From assembly GCA_021018995.1 (NCBI GenBank), contig CM037590.1, positions 104,719,097-104,783,096 of the forward strand: DNA of 64,000 nt. The letters run 5' to 3'. Below are positions 1 through 64,000 of the stretch, in pieces. How positions within the stretch are numbered: position 1 is the first letter of the stretch; every line of letters begins with the position of its first letter. The translations under genes were made by a program, and so were the position numbers. The notes under the pieces were generated by a model that saw only the letters and a list, made by a program, of their open reading frames with translations, did no database searches and was not told the DNA's origin. Source of the DNA: Chloranthus sessilifolius. Taxonomy: Eukaryota > Streptophyta > Magnoliopsida > Chloranthales > Chloranthaceae.

Positions 1-249
1 AGATATTTCCATTTTAATCTCTTTTGCTCCAGTGTTGAGCACACATACACAACACGTATATGTTATTCTACAAACTGACCTAATCGCATCTTGGACCTGC
101 GTCACAAGTGGCAATTCACATCATACGCCTATAGAATACAAAACCCCATATTAATAATCTTTTATTTAAATTTAAATTTGTCTCGTTTTCCGTGTCGGGC
201 ACGGATACTAAAGCAGTCGAGAAGTTCTCGAAATTTTAGGGTCGTTACA
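1..249 (-). mobile_element. Start of a chromovirus-type LTR, minus strand, cut by window edge
   Basis: Read on the minus strand from base 249, the sequence begins TGTAACGACCCTAAAATTTC and goes on through a GTGCCCGACACGG stretch. This closely resembles the first 80 bases of the LTRs at 1384 and 11327 (TGTAACGACCTGAAAATTC, then GTGCCCGGCAC). It is therefore the 5' end of a related LTR that runs leftwards out of the window. Whether it is a solo LTR or part of a full element cannot be told. The 5 bases after it (AAGAT, 250-254) would be its target duplication. Confidence 0.7.
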
Positions 250-254
250 AAGAT

Positions 255-1378
255 TGTCTCCAACAACTTTTAATTTCCATGGAAATTTTTTAGACTTTAT
301 TGCATTCATTAGAAACATCGAATTTGTTTAATGGGTGAATTGAGAGCCTTTGCGAAATTGATTCCCTCCAACAACGTTCTAGCTTGGGCTTCATTATTCT
401 ATAGGCAACCATAGAAAGAGATATAGCCAAAGATAAAACAACCTTTGTTATCTCTAATAATTCCACCGCCCCTTGAAGAACCAGGGTTCCCTGGTGAGGC
501 ACCATCAGTATTAAGTTTAAGAAAACTTAGAGATGGTTTCCGTCATTTGATCACTCTAGGGGAGGGGGCGATTGTGGGGCTTCATAGGAGTAAGACCCAA
601 TGAACGAAAGGCCTCATTGTCCTAATGTCGAGAAACTTTGATAGGCCTCAATTTGAAATTGAGCTCCTTAATTCATCCAAGGCATTTTCCAAAGATATCA
701 TTAGATGAAGCCTTGCTATCCTCATGGATGGCACGATTCCTTGCTATCCAAAGTTCCCACCAAACGATGATTGGAATAATCTTACAGATCAAACCCAAGT
801 GAGAATTAGAAAAATTAAACCACTAGTTGCATCGGACGTGAGTAGATTGGAAGACTCTATGGTGTAGTCCACACATAGCCGAAAACCTGCTCCAAACATT
901 TGCCGAAATTGGGCAACTTATGAACAAGTGATGTAACGATTCACGTTCAAATAGGAACGTGCATCGAGAAACGAAAGGAGTTTTTAATTTATTGACTTTA
1001 TCATCAGTGGTCATGCAGCCATTCACAATTTTTCAGGCAAGAAGCTTCATCTTAGTCGGTGCCACAAATTGCCAAAGTTTTTTCCATATCGGAATTCGAT
1101 CATGATGACATCTTACAAAATCCCAGGCTGAGTATATTGAGAAGTTACTATCCGAGCAAGGGGACCAACAAATCTTATCATTATTGAAGAAAACACACAC
1201 TACAAAAATAAGGTGTTTCAGCGGCACTTACTATTAAGGCAGTTTTTCGTAGCGACAAAACTAATAGCGGTAGTTTTTGGTAGCGACAAGACTAATAGCG
1301 GCAGTTTTTCTTTAAAAAAACTGCCACTAATAGTCTTATCTTTTGTAGTGACAATTAGAATTTAAGATTTTTCGGAGG
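255..1378 (-). pseudogene. LINE (L1-type) remnant: zinc-binding RT region and RNase H
   Basis: This is the decayed 3' part of the second ORF of a plant non-LTR retrotransposon. On the minus strand, about 1180-823 reads through the zf-RVT region, including a W-x-x-L/P-type strand (NFSIYSAWDFV), IWKKLWQFVAPTKMK, and the histidine/cysteine motif ESLHHLFISCPISANVW. About 545-290 reads as the C-terminal RNase H domain (LNTDGASPGNPGSSRGGGII, then a region like NEAQA), interrupted by a stop. A CACTA MITE sits at 1198-1350. Element 1 is inserted at 1379: a LINE-like frame on the minus strand appears to resume in the first 60 bases after 14071. No poly(A) tail or target duplication of the LINE itself was found. 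Confidence 0.72.
1198..1350. mobile_element. Non-autonomous CACTA MITE, 153 bp
   Basis: It starts CACTACAAAAA and ends TTTTGTAGTG, which are perfect inverted ends of the CACTA (En/Spm) type. The 3 bases ACA flank both sides (1195-1197 and 1351-1353), the 3-bp target duplication typical of this superfamily. The interior has inverted subterminal copies of a CTAATAGCGGCAGTTTTT-like motif. It carries no coding sequence and lies inside the LINE remnant, so it arrived after the LINE. Confidence 0.85.
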
Positions 1379-2132
1379 ATATGTGTAAAGACCTGAAAAT
1401 TCTGAACAAGAACCTGACTGTTTCGATAAGCGTGCCTGACACGAAAATCGAGATAAATTCTCAAAATTAATAATGAATATTATTTAAAATAATGTTACCC
1501 CGTAGTTAGATGAATTCACATGTAAATTCTCTCTTAGGTCCGAGTAGTGTAGGACGCCGATGAGGCACGTTATGCCATAGCAACTGTGTTCACGCTCCAC
1601 ACCGGAACTTAAGTTAAGGAAAACAGAAATATCTGTGATATTTCTGTTCCATTAGCTTATAAGAGAAGGAAGAGGGGTTGGCCAAAACCTATCTTCATCT
1701 CCTTTCTTGATTTTTGAAGAGTCTGGAGCATTGCCTGAACCTAGAAGCCACTCTTTTGAAGAAACACAGTGAGAGAGAACCTAGGTTTGTAGATGTGTGA
1801 CCTTAGAGTGAGAAATCGACGGTAGTAAGTCGTATCGGATCGGCAAGGAGGTGTGCTGTCGCTACGTGTCAAAGCGGAGCCGCAAATTGCCATTCCCGAG
1901 TGAAGGGGGTGACAAATCCCAATTTCGGACCCGAAACCCTCTTCCGGATCATTTTGCCGAGACTCCGAAAGGGCCCAAGTAAAGGTGAGCCTATGCTTTT
2001 AAATTTGGACAGATGAGAGCCCTTATATGGGTGTTTGTGTGTGTATTAATGGTTATGAGAAATCATTAATGAAGATAGGTCAAATAGAAGAGAAATAAGT
2101 GATCTCCATTAATGATAGAGTTGTTGTCATTA

Positions 2133-2747
2133 TTGATCAATTAATGCTAGATTGATCAATCAATGAGGGTTATTGATCGATCAATAAGGACATTGATCAA
2201 TCAATTCATATAAGGTTAAAGAGAGAACAGTGGACTTGAAATCTCTGGAAGTTCAGAGCTCGAAGGGTGTTGATCGATCAATTCTGAAGGTTGATCGATC
2301 ACAGAGAGAGTGATTGATCAATGGCTGGTGTTGATCGATCAATAATGATATTGATCAATCACTTGTGTGTATTGATCGATCAATAAGGCTATTGATCGAT
2401 CAATCTCTATAAAGTACAAAAGGGAACAGAAGGAGGGAAATTTGAAAGTTTAGGCTATTGATCGATCAATGAGGTCATTGATCGATCAATGAGACATATT
2501 GATCAATCAACTGAGCTGGTGATCGATCAATTTTGCTCTGTCAAAGTGTGAAGAAGAAGGAGCTATTGATCGATCAATTCAGGTATTGATCGATCAATGA
2601 AAGGTGTTGATCAATCAATAAAGGCTATTGATCGATCAACTACCTCTGTTTGCTTATGAAGTAAATTGAGAGTAATGATCGATCAATGGGGACATTGATC
2701 GATCAACAAGGAGGATTGATCGATCAATAAGGGTGTTGATCAATCAA
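2133..2747. repeat. Phased array of the 12-bp palindrome TTGATCGATCAA (5' LTR)
   Basis: About 24 copies of TTGATCGATCAA or one- to three-base variants occur in five clusters. Start positions: 2133, 2152, 2173, 2193; 2270, 2291, 2310, 2331, 2351, 2372, 2392; 2458, 2478, 2499, 2519; 2566, 2586, 2607, 2628; 2675, 2695, 2716, 2736. Within clusters the spacing is always 19-21 bp. The 8-9 bases between copies are not conserved. The centre is a CG dinucleotide. The spacing equals about two turns of B-DNA, so the sites would face the same side of the helix. A binding-site role is inferred, not shown. Confidence 0.9.
2406..2413 (+). promoter_or_regulatory. Candidate TATA box of element 1 5' LTR
   Basis: CTATAAAG lies in the gap between the second and third palindrome clusters. 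The 3' LTR has the same motif at about 12349-12356 and element 2 has TATATAAAA at the equivalent gap (25921). If it is the promoter, transcription starts near 2435 and most of the 3' half of the LTR is transcribed. Confidence 0.5.
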
Positions 2748-3503
2748 TCACCCCTGTTTCTGTCCTGTTTTAGTTATGAGAATTGAATGCTACTGGACAC
2801 CGCACAAGCTGACTTTCTAACATACCTGACACGTAGTTTACTGTATTTATGGTCTAGGATCAGAACATGACACTTTAAAAAGCTTTGGATTTGCTTAGAA
2901 AGAGGTCTGACCTGAGGTAGGGGAAAACCAACCTAATCTATTTTTTACTATGATTTTATGATTCTTGCATACCTGCACCCTGATTTTTATTTTAACAAGC
3001 ATGTTAGCATATCATAAATTCCTGTTATATTTGATTCCTATTTTCTGATTTTGAATTTTGAAACTTGCTCCTGATTTCTGCTATCTGATTCGTGAGGTCT
3101 ATGTGTGTATGTGATTTGATGATTTAACCAGATGATCCCCACCGACCCGACGGTATATCTGTGCCTGACACACTTGTGCATTTGCTTTGTTAAACCCTCG
3201 GTAAAATTGCACTCCATAGATGAGGCATTGATGCACCCTGAAATTGTTCATGTGAACGACGATTGGTTGGGGTTTCCTATCGGTAGATTCCTGTTTACTC
3301 TGTGTTATATATTCATGAGAGTTTCTTAAGTTAGAAAATATATACAATTTAAGTCACTGATCATATACTTGCATAACATCTATTTCTTATTTTAAAAGCT
3401 CAGTATTTGATTTGATTTGTCTTGTTCGTATGTTCTGATTTGATTTCCCGCTTCGAGATATCATGATCTGCATATTCAATTCATTTAATTGGAATTCTTT
3501 TAT

Positions 3504-3522
3504 TGAGCTATGATGTAGCTCA
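3504..3522 (+). promoter_or_regulatory. Hairpin H1 beside a candidate 3' splice site
   Basis: TGAGCTA, loop TGATG, TAGCTCA: a perfect 7-bp stem. It ends 23 bases before the AG at 3544-3545. The same structure stands in the 3' LTR (13482-13500) and, on the minus strand, in solo LTR B (34650-34668), where the innermost pair is swapped (TGAGCTT with AAGCTCA), a compensatory change. Confidence 0.55.
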
Positions 3523-3545
3523 CCCTGTTTTCGTTAACATTTTAG

Positions 3546-3658
3546 GTTCTGAGGCTAGAGTTCCAGGCACCGAGAGTGACCCTAATTACCAGCCTGATCT
3601 AGAGGCTGAGGCCGAGGACGAGGAGACTGACGTCCAGGCAGACGATTTTTATCCTTAG
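3546..3658 (+). CDS. LTR-borne acidic terminal exon (5' LTR copy)
   Basis: After the acceptor-like TTAACATTTTAG, two bases GT and then 36 codons read SEARVPGTESDPNYQP, an acidic run, DVQADDFYP and a stop. The frame is conserved in the solo LTR (24511-24611), both LTRs of element 2 (26980-27089, 42947-43056) and, with very different sequence but the same phase and same ending type (TPAEEFLP), in solo LTR B (34528-34628, minus). In element 2 and element 1 the additional ORF ends at a donor in matching phase, so I infer this is its last exon when present in the 3' LTR. In a 5' LTR it would lie in the leader. No start codon of its own is proposed. Confidence 0.55.
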
Positions 3659-3784
3659 TCTCGGTATACTAGTCTGCTATTTTTGGGATTTTGTATAAAC
3701 TTTAGATTATTTTGTGCCTGGTGGCCACTTTCTGTATTTACTTTCTGTAGATATTTTTTTTTATTGTATTATTATGCATTCTAT

Positions 3785-3852
3785 AGGAACCACTATCAGG
3801 AACCATTGTTTGGGTGATGAATGTCCATCACCAGTGGTTCTTTTTGGTTCCT
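3785..3852 (+). promoter_or_regulatory. Hairpin H2 in LTR, AGGAACCA / TGGTTCCT type
   Basis: The segment starts AGGAACCACT and ends AGTGGTTC...GGTTCCT, with an inner perfect stem GGTGATG/CATCACC around a 6-base loop. Equivalent hairpins stand at 13752-13819, 24737-24804, 27219-27287, 43185-43252 and, on the minus strand, 34369-34440. It always lies about 180-290 bases from the LTR end. A role in RNA 3' processing, dimerisation or packaging is possible but unproven. Confidence 0.6.
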
Positions 3853-3960
3853 TTTTGGGAATGTATATTCTTTTGAGATATATATGTATTCATATTTTGT
3901 TTATTGCTTCTTTTTTTTTTGCAAAGCCTTATGTGTTGACTCAATCTACCACCGCTGGAC

Positions 3961-3996
3961 AGTGTCTGCTTGATTTTTACTATATAAGCAGACACT
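3961..3996 (+). promoter_or_regulatory. Hairpin H3 near LTR end, covarying stem
   Basis: AGTGTCTGCTT pairs perfectly with AAGCAGACACT over a 14-base loop. In element 2 (27388-27422) and the solo LTR (about 43537-43571) the base of the loop is GTGTCTGCTC/GAGCAGACAC, so a T-A pair has been exchanged for C-G. This is direct evidence for conserved pairing. It lies about 80 bases upstream of the primer-binding site. Confidence 0.65.
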
Positions 3997-4077
3997 TCGT
4001 GATTTGTTCTGGGGATCATCCAGAGTATGATCCTGATGGCACGGATTTTCGAGCATGAAAAACCAGGTTGTCATAGT

Positions 4078-4090
4078 TGGTATCAAAGCC
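4078..4090 (+). promoter_or_regulatory. Primer-binding site, initiator tRNA-Met
   Basis: TGGTATCAAAGCC, two bases after the LTR end, matches the TGGTATCAGAGC site complementary to the 3' end of plant initiator tRNA-Met, with one G-to-A change. Element 2 has the unmutated form at 27506. Confidence 0.9.
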
Positions 4091-4181
4091 TAGTCTTTAG
4101 GTTGAACTGCGGGTTCATGTTGGATTGTTTTCACAATCTATGTACTGATCAGTGTTATTGTTTTCACAATGATAGACCAGT

Positions 4182-5463
4182 ATGGGCCCTAGGTTCAGAG
4201 GTGGACGTAGCGGAGGTAGGGAAGGTTATAGAGAGGTTCCTCTGAGAGAGATCCTCGATGTTGCTGGTATGTCACGGGGATTAGAATTCCTCTCGCACAC
4301 GAATGTGGTTCTAGTGGGACCGAGAGGAGGTAAGAGAGGCAATGAGGAGAGAATGGAGCAGGTGTTGGAAGCCTTAGCTACCAACGTCGCTCAGCAAACG
4401 GCTGCTCTGACTCAGTAGGCAGCTAGACCACCTCATCAGCCAAGCGGGTTTGCGGAGTTTAAGAGAATGAGACCTCCTAACTTCTCGGGTCAGACCGATC
4501 TCATAGAGGCAAAGGGATAGATAGAGGAGATGGAGAAGCTTTTTGAAGTGCTCCAGTGTAGTGATGTAGAGAAAGTGCGCTGGGTCACTTTCAAGTTAGA
4601 TGGTGACACCAGACCTTGGTGGAAGTCGGTGTCACAGAATCGGCAGAGAGAGTTTCCTCACACTCCTTGGATGTGGGAGGAGTTCACGGAAGTGTTTTAC
4701 AATAAATACTTTCCAAAATTGTGTGGCATTAGTGGGAGGTGAAGTTTATAGAGCTTAAGCAGGGTGCGATGTCAGTGAGAGAGTATGGTGCTGAGTTTGA
4801 TCGACTGGCTAGGTTACTTTTGACATGTAGCCTTGAGCTAATGAGGCTGAAAATTTCAGCTTGGCACGGCGAGAACCTCTGAGAAGGATGTCGTCATGTG
4901 GGAAATGGAGACATATGAGAGAGTTATGGCCAAGGCTCTCATAGCAGAGGAAGAGAACCAAAAGCAGTTTGCTTGGAGAGACAAGCAGACCAGAGAGAGG
5001 TCATTTCAGGGGCAATCTCAGGACCCTGAGCAAAACAAGAGGGCTAGATTCTCCAGACCTCTGAGATATCCTACACACTCCTAACCGACGATTTCTTCGG
5101 GGCCGAGTTCATACCAGAGAGCAGCAGTGTCTACATTTTCTTGTCCATTTCGACCGTTTGGTTCTTCTGGTAGCGGGGCCTCAGTGACCCAGGGATCTTT
5201 AAGGTTCTCTTCGTTCACTCCAGCTGTGTCATGTGCAAAGTGTGGGAAACCACACAAGACAAAGGAGTGCAGAAGGGAGACAGGGGCATGCTTCAGGTGT
5301 GGCAAGATGGGCCACTTGGTTAGGAACTGCCCAGAGGAGAGCAAGGACGGCAAGGAGCGGTCAGGATTAGTATCTACACAGAGATCTTCTCGACCAGTGG
5401 TTCAAGGTCGAGCATATGCTGTTACTGCGACCGATGCTCTGAAATCGAATGATGTCATCCAAG
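4182..5463 (+). pseudogene. gag: gag of element 1, broken
   Basis: Capsid and nucleocapsid region. It starts at ATG 4182 (MGPRFRGGRSGG), the same start as element 2. The retrotransposon gag core follows (PPNFSG, EKLFEVLQC, FKLDGDTRPWW, FYNKYFP), then a basic linker and two zinc knuckles: a CX2CX3HX4C form (CAKCGKPHKTKEC) and a canonical CX2CX4HX4C form (CFRCGKMGHLVRNC) at about 5233-5332. It is broken by stops at 4416, 4518 (Trp codon to TAG), a frameshift near 4740 and a stop near 5082. Several stops are G-to-A or C-to-T changes relative to element 2. It ends at a candidate splice donor. Confidence 0.88.
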
Positions 5464-5613
5464 GTATGATTAAAGTACAAGATAAATTACTTATCTAGCA
5501 GAATAGATTGGAAATGAGTAAAAATAAAATTGTTTGATTTAGTGTTATGATAATAATACACATTTCGCACACATGTCTTAAACACTTGATATAATATTGT
5601 GACTGACTTATAG
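5464..5613 (+). other. Candidate intron between gag and protease, 150 bp
   Basis: The sequence CAAG/GTATG opens it and GACTTATAG/GTGAG closes it, with a branch-like TGACTGAC just upstream. It is AT-rich and has stops in the gag frame. Joining the flanks keeps frame from the nucleocapsid tail into the protease leader. Element 2 has the same feature at 28843-28994 with conserved ends but diverged interior. Confidence 0.6.
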
Positions 5614-6060
5614 GTGAGCTGAAAGTGTATAGGAGTTGTGATATTTGTTTCCACTGGGCATGAGTCTTGATAGACCCAGGCTCTAGGCACTCATTTATTA
5701 GGCCTCAATTTACAAAAGAATTGAGTGCCACTCCTGAGCAGTTAGAGTTCATATTGACGGCGTCTATCCCTACGAAAAGTGCAGTGAATGCACTCACAGT
5801 GTGTAAATCAGTGATTGTGTCAGTAAATGATTACGAGACGCTGGCAAATTTAATTTTGTTAGATATGAAAGGATTTGACATCATCATGGGAATGGACTGG
5901 CTATCCGCTTACCACGCAAGCGTTGATTGTCTTAGGAAGATCGTAGTTTTTTGCCCTTCAAAGGAGTGATCTTTTAGATTCTTCGGGGTGAAGTCTAAGG
6001 TAGCTCCGTTGATATCAGCAATTCGGGTCGAAAAGATGATGAAGAGTGGATGCAGTGAAT
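5614..6060 (+). pseudogene. Protease region of element 1
   Basis: Aspartic protease of the retropepsin fold that processes Gag-Pol. The active-site motif reads VLIDPGSRHSFI at about 5662-5700, followed by the flap region and the typical MDWLSAYHASVDC near 5890-5930. An in-frame TGA (5661-5663) stands directly before the motif, where relatives usually have Arg. Element 2 has TGA at the same codon. A further stop follows at 5967. Confidence 0.82.
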
Positions 6061-6960
6061 ATATATGACCTTTCTGCAAGAGCAACGGGAAGAGACGAAT
6101 GTGATATTTGATATTCACGTTGCATGCGAATATCCCGATGTGTTCCCTGAGGATTTGCCAGGACTGCCACTAGCTCGGGAGATTGAGTTTACAATAAATC
6201 TGATTCTAGGCACTGAACCAGTATCTAAGGCTCCTTATAGGATGGCTCCAGCAGAATTACAAGAGTTAAAGGAGCAACTGTAGGAACTGTTTGGCAAAGG
6301 GTTCATTCGACCTAGTGTGTCTCCTTGGGGAGCACCAGTGTTATTTGTCAGAAAGAAGGATGGTTCAATGCGTCTATGCATTGACTATAGGCAGTTGAAC
6401 AAGTTGACAATTAAGAATCGTTACCCGCTCCCTAAGATTGATGATCTGTTTGACCAGTTACAAGGAGCGAGGTTCTTTACGAAGATTGACTTGAGGTCAG
6501 GTTATCATCAGCTACGAGTCAAAGCAGAAGATGTTGAGAAGACAACGTTCAGAACCAGATATGGACACTATGAATTCTTGGTTATGCCATTTGGATTGAT
6601 GAACACACCTGCATCTTTTAGGGACCTGATGAATCTAGTGTTTAAACCACACTTGGATAAGTCCATGGTTGTCTTTGTAGATAACATCCTTGTTTATTCC
6701 AAGACAAAGGAGGAACATGAAGGACATCTGCACGTAATTTTACAGACCCATAGAGATCACAAATTATATGCAAAGCTTAGTAAGTGTGAGTTTTGGCTGG
6801 ACCAAGTTAATTTTTTGGGCCACATCATCTCTGCTAAGGGTATAACTATCGACCCGACGAAGATCGAGGCTGTCGTGAATTAGGAACAGCCGAGAACGAT
6901 AACAGAGGTCCGTAGTTTTCTTGGGTTAGCAGGATACTACCGACGGTTTGTAGAGGGGTT
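6061..6960 (+). pseudogene. Reverse transcriptase of element 1
   Basis: RNA-directed DNA polymerase domain. Motifs in order: FPEDLPGLPLAREIEF (about 6140), [22 protein letters not shown] (6300-6362), [27 protein letters not shown] (6475-6520), [11 protein letters not shown] (6588-6620). The polymerase box reads [12 protein letters not shown] at 6668-6700, so the second catalytic Asp of the FVDD box is Asn. Stops lie at 6281 (Gln to TAG) and 6881 (Trp to TAG). The enzyme would be inactive. Confidence 0.9.
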
Positions 6961-7470
6961 CTCGAAGCTCTCGAGTCCACTTACTCAGCTTACCAAGAAG
7001 AATGCTAAGTTTGATTGGACTGATCGATGTGAGAGGAGTTTCCAAGAACTAAAGACGCGTCTGACTACAGCACCGGTGTTAGCCATACCTTATGGCAGAG
7101 GGGGTTTCGCTATCTATAGTGACGCATCTTATAGTTGTTTGGGTTGTGTCCTCAACCAGCACAAGAAGGTTATCGCTTACTGCTCTAGATAGCTTAAGGA
7201 ACATGAGAAGAATTACCCGACTCATGATCTGGAGTTAGCGGCGGTGATCTTTGTTTTAAAAATTTGGAGGCACTACTTATACGGTGAGACATTTGATATC
7301 TTCACTGACCACAAAAGTCTCAAGTATCTGTTTACCCATAAGGATTTGAGCATGTGACAGCGCAGATGGATGGAGTTCTTAAAGGATTACGATTGTTCCA
7401 TCCAGTATCACCCTGGGAATGCTAATGTTGTGGCAGATGCTTTGAGCAGGAAGTCTTCAACACAGTTGAC
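6961..7470 (+). pseudogene. RNase H domain of element 1
   Basis: It degrades the RNA strand during reverse transcription. Visible are [20 protein letters not shown] (about 7105-7165), a DLELAAVIF helix, the TDHKSLK Asp motif (7304-7325) and the end motif [20 protein letters not shown] (7400-7458). A Gln codon is TAG at about 7190 and another stop lies near 7357. Element 2 carries the equivalent at 33608-34189. Confidence 0.88.
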
Positions 7471-8595
7471 ACATCTTATCACCAGAGTACAGCGGTGGCA
7501 TCTACTCGAGGACCAAGCCTTGTGCGATACACTGATTGATGTCAAGGGTTCAAGGGCATTGATGGCTACTATTGTGATACGGCCCACGTTGTTTGATAGC
7601 GTGCGTAAGATCCAGATGATTGACGGTGAGCTAATGACCATTAGAAAGGATGTGATCAACGGGATTAGGCCTGATTTTACCATCAAAGATGATGGCACTT
7701 TGTTATTTAGAGATCGGATGTGCATACCTGATACGAAAGATATTAAAGATACAATTTTGGAGGAAGCGCACAAGTCTACGTATGCTATACATCTTGAGAG
7801 TACCAAGATGTACCAAGATCTCAAGCAAAGTTTTTGGTGGAGAGGACTGAAGAAAGATGTTGCAGATTATGTTTCTCAGTATTTGGTCGCCAACAGGTGA
7901 AAGTAGACCCTCGGAATCCAGCAGGTTTATTACAATCGTTGCCAGTACCAGAGTGGAAATGGGAAGCCATTTCTGTGAATTTTATTTTGGGGTTGCCGAG
8001 CACGTTGAGGAAGAACAATGTCATCTGGGTCATTGTAGATCGACTGAGAAAATCTGTGTATTTTCTGCCATATCGGACTACATACACAGCTAATAAGCTT
8101 GCAGAGCTGTACATGAAAGAGATAGTTCGGCTACATGGCATACCAGTCAGCATCGTGTGTGATAGAGATTCGCTCTATACGTCACAATTTTGGTGACGAT
8201 TTTAGGAAGGCATGGGTTCTAAACTGGAGTTCAGCTCAGCGTTTCATCCTTAGATAGATGGGCAGACTGAGAGAGTGAACCAGATTATAGAGGATATGTT
8301 GTGTGCATGTATGCTGGACTTTCATGGTTCATGGGATCAACATTTGCCTCTGATCGAGTTCTCCTACAATAACAACTATCAGTCAAGTATTGGGATGGCG
8401 CCTTATGAAGACTTGTATGGATGACGATGCAGATCTCCTTTGAATTGGGAAGAAGTCGGTGAGAAGCTTGTTTTAGGACCTGATATTGTGGACAGCACAA
8501 CCGAGACAGTTCGGTTGATCCGCGAAAGATTGAGGGTTGCTCAAAGTCGCCAAAAGAGCTATGCCGATCTCCATCGGACGCACGTTGAGTTTCAG
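7471..8595 (+). pseudogene. Integrase of element 1, first part
   Basis: Zinc-binding N-terminus followed by the DDE core. Around 7760-7910 the HHCC region is damaged: the expected CLVCQQVK is replaced by YLVANRQVK with a frameshift. The core begins WEAISVNFILGLP near 7960: the first catalytic Asp (normally MDF) is Asn. The second Asp is present in VCDRDS (about 8155), and the Glu in QTERVNQ (about 8262-8280). Stops occur near 8196, 8205, 8253 and 8422. The coding frame stops at VEFQ (8595), where a candidate intron begins. Confidence 0.87.
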
Positions 8596-8671
8596 GAATA
8601 CCCAAATACGTTTGAAAAAGTTGTTGTTCATAGTTAAAATGATTGGCTATGGACTTAACCACTGTTTTCAG
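8596..8671 (+). other. Candidate intron inside integrase, 76 bp (donor mutated)
   Basis: Between codons for VEFQ and VGDKV stand 76 bases with stops, ending ACTGTTTTCAG. The first bases are GAATAC; element 2 has GTATAC at the same place (37938) and ends ATTTTTAG. Removing the segment restores the usual continuous integrase frame in both copies. In element 1 the donor GT appears to be lost. Confidence 0.6.
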
Positions 8672-9105
8672 GTTGGAGACAAGGTCCTTGTGAAGATCTT
8701 GCCAACCATGGGCGTGATGTGCTTCAGAAAGCGTGGGAAGCTGAGTCCTCGATATATCAGCCCATTTGAGGTACTTGGATGGGTTGGTGAAGTCGCTTAT
8801 CGGATTGCTTTGCTTCCGCAATTGGCGAGCATGCATAACGTCTTTCATGTTTCCATGCTGCGACGATACGTGAGCGACCCGACTCACGTCTTGGATTTCC
8901 AACCGATTGAGTTGCAGGAGGACCTGACGGTAGTTGAAGAATCGATCACGATTTTGGATCATTGAGATCTAGTTTTGCGGACCAAGTTGATTCCACTGTT
9001 ACTCGTCAAATGGAGGAATCATTCAGCTTCGAAAGCTACTTGGGAGCGCGCAACTGAATCCGTGCGCAGTATCCACACTTATTCACTTGACGTGAGAGGT
9101 AAAAT
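8672..9105 (+). pseudogene. Integrase C-terminus and chromodomain of element 1
   Basis: It starts VGDKVLVKI and includes LSPRYISPFEVLG, VFHVSMLRRYV and VLDFQPIELQEDLTV. After a stop at about 8963 (ATTGAG frame break), the chromodomain follows with KLIPLLLVKWRNHS and a TWERATE motif (about 8985-9055). Chromodomains of plant chromoviruses are known to guide insertion to heterochromatin; the aromatic cage is not complete here by eye, as in the group II chromodomains of the Tekay clade. Confidence 0.85.
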
Positions 9106-9851
9106 TTTATTTTATGTTCACTTAAAGATTCATCACCATGATTGTGTTGTTATGTGTGAGCACGCATCATTGACTCGAGAAATCTGCTTTTGCGGGTTCT
9201 GTATGTGATGTACATATAACCTTGTTCTCGAAATGCGGACCATTCACTTTGAGGAAGTTACTGTGTTGAGGAACCATGTCACAGTCAGCATTGATCGATC
9301 AATAGAGGAATTGATCAATCAATTTAGTGATTGATAGATCAACACAGAGTGGTGATCGATCAATGGTGTTGTGTTCTAAATGCTTAGTTTTGGGTGATTG
9401 ATCGATCAATGATGGTATTGATCGATCAATATTCATGGTGTTGATCGATCACCGGAGGTGATTGATCGATCACAGTGGGCTATTGATCGATCAACAGGGT
9501 AGCGATCGATCAATTAGCAGGTCATTGATCGATCAATAGTAGATAGTGATCAATCTATGCATCGGGCTAGGGCATGAAGATGCTTCATTGATCGATCAAT
9601 GAGAGCATTGATTGATCAATCCTGGGGTTTTAAGTTATATTTGGGATTAGAACGGTCATTTGCACAAAGCGTACAAGTGATCGATCAAAGGGGTTTTGGC
9701 ATCGACCGTTCAACCTTCTTCCCGATGGATTTTTCGACCATTCAGCTCCTTCTTCCGCGTGATTCGAGTGGATTTCATTCCATTCGTTTGGTAACACCTT
9801 TTCATTCATTTTGATTCTTGTTATCGTTTGTTTTTTTTACAAATTTTGACC
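9106..9851 (+). repeat. Post-pol spacer with a second palindrome array
   Basis: Copies of TTGATCGATCAA start at 9291, 9311, 9331, 9352, then about 9398-9620 with the same 20-22 bp spacing, and weaker ones to 9690. The array ends about 160 bases before the start of the additional ORF, as in element 2 (38634-38906, ORF at 39139). This placement suggests an internal promoter or control region for that ORF (inference). Confidence 0.75.
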
Positions 9852-11166
9852 ATGGGACTGCGCACGAAGAACCCTTCACATAAGGTACCCACTTCCCCGG
9901 CTCGTACACCCGTACCGCCCACTGATTCGATTCCCCAACCCTCTGTGCCACCTGTGGCATCTGTTTCGGACGTGGATCCACCCGTCCCAATCCCCGTCCC
10001 GACCCAAATCGAACGTGAAGTCCCCAATCCTTGGTGGGCTTGAAACCATTCCACGATCACCATTGCCCCCGGATCGTGCGGCTCTTCTTCTAGAACCTCC
10101 GTTGGGGTGATAGCCGACACCGACTCCTCACTTCCATTGACGGGTTCGAGTACAAATTCAACCAGTTTCATGTAGCGGCTGCACTACAGTGCTCGTCCGT
10201 TTACATTGAAACTACTGGATTGGATGCCCCAAACGTTAAAGATGTTCCTTTTCCCGACGTGGTCACCAAGATGACCCAAGGTCAACATGGGAAGGGGCAT
10301 TCCATCACACGGGCCCAATTACCTGATAAACTGTGGATGCTTGATACCTATATCAAGTGTGCACTTAACTCGTTCTTTCACAAGTCCTCACGGATCGGTG
10401 TTGTGCAACAGGCCTTGTTTTCGGCCTTTGAGAACCATTGGTTCTCTATGGCTGACTTGGTCATTGATGGCATCATAAATGCCAATGACCTCATGTCTGA
10501 GAAGGTTAAGTTCGAGGTTAAGAAACAGATCCCGTACGCGTGCCTCATTACCAAAATGGTGGAGCAATACGCTGCTCTACGCAAGGCGTACACTTTGGCT
10601 CCTAATGAGCCGCACTTGGTCAACAACACCAAGGTCTTCTACCTGAAGGATTGGACCAAGAGCTACAACCTCTTGGTTAGACGGCTCCCTGAGGATGAGG
10701 AGGGCGCAACTGAGCCCGTCGCGCCTACTGTTGCGGAGGGTGCGGCGCCCGCCGAGCCTGCGCTTAGAGAGGGGGAGGCACCATGTGATCCACCACCTCC
10801 GCTTGAGGTGTCTACCCGACCTACCCCCACCACACCCCATAGACTGCCCCGTCACGCCACATCACATCCCCCTCCTCCTTCCTCAGTCGACGTAGCATCG
10901 ATGCTTTGAGAGCTCGTGGAGGGGTAACCGGCGCATCCATGAGAGTTTGGACGGCATGGAGGCGTTCCAGCGGCAGATCCATCGTCGGTTGGATTATCAC
11001 GAGGGCATGCACAAGCTCGTCATGCAGCACTTATACACCACTACATCCACGCCGATGATTGCCCATGCCCGTCAGCACGTCGCGGATCCTCGCGATTACC
11101 GTACGCCGCCACCCCGCCCCACCAGACCTACGCCTGCAGAGCCCGGACCATCCGACGTCCCGGTAG
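9852..11166 (+). pseudogene. Additional ORF after pol, element 1
   Basis: It starts at ATG 9852 (MGLRTKNPS), matching element 2 (MGLRTKNAS). A Pro-rich N-terminus is followed by a conserved block (TSIDGFEYKFNQFHVAAALQ, CSSVYIETTGLD), then VVTKMTQGQHGKG, LPDKLWMLDTYIKCALN, IPYACLITKMVEQYAALR and a Pro-rich linker. The layout recalls the putative plant transposon protein domain (PF20167-type), a comparison made from memory. About 100 bases are missing after NPWWA relative to element 2, with a frameshift, so the protein is lost. The last codons, PSDVPVG, run over a donor-like G/GTACTTAC at 11166-11167. Confidence 0.7.
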
Positions 11167-11313
11167 GTACTTACTATGCTATTACGTGCTGCCCTTTTTT
11201 TTTCATTTTATCTGTATTCTGCATTCCATTTTCATTTATGTCTGCATATATTTTCATTCCCGTTTGCTATATCTTTTGATTCCTCCCTGACATTTTCGAG
11301 GATGAAAATTCCT

Positions 11314-11326
11314 AAGGGAGGGATAA
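11314..11326 (+). promoter_or_regulatory. Polypurine tract of element 1
   Basis: AAGGGAGGGATAA lies immediately before the 3' LTR. It is the usual place for plus-strand DNA priming. Element 2 has AAGGGGGGATAA at 40764-40775. Confidence 0.8.
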
Positions 11327-12072
11327 TGTAACGACCTGAAAATTCTGAACAAGAACCTGGCTGTTTCGATACGCGTGCCCGGCACAGGAATCGAGACAAA
11401 ATTTAAAAATTAATAATAAATATTATTTGAAATAATGTTACACCGTAGTTAGATGAATTCACATGTGAATTCTCTCTTAGGTCCGAGTAGTGTAGGATGT
11501 CGATGCGGCACGTTATGCCATAGCAACTGTGTTCACGCTCCACACCGGAACTTAAGTTAAGGAAAATAGAAATATCTGTGATATTTCTGTTCCATTAGCT
11601 TATAAGAGAAGGAAGAGGGGTTGGCCAAAACCTATCTTCATATCCTTTCCTAACTTCTGAAGAGTCTGGAGCATTGCTTGAACCTAGAAGCCACTCTTTT
11701 GAAGAAACACAGTGAGAGAGAACCTAGGTTTGTAGATGTGTGACCTTGGAGTGAGAAATCGATGGTAGTGCGTCGTATCGGATCGGCAAGGAGGTGTATT
11801 GTCGCTACGTGTCGAAGCGGAGCCACAAATTGCCATTCCCCACTGAAGGGGGACAAATCCCAATTTCAGATCCGAAACCCTCTTCCGGATCATTTTGTCG
11901 AGACCCCGAAAGGGTCCAAGTAAAGGTGAGCCTATGCTTTTAAATTTGGGTAGATGAGAGCCCTTATATGGGTGTTTGTGTGTGTATTAATGGTTATGAG
12001 AGACCATTAATGAAGATAGGTCAAATAAAAGAGAAATAAGTTACCTCCATTAATGATAGAGGTGCTGTCATT

Positions 12073-12735
12073 ATTGATCGATCAATGCTAGATTGATCAA
12101 TCAATGAGGGCTATTGATCGATCAATAAGGACATTGATCGATCAATTCATATAAGGTTAAAGAGAGAACAGTGGACTTGAAATCTCTGGAAGTTCAGAGC
12201 TCGAAGGGTGTTGATCGATCAATTCTGAAGGTTGATCGATCGCAGAGAAAGTGATTGATCAATGGCTGGTGTTGATCGATCAATAATGATATTGATCGAT
12301 CACTTGTGTGTATTGATCGATCAATAAGGCTATTGATCGATCAATCTCTATAAAGTATAAAAGGGAACAGAAGGAGGAAAATTTGAAAGTTTAGGCTATT
12401 GATCGATCAATGAGGTCATTGATCGATCAATGAGACATATTGATCGATCAATGAGACATATTGATCGATCAACTGAGTTGGTGATCGATCAATTTTGCTC
12501 TGTCAAAGTGTGAAGAAAGGAGCTATTGATCGATCAATTCAACTATTGATCGATCAATTCAACTATTGATCGATCAATGAAGGGTGTTGATCGATCAATA
12601 AAGGCTATTGATCGATCAACTACCTCTGTTTGCTTATGAAGTAAATTGAGAGTAATGATCGATCAATGGGGACATTGATCGATCAACAAGGAGGATTGAT
12701 CGATCAATAAGGGTGTTGATCGATCAATCACCCCT
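12073..12735. repeat. Phased palindrome array, 3' LTR of element 1
   Basis: Same clusters and spacing as in the 5' LTR. Nearly all copies here keep the perfect TTGATCGATCAA, while the 5' LTR shows CG-to-CA changes at six of the matched sites. Confidence 0.9.
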
Positions 12736-13841
12736 GTTTCTGTCCTGTTTTGGTTATGAGAATTGAATGCTACTGGACACCGTACCAGTTGACTTTCTAA
12801 CATAGCTGACAAGTAGTATATTGTATTTATGGTCTAGGATTAGAACATGACTCTTTAAAAAGCTTTGGATTTGCTTAGAAAGAGGTCTGACCTGAGGTAG
12901 GGGAAAACCAACCTAATCTGTTTTTGACTATGATTTCATGATTCTTGCATACCTGTACCCTGATTTTTGTTTTAACAAGCATGTTAGCATATTATAAATT
13001 CCTGTTATATCTGATTCCTGTTTTCTGATTTTGAATTCTAAAACTTACTCCTGATTTCTGCTATCTGATTCATGAGGTCTAGTGTGTATGTGATTGATGA
13101 TTTAACCAGATGATCCCCACTGACCCGACGGTATATCAGTGTCTGGCATACTTGTGCATCTGCTTTGTTAAACCCTCGGCATAATTGCACTCCATAGATG
13201 AGGCATTGATGCACCCTGAAATTGTTCATGTGAACGACGATTGGTTGGGGTTTCCTATCGGTAGATTCCTGTTTACTGCGCGTTATATATTCACAGGAGT
13301 TTCTTAAGTTAGAAAACATATACAATTTAAGTCGCTGATCACATACTTGCATAACATCTGTTTATTGTTTTAAAAGCTCCGTTTTTGATTTGATTTGTCC
13401 TGTTCACATGTTCTGATTTGATTTTCTGCTTCGAGATATCACGATTTGCATATTCAATTCATTTAGTTGGAATTCTTCTATTGAGCTATGATGTAGCTCA
13501 CCTTGTTTTCATTAACATTTTAGGTTATGAGGCTAGAGTTCCGAACGCAGAGTGACCACGACTACACTGATCTAGAGGAAATTTGAGGCGAGGAGGCGGC
13601 GTCGACAGACGATTTTTATCCGTAGTCTGGGTATACTAGTTTGCTGTTTTTTGGATTTTATATAAACTTTGGATTATTATGTGCCTGGTGGCCACTTTCT
13701 GTATTTACTTTCTGTAGAAATTTTTTTTTATTGTATTATTATACATTCTATAGGAACCACTATCAGGAACCATTGTTTGGGTGATGGATGTCTATCACCA
13801 GTGGTTCTTCTTGGTTCCTTTTTGGGAATGTATATTCTTTT

Positions 13842-13844
<3 letters not shown>

Positions 13845-13880
<36 letters not shown>
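13845..13880. repeat. (AT)18 microsatellite in the 3' LTR
   Basis: About 36 bases of perfect AT repeat where the 5' LTR has only ATATATAT (near 3881). As both LTRs were identical at insertion, the repeat expanded afterwards. Confidence 0.95.
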
Positions 13881-13883
<3 letters not shown>

Positions 13884-14071
13884 TATGTTGTTTATTGCTT
13901 CTTTCTTTTTTGAAAAGCCTTATATGTTGACTCAATCTATCACTACTGGACAGTGTCTGCTTGATTTCCACTATATTAGTAGACACTTCGTGATTTGTAT
14001 TGGGGATCATCCAGAGTATGATCCTGATGGCATGGATTTCCGAGTGCGGAAAATCGGACTATCACAATATG

Positions 14072-15514
14072 AAGCGGGAAGTAATCATATCAAGCCCGCA
14101 GTCATGAATAAAGTAGACTACATGGAAAATGGACGGTAAACCACATTCTATCTTGGTGTTTATTTTTAACATGGTTGACTCTATTAACTGTACAACTTTA
14201 TGTGTTTTTTTTATCCAAAATAATTTTGATCATCGAGCTGGTTTTCTACGTTGTATCTGATCATGTTATTGGGTGTCACGTGACATGAAACTAATGTAGG
14301 ACTAGGTAAGTTAGGTGGTCCTTAGTATCAGATCTCTTCATCCAAATTGAAAAAATTGAAATTTGTCCCCATTCACTTTTAATTTGAAAATGAATCCTTA
14401 TCCTTAAACCCATATTTGGTAGATTGGTGAGATCTTCTGAGAAAATATAAAATTGGTTTCAAGATGTATAAATATGATGCACGGAATAAAATATTTGGAA
14501 GCAATCTCTTGCGAATTAGTTTAGTGATGTCCTTTATATCGACTGCTTGGATAATCTGTTGAAAAACATGATTGCTGCATCTATGTTATCCACTGGATTT
14601 CCTTCATGTCCTTCATGTTCTTCATGATTGCTGCATCTATATCATGAGATGGAAATACATGGGTGGCCACCACGCGTAAGGGGGTGAGGATCTCTTTTCT
14701 ATGCTTACAGTTCTAGTACTCTACTATATTTTTAGCCATAGTTCTAAATCTCCTCCGAATCCGATACGTATCGGATGATATGTATCGGTGTCGGAGGTCA
14801 CTGATATATTATACTTTGAATGTATTGTATCGATGCATTACATAGATATTGATAATATATCGGATTATACATATCAATGTATGTATTGGACGATAAGTAT
14901 CAATTTTAAAGTTGGACGATATATACCAGAAAACTTATATTTTAAACATTGGGTATAGCAGACAGTTCACTCTTCATATTAAATCACTTGTCTTATACAC
15001 CAGGCCCCACATTGGTGTCATATATACAGTTTTGTGTATGAGGCGATCATCTAGATTGGATTCATCCTAAAATTATAATTGAGAGAAGGAGAAAAAAAGG
15101 CATCGCTAAAATGAACCGCTATAGTGCAATATTATTTACATATTAAAAAACCCCTTCAATGTCAAGACTGAAGAGGTCGGTTATTCTATACAAAATCGAT
15201 TTCCTTTCCTTCACTCTTGACAGTAACGGGTGTCATGAGGTGCATGCAATGGCAACTTTTCTATGAATAAAAAGGGAAGGGGCCCTTAACCCCGTTTACC
15301 AATGAAAACAAAAAAATGGCCAACTCTGTACCAGCTCTATTTCTTTCCATTAACTCTTGATAGATACGGGTTTCTTGTGATGCATGAGGCGATCATCCAC
15401 ATAAAAGTCACTGTTTGATACATTAACCGTACTTTCTTCTTTAGGGATTTCTTTCAAAACTTGCCCCACAACTACGATTTATTACCAAAAATCTATGTTT
15501 TCAATTATTTACCA
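14072..15514. other. Unassigned AT-rich sequence
   Basis: The first 60 bases may continue the LINE on the minus strand. After that I see no gene. A perfect 14-bp palindrome CCGATACGTATCGG stands at 14761-14774 in a stretch rich in TATCGG and CGATA words (14750-14930). A 17-base phrase ATGATTGCTGCATCTAT occurs twice (about 14569 and 14624). Two diverged copies of a block containing ACTCTTGACAGTAACGGGT lie near 15213-15247 and 15350-15375. Confidence 0.6.
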
Positions 15515-15519
15515 AAGAA

Positions 15520-15621
15520 TGTTAGATATTTAAAATTTTTATAATTGACGTCATTTCAAAGTGGTATGTCGTTTCAAAGTATTGTGTCCTTTCAAAAGAA
15601 GTGTCTTTCCAAAGTGGTATG
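15520..15621 (+). repeat. Outer copia 5' LTR, first piece
   Basis: It begins TGTTAGATATTTAAAATT and contains imperfect repeats of TTTCAAAGTGGTATGTC. The second piece is 21858-22245, beyond the inner copia. Together they give 490 bp against 501 bp for the 3' LTR. Confidence 0.87.
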
Positions 15622-16530
15622 TGTTAGATATTACAGAGAACAGAAATCCGAAAATGATGAAAAGGGCAAGAGAATTGGACTCGAGGCACGTAATCGTTGT
15701 CTTTAAAACGCTATTCGCTCCCTACTCGAGTAAATCTTCGAGTTTGCAAAAGGGTTCCAGCGAGACGTTTCCAGGATACAACGAGCCCAATCTCTTGGAT
15801 GCGATCCGTTACTTTGCAATAGTAGAGGATCGCCCCAGAAAACTCAATCCGATGGAGTACCACCAAAAGAAGATAGCAAGAGGAATTCTCAAGTTTTATG
15901 CAAGGATTCCGATGGATTTCAGAGTGTTTCAATCTGTGTCCTAAGGCCTCCTTATATAGAAATTTTAATATGACTGTTGGACCAACAGTCATATTTTGGA
16001 CGGCTCAGATCTTTCAAAGATCTCAACCGCTACATCCAACGGCTGCATGAAAGGTTGTAACTTTTCGAATTCAAATTCGAACGGTTATACACCTTTATAA
16101 GCGGTTGTAAAACGGTTGGGTCCAACGGTCAATATTTGACCAATCCGTTTGGCCCAATAGACCGAATTGACCCGTTGAATAGTGACCCATTAGGCCCGAC
16201 CCACGAATAATCTGACCGTTGGATCTGCCTGGTCAAAAATTCAAACCTCTCCTTGCGACGATGCGCACGTGCGAAGTGCAAAGTGCGTGCGCGCCTAAAG
16301 CGCCAATGCGCCTTGCCCGCTCTTCTCTTATTATTGTTAAACAATAATAGAAGGTGAAAGGTTCTATATATAGCCTAAGCACTTTTAATTTTTACCAATG
16401 TGGGACTATTCATTTGCATATAAAACTTGAGAATAACTATTGCCTAAAAACCCAAAAACTAAGAAATCAAATAAAGTTTTATTTTCTTTAAATTATTAAA
16501 ATATTTATTATATTAATAATAAATATAACA
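15622..16530 (-). repeat. Inner copia 3' LTR
   Basis: Left LTR of a minus-strand element. In minus reading it holds a TATA-like GCTATATATAGAACC (about 16358-16372). It closely matches 20941-21852 and, inverted, 46857-47677. Confidence 0.88.
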
Positions 16531-17189
16531 ATCCCCACAAATTTTAAATAAAATAAAGACAACACTGAAAATATGTGCATACCATGAAAAATACCTTTTG
16601 GGTTTGAACCTTCACTTAGTGTAAACTTATCAAAGTCTTATCAGGTGCCACAGACCATAGTCTTGGGAGGACCCTATATGACATGACCGGATAAATAACA
16701 CACATATATTTTCTTAAGATCGAGTTTTCTATAAAGCTAGCACTATTATGGCCTTGTGCTTATACCAGTTTCATGAATGTTTATTTGAGAAAAACCATAA
16801 TCTCATGAAGCGGCCGCACCTCACATTCACATAGGTAAGTCTGTGAATATGTTTACAGAAACCAAACACATTAACATAAAATGTTACAGACTTATTATGA
16901 GTATGTACTCATCCTTCTCTTTGTCATTCTGATTCCAAGCACTTGACTCTTGGGATGGACATTTTAGCTAAATTAAAGTGCTTCTAATCATCACTCTCAT
17001 GTCGTACTCTTCCATTGAACTTAAGGATTTGGTGAACAAATATTAAGTTGGATTTTGACATAGGTGATCAACTATATGGTTTTAGTCCTATCCCGATAGA
17101 TGTTTTCTTTACCAATTCTCTAGAAAGTCCTTTGGTAAATGGATCACCAAATTATTATTGGTCGAATTGAGTCTATCCCAATTACTCCA

Positions 17190-18650
17190 TCCTTGAGTAA
17201 TTCTCTAACATAACGGTGTCATAGACCAATATGTCTATTCTTACCATTATAAACTTTATTGTAGGCTTTTGCTCGTAGCCTCACTATCACAATTTATTGT
17301 AATAGGTGGCATAGGCTTTATACAAAGGAATTTCAAGAGTAAATTTCAAGCCATTACGCCTCTTTGCCACATGCCGTTAAGGCAATAAACTTCAATTCCA
17401 TTGTAGAATGAGTAATACATGTTTGTTTTTAGATCCCCATGAGATCGCAGACACCGAGAGTGAATACCCATCCACTCGTAGCCTTGGATTCATCTGAATC
17501 AATTCCAACTTGCATCAAGTATCCTTCTAAAACATTAGGAAAACCGAATAATGCAATCCATAATGTACACTTCCTTTTAAATATCTAAATACGAGATATA
17601 GCATTCCAATGATCATGACATGGATTACATGTATACCTACTTAATTTTCCAATTGCATATGCCAAGTCGGGCCTAATACATGCATTGCATACATCAAACT
17701 ACCGATTACTCTAGCATATTCTAAGCGATTTGAGATCTACCTTTATTATAAACAAGTTTGATGCTAGGATCATATGGTGTAGATGCAGGTTTACCATCTA
17801 AATGATTATATTTATTGAGAATTTTCTCTATGTAATGAGGGGGTTAAAGTAAGCTCTTTGTCGTTTCTTACTATTTTGATTCCTAAGATGACATCAAGAT
17901 TACCCATATCTTTCATATCAAAATTAGAAGAGAGAAAAGATTTAGTATCCATTATACTATCTAAATCGGCCAAATATAAGCATATCATCTACATATAAAC
18001 ATATGATAACTCCCTTATTCTGAAAATTTACTATAAACACATTTATCGATTCATTAATAATGAAACCGTTAGAAAGAATATCACTTTCAATTTTTTCATG
18101 CCATAGTTAAGGAGCTTGTTAAAAACCATAAAGAGATTTAATTAATTTACAAACTTTATGCTCTGGGTCATTACAAAACCTTGAGTTGCTCCATATAAAC
18201 TTCTTCTTCTAATTCACCATTTAAGAATGCGCTTTTACATCCATTTGATGAATTTGTAAATGATAAATAGAAGCAAGTGCTATTAAGATCCTAATAGTTG
18301 AAATTAAGCTCTTGGTGCATAAGTATCAAAAAGTCAATACCTTCCTTTTGTCTAAATCCTTTTGCCACCAATCGGCCTTAAACTTATCTATAGTTCCATC
18401 GACTTTAAGTTTTCGTTTGAAAATCCATTTACAACCTATAGGTTTAGATCCTACAGAAGATCAACTAGTTTCCATGTTTTATTACCCATTATAGATTCTA
18501 TTTCATCATTTATTGCTTCCTTCCAAAAGCGGCATCTTGCGATTTTATAGCCTCATTAAATGTTAATGGATCATTTTCAATATGAAAAGAAAACATGGTT
18601 TCCTTTACTTGTTCCGATCTTGTTCCTCTACTACAAACATATAAAAATCC
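17190..18650 (-). pseudogene. Inner copia RT and RNase H, decayed
   Basis: On the minus strand, near 18560-18300, the RT start can be read (an AAFWKEAINDEIESIMGN-like segment, then a lysine-rich KWIFKRKLK-like run). The polymerase box LYVDDMLIFG is intact at 17972-18003. Nearer 17800-17200 are fragments typical of the copia RNase H and its STMEAE-type helix. Many frameshifts and stops break the frame, so only pieces are readable. Confidence 0.72.
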
Positions 18651-18959
18651 GAACCAAAAGTTTTTCTTTTCGCACTCTTTTGCTTTTTTCCGAGATCCGT
18701 GTTTTCTATATTTTGAATTTATAATTAATTTTCTTTATCGAATTTTCATTAATTCTAGGAATAGAAGAAAATAATGTTCATAAAATTCAGCATCTCTAGA
18801 TTCAATTATACTATTTTGATCAATTGCACCTTTAGATTCGATTACCAAAATCAGAGGGCTTTCTTGGTTAATGAGTATCCAATAAATCGCATTCAATGGC
18901 CCTATTACCTAATTTGGGTCTTTTAAGATGCAGTAATCTAACCGAGCTCGACACCCCAC

Positions 18960-19607
18960 ACTTTGAGATATATAAGATTTGGTTTCCTTTTCTTCCATAA
19001 CTCATAGGAGTTATACTAGAACTCTTTGTGGCACTCTATTTAAAAGATGACAAGCGGTGAGAAGTGCTTCACCCATAAATTTAAATTTAAACCCGAGTTT
19101 AAAAGCATAGCATTTACCATTTCTATTAAAGTTCGATTTTTCTTTCTCATGTACCATTACATTTGAGGAGTGTAAGGTGCAAATGAAATGTACGACCCCA
19201 CATTTTCACAAAATTCACTAAAATCATTGGAAGTGTATTCTCCTCCTCTATCGATTTTAAAGTTTTAATTTTAAAATTTAAGCGATTTTCAACTTCTTCT
19301 TTATAAGCTTTAAATTTTCCTAAAGCTTCATCTTTATGTTTTAACAAATAAACATAAGTATATTTTGAATAATCATCAATAAATGTTATAAAATATCTTT
19401 TTCCTCCTCTAGTTAAAATACTATTTAAATCACAAATATCAGAATGAATGAGTTCTAAAATATGAGATTTTCTTTCTACTTTATTGAAAGGTTTTCTAGT
19501 GATTTTAGTTTGAGCATAAATTCTACATTTATCATGAATATTTTTCTCGCATCTAGGAATTAATCCTAATTTTATCATAGAATTTAAGCGATTAGCATTC
19601 ACATGCC
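18960..19607 (-). pseudogene. Inner copia integrase
   Basis: Copia-type integrase on the minus strand. The pre-integrase zinc region contains CRIYAQTKITRKPF. The core has HSDICDLNSILTRGGKRYF with the first catalytic Asp, then FITFIDDYSKYTYVYLLKHK with the next conserved Asp. A frameshift near 19200 follows. The usual NGVVERKNR stretch would lie just downstream but is not clean. In copia elements integrase comes before RT, as here. Confidence 0.85.
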
Positions 19608-20844
19608 TAATCTATCATGCCATAATGAAAGAGAATCAACAATATATAAGCGGAAGAAGGCATTTCATTGATTACATTCAATTTGAACATCCCATTACAG
19701 ACATATCCTTTCCCCACAAATACACCACCCTTAGTGATTACAACTTTATCCGATTCAAAGACTAACTTGAAACCATGTTTATTGAGTAAACTGGTCGAGA
19801 TCAGATTCTTACGAATCTCAGGAACATACAGTACATCGGTCAAAGTAAGGGTCTTATCAGAGGTCAATTTAAGATTGATTTTCCCTTAACCCTTGACCTT
19901 TGCAGTTGAAGCGTTCCCCATAAAGAGCTCTTGTCCGTTTGTGTCCTCCGCATAGTTGGCAAAGAAAGATCGGCAGTTACAAACATGCCTAGTGGCACCA
20001 GAATCGATCCACCAGTCTTTTTCGCTTCCAACCATGTTGATTTCGGAAATCATGGCTACAAACCTTTCTTCGGTCACATTCGCCTGAGATTCTTTCTCCC
20101 TTTTCAGCCGTCTGCAATCCTTTTTGAAGTGACCGGGTTTACCACAGTGATAACAACTGCCCTTTTTCTTTTGGCCCTGATGACCTTGGCTCTTAAATTT
20201 CTTGTTAGCCTTATCAGAATTGAAGTTGCCTTTCCGCTTTCCATGTGATTTGGACGTACCAACCTCCACCATATGAGCCTTTGAAGTTAATTGAGATTGC
20301 TCATCTTTCTTATCGCGAACACGAAGTTCATCTTCAACTCGAAGATGGTGGCACAACTCTTCAAACGAAAGTTCTTTCTTTTTATGTTTGAGAGTGTTTC
20401 TGCAGTCCTTCCATGAGGCAGGCAATTTGTGGATAATAGCATGATTGTGAAAAATGGGATCCATTTTTATGCCCTCTTGATTAATTTGACCGATAATATA
20501 CTGAATCTCATGAACTTGATCGAGAATCGGTTTATTATCAGTCATTTAAAATCTAAATCTTGACTTACAATGAAGCTCTTTGTCTTGGCATCTTACATTT
20601 TTGTACTTTGTCTCCAGCCTTCCAAAGTTCCATTGCGGATGGCATGCTCGGTACACATCGAAGAGAATTTGCTAGCATATTGAGAATGTGCCTTCTGAGA
20701 TATAATCATCTTGCTCCCATTTACGGCGTTTATGAGCATTGGCAAGAGATTCTCCATCGAATCTTAGAGCTCATGGGTTTTGGAGTGGTTAGGACATAAG
20801 CAACTTTCAAAGTCGTCAATCTGAAATGTATCTTCTGTTGCCAT
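19608..20844 (-). pseudogene. Inner copia gag and protease
   Basis: On the minus strand the likely start is ATG at about 20844 (MATEDTFQIDDFE), followed by a frame break. From 20545 the gag core reads well: NKPILDQVHEIQYIIGQI, LPASWKDCRNTLKHK, then a basic linker and the zinc knuckle CYHCGKPGHFKKDC (about 20115-20160, CX2CX4HX4C). The protease motif WWIDSGATRHVCN is at about 19975-20015. The frame stops at 19886 and resumes at 19867 with the region before integrase ([17 protein letters not shown]). Confidence 0.88.
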
Positions 20845-20940
20845 CTTGAAGTTGTTGCGTCGAATCGCTCCAATTTGACGAAGTCGTGAGTCATCACTTT
20901 CGATTTGAAGCCATTATAAAAGAGATTAGCGTTTTAAAAT

Positions 20941-21852
20941 TGTTAGATATTCAGGAAGCAATCGAAAATGATGAAAAGGGCAAGAGAATTGGACTCGAGG
21001 CGCATGTCGTTGTCTTTAAAGCGCTATTCGCTCCTTACTCGAATAAATTCTCGAGTTTGCAAAAGAGTTCTAGCGAGACGTTTCCAGGATACAACGAGCT
21101 CAATCTCTTGGATGCGATCCGTTACTTTGCAACAGTAGAGGATCGCCCCGTAAAACTTAATCTGATGAAGTACCACCAAAAGAAGAAAACAAGAAGAAAT
21201 TCTCAGGTTGTATGCAAGGATTCCGATGGATTTCTGAGTGTTTCAATCTGTGTCCTAAGGCCTCCGTCTATACAAATTTGAATATGACCGTATTGGACCA
21301 ATCATATTTTGACGCTCGAGATCTTTCAAAGATCTCAACCGCTACATCCAATCCGGCGCATGAAAGGTTGTAACTTTTAATTCAAATTGACGGTTATACA
21401 CCTTTATAAGCGGTTATAAAGCAGTTATCCAACGGTCAATATTTGACCAATCCGTTTGGCCCAATAGACCGAATTGACCCGTTGAATAGTGACCCATTAG
21501 GCCCGACCCAGCCCACGAATAATCTGACCGTTGGATCTGCCTGGTCAAAAATTCAAACCTCTCCTTGCGACGATGCGCACGTGCGAAGTGCAAAGTGCGT
21601 GCGCGCCTAAAGCGTAATCGCCTAAGCATGTCGCCACGCTGCAGCGCCGTGAAGCAATGACATAATAGAAGGTGAAAGGTTCTATATATAGCCTAAGCAC
21701 TTTTAATTTTTACCAATGTGGGACTATTCATTTGCATATAAAACTTGAGAATAACTATTGCCTAAAAACCCAACCCAAAACTAAGAAATCAAATAAAGTT
21801 TTATTTTCTTTAAATTATTAAAATATTTATTATATTAATAATAAATATAACA
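20941..21852 (-). repeat. Inner copia 5' LTR
   Basis: Right LTR of the minus-strand element, 912 bp, ending at the target duplication GTATG. No clear tRNA-Met primer site can be read beside it on the minus strand, so the site is mutated or atypical. Confidence 0.88.
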
Positions 21853-21857
21853 GTATG

Positions 21858-22245
21858 TCTTTCTCGAAGGGATGCGTGTAGCACATTTTCATAGGAAAAT
21901 TGTGCATTAACACACCACTTGATTTCTATTTAAAAAATCTAAAATCATGCATTGTTTTACACACCACAATAGAGTCTTGTTTCTTCTCTCTTGTTATGTC
22001 TTAAAAGGTCCTTATCAGAGCGTTCTTGCAGTATTTGGTGTTCGGATAACGTGATCGGATTCGCCAAATCCTTCACAAGAATACACAGTCGGTTTGCTAT
22101 ATTCTGGAACCAGTTTGCCAATGACTTGTTGGTGACCACTTTGCCGAAGTGTGGGGACAAATATGGGTTTGAAGACAATGATATTTCTCTTGCCTCGAAC
22201 CTGTTCCCTGTATTATTTCGAATCAATATTTTAATTTTTTCAACA
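21858..22245 (+). repeat. Outer copia 5' LTR, second piece
   Basis: It continues the LTR begun at 15520 and ends TTTCAACA. It aligns base by base with 45920-46309, including the segment ACACACCACTTGATTTCTAT. Confidence 0.87.
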
Positions 22246-23053
22246 ATTTTAAACCAATATTTTGTGACAATGATTGATATGAAAATGATTATAATGACCC
22301 TAAAATTCTAGGACTTTCTGACTGCTTTGGTATACGTGCCTAGCATGGAAATCAAGGCAACTTTAAATTTATAATAATAATAATAATAATATCAATATTA
22401 TTATTCTGTAAGTGTGTGAAACCATGTGTCAAGTGTGACACAAATCTGAGGTTTGATTGGGCCTCCTATGGAATGGTACGCACCTAGGTTTGGTGTGTTT
22501 GCTCAACACCGGAACGGAAACTTAGAGAGGGAAATATCAAAGATATTTCTCTATTTTAGCGTATAAGGGAAGGAAGAGATTGGAACCTCACCTCTCTCCA
22601 TCTCCTTCTTCTGATTTGGTCTGGTTTTTGCCTGTAAAATCATGAGGGGTACATAATTCGAGTTCTAGAGAACTCCCTCTGTGAAACCTGTGTAAGAGAA
22701 ACCCTAGGTCCTTGATTTTCTGAACTAGAACGCGAAGGGAAACGTGTTTATATGTTGGGTGTGACCTTGAAAGGTAGACACCTTTGTGTATTCGCATGGA
22801 GTTGCACCTCTAACTCCATAAATTTGTCAACGGCGACAAACTCCCCGATTCGGATCCGAAACCCACGTTGGATCGCAAATGTCGTGAACTAAGGAGCAGC
22901 CATCAAAGAGGTGATTTACTAAGTATTTGTAGGGTCTTTGATATGATAAATGTGCATTTATGTTGCTTGAATGATTCGTGGAAGAATCATGATGATTAAT
23001 GGTTGAAACAAGTTAAAATCAACGAAAGGCATTAATGACAGAGACTGTCATTA

Positions 23054-23700
23054 CTGATCGATCAAATTGAGTATTTGATCGATCAAATTATAATCTGATC
23101 GATCAAATTTGGGATTTGATCGATCGAATTATATGAGTTCCCTATAGAACAGGAAACCTATTTTTAGAAGTTGATGCCCGATATGATTGATCGATCAAAT
23201 TGGAGATTTGATCGATCAAATTTGAAACTGATCAATCAGAATATGAAGTGATCGATCAAGTGTGAACTGATCGATTAATTGAGAATTGATCGATCGAACA
23301 GTGAGATTAATTGATCAAATTAGGAAATTGATCGATCGAAAAGAAAGATTGATCGATCAAAATAGGGATTTGATCGATTGAATCTTATATGCGCCTTATA
23401 GAACAAGAGGTTTATTTTATGAAATTTATGACTTTGAAATCCGATCGATCAAACGAATAAGTTGATCGATCAAGAATCCTCTGTTCTATATATATAAACT
23501 TTTGGGTTCCAATCGATCAATTATGAGAATTGATTGATCAACTTGAGAATCCGATCGATCAAATAGGGAGTTGATCGATCAGATTTCTTTGTTCTGCCTG
23601 TAAAGGATTAAGGCATCCGATCGATCAATTGAAGTGATTGATCGATCAGATTTGAATCCGATCAATCAAAAAGAAGAATTGATTGATCAAATTCCTTGTT
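23054..23700. repeat. Phased palindrome array in the solo LTR
   Basis: Variants TTGATCGATCAAAT and TTGATCGATCGAAT start at 23054, 23075, 23095, 23116 and continue in clusters to 23700 at 20-22 bp spacing. The preferred flank (AAAT) differs from element 1, yet the spacing is the same. Confidence 0.88.
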
Positions 23701-24510
23701 TTGGCTTGTTTGGTTTTCTGGGAAAAATACTACTGGGCAGTGTACCAATTTCTGTTATGACACTTCTGACACTTAGTATACTATACGTATGGTCTAGGTT
23801 AAAACCAAGACACCTTAAAAAGCTTTGGATTTGCTTAGAAAGATATGTTATGAGGTAGGGGAAATTCAACTCAACTTGTATCTAAATTTGATTGCATGGT
23901 CTCACGGCATTTGCATTCTGACTTCTGTTTTAAAAGCATGTCTTTCATATCAATGAAAGCTCTGTTATCTAATTTTATTATCCGATTCTGTTATCTAATT
24001 CTGCTATCTGATTCCTGAGGTCCGTTATATGTATTGATTTAAAGTTCATGTGACGAATCCCCCTGACGTGGCAAGATACCCACGACCTGTACAACGAGAT
24101 ATCTATATATCTGATTTATAAACCCACTGGTACAAGTTGCTCTCCTTTGAAGAGGCTTTATGTAAATATAAAAAATTATTCATTGAACGACGATGGTCGG
24201 GGTTACCCATCGGCACACATCTGACTACCACGTGCTTTATTCACGAGAGTTATTTAAGTATAAAATTTAAGTTACTAAATCTATATGCATGCATATGAAA
24301 ACTCTAAGAAAAAAGTGCATTTACATTATTACGCATCATTACATCTGTAAAAGTTACGCATCGATATTTGATCATTACATGCGGATTCTTGGATTTAAAC
24401 ATCTGTCTTGAGTTATGTTCTGCAAACGATATTTTACATTTTAGATGTAATTTATTTGAGTTTCTTTTATTGAGCTTAGATGGTTAGCTCACCCTATTTT
24501 CATATAATAG

Positions 24511-24611
24511 GTTCTGAGGCTAGGGCTCCCGACATGGAGAGTGATCCCAATTATCCGCCCAAGGCGTAGGCTGAGGAGGATACTGATACCCCTGCTGACG
24601 AGTTTTATTAG
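24511..24611 (+). pseudogene. LTR acidic terminal exon, solo LTR copy
   Basis: After CATATAATAG the frame reads GT, then SEARAPDMESDPNYPPKA, a TAG, and AEEDTDTPADEFY with a stop. Phase and ending match the other LTR copies. Confidence 0.5.
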
Positions 24612-25588
24612 TAACCTGAGTATCTAGTATGTTATTTTGGGATCTATATATGTATTTTGGATTATCTGTGTGCTTGGTGGCCACCTTTCTACATTATTTA
24701 CTATAGATGTTTTACTTATAGTTTTATACATTCTATAGAAACCACTATTGGGAACCATTATTTTGAGTGATGGATATCCATCACCAGTGGTTCTTCTTGA
24801 TTCCTTTTTGAGGATGTGTGTTCTTTTGTTATACATGTATTTTGTAATAGCCCTAAAATTCTGAACAAGAAACCTACTGCTTTGATATACATGTCCAACA
24901 TGGAAATTGAGATAAATAAAAAATATTTAATTTAATATTATGAAAGATAATATTAATCAGTGGTAGAGTGAAGTCATGTGTGACTTATCGTTTAAGTCTG
25001 AGTCGTGTAAACCCTTGATGAGGTGTGGTACGCCATAGAAACTGTTTAGGTGCTCCACACAGGAGCTTAAGTTAAGGTAAAATAGAAATATCAAAGATAT
25101 TTCTATTTCTTAGCTTATAAGTGAAGGAAGAAGCATTGTATACCCACTTTGCATCTTCCTCTTCCTGCTTGTCCTGAGAAATTCAGTTAGGTTATGATTT
25201 TTAGGTGGTAGCTTTGAGAAACCACAGTAGAGAGAGACCTAGGTTAGTGATTGCTCAATTGGAGAGCGTGGAACCGACGGCATTATGTTAATCTATCTTA
25301 CAAGAACGTGCACTGTCACTGTGTGTCAAAGCGGAGGCACAAATCCATTGTCTTGGGTCGTAACGGTGACAAACCTTCCGATTTAGAATTCGAAACCCTC
25401 TTCGGATCGCATTGCCGGGATCCCGAAAGGTACTTCAAATAGGTGAGTTTTAGGTTTAAAATGGTGGAGGTTAAGACCTCATTAATGTACAAATGGGTGT
25501 GTGTGTGTGGTTGTTAGAAACCATTAAGAAGCAATGATGAAAATTGATCAAACTAGTGATCGCCATTAATGACAGAAAACTGTCATTA

Positions 25589-26165
25589 TTGATCGATCAA
25601 AGTAGTTAATTAATCGATCAAAATTGGGATTGATCGATCAAGGCAGTGAATTGATCGATCATTTTGTATAACCAGTTAATGAGAATAGTAAGTGAGCTTT
25701 CTGGAAGTTCGATGCCCGATGAGCATTGATTGATCAATTTGGAGTTTGATCGATCAATTCTGAAGGTTGATCGATCAAATTTGGAATTGATCGATCAATA
25801 AGAAAGGCTGATCGATCACAGTGAAGTGATCGATCAAAGGCAAGAATGATCGATCAATAGGAAATTGATCAATCAATGAGGCGGATTGATCGATCAATTT
25901 AGAGATTGATCGATCAAAATTATATAAAAGTTATACAAATAGAGGGGCGCTATTTTTGAAAATTTAAAATTTGTCTAGATTGATTGATCAATGGGGAAAT
26001 TGATCGATCAAATTGAGGGATTGATCGATCAATGTGGAAGATTAATAGATCAAGTTACTTAGATTTTGTGAGTTAAATAAGATGATTGATCGATCAAGGA
26101 AGGCAATTGGTCGATCAAGGTGATGGATTGATCGATCAAGCAGGGACATTGATCGATCAATCACC
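25589..26165. repeat. Phased palindrome array, 5' LTR of element 2
   Basis: Copies of TTGATCGATCAA and close variants from 25589 at about 20-22 bp intervals, in clusters on both sides of the TATA-like sequence at 25921. Confidence 0.88.
25921..25929 (+). promoter_or_regulatory. Candidate TATA box, element 2 5' LTR
   Basis: TATATAAAA in the gap between array clusters, matching the TATAAAG position of element 1. The 3' LTR has TTATATAAAT at 41861. Confidence 0.5.
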
Positions 26166-26979
26166 CCTATTTTTCTGCTGTTTTAGTTTTGTGGGCAAAA
26201 CACTACTGGGCACTGCGCCAGTTAGTATCCTGACATGTCTGACACTTAGTGTACTATGTCTATGGTTTAGGATCAGACCATGATGCATTGAAAAGCCGTG
26301 GATTTGCTTAGAAAGAGGTCTGATCTAAGGTAGGGGAAATCCAACCTAAAAATGTATCTGAATATGATTTCATGATTCCTTCATATCTGTATCCTGATTT
26401 TCTATTTTAAAAGCATATTTGCATATCAATCAATCTCTATCATCTTTGATTCCTGCATTCTGATTTCTGTGTTCTGAAGCCTGTTTCTGATTTCTAATAT
26501 CTGATTTTTGAGGTCATATGTGTGTATATGATTTTAAGTATTTAATCTAGATGATCCCCACCGACTCGACGGTATATCCGTGCCCTGGCACAATTATGTA
26601 TTTGCTTTGATAATCCCTCGACACAATTGCACTCTATAGATGAGGCATTGTTGCACTCTAAAAATTGTTCATATGAACGACGATTGGTTGGGCTTTCCTA
26701 TTGGCATATACCTGATTACCACGTGCTATATATTCACGGGAGTTTCTTAAGTTAGAAATATGCATGATTTAAGTCACAAATTATATACTAATAGCATCTA
26801 TTCTTTTCTTTGAAAACTCAGTACATGTCATTTGATTTATCCTGTCTGCATATTCTTACTTGATCATCTGTTTGAGATACTACCTGCAAAATCATGTCTT
26901 ACATTTTTAATATAATTTTAGCTGTGATTCTTCTACTTAGTTTAGATGTAGCTCACCCTGTTTTCTATAACATTAATAG

Positions 26980-27089
26980 GTTCTGAGGCTAGAGCTCCTG
27001 GTACAGAGAGCGATCCTGTCTACCAGCCTGATCCGAAGGCTGAGGCTAAGGAGGAGGATACCGATACCCCAGTTGACGAGTTCTATTAG
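26980..27089 (+). CDS. LTR acidic terminal exon, element 2 5' LTR
   Basis: After CATTAATAG: GT, then SEARAPGTESDPVYQPDP, an acidic stretch, TDTPVDEFY and stop. It is intact here. Same phase as the copies at 3546 and 42947. Confidence 0.55.
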
Positions 27090-27218
27090 CTTTCTGGGTA
27101 TTAGTTTATACTTTTTTTGGTTTTCGTACTGAATTCTAGATTATTTGTGTGCCTGGTGGCCACCATCTGTACTTATTATTATAAATGTTGTATTTACTTG
27201 TATTGTTATACATTCTGT

Positions 27219-27422
27219 AGGAACCACTATTAGGAACCATTATTTTGGGTGATGGATGTCCATCACCAGTGGTTCTTCTTGGTTCCTTTTTGGAGAATAT
27301 ATATTCTTTTATCTTATAAATATGTATTGTTTATTTTTTCTTTTTCTTAAAAATATATATGATGACTCGATCTGCCACTACTGGATAGTGTCTGCTCTGA
27401 TTTTCGCTAGACGAGCAGACAC
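27219..27422 (+). promoter_or_regulatory. Hairpins H2 and H3 of element 2 5' LTR
   Basis: H2 (27219-27287) starts AGGAACCACT and ends TGGTTCCT with inner stem GGTGATG/CATCACC. H3 (27388-27422) pairs GTGTCTGCTC with GAGCAGACAC over 15 bases. H3 differs from element 1 by a paired exchange. Confidence 0.6.
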
Positions 27423-27505
27423 TCTGTGATTTATCCTGGGGATCATCCAGAGCATGATCTTGATGGCACAAATTTTCGAGTGTAGAAAATTCGGGCTGTC
27501 ATAGT

Positions 27506-27518
27506 TGGTATCAGAGCC
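27506..27518 (+). promoter_or_regulatory. Primer-binding site, initiator tRNA-Met
   Basis: TGGTATCAGAGCC, two bases after the 5' LTR, is the canonical sequence for this primer in plant Ty3 elements. Confidence 0.93.
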
Positions 27519-27609
27519 TAGGCTTTAGGTTGAACTGCGGTAGGTCGGATTGTTTTTACAATCTATGTACTAATCAATGTTATTGTTTTCACAATGATAG
27601 ACCGGTACT

Positions 27610-28842
27610 ATGGGCCCTAAGTTCAGAGGTGGACATAGTGGAGGTCGAGAGGGACATAGAGAGGTGCTCTTGAGAGAGGTCCCTGATATCACTAGTACTT
27701 CTAGGGGATTAGAGTTCCTATCGGATACAAATGTAATTCCGATAGGACCGAGAGGAGGAAGAAGAGTCAACGAGGATAGAATGGAGCAGGTGTTAAAAGG
27801 TTGGCTACCAATGTCGCTCAGCAGACTGCTGCTTTGAATCAGCAAGCAGCTAGACCACCTCACCAACCCAGCGGTTTTGTCAAGTTTAGGAGAATGAGAC
27901 CTCCTAACTTATCTGGTTAGACTGATCCCATTGAAGCTGAGGGATGGATAGAGGAAATGGAGAAGTTATTTAAAGTGCACCAGTGCAGTGATGTGGAGAA
28001 AGTGTGTTGGGCCACTTTCAAATTAGATGGTGATGTCGGACCATGGTGGAAGTCAGTATCAAGGAACAGAGAAAGAGAACTCCCTAACACTCCTTGGACT
28101 TGGGAGGAGTTCACTGAGGTCTTCTACAACAAATACTTCCCAAAAATAGTAAGGCATCAGTGGGAGGTGAAGTTTATTGAGTTGAAATAAGGTGCAATGT
28201 CAGTGAGGGAATATGGTGATGAGTATGATCACTTATCTAGATTCGCACCACAGCATGTAGCCACCGAGCTGATTATAGCTCATAAGTTTCAACTTGGTTT
28301 GAGGCAGAACCTACAAAAGGATGTAGCCATGTGGGAGATGAAAACGTACGAGAGTGTGATGTCTAAAGCTCTCATCGGGGAAGAGGAAAACCAGAAGCAG
28401 TTTGCTTTGAGAGACAAGCAAAGCAGAGAGAGGTCATTTCAGGGGCAATCTCAGGACCCTAAACAAAACAAGAGGGCTAGATTCTCCAGACCTCCGAAAT
28501 ATCCTACACACTCCAGACCGGTGATAACTATAGGGCCTAGTTCATATCAGAGGCCAAGATGCATCGCTTAGACCATTCCAAGGGTATCATCATTCACTCT
28601 GGCCCTGTCATGTGCTAAGTGTGAGAAACCACACAAGCCAGAGGATTGTAGGAGAGAGAGTGGGGCGTGCTTCAAGTGTGGCAAGATGAGCCACATGGTC
28701 AGGAATTGCCCAAAGGAGAGTAAGGAGAGCCAGGAGCGGTTCGGATCAGTGTTTACTCAAAGATCCTCTCGACCTGTGGTTCAAAGTCGAGCATATGCTG
28801 TTACCACAACTAATGCTCTGACATCGAATGATGTCATACAAG
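27610..28842 (+). pseudogene. gag: gag of element 2
   Basis: It starts at ATG 27610 (MGPKFRGGHSGG). The gag core is better kept than in element 1: EGWIEEMEKLFKVHQC, FKLDGDVGPWW, FYNKYFPKIVRHQWE, then SVREYGDEYDHLSRF and LIIAHKFQLGLRQNL. Zinc knuckles are at about 28612-28715: CAKCEKPHKPEDC, and CFKCGKMSHMVRNC, which keeps the CX2CX4HX4C spacing. A one-base loss near 27797 shifts the frame, and stops lie at 27918, 28188 and 28569. It ends at the donor-like CAAG/GTATG. Confidence 0.88.
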
Positions 28843-28994
28843 GTATGACTAAATTTCGAAGTGAGATTATTTCTTTAGTAGAATGAACTGGAAATTTGTA
28901 ATGTAGAATTATTGTGATTATATGTTTATGACAATGATGCACATTGCACATACACATTGTAAGCACTTGATTGAATTGTGTGACTGAATTATAG
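28843..28994 (+). other. Candidate intron between gag and protease, 152 bp
   Basis: GTATG start, GAATTATAG end with TGACTGAAT upstream. Same place, ends and length class as 5464-5613 in element 1, while the interior differs clearly. Confidence 0.6.
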
Positions 28995-29340
28995 GTGTGA
29001 TGAAGGTGTATCAGCATTGTGATATTTGCTTTCATAAAGCATGAGTTTTGGTAGACCCAGATTCTACACATTCATTTATTGGGCCTCAATTCACGAAAGA
29101 ATTGAGCATCACTCCTGAGCACTTAGACTTCATATTGACGGTGTCTATTCCTATGGGTTTGACATTATTCTTGGAATGGACTGGCTATCCGCTTACTATG
29201 CGAGCGTCGATTACCTTCGGAAAGTTATAGTTTTTCATCCTCTAAAGGAAAGGTCATTCAGATTCTTCAGGGTGAAGTCTAAGGTAGTCCTGTTGATATC
29301 AGCTATTCGGGCTGAGAAGATGATGAAGAATGGATGCAGC
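28995..29340 (+). pseudogene. Protease region of element 2
   Basis: Active-site motif VLVDPDSTHSFIGPQF at about 29047-29090, with Gly changed to Asp at the D-[ST]-G site. About 85 bases of the middle are missing relative to element 1 (after TVSIPMG), joining it to the MDWLSAYYASVDY segment in another frame. An in-frame TGA (29042-29044) stands just before the motif, as in element 1. Confidence 0.8.
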
Positions 29341-30246
29341 GGCTATATGACATTTCTGCAAGAGCAAATGGAAGAAAAAAATGTGATATCCGACATTCAC
29401 GTTGCTTCTAAATACCCCGACATGTTTCCCGAGGATTTACCAGGACTACCACCTGCTCGGGAGATTGAATTTGTGATAAATCTAGTTCCGGGTACTGAGC
29501 CAGTATCTAAAGCTCCGCATCGGATGGCTCCTACAAAATTGTAAGAATTAAAGGAGCAATTGCAAGAACTGTTTGACAAAGGATTTATTCGACCTAGTGT
29601 GTCTCCTTAGGGAGCACAAGTACTATTTGTCAGGAAGAAAGATCGTTCGATGCGTCTGTGCATTGATTACTGCCGGTTGAATAAGTTGACGATTAATAAT
29701 CGTTACCCGCTTCCGAGAATAGATGGTCTCTTTGATCAGTTAATAGGAGCGAGGTTCTTTTCAAATATTGACTTACGATCGTGTTATCATCAGCTACGAG
29801 TCAAAGCAGAGGATATCGAGAAGACGGCGTTCAAAACCAGATATGGGCATTATGAGTTTTTGGTGATGCCATTTGGATTGATGAACGCACCTGCGTCTTT
29901 TATGGACCTAATGAACCGAGTGTTTAAACCACACTTGGATAAGTCCGTGGTTGTCTTTGTAGATGACATTCTTGTCTATTTCAAGACCAAGGAGGAACAT
30001 GAAGGACATCTGTACATGGCTATACAGACCCTCAGAGATCACAAACTGTATGTAAAGCTCAGTAAGTGTGAGTTTTGGCTGGACCAAGTAAGCTTCTTGA
30101 GTCATATCATCTCTGCTAAGGGTATAATAGTTGATCCGACGAAAATTAAAGCAATAGTGAATTGGGAACAACTGAGAACGGTAACCGAGGTCCATAGTTT
30201 TCTTGGCTTGACAGGATACTGCAAACAATTTGTAGAAGGGTTTTCC
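29341..30246 (+). pseudogene. Reverse transcriptase of element 2
   Basis: Motifs in order: [38 protein letters not shown] (29650), [25 protein letters not shown], and an intact polymerase box [12 protein letters not shown] (about 29950-29985). Stops stand at 29542 (TAA) and at a Trp codon in SPWGA (TAG, about 29608). The domain runs to FVEGF at 30240 and is then cut by insertion A; it resumes at 33608. Confidence 0.9.
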
Positions 30247-33200
30247 TATTGGGGAATTTCTAGTGTGCTGATTATTGTGTAATGATAAAAGCAAAATAAA
30301 AATAAAGTAAAACAGAGGATGGATTCAACACATCTAAACTATCCTAAACCTACAAGATACAGGGTCCATTTGTAGCAAGTTTTAATAAGTAAGAGTTTTA
30401 ATAAGTTCTAAACCTAGAGGGTGTGTAGTAGACCTCCAGATCTGGCTACAGATCTGGCAATTCTAAGGAGAAAGAGAGCTTTTCGAGTGTCACTAGATCT
30501 AATTTATAGAATTGAAATAAAACTAAACTAAGAGATGGAGGAAGATGGATGGAAAAATAAAGATCAAATGGTGAGAAATAGATAGCTAGGGCCTAGTTTT
30601 TATTGTAAAACAGATCAAGATCTGAGGATATGCAGCCATCCTTCATTTAGCTACAGGCACAAATGCAAGGTATAAGAATTTGATCTAGACCGGTGGTTTG
30701 GATTCATCTTAAGGCTATGATCTGTCCACTTAAATGGTCACAGATCATCCAATAGATTTCCTACATTCCAATGGCTTCGATCAGAATAAGATAATCACTA
30801 CAGAAGTTGTGGATGCAAGGCCATCAAACCCAGAGAAATTAGATGGTCATCAAGAGATCTACCAATTAAGCAGGTGAGCTGCTTAACAAACTCCTCTACA
30901 CAAATCCGATCAAGAATCTAATGGGACCACAAGAGCTATAGATTTAACTAAGCTTTAAAATCAACAATTTATTACTTCAAATAAAACAACTTACAATAAA
31001 CTTGTTTCCAGATCTGTAGTCTGTGCATCGATCCACATTTCTTCATGCCAAAATTATAATTACAAAAAAGATGTGAGCTGCTATCTAGATCTAATCCAAC
31101 AGGCTGGATTAGAGAGAGAACGGGAAAGAGAAAAAGAAAAATAAAACCTAAAATTAAACCTAGATGAGCTAATGAGAACTCAGGCTATTCCTTTGTTCTT
31201 ACTTTCCTTGTTGAAGAAAAATAGTAAAATAGATAGGTATTTATACATATGCATTGATCCTTGTGCCTTGGGTTTCAGCCAATCAGAGAGCAGTGATGGA
31301 TCCCCTTTTGTTGTGCTTCAGTTGCATTCCCATCAAAAATTAGCTCATACCCATGTGCAGGGTTTCCTGTGCATTGGAGTTCCAAATCTGCCCTTGCTTA
31401 CCAAAAATACTCAGCTACTCATCTTTATACTTGTTGTCCACAAAATGGACCCAAGCTGCCCCTGCTGTCCATTACTCTTTCTAGTTGCACGCCTCAAGTG
31501 CTTGCCCATAAAATAATTATTCTTAGCTGCCCCCAAAATATCCCTGCTGTAATTATTTCCAATTATTTCTAAACGGCCTAATGTATTTCTGCTGTTTGTC
31601 ACCAAAACAGCCCCAAATGGGTCCCGTTTTACTAAACTGCTGATATTAAATCTCATGGCTGCAGCTTGAAAGAATAAGCTTGAAGCATTTCGATAGGGTG
31701 AGCTGCAACCACATGAACCATTCGATGGGTTCTGATTTGCGGTCCAAAGAATCCTTCGACAGGTTGTAATGGGAGGCTGAAGCAAGAAGTATAAATATAC
31801 AAATGTCTATGCAGCTGCACATAAGACGTCAGGTTTGAGGGGTTTTCTGAGAAATCGACGGTTGGATAGGATCTTGATTACACATCGACAGATTTGAAGC
31901 TGGCTGCAGGTTGGGCATCTCTACGGATTGAGATATTTAAGCGGTCAAAGGGCTTTATGGTCTAATTTTGCAGCTGAAGTTTGCATGCAAGTTTGCTAGG
32001 AGGCTACTGTATATTGGACCATTCGATAGGATGGTGAGGCTGTGGAGGATCCCTTTGCTAGGAAGGACTGAAATCAAACTCAATCTACTCGATAGGTTCA
32101 ACAAGTGACATCCTAATCCATTCATGAGGTTGCACTGTGAAGAGCTCGACAGGTTTAGTGGCAGCTTCAACAAGTCCACATGTTTGGCTGGGGTCTATGC
32201 AATCCGATAGGTTCCATGGGGCTGCTTCTACTTGATTTTCGATAGGATCTAATCCCACATGGTCGATAGGTGCAAACTGCATTTCGATAGGTTGCTGGGA
32301 TTTGTAGAGCTCGACAGGTTGAAGATGGGCTGCTGCATTCGATAGGATGAAGAGATGGGGCTGCAGCTGGGTATTTCGATAGGATCTAGGTGCAGCTTGC
32401 TGTTTTGAAGGCTTTAGCTGAGTGTTTCGATAGGTTAGCTGTAGAGGGTTGCTGCAAGGTGGGCTTAGGAATGCAGTTCTATAGGTGCAAGGCTTGGGAG
32501 CTCCACTTCGATAGGATCACCAGCAGCAGAACTCGATAGGTTAGCTGCTTGGAAACAGCTGAACTCGATAGGATTGAAGCTGCTGACCTTGCTGCGCTGC
32601 TCGATGGGTTGAAGAAGTGAGTATTCGACAGGTTCAACATTGTGCATGGAGCTCATCTGCTCGGTAGGTAGCTAATGGGTTTAACTGCTGGTTTAATGGC
32701 TGCAGCTCATGCTTGTTGAGAGGTTGCTACAGCTTTAGATCGGTAGAATGGCTGAAAGGTGCACTACTCCCTTTGACAGGTTTACATGCTGATGCTGATT
32801 TAGATGGCTGGAGCTGCAAGTTGGTCTACATCTGAAGAGGTTCAAATGCAGGTGCATGAACTGCTCGAACCCTTGCTGAAACTTGAAGCAATCCATTCGT
32901 GAGGTTGGGGCTACATCTCGACAGGTTTTGCTTCTTCCTCCTTGTAGCTTTCAACAAGTTTATTCTTTATATTCCAGGGCAAGTGCTCAGCTCCAGCATT
33001 AACTCAAGAGGTTTGGAGCTGCTGTTATCTACATGTTGGTGAACTTATGTACTGCTGTTCCAAGGCTCATGTGTGCAACTCATGTGAATACACATGTTGT
33101 ACTTGCGTTGCATGGAGTATGCTTGACAGGTAGGCTGATATATGGCCTGCAGCTTGCTGATGCTCTTGAAGTTAAAGTTATAAACTCGACAGGTTCAAGC

Positions 33201-33602
33201 CTTGGGAAGCTGCTAAAGCATCTGCCAATTGATAGGTAGGCTGAGTGCATTGGTGGAGTTTATTTATAGGAGCTAGAGCAGTTGGCTGCAATAGACATGT
33301 TGGATGGTGGCCTCCGGTTTCAGCACCCATTGGCAAGGTTCAAGTTGTTGCATTTATCAGTTTCAGAACATGCTGCTATGTGAAATTGAATGCAGGTTAG
33401 TATGCAGCTGCTGGGTGCTGAGCTCCTTAGCTGTTGATTGGTTCAAAACTCCTCTAAATGGCTCTTTTTACTGGAAAACTGCACTAAGGATAAAATTACC
33501 TCTTTGTTGCAAAACAATACTAAAAGCAAATATTAAATACTCTAAGTCCTAGCAAAAGCCAGGTTTAAAGGTGTAGAAAGTGAAAAAAATCAGTGACCAA
33601 CA
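30247..33602. mobile_element. Insertion A: 3.36 kb, unclassified, rich in CGATAGGTT
   Basis: It splits the RT/RNase H linker of element 2. Its ends are TATTGG and CCAACA, the TG...CA inverted form of an LTR with one change, and it is flanked by TTTCC (30242-30246) and TCTCC (33603-33607), a 5-bp duplication with one mismatch. No repeated ends or coding domain were found, so it may be a large solo LTR. From 31690 to 33240 it holds more than 20 copies of CGATAGGTT, CGATAGGAT or CGACAGGTT at irregular distances. 30260-31680 shows no gene. Confidence 0.6.
31688..33240. repeat. Dispersed CGATAGG motif cluster
   Basis: Examples: 31689, 32027, 32203, 32243, 32283, 32338, 32377, 32429, 32509, 32536, 32566, 33229. 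Many are preceded by TT or CT and followed by TT or AT. Between copies the sequence is rich in GCTGC/GCAGC words. Spacing is about 25-50 bp and not phased. Confidence 0.75.
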
Positions 33603-33607
33603 TCTCC

Positions 33608-34189
33608 AAACTATCAAGTCCGCTTACTCAGCTCACCAAGAAAAATGATAAGTTTGATTAGACTGATCAGTGTGAGAAGAATTTCTAAGAACTCAAGACG
33701 CGTCTGACTACAGCACCAGTGCTATCTATACCTTATGGCGGAGGAGGTTTTGCTATATACAGTGACGCATCTTACAGTGGTTTGGGTTGTGTCCTCAACC
33801 AGCACAAGAAGCTTATCGCGTACAGCTCTAGACAGCTCAAGGAACACGAGAAGAATTATCCGACTCACGATCTGGAGTTAGCAGCAGTGATCTTTGCTTT
33901 GAAGATCTGGAGGCACTACTTATACGGTGAGACATTCGACATCTTCACTGACCACAAGAGTCTCAAGTAACTTTTCACTTAGAGGGATTTAAATATGCAA
34001 CAGCGCAGATGGATGAAGTTTTTAAAGGATTACGACTGTTCCATCCAGTATCATCCTGAGAAAGCTAATATTGTGGCGGATGCCTTAAGCAGAAAGTCTT
34101 CGGCTCAGTTGGCACATCTTATTACCAGAGTACAGAGGTGGCATCTACTTGAGGACCTGGCCTAATGAGATACATTGATAGACGTCAAA
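33608..34189 (+). pseudogene. RNase H of element 2
   Basis: It resumes after insertion A ([10 protein letters not shown]) and reads [20 protein letters not shown] (33748), [39 protein letters not shown] and FTDHKSLK (33943-33968) before a stop. [20 protein letters not shown] follows at about 34040-34100. Then LEDLA and a stop, cut at 34190 by solo LTR B. Confidence 0.88.
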
Positions 34190-34527
34190 TGTGACGACCC
34201 GACTTTTCCAATCCTTAAGGTATAGGAAAGGCTGGTTCATCATCTTATTGAATTCTCAATAAGCCGTATTTCAAACAAAGCCGGCAGCATAAGCATAGAT
34301 CTAAATAGAAGCAAAGCTAATAAAACAAGAACAAAAACTTAAAAGCTTTAACAAAAAAATATCACCAAGAGGAACCAGAAAGAACCACCAGTGTTGGCCA
34401 ATCCAAACACCTAAACAATGGTTCCTATTGATGGTTCCTCAAGTGATATCCAAAAGACAAAACAATGGCCTAGGGCCCAATATTCAAAAAGATTATAATC
34501 CAAAAGTACCAAAATGACCTATCTCGA

Positions 34528-34628
34528 TCAAGGAAGGAACTCCTCTGCTGGGGTCTCCAACTCCTCCTCAGCAATGTAGTCAGAGTTCTCCAAATCACGA
34601 TCGTCAGATCCTAAGGCAGTGTCAGCAC
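34528..34628 (-). CDS. LTR acidic terminal exon, family B version
   Basis: On the minus strand, after ACGTCACAG: GT, then ADTALGSDDRDLENSDYIAE, an acidic run, LETPAEEFLP and stop. The sequence is very different from elements 1 and 2, but phase, acidity, length (33 codons) and the TPA-E-F ending agree. Confidence 0.5.
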
Positions 34629-35766
34629 CTGTGACGTATAGTCGGGGTATGAGCTTCATCCAAGCTCAGTAGGAAAAAAAAAACTAATAACATGCTTATC
34701 ATAACATCAAACACATATCTTATGGCATAACGTACACAAAGTTGTTTTGAACACATGCAGAGAGGTGATTTCATAACCTTAACATACATATGCAATGCTA
34801 ATGGAATCATGAATATGCTCACATTTCTATTCCGACATAAGAAAGAAGAAAAACTTAAAAGTGTTTACTTAAAGTACTAGAATGAGGAACTATAGCCTCA
34901 AGCCCCCGATGGAATACCCACCATCGTCACTCACATGAGTCATTTGCACATAAATCCAAGGTCCGTGAGTTGGACACTTGGCGAACATAATTACCGTTAT
35001 CGGTAAGAATCACAAAAGCACATATCACAAAGGGTGTATGCGGATTGGCGCCCGTGCAGTCACGGATATCTGCCGCGTCGATCACGGTTATACGCTTGGC
35101 GTCGGTCGGGTATTCACATAACCTTAAATCCAAAAGTGCATACATATAGCTTATCGCCGTGTGAAGTGATAATTATAATTTATATCAGAAGTCGGAACAA
35201 AGTGTGAAAGTCTCTTATACACATATTAAATGAATCTCGAGGATTCCATAAGTCTCACATGTTTTTAAGTCATACATAAACACATGCCTCATTTCTTCAA
35301 AATCATAAACGAAAATCACAAAATAGGATCGAAGAATGTATCATAACATAACACACATGTTTATGAAATAATGCACATGATATCAAGTTTTCCCTACCTT
35401 AGTTTAGAGTCGAGCATATCAGAGGCAAAGTAAAAGCTCACTCGACGATCTCCAATCTTTAATCTACATTACAAACATTCATTTATACACATGTTACCGA
35501 CTAATTATCATATAAGCCAAAGTTTCTAAAATTTTCTCACAGTTAGGCGAAACAGGCAAGTTTAAGGTAACATTGACTCATGTAAAAACTTGTCCCTACT
35601 TCACCCTACTTTTTAACCTTTATAACATTCGATTCACAAATTGGTCAATTCATGAAAGTTATAGGGCTCGTTGTCTTCTTTCTAACGCCTCAAAAATCAC
35701 ATTAATCCGAGTTCGGAATAAAACGTTATGACTGAAATACCAAAGCAGTATCGGACCAAATTCGAC

Positions 35767-35882
35767 CATCGAATTTTCCAAAAATGCATCAGGCTTAAAA
35801 ACCCAAATTCGACCATCAAATTTATTTTCGATGGTCGAATTTCAAATTCGACCATCGAATTGAAATTCGACCCTCGAATTTC
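35767..35882. repeat. ATTCGACCATCGAATT cluster in LTR B
   Basis: Four or five copies of AATTCGACCATCGAATTT or its reverse. One pair, 35805-35817 and 35830-35842, forms a perfect 13-bp inverted repeat (AAATTCGACCATC / GATGGTCGAATTT) with a 12-base loop. Confidence 0.8.
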
Positions 35883-36641
35883 TCCAGATCTGTGTGTTCC
35901 AGATTTATTCTTCCGACTTGATTTTTCATTCCAAAACACCAATCCATCTATCTTTTTCAGACGTACCCTTTATCTAAACTATTCTAAGCATAAATAATTT
36001 TAATCAAAGGTGTTTAAAGAGCCTACCTTTCAAGGTCTGCACCTAGCTTCCGTGGATCTATTCTTAAGCACCGAATTAAGCCGCATGAAGTTCAATTTGG
36101 ACCCCAAAATCAGTACATCTTCACGTTGCTACCAGGGCAAAGGTTAGCCCAGATCCTTCACCAAACCGTCCACTCTCCCCTAGTCTTCCTTTTCAATGCA
36201 TCTAACCGATCATCACCACATGACAAGTCTTTTCAACGATTGAGATGGGGAGAGGGGGGTTTACAAACTCACTAGATCTAAAATCAAAGGTGAGGCAGAG
36301 CTTGCAAGTTCTTAAATCCAATGAGAGAGAGAGAGAAGTTACACTTCTCTTTCAAACTCTCTCTTATAACATAAAAACAAAGCTAAAATATCTAGATTTT
36401 TCTATTTGCAATCCTATCTACTTAACTTGAAATTAAATCCGACGTGAAACACAAACATTCAACTTATTGTGTAAGTCATCGTTTACATGACTTCCACACG
36501 TCACGAAACAAAATCCTTTGGCCATTATTCTTATCATATCCAAAACTAAACAAAAATCCAGAAAATTTTCGTAATAATTTTCGGACACGCTTACCGAGGT
36601 AAATAAAATCTGGTCCAAAATATCTGGGATATTACATCAAA

Positions 36642-37069
36642 GGTTCCGGAGCATTGATAGCTACCATTGTGATACGGCCCACATTGTTTGATAACGTGCA
36701 TAAGCTCCAGATGTTTGATGATGAGCTGATGGCCATTAGAAAGGATGTGATCAACGGGATCAAACCTGATTTCTCCATCAAGGATGATGGTACTTTGCTA
36801 TTCAGAGATCGGATGTGCATCCTTGCTAATAAATATCTGAAGGATACTATTTTAGAGGAAGCGTATAAATCAACATATGCTATACGTCCTGGGAGTACCA
36901 AGAAGTACCAAGATCTCAAGCGAAGCTTTTGGTGGAGAGGACTGAAGAAAGATGTTGCAGATTATGTTTCTCGATGTTTGGTCTGCCAGCAGGTGAAAGT
37001 AGACCATCGAAACCCAGCAAGGTTGTTGCAATCTTTACCAGTGCCAGAGTGGAAATGGGAGGTCATTTC
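36642..37069 (+). pseudogene. Integrase N-terminus of element 2
   Basis: Zinc-binding region with the frame from ATIVIRPTLFDNV, then EEAYKSTYAIRPGSTKKYQD, FWWRGLKKDVADYVSRCLVC and QQVKVDHRNPA. The CXXC pair is intact, unlike in element 1. The core starts WKWEVISV and is then cut by fragment C. Confidence 0.85.
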
Positions 37070-37376
37070 TGTAATATCTCAGATATTTTGGACCAAATTT
37101 TATTTACCTCGGTAAGCGTGTCCGAAAATTATTACGGAAATTTTCTGGATTTTTGTTTAGTTTTGGATATGATAAGAATAATGGCCAAAAGTTTTGTTTA
37201 AAGTGGCGTGATCATTTGAAGCGATGAAATAAGTGAAATTGGAAAATGTTTATGTTTGAAGAACTGATCAGTCGAGAAGTGGATTAAATTTTTAAGTTGA
37301 ATGGTCGCATTCTTTGGAAAGTCGATATTTGATTTTATATTGATGATTGAGGAATTGCTGTATTTATTGAGAAAAT
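37070..37376 (+). mobile_element. Insertion C: fragment of a family B LTR, plus strand
   Basis: TGTAATATCTCAGATATTTTGG and the next 130 bases match the minus-strand start of solo LTR B (36636 downwards) almost base for base. The fragment runs to about 37376 and replaces some 40 bases of the integrase core. No target duplication is visible, so it is a truncated copy. Confidence 0.75.
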
Positions 37377-37937
37377 AATGTCATCTGGGTCATTGTAGAT
37401 AGACTGACAAAGTCTGCACACTTTCTGCCATATCGCACTATGTATACAACAAGCAAGCTTGTAGAGTTGTACATGAAAGAGATAGTTCGGTTACATGGCA
37501 TACTAATCAGCATCATGTGTGATCGAGATCCGCTTTATACGTCGCAATTTTGGAGGCGATTTCAAGAAGGCATGGGTACTAGATTGGAGTTCAGCTCAGC
37601 ATTTTATCCTCAGACAGATGGGTAGACTAAGAGAGTGAATCAGATCATAGAGGATATATTGCGTGCATGTATGTTGGGCTTTCATGGTTCATGGGATTAG
37701 CATTTACCTCCGATTGAGTTATCTTATAATAACAGCTATCAGTCCAGTATTGGGATGGCACCGTATGAAGCATTATATAGATGACGATACAGATCAACCG
37801 GTGAGAAGCTTGTTTTGGGACTTGATATCGTGGACAGTGCAACCGAGACAGTTTGGTTGATCCGCGAAAGATTGAGGGTTGCTCAAAGTCGCCAAAATAG
37901 ATATGCCGATCTTCATCAGACGCACGTTGAGTTTCAG
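37377..37937 (+). pseudogene. Integrase core of element 2
   Basis: It resumes at VIWVIVDRLTKSAHFLPY, with the second catalytic Asp in MCDRDPLYTSQF (about 37513-37550), GTRLEFSSAFYPQTDG (37575-37620), a stop, and RVNQIIEDI. The segment encoding the first Asp was removed by insertion C. Stops follow at 37623, 37698 and 37782. It ends at the candidate intron donor CAG/GTATAC. Confidence 0.86.
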
Positions 37938-38014
37938 GTATACTTAGAAGCATTCAAGAAACTTACGATTCCCTAGTTAAATCAATTAGCTATGGAATTA
38001 ACATTTATTTTTAG
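37938..38014 (+). other. Candidate intron inside integrase, 77 bp
   Basis: CAG/GTATAC to ACATTTATTTTTAG/G, with a branch-like GGAATTAAC about 20 bases before the end and stops in frame. It has full consensus ends here, while element 1 has lost the donor GT. Confidence 0.65.
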
Positions 38015-38434
38015 GTGGGAGACAAGGTATTTGTGAAAATCTCGCCAACAAAGGGCATGATGCGCTTTGGAAAATGGGGAAAGCTGAGTCCTCAATATAT
38101 TAGACCCTTTGAAGTACTCGGACAGGTTGGCGAAGTCGCGTACAAGATTACTTTGCCACCACAGTTGGCGAGCATGTATAACGTATTCCATGTTTCCATG
38201 TTACGGCAATACGTGCGAGATCCGACTCATGTGTTGGATTTCCAACCGATTGAGTTACAGAAGGATCTGACTGTGATTGAGGAATCGGTCGAGATTTTGG
38301 ATCGTATGGAACAAGTTTTATGGACTAAGTTGATTCCACTTGTGCTCATAAAGTGGCGTAATCATTCATCTTCGGAAGCCACTTGGGAGCACGAAACTGA
38401 GATCCGTGAGCAGTACCTGCACTTGTTTACCTGA
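38015..38434 (+). pseudogene. Integrase C-terminus and chromodomain of element 2
   Basis: An uninterrupted 139-codon frame: GDKVFVKISPTKG, LSPQYIRPFEVLGQ, NVFHVSMLRQYVRDPTHV, then the chromodomain EILDRMEQVLWTKLIP, VLIKWRNHSSSEATWEHETE and REQYLHLF, ending at the expected stop. It is the best-preserved piece of either element's pol. The chromodomain fits the Tekay-type chromoviruses. Confidence 0.9.
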
Positions 38435-39138
38435 CGTGGAAGGTACTTTCACGATTTTCGTTTAAATTTCATCATCGAGATTATATGCTTATCAAATGTC
38501 AGCACACATGTTTTGACGAGTATACTTTGCTTGTACGGGTCCGGTATATGAGCTATCATAGTTCCTTATCTTCGAAATGAAGTTGAAAAGCATTAACGAC
38601 ATAAAAATTTTATGGGATAGCTTGCTGTCAGGATTGATCGATCAAATATATAAGATTGATCGATCAAATTGGGTTTGAACCATAGGCTATTTTAGAATGT
38701 TTGATTGATCAAAAGTGAAGATTGATCGATCAATTTTGTGGATTGATCAATCAATGTAAGTGCATTGATCGATCAAGGCTGTCGAGATAGGGCAGTTTAA
38801 GTTCGACATTGATCGATCAATTTTGAGGGATTGATCGATCAAGGTATCGGCTAGGGCATTTTCACTTAAGAATTGATCGATCAATTTGAGCATTGATCGA
38901 TCAACCCTATCGTTTTAAGTAACGATTGGGGTTTTTTAAATCTCATTTGCACGATTGAGGTTTTCAATCGTTTAAAGGGTTCTCATTTGCTTTATGTTCA
39001 AGCAACCTTTTAGGGTGATTTCTGGCTACCTGAACTCCTCTCCGCATGAATTTAGCTCAGATTTCACTCGGTCAAATCGGTAAACCCTAACCTCCTTTAA
39101 ATTTGGGTTTTTTGTGCCTTTTTGAACCTTATTACACT
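38435..39138 (+). repeat. Post-pol spacer with palindrome array, element 2
   Basis: TTGATCGATCAA-type copies start at 38634, 38656, 38701, 38722, 38743, 38765 and continue to about 38906. Spacing within clusters is 21-22 bp. The array ends about 230 bases before the additional ORF. Confidence 0.8.
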
Positions 39139-40555
39139 ATGGGGCTGCGAACCAAGAATGCGTCGCGCAAAATCCCCACATCCCGGGTTCGTGCATCAGT
39201 GCCGCCCGCCGAACTAGTCGCACCAACCTTTGTGCCACCTGTGGCACTTGTTGAGAACGTGGTGCTCCCTGTTTTGAACCCCCAACCACCCCAAATCCAA
39301 TGCGAAGCCCCAAATCAGTGGTGGGCTTCCAAAACTTTCCTACCCGAATATGTTTTCGCCTCTACACTTTTTGAGGATTGGCCTAAGATGACTTGCGCCA
39401 TCAACTACATCAAAAAGCTTAGGCTGGAACCCTTACTTGAGTTGTTTCACGATTATTATTGTCCTCGAATCGTGCAACTTTTCTTCCAAAACCTCCGTCG
39501 GGGCCACAGCCGACACCAACTCGTTACCTCGATTGATGGGTTTGAGTATAAATTTAACCAGTTTCATGTCGCAGCTGCCCTACAGTGCACTTCGGTGTAC
39601 ATTGAGACTTGTGGCTTAGCGCCATTGTGCATCAAGGACGTCCCGTTACATGACGTGGTCACCAAAATGACTCAGGGTCAGCATGGATTAGGGCAATCCA
39701 TTACCCAAGCTCAACTCCCCAACCGGTTGTGGATGCTTGATACATTTATCAAGTGTGCCCTTAACCCATTTTTGCACAAGTCTGCACGGAGCGGCATTGC
39801 GCAATAGGCGCTCTTCTCGACTTTCGAGGACCATTGGTTCTTCGTTTCCGATTTGGTTCTTGATGGCATGATCAATGCCAAAGAAATGATGTCGGAGAAG
39901 ACCAAGGCTGCTTCAAAGAAGTAGATGCCTTATGCTTGCCTCATCATTAAGATGGTTGAGCACTATGTGGCCTTGAGAGAGGCGTATAGCTTGGCTCCCG
40001 GTGAGCCTCGGTTGACCAATAACACGAAAGTGTTTCAATTAAAAGACTGGATCAGGAGTTATAACCTTTTGGTCAAGCAGTTTGCACGAGGAGAGGAGGA
40101 GGTTCCTTGATTCGGAGAGTGCGAGGCTAGCGCTGACTGCTTGAGGAGGAGGACAGCGGAGAGTTCTGGTGAGGGAGGCCCGGCTGATCGACCACCTCGG
40201 CCGGTATCTCCTTGACCTACCCCTATACGCCGACTTGCCCATGCCTCTACGTCGCGTGGACCTGCTCCTTCTACCGTTGACATGGAAGCGATGCTTCGTG
40301 AGCTCATTGAGGGCAACCGGTGTATCCACGAGCGGCTGGACGGGATGGAGGAGTTTTAAGGTTAGGTTCATCGCCGGTTGGATTACCATGAGGGCATGCA
40401 CGAGCTCTTGATGCATCACTTGTATGCCACCACGTCGATGCCGATGATCGCTCATGCCCGTCAGCATACTGTGGATCCTTGTGACTACAGTACCCAGCCA
40501 CCTCGCCCCAGCAGACCTGCACCTGACGAGGCCGGACTTTTCAACACCCCGGCAG
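39139..40555 (+). pseudogene. Additional ORF after pol, element 2
   Basis: It starts MGLRTKNASRKIPTSRVR and is open for 223 codons, then has TAG codons at 39805 and 39922. Blocks in order: Pro-rich N-terminus, NQWWASKTFLPEYVFASTLF, EDWPKMTCAINYIKKLRLEP, IVQLFFQNLRRGHSR, TSIDGFEYKFNQFHVAAALQ, VVTKMTQGQHGLGQSITQAQ, RLWMLDTFIKCALNPFLHKS, MPYACLIIKMVEHYVALREA, then a Pro/Arg-rich tail with MPMIAHARQH. The pattern resembles the putative plant transposon protein domain (PF20167-type; from memory). It ends NTPAG at the donor-like GGCAG/GTACTTAC (40555/40556), in phase with the acidic exon at 42947. Confidence 0.75.
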
Positions 40556-40763
40556 GTACTTACTATGCTATTATCTGTATTATTTGATCATTATATCTGT
40601 ATATGTATTTTATTCTGCTTTCCATATACATTCTGTTCTGCATGCATCCCTGTTTTTGCATGATGTATTCGTCTGCTCGTTCTGCTTTACTATGACTATT
40701 AGCCTTAGAACACACCATTCCTCTGACTAAACCTCCCTGACATATTTGAGGACAGAAATTCCT

Positions 40764-40775
40764 AAGGGGGGATAA
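40764..40775 (+). promoter_or_regulatory. Polypurine tract of element 2
   Basis: AAGGGGGGATAA directly before the 3' LTR. Confidence 0.8.
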
Positions 40776-41528
40776 TGTAATAGCCCTAAAATTCTAAACA
40801 AGAGACCTACTGCTTTGATATACGTGTCCGACATGGAAATTGAGATAAATTAAAAATATTTAATTTAATATTATGAAAGATAATATTAATCAATGGTAGA
40901 GTGAAGTCATGTGTGACTTCTCATTTAAGTTCGAGTCGTGTAAACCCTTGATGAGGCGTGGTACGCCATAGAAACTGTGTAGGTGCTCCACACTGGAGCT
41001 TAAGTTAAGGTAAAACAGAAATATCAAAGATATTCCTATTTCTTAGCTTATAAGTGAATGAAGAAGTGTTGTATACCCACTTTGCATCTTCCTCTTCCTG
41101 CTTGTCTTGAGAAATTCAGTTAGGTTATGATTTTTAGGTGGTAGTTTTGAGAAACCACAGTAGAGAGAGAGAGAGACCTAGGTTAGTGATTGCTCGATTG
41201 GAGAGCGTGGAACCGACGGCATTACGCTAATCTATCTTACAAGAACGTGCGTTGTCACTGTGTGTTAAAGCGGAGCCACAAATCCATTGTCTTGGGTCGT
41301 AACGGTGACAAACCCTCCAATTTAGAATTCGAAACCCTCTTCGGATCACGTTGTCGGGATCCTGAAAGGTACTTCAAATAGGTGAGTTTTAGATTTAAAA
41401 TGGTGGAGGTTAAGACCTCATTAATGTATAAAATGGGTGTGTGTGTGTGGTTGTTAGAAACCATTAAGAAGCAATGGTGAAAATTGATCAAACTAGTGAT
41501 CGCCATTAATGACAGAAAACTGTCATTA

Positions 41529-42126
41529 TTGATCGATCAAAGTAGTTAATTAATCGATCAAAACTGGGATTGATCGATCAAGGCAGTGATTTGATCGATC
41601 AATTTGTATAACCAATTAATGAGAATAGTAAGTGATCTTTCTGGAAGTTCGATGCTCGATGAGCATTGATTGATCAATTTGGAGTTTGATTGATCAATTC
41701 TGAAGGTTGATCGATCAAATTTGGAATTGATCGATCAATAAGAAAGGCTGATCGATCATAGTGAAGTGATCGATCAAAGGCAAGAATGATCGATCAATGG
41801 GAAAATTGATCGATCAATAAGGAGGATTGATCGATCAATTTAGAGATTGATAGATCAAAATTATATAAATGTTATACAAACAGAGGGGCGGTATTTTTAA
41901 AATTTTAAAGTCTGTCTGGATTGATCGATCAATGGGGAAATTGATTGATCAAATTGAGGGATTGATTGATCAAATTGAGGGATTGATTGATCAATGTGGA
42001 AGATTGATCGATCAAGTTACTTAGATTCAGTGTGAGTTAAATAAGATGATTGATCGATGAAGGAAGGCAATTGATCGATCAAGGTGATGGATTGATCGAT
42101 CAAGCATGGACATTGATCGATCAATC
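41529..42126. repeat. Phased palindrome array, 3' LTR of element 2
   Basis: Same arrangement as 25589-26165. An extra unit (AAATTGAGGGATTGATTGATC repeated) is present near 41950-41990. Confidence 0.88.
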
Positions 42127-42946
42127 ACCCCTATTTTTCTGTTGTTTTAGTTTTGTGGACAAAATACTACTGGGCACTGCGCCAGTTATTATCCTGACAT
42201 GTCTGACACTTACTATACTATGTCTGTGGTTTAGGATCAGACTATGATGCTTTGAAAAGCCATAGATTTGCTTAGAAAGAGGTATGATGTAAGGTAGGGG
42301 AAATCCAACCTAAAAATATATTTGAATATGATTTCATGATTCTTTCACATCTGTATCCTGATTTTCTATTTTAAAAGCATGTTTGCATATCAATCAATCA
42401 ATCTCTGTCATCTCTGATTCCTACATTCTGATGTCTGTGTTCTGAAGCCTGTTTTTGAATTCTGATATCTAATTCTTGAGGTCATATGTGCGTATGTGAT
42501 TTTAAGTATTTAATCCAGATGATCCCCACCGACTCGGTAGTATATCCGTGCCCTGGCACAATCGTGCATCTACTTTGATAATCCCTCGGCACAATTGCAT
42601 TCCATAGATGAGGCATTGTTGCACTCTGAAAATTGTTCATATGAACGACGATTGGTTGGGGTTTCCTATCGGCATACACCTGATTACCACGCGTTATATA
42701 TTCATGGGAGCTTCTTAAGTTAGAAATATGCATAATTTAAGTCACAAATTATATACTAATAGCATCTGTTCTGTTCTTTGAAAACTCAGTACATGTTATC
42801 TGATTTATCCTGTCTGGATATTCTGATTTGATTATCTGTTTGAGATACTACCTGCAAAATCATGTCTTACATTTTTAATACAATTTTAGCTGTGATTCTT
42901 CTACTGAGCTTAGATGTAGCTTACTCTGTTTCTATAACATTAATAG

Positions 42947-43056
42947 CTTCTAAGGCTAGAGCTCCCAGTACAGAGAGCAATCCTGTCTACCAGCCTGATC
43001 CGGAGGCTGAGGTTGAGGAGGAGGATATCGATACCCCAGCTGTTGAGTTCTATTAG
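42947..43056 (+). CDS. LTR acidic terminal exon, element 2 3' LTR
   Basis: After ACATTAATAG: CT, then SKARAPSTESNPVYQPDP, an acidic run, IDTPAVEFY and stop at 43054-43056. It is the copy that would be spliced to the additional ORF from donor 40555. The joined codon is G plus CT and the frame stays open to the stop. Confidence 0.55.
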
Positions 43057-43469
43057 CTGTTTGGGTATTAGTTTGTACTTTTTTTATTTTCGTACTGAAT
43101 TCTAGATTATTTGCGTGCCTGGTGGCCACCGTTTGTACTTATTATTATAAATATTGTGTTTACTTGTATTGTTACACATTCTGTAGGAACCACTATTAGG
43201 AACTATTGTTTTGAGTGATAGATGTCCATCACTAGTGGTTCTTCTTAGTTCCTTTTTGGAGAATGTATATTCTTTTATATGATAAATATGCATTGTTTAT
43301 TGTTTCTTTCTCTTAAAGTCATATATGATGACTCGATCTTTCACTACTGGACAATGTCTGCTCTGATTTCAGCTAGACGAGCAGACACTCTGTGATTTAT
43401 CTTGGGGATCATCCAGAGCATGATCCTGATGGCATGGATTTCCGGGTGCGAAAAATCAGGGCTTTCACA

Positions 43470-43653
43470 TATTTACTGTTTTATTCCTTTCTTTCTGTTA
43501 GAGCCTTATATGATGACTCGATCTACCACTTTTGATAGTGTCTGCTCTGACTTCCGCTAGACGAGCAGACACTCTTTTGTTTGTTCCGGGAATCATCTAG
43601 AGTTATGATCCTGATGGGATGGGTTTTCGGGTGTGTAAATCTGAGCTGTCACA
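43470..43653 (+). mobile_element. Chromovirus solo LTR, second piece
   Basis: Final 184 bp of the LTR begun at 22290, including the H3 hairpin (GTGTCTGCTC / GAGCAGACAC) and the end CTGTCACA, followed by the duplication ATGAT. Confidence 0.9.
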
Positions 43654-43658
43654 ATGAT

Positions 43659-45808
43659 GAAGGAAGCAATAAAATTCAGGATGATAGAACGAGATGCACT
43701 ACATGGCCGAGTTTGGAGATTACGCACAATAAGGGATTTCCTTGACTAGTGAAATGGTGGATGATAGAACGAGATGCCATTTGTTTAGAGAAGATAAAAA
43801 TCTTGGAGACTATGCTTTTGAAAGATTTTGAAAGCGCTAGACCATTCGTCTCAAAGAGACAACGATCCATGTAAATGTAATTGACCAGGAGTTTCTACAA
43901 TGTCCTCTCTATGGAGGCTCTATTTTATGACGTTCATCGTGGTAGACACCATTTCAAATGATGTATGGGGTGCAAACATGATAACTCTAAAGGATCGAAA
44001 TTCTTGTGACCCTAAAAGATCAGAATTAGACCATGGTGGAGTATTGAGTAAGTTAATTAAACTTATTTTTGGAAGTACATTTGTTTTGTTTGACACCTTC
44101 TCATTCGCCTAGAAAAATAACCAACTCTTCTATTAGTTACACTTATTTGCATGCACTTTAACCGTGAAATAGTTTTGTTGTAGTCTCCCTCCAACTTGAG
44201 TTTTGGAATCATATATTCGGGAAGTGACACTAAATAGAATGCCATCAAAATATAATTATATTATTATTTTTCTAGTTGCTCTATTTGATAGCCCTAAGTC
44301 TATTTTTTTCGAGAAGAACTCTTATACCAATTTGATCACTAGTGTTCATGCTCATACGACCATGGTCAAACAACCATCGTTGGTTGGTTGATGGTTGATT
44401 GGTAAAAATCAAAATTTATAATTGAATATCCATATCATAGGAAATATGATCAAGTGGGTTTTATTCCATGACGATGATTGAATGACTATGATTGATTGAA
44501 TACAATCATATAGTTATTGGGTGGCTTGGATCAAGCAGGCATAAGTTCAAAATTAATGACATTTGTTGACATGGGTTCTGTTAAATGGACATGTCTATGT
44601 GTCCATAATAACTCAATTGATCGGACTTGATCGTAGGGTCATTGTATAACATTAATCAAGTGGACATGGATATATGCCCTACGATTGATCAATTGATCAG
44701 GCCTCAATCATATAGGAATTGAGTGTCCTTGATCAAGTGGGCATGCCTTAGAATCATTATCAATGATTTGGCCATAAGCTTTTGGCAATATCGACTTGTC
44801 ATGAAAAGATTGCTAGGATCATGTGGAGATGATCAAATGATTTTGCTTGAATATTTTAGAAAGATAATGGGTTTGGATTTGATAATCTAAATCATTTGAA
44901 GATGATATTTCTCTAATGAAGGGTGTCTATAAATCTCATTGAATGCGTTGCTTGAATGGAAATAGGTAGCGAAATGAAGTGACTTAAGGTCCATTGATAG
45001 ACGTACCAATAAGATTAAGTCAAAATTTCTAAATTCTCTATGGAACTTGTTTCCTTGCCAATAAACAAGAAAATAAATTATATGTGATTTTAGACAGATA
45101 TGTCTGAAAAAATACTTTATGTGTTGATAATTGTAATTATGAGTAATTATGAAAAGTATTAGACTAAAAGAAGAATTGGGATGAAATTAAAGTCATTTAC
45201 CCAAACAGCCACTTACAATGGGAACCCTACCTAATATTTGTTTGGTCAATGTTTAGGTTTAAAGGGAAGAATAAGTCGTAAATCCGTGGTGGATATAAGG
45301 GCACTATATTGATGAGAATTAAATTCTCATAAACATCCCAAGAAGGGTAGTGTTTTTTCTTATAATAGATAAGGGGAGGTTGAGCATTGCTCTTAATAGA
45401 TGCTATAACACAATGTGCTGAGGTGTTAAAGTTACAGGGACATCTCTTATAGGTCTACCTATATAAGTGTGAGGGTGGAGCCGCCTTCAATGAAACATGA
45501 CTTTATCTCATAAACATTTATGAAAATCAGGGTACTAGCATATGACTTAAATGTGCTAACCAAGTTATTGAACACTAAAAATATAAAATATGTGTGTGGA
45601 ATAGTTTCAATTTGTCGTATAAGATCGCTCGCTCAAGACTTAGTTTCACTAAAGACCTTGGCAAACTTTGAGTTATTTCCACTAAAGTGAAAATTCAAAG
45701 CTATAAGACATTTTCATTCATGCATATATTTCTGACTTTGTTTTGATTTCAAAAAATTTAAATAGTGGGGGATTATTGGATATTTAAAACTTTTAAATAG
45801 TGGGGGAT
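43659..45808 (+). other. Interior of the outer copia, non-coding
   Basis: About 2.15 kb without a recognisable gag or pol. It has an inverted repeat AACCATC / GATGGTT near 44370-44396 and many TTGATC or GATCAAGTGG words between 44450 and 44760. A duplicated polypurine tract (AATAGTGGGGGATT at about 45762 and 45796) stands at the right end. It looks like a LARD-type internal region. Confidence 0.65.
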
Positions 45809-46309
45809 TGTTAGATATTTAAAAGTTTTATTATTGATGTCTTTTCAAAGTGGCGTGTCTTTTCAAAGGAAGTGTCTTTTCAAAGTATTGTGTCTTTTCA
45901 AAAGAAGTCTTTCCAAAGTGGTGCGTCTTTTTCAAAAGGATGTGTGTAGCACCTTTTCATAGGAAAAGGGTGCATTAACACACCACTTGATTTCTATTTA
46001 AGGAATCTAAAATTATTGTTTTGCACACCACAATAGAGTCTTATTTCTTCTCTCTTGTTATGTTTTTAAAGGTTTTTATCAGAGTGATCTTGCAATATTT
46101 AGTGTTTGGATAGGGTGCTCGGATTCGCCAAATCCTTCATAAGAATACACAGTTGGTTTGCTATATCCTGGTACCAGTTTGCCGATAACCTGTTGGTGAC
46201 CGCTTTGTCGAAGTGTGGGGGCAAATATTGGTTTAAAGACAACGATATTTCTCTTGCCTTAGACCGGTTCCCTCTATTATTTTGGATCAATATTCCAAAT
46301 TTTCCAACA
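45809..46309 (+). repeat. Outer copia 3' LTR
   Basis: 501 bp, TGTTAGATATTT to CCAACA, followed by AAGAA. It has repeated TCTTTTCAAAG words near its start. Confidence 0.9.
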
Positions 46310-46442
46310 AAGAACGCCCCCACAATTGAGACTATTAGTCTCTTACTTTACATGTATAGGCATGTTTTGGTAAAGAGTTGGTATTTGGTAAGCAGTCCGA
46401 GGGCGAGGTGACTTTCTTCACGACCACTTTTTAGGACATTTA

Positions 46443-46720
46443 GGCCTTGTTTGGCAAACCATCTCCAAAACGCACTTTTCAGGTGTTGTGAAGAGGTGGT
46501 TTACATGCTACTTCTCAGACACTGTTTCTCAAACAAGTCTATCACATGTTGAAAACGACGTTCTTTGAGAAACAAATGAGAAGCTACATTGGGCAATTTC
46601 TCAATACAACATCATTTTTAGGTTGAGGTGGTCATATCTTTAGGAGAAATGTGTTTCCCACCCAACATTTTCTCTCTTAGAAAGAGCTTTTTGAAAGAGG
46701 ATTGCCAAACAAAATTTGCC
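46443..46720. mobile_element. hAT-like MITE, about 280 bp
   Basis: The left end GGCCTTGTTTGGCAAACC is mirrored by the right end GGATTGCCAAACAAAATTTGCC read in reverse. The GGCTTGTTTGGCAA pattern is common in plant hAT MITEs. The interior also has inverted TTCTCAAACAAGT/GAGAAACAAATGAGAAG words. No clean 8-bp target duplication is seen. Confidence 0.45.
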
Positions 46721-46856
46721 ACATGGTTTCATCATCTGTGTAGTGTGTTATGAGATTATGGTCTAAAGATCGGTGGTGTCTTTGATTGGGAGGAAAAAAC
46801 ATCTCTATCATGTGATTCAAAGCAGTCTAAATTTTGTCAAAGGTTTACATGATTAG

Positions 46857-47677
46857 TATTATATTTATTTATTACTTTAGAATATAATAAATATTTTAAT
46901 TAATTTTAAAGAAAATAAATTTCTTTTTTGATTTCTCAGTTTAGTAGGTTGGCTTTTAGGCTATAGAAGTTCTCATTTTTTGTATGCAAATGAATAGTCC
47001 CACATTGGTAAATATTAAATGTGGTACATGCTATATATAGAACCTTTCACCTTCTATTATTATTAGACAGTAAGAAGATAAGAGTGTGCCAAGAGGCGAG
47101 CGATTTCATTTAGGCGCATTGGCACTTTAGGTGCATTAGCGCTTTAGGCACATTCACTTTGCACTTCACACGTGTGCATCGTCCCAAGGAGCCCACCATA
47201 AGTGTGACTTTTTGACTGGATAGATCCAGCGGTCAGATTATTCATGGGCAGGGTCGGGTCTAACGGGTCACTAATCAGTAGGTTAATTCGGTTCCATTGG
47301 GTCAAACGGATTGGTCACATGTTGACCGTTGGACCTAACCACTGCATAACCGCTTATAAAGTAGTACAAATTTTTGAATTTAAATTCTAAAAAGTTTTGG
47401 TCCAACAGTCATATTGAAAAGGCACGTGAGATCTATAGAAGGAGATCTGTAGACTCGGATTCAAACACTCTGAAATCCATCGAATTTCCTTGCATAAAGA
47501 TTTGAAAATACTCTTGCTTTCTTCTTTTATTTGGTACTTCATCAGATCGAGTTTTCTGGGACGATCCTCTACTGTTGCAAAGTAACAGATCACATCCAAG
47601 AGATTGAGCTCTTTGTATCCTAAAAACATCTCGCTAGAACTCTTTTGCAAACTTTAAAATTTACTCGAGTAGGGAGC
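46857..47677 (+). mobile_element. Copia LTR fragment, inverted relative to the inner copia
   Basis: It aligns with the reverse complement of 15622-16530: a TTATATTTATTTATTAC start, CCCACATTGG, a TATATATAGAACC box (47032-47044), and ACTCGAGTAGGGAGC at the right end. About 80 bases of the LTR are missing at the right, where a different sequence begins at 47678. Confidence 0.8.
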
Positions 47678-48278
47678 CGCGCAACCGTGGGCTCTCGCGA
47701 GTCCGCTCTCTTAAAAAAGGATGGAGTCGTCACCCGGAGCTTTTGGTGTTTCGGGATACCCTAAATCAATATTATATGCACCTAAATGCCAAATATGACT
47801 ATATCACCGGTCAACGCCAAAGCCTCTTGGGTAAGGACTTCAGTTATCAATTAGGAATGTATTAGGAACCCGATTGACCCGCTCATAAGCGGTCTCTACT
47901 ATGTCCAATTATAATAAAAATAAAAGAATAAAATAAGCGGCACTCCCCCTTGGCTGAAGACACTTCGATCCTATTGAGCCCTTCACACCCGATGAAATTT
48001 TAGTGGTGTCATGGCTAAATTCTAAGATAGAGGGAAAGCAAAAGAAAGTAGAGGAATAGAGGGGAGAGTCGGAGCTCTCGAGCCCTTGTAGCACCGTTGT
48101 GGACCTTCGCATGAGTGCACTTCCAGTGAGCTTTCGATAACAAACGGATTGAGGAATGGGTCTTAACCTCTAAGGCTTGGGAGCTAGAAGGTAGGAGAGA
48201 TAGGCTAAGGCCTTGTTCTTACTAAAGTTAGGGGATTGATGATTGAAGATGGGTTATAAGGGGGGAACCTAAGTTTTG

Positions 48279-48364
48279 GAATTTTGGAGGATTGGTGCTT
48301 GAAAAGGGAGAGGGAAATCTAGAATTTTGGAGGATTGGTGCTTGAAAAGGGAGAGGGAAATCTC
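48279..48364. repeat. 43-bp tandem duplication
   Basis: A unit beginning GAATTTTGGAGGATTGGTGC and ending GGGAAATCT occurs twice in perfect tandem. Copy 2 of repeat X lacks it. Confidence 0.93.
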
Positions 48365-48717
48365 TAAAGTGTTCTCTCTTTTGAAAATTGTTTCAAGGTC
48401 CTAATCAAGGAGGGGGGGGGGTGGCTCTCTATTTATGGAGTTTGAGTGGATTAGAGGGATACTTAAGGGCTAAGTAGGTTAGCAATTAAGTAATCTCTAA
48501 TCTAAGGTTTCCTAGGGTTTTGGGAGCTTGGATAGATGGGAACTTGGGTTTTAATGGTAGGTGATAGGGTGGTGTTCTAAATGGCAAAAGGATGAAAGTT
48601 AAGGCTAGGAAGGGTGCAACAATCCTAAAGAAACCCACCCCAAACTTTGGGGTGATAAAAAAGTCAAACCCCAAAAGTGATTTTCGGCCATTTTTTTATA
48701 AAAAATAAAATTTTAAG

Positions 48718-48940
48718 CTATGCATACATACTATGTACGCATAGCTTAGGAACAGTGTTTTTCAAAAATGAGAAGTCCAGAGCCTGAGCCGGGGGAGTTT
48801 TTGAAGCAAAAGCCAATTTCTGCCAGAAATTGCTTATGCATACATAGTATGTACGCATAGCCCAAACTTTGGTTATGAGTATGCATGCATAGCCAAATTC
48901 TACCAGAAAATGCCTATGCATACATCGTATGTACGCATAG
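48718..48940. repeat. Three near-palindromes with arms TATGCGTACATA
   Basis: Each is about 25-27 bp: one arm like TATGCATACATA, a single G or C in the centre, and the opposite arm TATGTACGCATA. Further copies are near 49908-49970, 59061-59084 and 62729-62850. An odd length with one unpaired central base distinguishes them from the GATC palindromes. Confidence 0.85.
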
Positions 48941-49168
48941 CCCAAACTTTGGTTTTCAAAATTGAAGGGCTGGATTGTGGGCTTTGGTTAGGTCCAGTAT
49001 GGGTAAACAAGGGTTTTATGAGTCTGGTTGGGTTTCTAAGAGTCCGAGAAGGGTCCTCAAAGGTTTGGATTAATCTCTAAGGGTTCGGGGAATGCTTTCG
49101 GAATCTCAAAAGTATGCCTTTCTTGATGTACGGGTTGATTGGACCTTAGGCCAGACTTGGGTGTCTAC

Positions 49169-50097
49169 AGATGACCCTCTTTGGCATCTGATCACTAATG
49201 ATTGTATGTCAAAGAAAGATACAACCGAAGAGGCCCAAGGCAAGCACTATCGGGTCTGCTTTATTCAAAACGAACCTCAAACATCAAAAGGAAAAGAAAC
49301 ATGGAGAGTGACGTAAGCCCATTACATTGGGAAAATGTCTGTCACTCAAAATGGAGAGTAGCAGAAACCCATATCATTGGGAAAATATCCGTTCCTCAAG
49401 ACTATCGGTCCCTAAATGCTTAGCGACATTACTGGGCATAACCGAGATGGTGTGATTGATGGAGAGTAGCGGAAGCCCAATGTGTTGGGAAAATGTCCCT
49501 TTCTCGATATGATTGATGAAGCATAATGTTTGAGTTCCATTATGAACAAGACAGCCCTGTGAGCGGGAGGGTGATCGACCCATACTTAAAGATTGGCATA
49601 AAGCAATGATGCAAAAATCCAATGGTTTATGCCTAATCTCATGAGGCATGGATTGACCCATTTTGATTGGTCACGAGTGCCCCTACATGAGGTAGGGTTC
49701 AATATCTTTGGGCAAACCCATCGATCCCGAGGTTAATTTAGCACAACTATTAGAGCAGAGCGAATATTGATGTCATAACGCTTTTTGGGAATGTGTGCCA
49801 CTTTTGACAAGTCACCTTTGTTTTTGTTTTATATATATATATTTTTTTATTCTTCTTTTTTCTTCTCTTCTTTTTTTTATATTTTATATTTTCATATTTT
49901 TATACTATCCGTACATACTATATATGCATAGCCATTTTTGGAGAAAAAAAAGCTATGCGTACATACTTCACCACTAAAAGAGCAAAAGTTGTACAATTTA
50001 TCCCCAAATCCCAGTTTTGTTAGACCTCACTTCACCACTAATGCGTGCTTTTAGTTCATGTTGTGTGCCACAGGTATAAAAGCCGGTTAAATATAAA
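49169..50097. other. Unassigned spacer with short subrepeats
   Basis: Three diverged copies of ATGGAGAGTAGCGGAAGCCC...TTGGGAAAATGTCC lie at about 49301, 49351 and 49459, at 50-110 base intervals. A T-rich stretch with (AT)n follows at 49825-49910, then two truncated near-palindromes (49908-49970). I see no gene. Confidence 0.6.
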
Positions 50098-51525
50098 AAG
50101 TGTTAAAAGAGCAAAGAGCGGAAGAAACCCAAGCCAAATGGCAGGGATCCAAGGAATACAGCTGGAACAATGCTTTAAATGGTCAAATGGACCGGTCGAA
50201 ACTACAATTTCGACCGGTCAGGATAGCACAGTACGGGAGTGAAGCAGCTGAAGAGATCAGATCCAAAATTGACCGATTGACGCATCAAAGTTGACTAGTC
50301 AGTACTCCAAGGGCTTTAAGAACTGGATGTGAGATCGATCAGGACTCAGCTGACCGGCTGAAATTGGAGCTACAGAATGAAAGCATACTCAAGGAGTTAC
50401 TCGATTGGTAAGGAAACGAAGTTGACCGGTCAGGAAAACAAGCAAAGCTAAAGCCCACGGGTTGTCTTCTACCTGGAGAAGGAAACTGAAGTTGACCAAT
50501 CGGTTCTCCAATCCCGACTGGTCAAAATAGCGTTTCTGAGCAAAAATCAAGGTCAGTGCACAGCTGTAGATATCTTCAAATGCTGAGATCTTCTCTGAAA
50601 ATCTTTTCAACAAGCTGGATAACTCTAAATCGGCATGGATTCCTTCCAGATTTATCTTCCTTGGAGGATTTTTTGGATCTAGAGAATACTTGTCGTGTAA
50701 ATTTGTTCTAGGGCCTTGTAAATCTATAAATAAGGACCCTAGGGTTAGGTTTTAGGGAGCTCGCATGCCGAAACTTTTTTAGAGGGATTTGATGTGAGTT
50801 TTCATAGCTTTAGGTTAGGAATAGTTTAGGGACGGAGAGAGATTGGATGTAGTCATCGATCAGAACCTGCATCAGCGATGATGAAGTTCTCTGAGCTGAT
50901 GCGTGCTTAAAGCTTTGGGCTGGATCTCTTGTAAATTCTTGATAAGTATTTTAATATATTTCTGTTTCCTTTTTTTGTTTGTGAATTCCATTATTGGTAC
51001 GATTGCATGTTCGAGGTTCTGACTAAGACCGATAGTGCGATGGTAACGCTGCATTCTTATTTAGTTAATTCCAGTGGTCTTGTAGGGATTGGGGTTAGTC
51101 TAGATAGGATATTCACTGACGGACTAGGCCTTGTAAGATAGTTTTATTGGTTCATGCAATGGTTCTTTGATGATTAGGTTTATCTAACTCATGATTAGTT
51201 CTATCTAATTCATATACGATGGGACTGAGCTTATAGCCAGGAGAGGGGGTACATGGGATTCACAATAGAAAAGAAATAGGATTTATTATGTACGAATCTG
51301 GAATCCAAGAGGGGTTCCCGTTCGCCTTCTCCTTCTTTATTTCCAAAACTATGTAGATTTCTTTTATTTATTTTAGAATAATTTAGGAAATCTAATGCTA
51401 CAAGATTCTTTGTAAAACAAAATTAAATAAAAGATAAATGACAAATCCCTATGGCTCCACACCCTTGTACCTGCCTTAGTATATTCGAACTTGTGAACTT
51501 GCAAGATCATATTTTAAGACGATCA
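50098..51525 (+). repeat. Athila-like LTR (5')
   Basis: It ends TTTTAAGACGATCA, 6 bases before the primer-binding region. The start TGTTAAAAGAGC at 50098 is a guess; the left border was not confirmed by a partner. It contains GACCGGTC-type motifs (50190-50520), a TATA box CTATAAATAAGG (50723) and the segment 51001-51525 that recurs at 58588-59058. Confidence 0.6.
50723..50734 (+). promoter_or_regulatory. TATA box of the Athila-like LTR
   Basis: CTATAAATAAGG, a strong plant TATA element, upstream of an expected start near 50760. Confidence 0.6.
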
Positions 51526-51531
51526 AGTTTT

Positions 51532-51549
51532 TGGTGCTGTTGCCTGGGA
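51532..51549 (+). promoter_or_regulatory. Primer-binding site, Athila/Tat type
   Basis: TGGTGCTGTTGCCTGGGA resembles TGGCGCCGTTGCCGGGGA, the usual sequence after the 5' LTR of plant Athila-type Ty3 elements (tRNA-Asp type; from memory), with four transitions or transversions. Confidence 0.7.
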
Positions 51550-51907
51550 TTTCAGCTTTATTTCTTATTTGATTTCTATTTTACTATATTTTGTATCATT
51601 ATACTAATTGTAGTGTGTGCGTTGTAGGTTTGAAGATCAAAAGCTCGAACGTACTGAAGGCTCATCACAGGACGCTGCGAGAGGCCAAGGTGTGTGCTTC
51701 TGATTTTCATTAATTAAGCTAATAAATTTTGTTTTTAATTTTTTTGTTTCGGTCAAGGTGTGGTTGTAGTTCTTCTCTCTCTTTTCGTAACCAAACTTAC
51801 GCTCTAGAGAACAAGCCGACTTATTCATGCTAGCTCTTAGTTTCTCAATGTCGTAATTTTTAGCTTTCTAGCCACACTGCCCTATCTTTTTCTTTATTTA
51901 CTTATTA

Positions 51908-53094
51908 TGGCAGGAGAAGACCATATGGATAGGACATTGAGGGAGTATTATACATCGACTAGTCTTGCACCTCCCTCATGCATTTGTGTACCTGCAGCCA
52001 CCGGGGATGGAGTCTTTGAAATCTAGCCCAACGTGATTCAATTACTTCCAATTTTTCATGGGCATGGCAACGAAGATCCCCATATGCATCTAACATGCTT
52101 TCTAGAGATCTATGCCTTATTTAAAATTAAAAACTTAACAAAAGAGGCTACTTGATTGTGGCTCTTCCCATTTTCATTTAGAGATAGGGCAAAGCAGTGG
52201 CTACACTCTTTGCCCATTGACTCGATTACTAGTTGGAAAGAGTTGCAAGACGCTTTCTATAATAAGTACTTCCCAACTTGTAAAATGAGTCGATTATGGA
52301 AGGTAATAACTGCATTTTATCAATACCTGGATAAATCTTTTTATGATTGTTGGAGACGCTTCAACGAGCTTTTGCTGAGTTGCCCTAATCATGGGGTTTC
52401 TTGCTGGGAAATAGTGCTCAATATTTATGAAGGATTAAATGAACAAACCTGACATTGGATTGATGATACCTATGGGGGTATGGTTCTAGATATACCGCAA
52501 CAGATGCATGGGAACTTTTAGGAATCTTTAGTGTGGAATCGGTGCCACACACGGTACCAAGATGGACTAGTCCAAAAATTTTGAGAAGTACACCTCCTAA
52601 GTGAGGAGGGTTGTACTATCTGAAGTCAAAGATGACTTTTCTTCCAAAGTTGAAACTTTGGAAGATGAAATTCCAGTCCATGATGGGTATAAAATCACAC
52701 CCAACATCACAAGGAGGGGAGGTTCGTGGTCTTAACCAGAATCATGCCCAAGAGGTTCCTGTGCATCCTATTGCACCCATGACCCCCACAGTAACCCAAA
52801 ATCATCCGGTTGCAACATGTTCCTTCCAGAGTTTGGATAATCCAAGCTGGAGGAGTCACTCAAGTCTGTCCCGACAACACAATGATATGCGAAGAAATAA
52901 TCTACCTTTCAGGCCGATGAATGCACCGCCATTTTTGGGCAACAATATCATACGCCTCATGTGAGTAACTCTCTGGAGGAAGCTATGTTGCAGGTAGTCC
53001 GGACCTGGCAGCAATAGATGTAACACCATGAGGACTCGAATTGAGGAACTAGTTGTAGCTTTGAATAAAAGAGAGGAGGCTCGGTTTCCTACGT
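51908..53094 (+). pseudogene. gag: gag of an Athila-like element
   Basis: It starts MAGEDHMDRTLREYYTS at 51908. After a stop (TAG at 52025) it reads QLLPIFHGHGNEDPHMHL, and then the retrotransposon gag core: LFPFSFRDRAKQWLHSLP, ITSWKELQDAFYNKYFP, FYDCWRRFNELLLSCPNHG, IVLNIYEGLNEQT (about 52160-52450). The rest to 53094 is Pro- and Gln-rich and broken. No zinc knuckle, protease, RT or integrase follows, so pol has been deleted. The element is a gag-only remnant. Confidence 0.82.
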
Positions 53095-54130
53095 GACCAA
53101 TTGATGTAAGGAAAGGCAAAGCAATGGCTGGGGAGACCTTGTCTTCCTCTGGCTCACCAGTGCTCTAATGAGCGCTTTGATCTTGTCGAGCTACCGATGC
53201 ATCTGTAGCGCTTCTTGGGAGGCAACCCAAGCATTTGTACAGTTACTTAATTTAAATTCTTAGGTGTATGTTAGAGAAATTTGGTTGAGAATAGAGTTCT
53301 CTAGCAGATTTGGGCCAGTCGAAACAGATTTTGACCGGTTTGGTTAATCAGGAAGGAAGAAACACAGCAAAAGCCAAAACTTTTGCTGTGTTTAGACCGG
53401 TCTAAATAGAGTCCAATCGGTCGAAATAGGGGATTTATGCTTTGCATCTGAAGCAGTGCTGAGCAATTCCCTTTGCCCTAATTTTGTGACCGATCAAAAC
53501 AGTTTTTCGATCGGTCGGGTTATAAGCATACGGCTATTTAAAACCCTCCTGACCAATCGAAATCTATTTTCGACCGGTCTTGCCCTAGTTTTCCCCAAAT
53601 AGTTTTCTTCTTCCTCAAACCTTGTGCGTCGTTTAAACTTTGGCGCGCACCCTTTCACCTTCCAACCATTCACCTACTCCATTAAAACCGACCCCTTGCC
53701 TTCTCCACTACCCTTCCTTATAAAACCATCACCCATTTCGCCCATTTCATTCATCTTTCCATCAAAAGCCCTTTTTCACAAACCCTCTTCCACCATGCCC
53801 GATGATGATGCTACTTGGTCCGAGATTCGAGTGGCCATCGAGAATCATATCCGGCGGGACGATCCTGGGATGTCCTGGGTCGAAAAGAGAATTTGAGAGG
53901 AAATGCTCCTACTGGCAAGGGAGGCTGAATTGGATGGTCCTCCTTTGCCGACTTCTCCTCTTCCCCCTCCCAAATGCCACCGACCTCAACCATCCTCTCC
54001 ACCTCCACCGCCGCCCTCAGCGTACCTTACTCTCTCATTAGCAGATCCAGAAGTAGATTGATTATTGATATAAAAAAAATTTTGGTAAATCATTGATTCG
54101 CCTGGTATCTATAATATATGATTCATTTAC
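53095..54130 (+). other. Post-gag region of the Athila-like remnant
   Basis: The phrase GCGCTTCTTGGGAGGCAACCC (53210-53230) is characteristic of the stretch after pol in Athila-type elements. GACCGGTC-type motifs recur at 53330-53580. A 33-codon frame at 53794-53896 (MPDDDATWSEIRVAIENH) has no recognised relative. Otherwise nothing coding. Confidence 0.55.
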
Positions 54131-54140
54131 TACCGATTTT

Positions 54141-54325
54141 TTACGATCCATGTGACTGCATTAATACTACTGATAGGTGTTCTATTTGCTCGTAGCTCCT
54201 GTTTGATCCCCGATAAAGCAAATCTTGGTTTTCGTTTCCCTTGTGACGGACCTAGAAGAGGGGGGACATGTCAATTATCTACCTAGATGTACAATGCCAT
54301 TTCGGTAGTCATATTCCATTTCAAT
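54141..54325 (+). pseudogene. psaA: Plastid psaA fragment in the nucleus
   Basis: The frame [47 protein letters not shown], stop, [13 protein letters not shown] matches the photosystem I apoprotein A1 (PsaA) around its FPCDGP iron-sulfur ligand loop. About 30 bases coding for the WDHVFLGLFW stretch are missing and a stop is present, so it is a dead nuclear copy of plastid DNA, not a plastid contig: both flanks are retrotransposon sequence. Confidence 0.85.
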
Positions 54326-57018
54326 CTTTGATAAATGATCACTATGAGTCAGACTCAATAGAATTTTATCAATCCCTTTTTTTGTTGTCGTTAAGTGGAG
54401 AACTGAATCAAGAGTTAACTTTCTTCATCATCAATCGAATCACTTTTCACGACCCAAGATTCTATTTTATCATCAATCCAATCACCATTCACGTTTTTTC
54501 TTTTTCTTATCAATGAATAGATCTCTTTACTTATACAACTTAGATGTCTCATATTTCTCAAAAAAGTGATTTGATTGATGGGATTTGGTATGATACTTAT
54601 GAGATCGGTGATATCGATGAGATTGATATTCAAATATTTCTTCTTAGAATGTATTGATACCTAGTGTATTTTATGTCTTCTGTTGGATGCACCTACTCGG
54701 GCTAGGTAGAGCAATATATTTTTGGTGGGATCGGCTCGGATCCGATCTTTTTGAAGACCATGGTTTCATCGCGCCTTACCTTTTTAGGTCGCTGCCACTG
54801 TTTGAACATGTATAGCTTTTTCCTAGGGTTTGACTTTTTGTATAGTGGAATATGGAGATTGTATATTATGCATATATATATATATATATATGTAGTTTTT
54901 TTATATTTTTTATGTCTTGATTTGTGGTTGCTACATAATTTGTGAAGGTATGGATGGTATTGTTGAACAGGTTTGGGGGAGGCTTATTATGCCTCTTTGC
55001 CCTCATAAGACTTGCTGTAATTTTTGGCCTTGCTCGGACCTGTAAATATACTTTTACTACTACATTTTGGCTTCGATTTGACCGAGCTAGAGTGCTTTTT
55101 GATTGACCAATCCCCACCTCTTTATAGTGCCCTATTGCTTGTATATTATTTATAATTTTGTGCAATGAGGACATAGCACCATTTAGGTTTGGGGGTGTTG
55201 TGCCCAACTGCGGTGGTTCATGACCTTGAATATCTTCTATTATATACTTGAACCACTATTTTATATTTACCCTCAATACCTTGTTTTAAAACCATCAAAA
55301 ATTTATTTTGCTGTAGTTTTTAAATTGTAATCATAGATGTATAGAAATTTTAAATTTTTCAATACCCATGCCATGATGAAACTATGGTTGTTTAGGATAA
55401 TTAACCCGAAAATGAACATGTAAGGATTGGTCTGAATTCCATGCTTAGAAATTTTTTACACCATTTACCATGCTTAGGTCTGGAAATCAATGGACTAGTT
55501 CAAAATCTAGAATTTTAGGATCTTAAAATCAACTAAATCGGAGAGCTTTAGAACCATGTCCGTCATTCTTGATGAGTGATGAAAATAAATTCAGAGTATC
55601 GTTGAAATTTGTGCTAAGTTGTTTAAATATCATATGCTTTTCTTTGGTCTATTGATTATGCATTGTTTATGCGATTGTACTAGAACTTATTATGTTTGAA
55701 TTTGAAACAAATAGGCATCGTCATCACTGAGAAAGGAAATGATTAAAGGCCATCTATTGGCTCGTTTGGACCCAAAACACCCCACCTTATACCTATTTAC
55801 CTTTTTGTACCCCTTCTGAGCCTCATTGAAATTTTTTGCCTTTATATGTTTCTTGATAAGCCATGTCGACCAAACCCCGACATCATTTCTGAAAGTTCAA
55901 GCCTTACTCTTCAATCTCTGAGAAATTGGGAACGAGGGATGAGTGTAGATGGGAAGAGAGTAAGTGCTGAGGGATGAGAGTGGAGTTTACTGGGAATATA
56001 TGGTAGAAATACACTCGAAGAAATAAAAGAAGAGAAGGGGAGAGAAAAAAAATATATAGTGAAAAAGGTAGGAAAGAAAAATTAACGAAGAACATAAGGT
56101 GGTATACAAAAAGAAGATGTAGGAATGAAAAGAAGGTAAAAGTTGAGCAGGAACAAGAAGGAAGAATCCTGAAAAATCTGAAGAAGAAAGAGGCAAAAAT
56201 AGAATATCAAATAGAGTTTCTTTTTTGATTTCTCAGAGACATTTGAATCCCAACTTCCCTTTCTTTCTTAACCTTCACTTGAGGCCCATTACAACCCTGA
56301 CCAAAGACCTTTTTGATCCAATCTTGGGTGGTGAATGCCTTGTGGAGGGTAATGATGCAATGACTATGGTGCATAGTATAACATGTGTAGGATACAGACA
56401 CCATTCTTTTATGAGATCATTTTTTATTTTCTGTGATGCACCGTCTTTCTTATATCTTGTGGGATTCTTTAAATTGTGTTCTAATTCTATCCCACATATG
56501 AGCGACATTGTAGACCATTCATCGAAGTGACCTTGTTGAGAGTGAATGCCTAAAGTGAGGATTGAGCCGAGACTTGGGATCTGACAATTCTCGATTTGAA
56601 CTCATCCAGAGATAGAACAATTTACACATTGGCACATGCACACACATCACTCTAGGCATGGATGAAAGATTGGTCTAAGGATCAGAGCATTGGGTTACTT
56701 GAAATAAACAACAATGATTACAGGTTTACATCGAACTGTCATGGTATCGATACTTGAAAAATAAAAGTTTACATGTTGAAATGATTACAGGTTTTGATTT
56801 TTAAATGAATATATTATTTGAAAACAAAATTTGAAAACTCTTTTACCGATGGTTTTGAAACTGTTTTGAAGTTTGCGGGTGTCTTCATTGAAAGCCCTCA
56901 GGAGACAGAACTCCTCCACTAGGGACCTAGGGGTTTAAAGGCTTATTGCATACGCTAAATGCAATCATGCTCCTTACGAATGTGACTCTTTACTATCTTA
57001 GATTAGTTTGTACATTAG
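54326..57018. other. Unassigned, degenerate retrotransposon interior
   Basis: 54326-54660 has an unassigned open stretch ([15 protein letters not shown]) that might also be organellar. 54868-54890 is an (AT)n microsatellite. AGGTTTGGGGGTGTTGTG at 55184-55201 looks like a polypurine tract. 55915-56200 is strongly purine-rich on the plus strand. 56207-56530 has open frames on both strands that I do not recognise. No host gene is supported. Confidence 0.45.
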
Positions 57019-58587
57019 CACCTAAGTGCAAAAATATGACTCCAATTTATCGGTCTTGGCCAAAGGCTCTTGGCTAAGGGCTTCAATTATCAATCGGGAA
57101 GGTGTTAGGCACCCGATCGACCCCGCTCGTAAGCGGTCTCTACTATGGCCGAGATTATGTATTGGCTATTTTATATTATATATATATAATTATATAGATA
57201 GAAAAAAGAGAAACAAAATGGGTGACACTTCCTCTTGCTCGAAGGCACACCGATCCTATTGAGCCCTTCCCACCTATTGAAATTTGCACAGCGTAACGGC
57301 TCAATTCTAAGATAGAGGAAAAGCAAAGAAGGTAGAGGAGTAGACGGGAGAGCAGGAGCTCTCGAGCCCTTGTAGGACCATTGTGGACCTTTGCATTGAT
57401 GAGCTTTCGGTGAGCTTCTGATTGCAAATGAGTTGAGGAATGGGTTTGAACCTCCAAGGCTGGGGAGCTAGAGGATAGGAGAGGTAGGCTAAAAGGTAGT
57501 TCTAGGTAACTCTCAAGGTTTGGTGTTGAAAGATGGGATTTAAAAGATAAAACTCAAATATAAAATTTGTTTGGAGGAATGGTGTTTCAAAATGGAGAGG
57601 GAGAACTCTAAGTTTTTCTCTCCTTTAGAAAATTTTCAAGCCCTTAAGCAAGGGGGGGGGGGTGGGTCTCTATTTATAGAGGTTGAGGTGATTAGCGAAG
57701 GGTTAAGTCACTAATGGGTTTAGAAATTAGGTAATGGGCAATCTAAGGTTTTTGGGGTTTTCTAGAGCTTAGAGAAGAGGGATTTGGTTTAATGGTAGAT
57801 GATAAGGTGATGACTTGAATGGCAAAAGGTGATAACTTAAGCTAATAGGGTCACTAGGGTCCTAAAAAAACACACCCCAGACTTTAGGATGGTCCACAAT
57901 TCTAATGCCCAATGTCAATTTTAGCCATTTTTTGAAGGAAAAATAGGCCCAAACTACTAGAAGTTGAAGACCCGCAGGGACCCAACCCAGGTTTGCAATT
58001 TCCTGCACAAATCTGCGATTTTTATTTCACCATAACTTTTAATGTATAACTTTAAATTAAGCGATTCTTAGCTCGTTGGAAAGCTAGGAACCTCTACTTT
58101 TTAATGGTATAGGCCTTAAGTTGGGAAAATGTATATGAAAAATGTGGCAATCCTCTTTTCATCAGCTATTTTGGTTGGTTCGAAATTGACTTTATGGGTT
58201 AAATTTTGCAATTTCCTGCACAAATCTATGATCTTAATTTCGCCATAACTTTTAATGTACAACTCTGAATTAGGCGATTCTTAGCTCATTGGAAATCTTA
58301 GAACCTCTACTTTCCAATGGATTGGCCTTAGATTAGGAAACTATCTATGCAAACTTTGGCACTCCTCTTTTCATCAATTATTTTGGTTGGTTCAAAATTA
58401 GCTCTATTGGTCTGATTTTGTTTTCTAAGGGTTTGGGAAGGTTAGGGTTGATTCTTAAGGGGTTGGAAATAGTTCTAAAGGTTTGGATTAAGTTTTAAGG
58501 GTTTAGGAGGTGCTTTCAAAAGCTCGAGAGTATGCCTTTCTCGAAGTACGCGTTGATCTTGACTTGGGCCAAATTTGGGCGTCTACA
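57019..58587 (+). mobile_element. Old LTR-type repeat X, copy 2
   Basis: Diverged direct repeat of 47778-49168, ending GGCGTCTACAGAT. It carries an extra internal tandem duplication of about 213 bp (57992-58204 and 58205-58412) absent from copy 1. At 58588 it abuts the 3' part of the Athila-like LTR. Confidence 0.6.
57992..58412. repeat. 213-bp imperfect tandem duplication
   Basis: Both units begin TTTGCAATTTCCTGCACAAA and include CATAACTTTTAATGTA and TTTTGGTTGGTTC. They differ at many sites, so the duplication is old. Confidence 0.88.
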
Positions 58588-59058
58588 GATTGCATGTTCG
58601 AGGTTCTGACTAAGATCAAGAATGCGATGCTAACGCTGCAATCTTATTTAGTTAATTCTAGTGACCTTGTAGGGATTGGGGTTAGTCTTGATAGGATATT
58701 CACTGACGTACTAGGCCTTGTAGGAAGTTTTGTTGGTTCATGCAATGGTTCATTGACGATTAGGATTTATTATGTAGCCTGGAGCGGGGGTACCTGGGAT
58801 TCACAACAGAAAAGAAATAGGATTTATTATGTATGAATCTGAAATCTAGGAGTTTGCCTTCTCTTTCCTTATTTCTAAAACTATGTAGATTTCTTTTATT
58901 TATTTTAGAATAATTTAGGAAATCTAATACTACAAGATTCTTCGTAAAACAGAATTAAATAAAAGAAAAATGACAAATCCCTATGGTTTGACACCCTTGT
59001 ACTTTCCCTAGGACATTTCAGACTTGTGCACTTGCAAGGTCATATTTTAAGATGATCA
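58588..59058 (+). repeat. 3' part of the Athila-like LTR
   Basis: GATTGCATGTTCGAGGTTC to TTTTAAGATGATCA matches 51001-51525, with a gap of about 55 bases. It probably is the remains of the 3' LTR of the gag-only element at 50098, its 5' part lost or displaced by repeat X. Confidence 0.65.
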
Positions 59059-59060
59059 TC

Positions 59061-59084
59061 TATGCGTACATAGTATGTACGCAT
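59061..59084. repeat. Near-palindrome, arms TATGCGTACATA
   Basis: Arm TATGCGTACATA, centre G, then TATGTACGCAT. It starts directly after the LTR end at 59058. Confidence 0.85.
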
Positions 59085-59229
59085 TGCCTGATTTTTATTA
59101 AAATCGAGCAGCTGCGGTCAGAGACCCCAAAAAACTCAAAATTTAAAACTCTTTTCCCTCTTTCTTTCTCAAAATTGAACCGGGCACTTTTCCCTTTCCT
59201 CTATCGATCCGATTCATCCTTCGACATCA

Positions 59230-62079
59230 CTTTGGTATCTATTTCATCAAGTAATCACACATTTTCGTGTCGGATCTAGGGTTCGTTTTTGAAAAAGGTA
59301 ACCAACTTAACCCCTTTTTCCTTAAATTTCTTGCTTCTTATACCAAATGTGCCTAGGTTTCTCGCATCTAGATGGTAAATAGACATATTTTCTTGTAAAT
59401 GCAACTTCCTATGGTTTATTTGACTGATTTTTCATGTATATTTGCATGGGTTTGGTGAAAATTTGGTCAAATTGTGCCTCTTCTCTTTTTTTTTTTTTGG
59501 GGGTTTTCCTGATTTTTATTTATCAATGCATTAGGGCATTTGCACTTAGGAGACATGGGGGATTTTTCTTGTAAATGTGATCATCTTTGACTGATTTTAT
59601 GATGTAATGTGCATGTTTGTAATGGATTTTAGCGGGATTTGGTCGATTTGTAAAGGAATTTTGGCCTGAAAATTTGGAGAGAGAAAAAGGGGTAACTCAG
59701 CCCAAAATTTTTGAAAATTTGAAATGACTAGATGCCAGACTTTTTTTTTTTAAATATTTTTTTTGGCACCCCTTTTTCCTTGAATTTTTCGTGATAAAAG
59801 CGGACTTTATTTTGCAAAATTTGGGGCAGAAACGGGTGCCCTATGACAAGCCCCCACTTATTTTTTCTTTTAAAATTTTTGGGAGGGATGAAAGCATACT
59901 TACCTGTTTTTAGAAATAATGTCTGATTCTTTTGCTATTACCTTTTAAATATTGCCAATCTGGCATTTCTTCTTTCCATTTTCTTCAGGATGCCATGCGG
60001 GCAACGCGGAAAGGATGATGAGAGTGGTAGGTCGGTCCTGGCTGTAGTGCTTGGTAGTGGAGGAGAACATTTGATGTGGGTGCACAACTTCAGAGCGAAG
60101 TGCATGGAGGAACGGAGGAAGAGATACTGGTTGGAAATGCAGGGGCATGAGGCCTGCAGTGGCCTTCTCCACCATCAATATACCCATATTTTCAATTTTG
60201 GGATAGCCAGCGAGGTAATGTATCCTTCAAGGTTCGTGCCTTCTTTTTATGCATTTTCATTCATAGTTCTAATGACTTTGTTTTCTGACAATGCAGCCCC
60301 TCCCTTCTATCACATTCCGAGGGGGCTTGTTTGATTTCCATTGCCACAACTCCCATCTCCCCTTTGCGATGAGACTCCTCCTAGCGCAGGCGGGCTTTGG
60401 GGACTTCCTTTCCTACTCCCCCATAAGGGGGGATAACTCTTACGTGATGGCCCTTCTGAAGAGGTTTCGCCCTGAGACGATGACCTTCCAAATGTCGGTT
60501 TCTGAGATGGCCATGACCCCAGTTGATTGGTCGATGATTACTGGGATTGCAATAGGGGGAGTACCGGTGGTCTTCCCTTGCTATATAGACCGGGAGGAGG
60601 TGATCAGGTTGATTAGGGCTTATCCGCCCTCCAATTGTATGTATGGTACCGAGGTCAAGTTATCATGGTTGGCTGACCTTTTTGATGAGGATGAGTTTGT
60701 CCCGGCGGACCAGCCTGATATGGGCGTTGACATTGACCATGAGCACGCTTTGATGCTTGCCCGCATATACCTCCTGTTCCTATAGGGTAAGACGATCCTT
60801 GCTAACGCCAGTGGGTGTCATGTTTAGTTGTCCCTCCTTTGCTTGATGGAAAATTGGGGAGATGTTCATCGCTTTGACTAGGGTGGTGTAGGGTACGCCA
60901 AGCTAATGGACAGCTTGGCCAGAGCTTCTGTTGGGAGCCTCCATTCTCTCTGTGGTTTCTAGCCTGTGATTGAGGTGATTTGTCCTTTTTATCTTTATTT
61001 CATTTCCCTTTATTATGCACACATATGTGACCTCTTGCTTTTTCTTTCAAGTGTGGGGGTACTTACACTTCCAGCCGGGCTCCCCCCTTCTTCTCTCTGA
61101 GGATGGTACCTACCCCTTGATGAGCTATTTTCACATGGATATCCTCAAGGATCCTAGGATGAGTCACCTGGAATTGGGTTTGAGATCCCAATTTGACTTG
61201 ATGATACCGGAGCAGGTTCGTAATACCTTCGTTTATTTCTCCTTGTAATGCTATTTGGCTAAGGCAATTCCCCTCATTTGTGGGTAGGTGATATATGATC
61301 CCTACATTAGCTCCCCTTTTCTTCTATAGTTCTGCGACTCGAGTCTACTATTTGGGGGAGCGGGTAGTGCTCCAGTTCCATGACTTCTTTTTCGTGCCCG
61401 TGGACCCTCCTGAGGATGTTATGGCATCGAGAGGTACAATGGAGGAGCTTGCGGTGCAGCTTGGCCATCAAGGAATCCAGACTGAGGGGCTCTTCCAGTC
61501 TGGTAGGGGATATTGGGAGTGGTACCACTCTCTCCCCTATTGGTTCCTTCTTCCTAGATTTATACCCGGAGTGAACTTTATGGCTGTCGGAGGTCCGCGT
61601 AGTCAGGTAGCTTTTGACTTTTCCTTCGCTTGTTCTCTTTTCTTCTCTTTTTTTTTTTATCTGACATGCTTACTGATTTGGATTTCTTCTTTACAATTTA
61701 GAGCGAGTGTTGGACCTTCGGGGGAGGCAGATGCGGGGCCCTCAGGGACATCAGGTGTCGGGCCTTCAAGGACCTCAGATGCCGGGACTTCTAGGACTTT
61801 CGTCCATAGGTGATTCGATGATGGAATTCTTTTGGATTTATGCACAGAGGTGGTGGAGTGTGATCGTCTCTCTACCAAGGCGATTAGAGTTCCCCCTCTT
61901 GAGTCGGTTCGGGGTAAGTTTTGTTGACCTTTAGAGATGTATTAGTCTCTTGCCTTTTGTTCTCCCATACTTATCTTTTTCTTCTTCACAGGACTATGAC
62001 TCTGCGATCCAACAGGCAAAGTATTATCGCCATATTGCAACCTTTCGGGATGCCGCGATGGTGAGTATGATGCTGATTC

Positions 62080-62113
<34 letters not shown>

Positions 62114-62250
62114 TTTATTTTTGTTGGCCCGTGCTCCTCTTGCCTGACTTTTTGTTATAAATTTTTAGGAGGCTTGGTCTTGCATCGGGGACTTTGGAAA
62201 TTTCAGCTATCAGCGGTTTACACCGCAATGGAAGAGGAAGGATACTTGAG
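59230..62250 (+). pseudogene. Plant mobile domain (PMD-like) gene, multi-exon, decayed
   Basis: A spliced structure can be read. A 5' UTR exon may end at GAAAAAG/GTAACC (about 59300). Exon 59989-60214 starts MPCGQRGKDDESG; intron 60215-60296; exon 60297-60974 has the plant mobile domain (GLFDFHCHNSHLPFAMRLLL, LLKRFRPETMTFQMSVSEMA, TPVDWSMITGIAIGG); intron 60975-61051; exon 61052-61215 (VWGYLHFQPGSP); further exons about 61330-61606 (YYLGERVVLQFHDFFFVPVD), 61702-61913, 61992-62060, 62170-62250. The second exon has four stops (60783, 60825, 60879, 60960), all TAG at expected Gln or Trp codons. Splice sites look sound. PMD proteins are plant proteins of both host genes and transposons; context favours a silenced transposon-linked copy. 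Confidence 0.75.
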
Positions 62251-63008
62251 AGCTTGATGGAATGTTGCTTTTAAGTTTTAACTTGTGTGGGAAACTCAAG
62301 GAATCTTGTAATACTTGATTTTGAACAAATGATGTGTCTGATTTTTAGAAGGTTTTGAGCATGGATGTGTTTGGTCCCCTTTTTGCTTTGTTATTTCAGT
62401 TGCATATTGGATGGAATGCTTGTATTTGGAATATTCTACAGGATGGGTGCCCTTCAAAATAGTTGGGGGGGTAACTCTTGGTTGTGTACTGGTCACAAAA
62501 TTAAGGTCGGGCCTTCCCCTCTTAGCTACCATGGAAGTGGTACCTACCAAGAAAGGTGGATAGGTTAGATGATGAAATTGTGGTTGCCCCGGTTAGTGGT
62601 CTGGGGTGCCACTTGTAATGGTGAAATACTTTTTTGTAGGTGGAGTATGTCTAAGGACAATAGGTTGTCCAAAAAAACCCCGCCCTTTCTCCATTTTTTT
62701 TTTTTTTTGTTTTTTTGCTTTTTTGTTCATGTATACATACTATGTACGCATGTACAAAATTTTGACTTTCTGGGCTATGCGTACATACTATGTATGCATG
62801 TGAAAATTTTTGGTTTTTTCGGCCATGCGTACATAGTATGTACGCATAGGCCAATCCTTATAACAACAAACTATAAGGCCCGAGAAAAGGCTATTTTTCC
62901 TTTGTTTTCAATTGGGCTTTGATTTTTGCTTTGATTTTTTTGTCTTTTCTTCCCAAGGGTGGGTTCATCATTCTACATTGGTTTGTGATTCGTTTGGGAC
63001 GACTTTGT
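62251..63008. other. Spacer with three near-palindromes
   Basis: No gene is seen. A T-rich run at 62693-62725 is followed by three near-palindromes at 62729-62752, 62775-62800 and 62823-62850, arms TATGCGTACATA / TATGTACGCATA with a single central base. Confidence 0.7.
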
Positions 63009-64000
63009 ATGAACATGGACCCACTTCAAGAACCCGCTTTTCCGAGGGGTTTTGGGACCTTTGCACTTCCCTCTTTGGATATTGGACCCAAATTTCTTAG
63101 ACAATGGTATGATAGCTTAAATGAAAGTGAGCTCACGGGCCTTGATCAGTTGGGGTTCGCCCATATCCCTTCTTTCCTTAATGCGCCGCCATTTTTGGAC
63201 CTTGTTCACGCGGTGGTTTCTCATTGGGATGCCGAAGCTCATGTCTTTCAATTTGGTGCTTGTGAGCTAACCCAGACCCTTGAAGAGATGGCTATTTTTT
63301 CGGGTTTAAGACTCTATCGTGGCCTTGCTAGGGTGGTACTGAAGCCAGGCTGTGCTAAGGTTGTCCACACGACTCTAGGTCTAAAGAAAAGTGATTATGA
63401 GAGAAGTCTCGCCGGTGGGCCCACCAGTGTTCGGTGAAAATCCTAAGAGAGATTTTTGGTGAGGAAAGCTTGCAGAAATTGCCGATTTGGAACATTTACA
63501 ATGTGAATGCTTTTGCCCTCGGTCTCCTTTTGGAGGTTCTCTTTTACACAGGGGGAGAGAACATTCCTCTCTCTTTATGCAATGTATTGGCGGAGCTTGA
63601 AATGGGTCGTTCCATTGTGCACTTCGTTTTGGCCGAGCTCTATCGGAGTCTTGATGCTTTTGCCTCAGGGAAGGTGGAAAGCTTCCGGGGGTGCCTGATT
63701 CTCCTTAAGATCTGGATGGGTGAACATCTTGCCATTTTGGGGCCCGTCCCTGCTTTTACATGATATAAGCTGAGACCGCTCGCTGCTTTTTGGGCCGATG
63801 TTCTAGGCTTCCTTAGAAGAATGAATGCGAGATGCGCCTTTGGTTGACCGAAGCTGAGCTTACATGGAGGCTTCCATGGCTTGATGGGACCTTCCTGATA
63901 GTACGATCTCGACATCATGAGGGTATCACACTTCTAGGGTTGCCTAGAAGTACCCATTATTTCCCCTCTCAGGTTTTGCATCAGTTTGGCTATACCCAGC
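63009..64000 (+). pseudogene. DUF7745-like gene, broken, cut by window edge
   Basis: It starts MNMDPLQEPAFPRGFG (63009), then FLRQWYDSLNESELTGLDQL, HWDAEAHVFQFGACELTQTL, EEMAIFSGLRLYRG, with a frame break at 63435. The next part reads IWNIYNVNAFALGLLLEVLF, VHFVLAELYRSLDAFASGK and RGCLILLKIWMGEHL, stops at 63761, and the last part reads WRLPWLDGTFLIV, LLGLPRSTHYFPSQVLHQFG to the window end. This series resembles the plant DUF7745 family often found beside retrotransposon genes (recognition from memory). Function unknown. Three frames are needed, so it is a pseudogene unless spliced. Confidence 0.65.

Follow-up and report, generated by a model that had tools for sequence, protein, structure and literature searches.

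The window, a 64,000-nucleotide stretch of Chloranthus sessilifolius DNA, contains two LTR retrotransposons in the same orientation (E1 and E2) and a further LTR sequence, B, that the first-pass annotation had described as a solo LTR with an open frame (Table 1). The LTR is in fact only partial, and its frame is interrupted by an in-frame TAG in addition to carrying an in-phase deletion. By its domains the family belongs to the Ty3/gypsy retrotransposons, and its pol appears to be of chromovirus type: E1 has zf-CCHC and RVT_1 domains, both elements have Integrase_H2C2 and SH3_Tf2-1, and E2 gives a Chromo domain match (E 3.2e-5) that at 24.2 bits falls just under the 25.1 cut-off, with none reported for the E1 piece. 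An iMet-like PBS, TGGTATCAGAGCC, lies 3′ of the E2 5′ LTR and, together with LTRs of 2.7–2.9 kb, would presumably suit the Tekay clade. The pol frame of E2 stops at 38434, ∼2.3 kb short of the 3′ LTR (40776), and we therefore rejected membership in CRM group A, in which the integrase frame runs into the 3′ LTR. Pol is followed, before the 3′ LTR begins, by an additional open reading frame (aORF), which in the E2 copy contains six in-frame stops.

Table 1. Coordinates of the two elements, the partial LTR and their predicted features within the window
Feature	Position	Strand	Remarks
Target site duplication of E1, ATATG	1379–1383 (5′ side) and 14067–14071 (3′ side)		
E1 5′ LTR	1384..4075	+	3′ end approximate
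Exon (LTR-frame) copy, E1 5′ LTR	3546..3658	+	open, 37 residues
E1 aORF region up to donor	9852..11166	+	frame interrupted in the E1 copy
Predicted E1 intron	11167..13523	+	phase as in E2
E1 3′ LTR	11327..14066	+	
Exon copy, E1 3′ LTR	13524..13625	+	broken by dense small indels
Partial LTR B	23030..24827	+	
Exon copy, partial LTR B	24511..24611	+	in-frame TAG after residue 19; 9-nt in-phase deletion
E2 5′ LTR	24843..27503	+	3′ end approximate
Exon copy, E2 5′ LTR	26980..27089	+	open, frame as in E2 3′ LTR
E2 aORF	39139..40555	+	472 codons plus one base to donor
Predicted E2 intron	40556..42946	+	GTACTTAC donor; spans PPT and first ∼2.17 kb of 3′ LTR; ends TTAATAG
E2 3′ LTR	40776..43653	+	
TATAAG box candidate	41049..41054	+	LTR position 274; at 274–275 in 4/4 long LTR copies
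Predicted terminal coding exon, E2 3′ LTR	42947..43056	+	acidic frame and TAG

The retrotransposon family is very large in the host genome, and its aORF gives at least 150 matches there at E ≤ 0.001 (all 150 scored, the best of 37331 first-look candidates), ∼33 of which have no stop in the 222-residue part searched. Neither the 472-residue read-through (5575 candidates) nor a six-sequence aORF alignment (8000 candidates scored) matched the protein database at E 0.001, and a Pfam search limited to the aORF pieces from the window gave no match. Two of four aORF proteins match PF20167 (Transposase_32) over nearly the whole profile length (E 0.0051 and 0.013), with scores of 15.8 and 17.2 bits that do not reach the cut-off of 45 bits; the other two proteins have no match. 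Structure prediction was uninformative (mean pLDDT 38.3, pTM 0.26).

The positions given by the first-pass annotation for the predicted splice sites are correct. In E2 the aORF runs in phase 1 to a donor, GGCAG/GTACTTAC (40555/40556), and a TTAATAG acceptor ending at 42946 opens a frame of 36 residues, counting the split codon, that is closed by TAG; in E1 the donor (11166/11167) and the acceptor (ending at 13523) have the same phase. The frame is, as had been claimed, open in three of the five LTR copies in the window (E1 5′, E2 5′ and E2 3′), and in E1 it is broken in the 3′ LTR while intact in the 5′ LTR. We consider an aORF spliced to a terminal coding exon within the 3′ LTR to be the best reading of these sequences, with a probability of roughly 0.7. 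The sense gene that follows pol would then encode a protein of ∼510 residues, its first ∼472 codons lying in the internal region and ending at the conserved donor, followed by an intron of ∼2.4 kb that would cross the polypurine tract and the greater part of the 3′ LTR, and its final ∼36 codons forming an acidic tail inside the LTR that ends in DEFY or DFYP. Splicing of this kind would have to be inefficient, because full-length RNA has to survive. Should transcription start near the TATAAG candidate and polyadenylation occur past the exon, the exon would be placed in R, 3′ of the start site, and would so be present at both ends of the genomic RNA. With a conserved donor and an acceptor in matching phase, the aORF has the sequence features of a spliced accessory gene of an LTR element.

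The suggestion that the LTR frame is under selection as protein was upheld in relatives from the host genome, both by low dN/dS between subfamilies and by open frames in copies chosen by their flanks. We computed dN/dS on three copy sets picked by exon similarity, in which 102 of 109 exon copies have the stop in the expected place and 101 were used (the misaligned E1 3′ LTR was dropped). The ratio between subfamilies is 0.21 (A–E1), 0.14 (A–B) and 0.28 (E1–B) at dS 0.79–0.96, and within them 0.66 (A), 0.26 (E1) and 0.38 (B), compared with 0.97 (34 S, 124 N) in 16 candidate same-element LTR pairs. These are the usable pairs of 18 proposed by position (same contig and strand, 8–37 kb apart), and because only five are each other's best match by flank (S 3.5, N 23.5, ratio 1.8) the neutral value rests on all 16. 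When single copies were drawn at random 3000 times for each subfamily pair, no computed dN/dS reached 0.97, and the exon mean of 0.19 lies below every one of the 174 control windows taken from the same LTRs (minimum 0.24, median 0.73). Indels come in multiples of three in 29 of 40 cases in the exon versus 1 of 260 in the flank, the triplet indels being found mostly in B and owing partly to GAG/GCT repeats and to the 9 nt missing from the reference copy. This substitution record demonstrates purifying selection on the LTR frame at the protein level in the lineages that transposed.

It is improbable, in our estimation, that the LTR segment is instead untranslated and kept for a nucleotide function, such as an enhancer, RNA structure or the control of splicing or polyadenylation, with the open frame a by-product of recent common ancestry. 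Exon copies differ by only ∼10% from their subfamily reference, so an ancestrally open frame would stay open in many of them; moreover, the ∼120–290 bases downstream of the exon are well conserved between the window LTRs (0.81–0.88), and one control window goes down to 0.24. However, such a function would not account for in-frame ratios of 0.14–0.28 at the dS reached between subfamilies when the other two forward frames of the exon give 0.4–2.0.

As the first copy sets had been selected by exon similarity, open frames were recounted on copies chosen by flank or by aORF. Among flank-chosen copies the frame is open in 35/40 for A and 21/34 for E1 (the E1 set being 34 of 40 flank matches), and the AG acceptor is present in 36/40 and 30/34, respectively. 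The exon was located in 13 of 17 aORF-chosen copies and is intact in seven of the 13; it was not found in L148, L150, L155 and L157, and in L150 no more than 540 bases of the LTR fall within the stretch read. In 34/35 copies of A and 24/25 of E1, no ATG is met from the upstream in-frame stop to where the frame closes, and because this holds for 58 of 60 copies together the frame needs an upstream exon in both subfamilies. A stand-alone LTR peptide is thereby rejected for A and E1, whereas in B, where an ATG is found in 13 of 21 intact copies, such a peptide may occur; for five of the 86 intact copies in this test the upstream sequence was not long enough to reach a stop.

The upstream exon might be other than the aORF, with the LTR frame a real coding exon joined to the leader, gag, pol or an adjoining host gene and the aORF ending unspliced soon after 40555, an arrangement that we judge unlikely. 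The aORF donor dinucleotide in the genome sample is GT in 40 and GC in 3 of 43 copies, and the sequence at the donor, GTACTT, has no G at +5 and is one we take to be weak against the plant consensus. A stop 10 codons past the donor, used if the intron is retained, is common to 22 of the 43 donor copies, so that the aORF could end unspliced. Also against the splice, the aORF dN/dS changes little across the donor (0.33–0.49 before, 0.61 after), and a stop falls within the 54 codons before it in 12 of 39 donor copies, two of them out of the expected frame. The leader of both E2 LTRs also offers donor-like GTACTT and GTGAGT (LTR positions 587–593 and 600–606), but neither site has an ATG in the phase-1 frame, and a pattern scan of the two E1 LTRs finds no such site. 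The aORF donor, on the other hand, is conserved and phase-compatible with the LTR acceptor in the genome sample, and the reading frame past it is not common to all lineages, L151 for example differing by 2 nt just after the donor.

Placement of the last exon in the LTR, as first claimed, is supported in part by protein selection and by the match of donor and acceptor phase across the genome sample, but not by a retrocopy of the spliced junction, none being found in a genome-wide pattern search at 0–2 mismatches. At three mismatches the search returned 21 matches, and its reversed control four. Six of the 21 begin CACAATAG or CGCAATAG, resembling the LTR acceptor, and eight begin CTCGA; L215, a CTCGA-type match and the sole one of the 21 inspected, proved to be an unrelated tandem repeat.

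The first-pass annotation had named frame-breaking indels across many LTRs as evidence against its reading, and subfamily D goes part of the way there: its frame is fully intact in only 4 of 21 copies and lost or stopped early in 15. The acidic tail occurs in four subfamilies. A once-coding tail might now be disappearing, with past selection still visible in A, E1 and B and the tail dispensable in younger lineages such as D, where L151 has an intact aORF. We give this very little credence, as the D sample was seeded from a broken copy, intact D copies carry the same kind of tail, and exon-bearing copies chosen by aORF are intact in more than half of cases (7/13).

Dense small indels are clustered in the exon and ∼20 nt in the E1 3′ LTR, in about ten of the 21 D copies (judged by eye) and in a small number of copies from A and E1, and the short flanks read around such scrambled exons are nearly identical. 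In E1 the scrambling affects the 3′ LTR only, though both LTRs share the target duplication. The scrambling also differs between L151 and L175, which lie 8 kb apart on one strand and probably belong to a single element as its two LTRs. We think it unlikely that this exon, besides being coding and selected, is also a recurrent hotspot for such localized scrambling, but if true, reverse transcription or a post-insertion process would mutate a short segment alone and so silence the tail in much of the progeny.

Retroviral genes inside the 3′ LTR include nef, sag and the end of tax. The rec and np9 genes of HERV-K(HML-2) differ from the spliced aORF proposed here in belonging to a vertebrate retrovirus and in having an acceptor outside the LTR. 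Among plant chromoviruses, coding sequence reaches into the 3′ LTR in group A of the CRM clade, where the integrase CR motif is encoded; there the pol frame itself extends into the LTR, with no intron mentioned in the passages that describe it (PMC3059260; PMC3605345). Here, in contrast, predicted splicing would take a gene distinct from pol to an exon of its own ∼2.17 kb into the LTR, and it is this spliced LTR exon that would be new. Splicing is established in plant LTR elements for the Bagy-2 env and the Ogre gag-pol intron, and spliced env-like or aORF elements likewise carry a sense gene on the 3′ side of pol, ahead of the LTR, but a coding exon in the LTR is not described in the sections of these sources that concern them (PMC7264820; PMC6317226). 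In sunflower, the account of Athila reports partial PF20167 similarity of its sense aORF, and that of Tekay an aORF on the 5′ side of gag-pol rather than 3′ of pol, the word ‘splicing’ being absent from the main text (PMC11728184). Compared with these Athila and Tekay aORFs, the PF20167 match of the present aORF is below the cut-off.

LTR pairs of the same element supply an internal neutral standard, so the test for selection on exons embedded in LTRs can be applied to any large genome; such exons would escape annotation in which LTRs count as non-coding. A real splice would mean that a plant retrotransposon accessory gene is divided, one part in the internal region and the other in the LTR, and that its exon is copied into every LTR, solo LTRs included. 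The acceptor, short coding tail, stop and possibly poly(A) site would then constitute a ready terminal exon for neighbouring host genes.

The first-pass annotation had proposed that aORF, an additional sense ORF between pol and the 3′ LTR, is spliced to a terminal acidic exon of about 36 codons inside that LTR. Within the window are E1 and E2, two related elements of the Ty3/gypsy type that both carry a chromovirus-type pol; in each of them the 5′ LTR matches the 3′ LTR at 93% of aligned positions. Pfam places integrase H2C2 and SH3_Tf2-1 in both, a zinc knuckle and RT in E1, and a Chromo match slightly below the cut-off in E2. On re-reading E2, the donor, acceptor and acidic frame lie exactly where they had been placed. 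Three of the five LTR copies in the window keep the frame open; partial LTR B, described as open, is interrupted after residue 19 by an in-frame TAG.

Coordinates of features in the window
Feature	Positions	Remarks
E1 LTRs	1384-4075 and 11327-14066	target duplication ATATG flanking both ends
Extra sequence in E1, at the site matching the E2 pol insert	near 8600	without a clear GT donor
Exon in E1 3′ LTR	13524-13625	
Partial LTR B	23030-24827	
E2 LTRs	24843-27503 and 40776-43653	no matching target duplication seen at the ends of E2
Foreign sequence separating RT from integrase in E2	30300-36600	a probable nested insertion
Short matches to CTCGACAGGTT-like tandem repeat	near 32080-33200	
77-nt GT..AG insert in E2 pol	37938-38014	just upstream of the integrase SH3/chromo part (EFQ/VGDKV); by its sequence looks like a small intron
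Palindrome-like TTGATCGATCAA, many copies	12070-12730, 25580-26160, 41500-42130; 38630-38910	in LTRs; between pol and aORF
aORF donor, E2	40555/40556	
Lowest control window	~42715-42820	232 bases upstream of the exon
Acceptor end, E2	42946	
36-codon acidic frame, E2 3′ LTR	42947-43056	
~185-bp tandem duplication near the end of the E2 3′ LTR	43296-43653	absent from the E2 5′ LTR
ORFs with plant mobile domain PF10536	60276-60782 and 62877-63434	E 2.4e-10, second below cut-off; apparently a further transposon-related gene

The host genome (2.17 Gb) gave 2251-4234 first-look candidates per LTR-segment query, 40 of them scored for each, and 37331 for aORF, 150 of them scored; 299,574 bases over 214 loci, plus one 141-base locus, were examined. 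Across three subfamilies of LTR copies, A, E1 and B (109 exon copies, including the 3′ LTR of element E1), an AG followed by a frame of 33-39 residues is retained in 80. Between subfamilies dN/dS, obtained by counting, is 0.21 (A-E1), 0.14 (A-B) and 0.28 (E1-B) at dS of 0.79-0.96, whereas in 16 candidate pairs of LTRs from the same element, where differences are expected to post-date insertion, it is 0.97 (34 synonymous and 124 non-synonymous differences). With 3000 single-copy draws per subfamily comparison, no computed ratio came to 0.97 or more, and one average pair set against the five strict LTR pairs (mutual best by flank) yields Fisher p values of 0.011, 0.003 and 0.028. Ratios within subfamilies, in which old and new differences are mixed, are 0.66 (A), 0.26 (E1) and 0.38 (B).

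Among 68 long loci the mean for the exon frame, 0.19, lies under all 174 control windows (median 0.73, minimum 0.24), and the protein-level selection suspected earlier is thus supported against both LTR pairs and controls. The margin over the best control is not large, as that window reaches 0.24 in one frame, a value that may reflect chance or a second constrained segment. In the long loci the exon's two remaining forward frames range from 0.4 to 2.0, and the antisense frame sharing its codon periodicity gives 0.26-0.33. Indel phase, proposed as a further check, agrees in number, with multiples of three making up 29 of 40 exon indels against 1 of 260 in the flanks, but deserves less weight because the triplet indels fall mostly in subfamily B, in GAG/GCT repeats, and derive partly from a 9-nt deletion in the B reference copy.

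As these copies had been picked by exon similarity, we checked for bias with copies chosen by the 3′ flank alone. In A all 40 could be examined, with 35 open, three carrying non-triplet indels and two premature stops (one without the acceptor); in E1 34 of 40 were examined, with 21 open, seven non-triplet indels and six premature stops, four of which directly follow DY and match a C-to-T change of the CAG there. The AG precedes the frame in 36/40 and 30/34 of these copies, respectively. Among 17 copies chosen for an aORF without stops in the part searched, the exon was found in 13, which sorted by eye into seven fully open, three with premature stops and three frameshifted.

Non-triplet indels across LTRs, named beforehand as part of what would refute the reading, do appear to some extent in subfamily D (seeded from locus L151; stretches of ~211 bases, classes judged by eye), where the frame is lost or stops early in 15 of 21 copies. 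Four are fully intact, and L173 and L176, the latter without the AG, also keep the ending in phase. In about 10 of the 15, several small indels lie within the exon plus the ~20 nt that follow it, between nearly identical flanks; dense indels of this kind occur in many of the loci L151 and L165-L184. A similar picture is seen in the 3′ LTR of element E1, where a 100-base window covering most of the exon shares 77% identity with the 5′ copy, compared with 93% overall, and in L191, L202 and L205; L199 shifts frame and restores it further downstream. Such focal disruption may stem from errors in the assembly, from inaccurate reverse transcription of this purine-rich segment, or from a process acting after insertion. 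Taken together, we regard a real, selected coding exon embedded in the LTR as very probable.

An in-frame stop lies nine codons before the frame in 34 of 35 A copies, and an ATG between upstream stop and frame end occurs in only 2 of 60 copies in A and E1 (13 of 21 in B), so that in nearly all A and E1 copies the frame must join something upstream. As had been claimed, aORF meets its donor in phase 1 and the LTR exon completes that phase. The donor dinucleotide is GT in 40 copies and GC in three, the aORF frame before it has a dN/dS of 0.33-0.49, and the last 54 codons are open in 27 of 39 fetched donor copies. Beyond the donor, the frame that an unspliced reading would follow differs between lineages; L151, for example, has a 2-nt difference there with aORF intact. 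Set against this, a stop 10 codons beyond the donor is common to 22 of 43 copies, dN/dS downstream of it is 0.61, and position +5 of the donor is not G, which leaves aORF a likely rather than a proven partner. When the genome was searched for copies of the spliced junction, using 23 letters, no match had two mismatches or fewer. Judged from sequence, we give the overall reading, that the LTR exon is the spliced end of aORF, a probability of roughly 70%.

Four genome aORF proteins align over ~470 residues with two window pieces. Two of the four match PF20167 (putative plant transposon protein) along nearly the full length of the profile, though far below the cut-off; protein database searches returned no homologue of aORF, and structure prediction yielded no usable fold.

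Coding sequence running into the 3′ LTR is already known for CRM chromoviruses (PMC3059260, PMC3605345), sense extra ORFs and splicing are established in plant elements (PMC7264820, PMC6317226, PMC11728184, PMC11963269), and C. elegans CERV is produced from a five-exon mRNA (PMC10309623). Among the titles and abstract openings listed in searches of open-access papers, none described a plant element in which a coding exon within the LTR is reached by splicing, which falls short of demonstrating absence. In all four long LTR copies TATAAG stands at LTR position 274-275, ~1.9 kb upstream of the exon. A transcript starting near this motif and ending past the exon would place the exon inside R, so that it would be present at both ends of the genomic RNA and also in a solo LTR.
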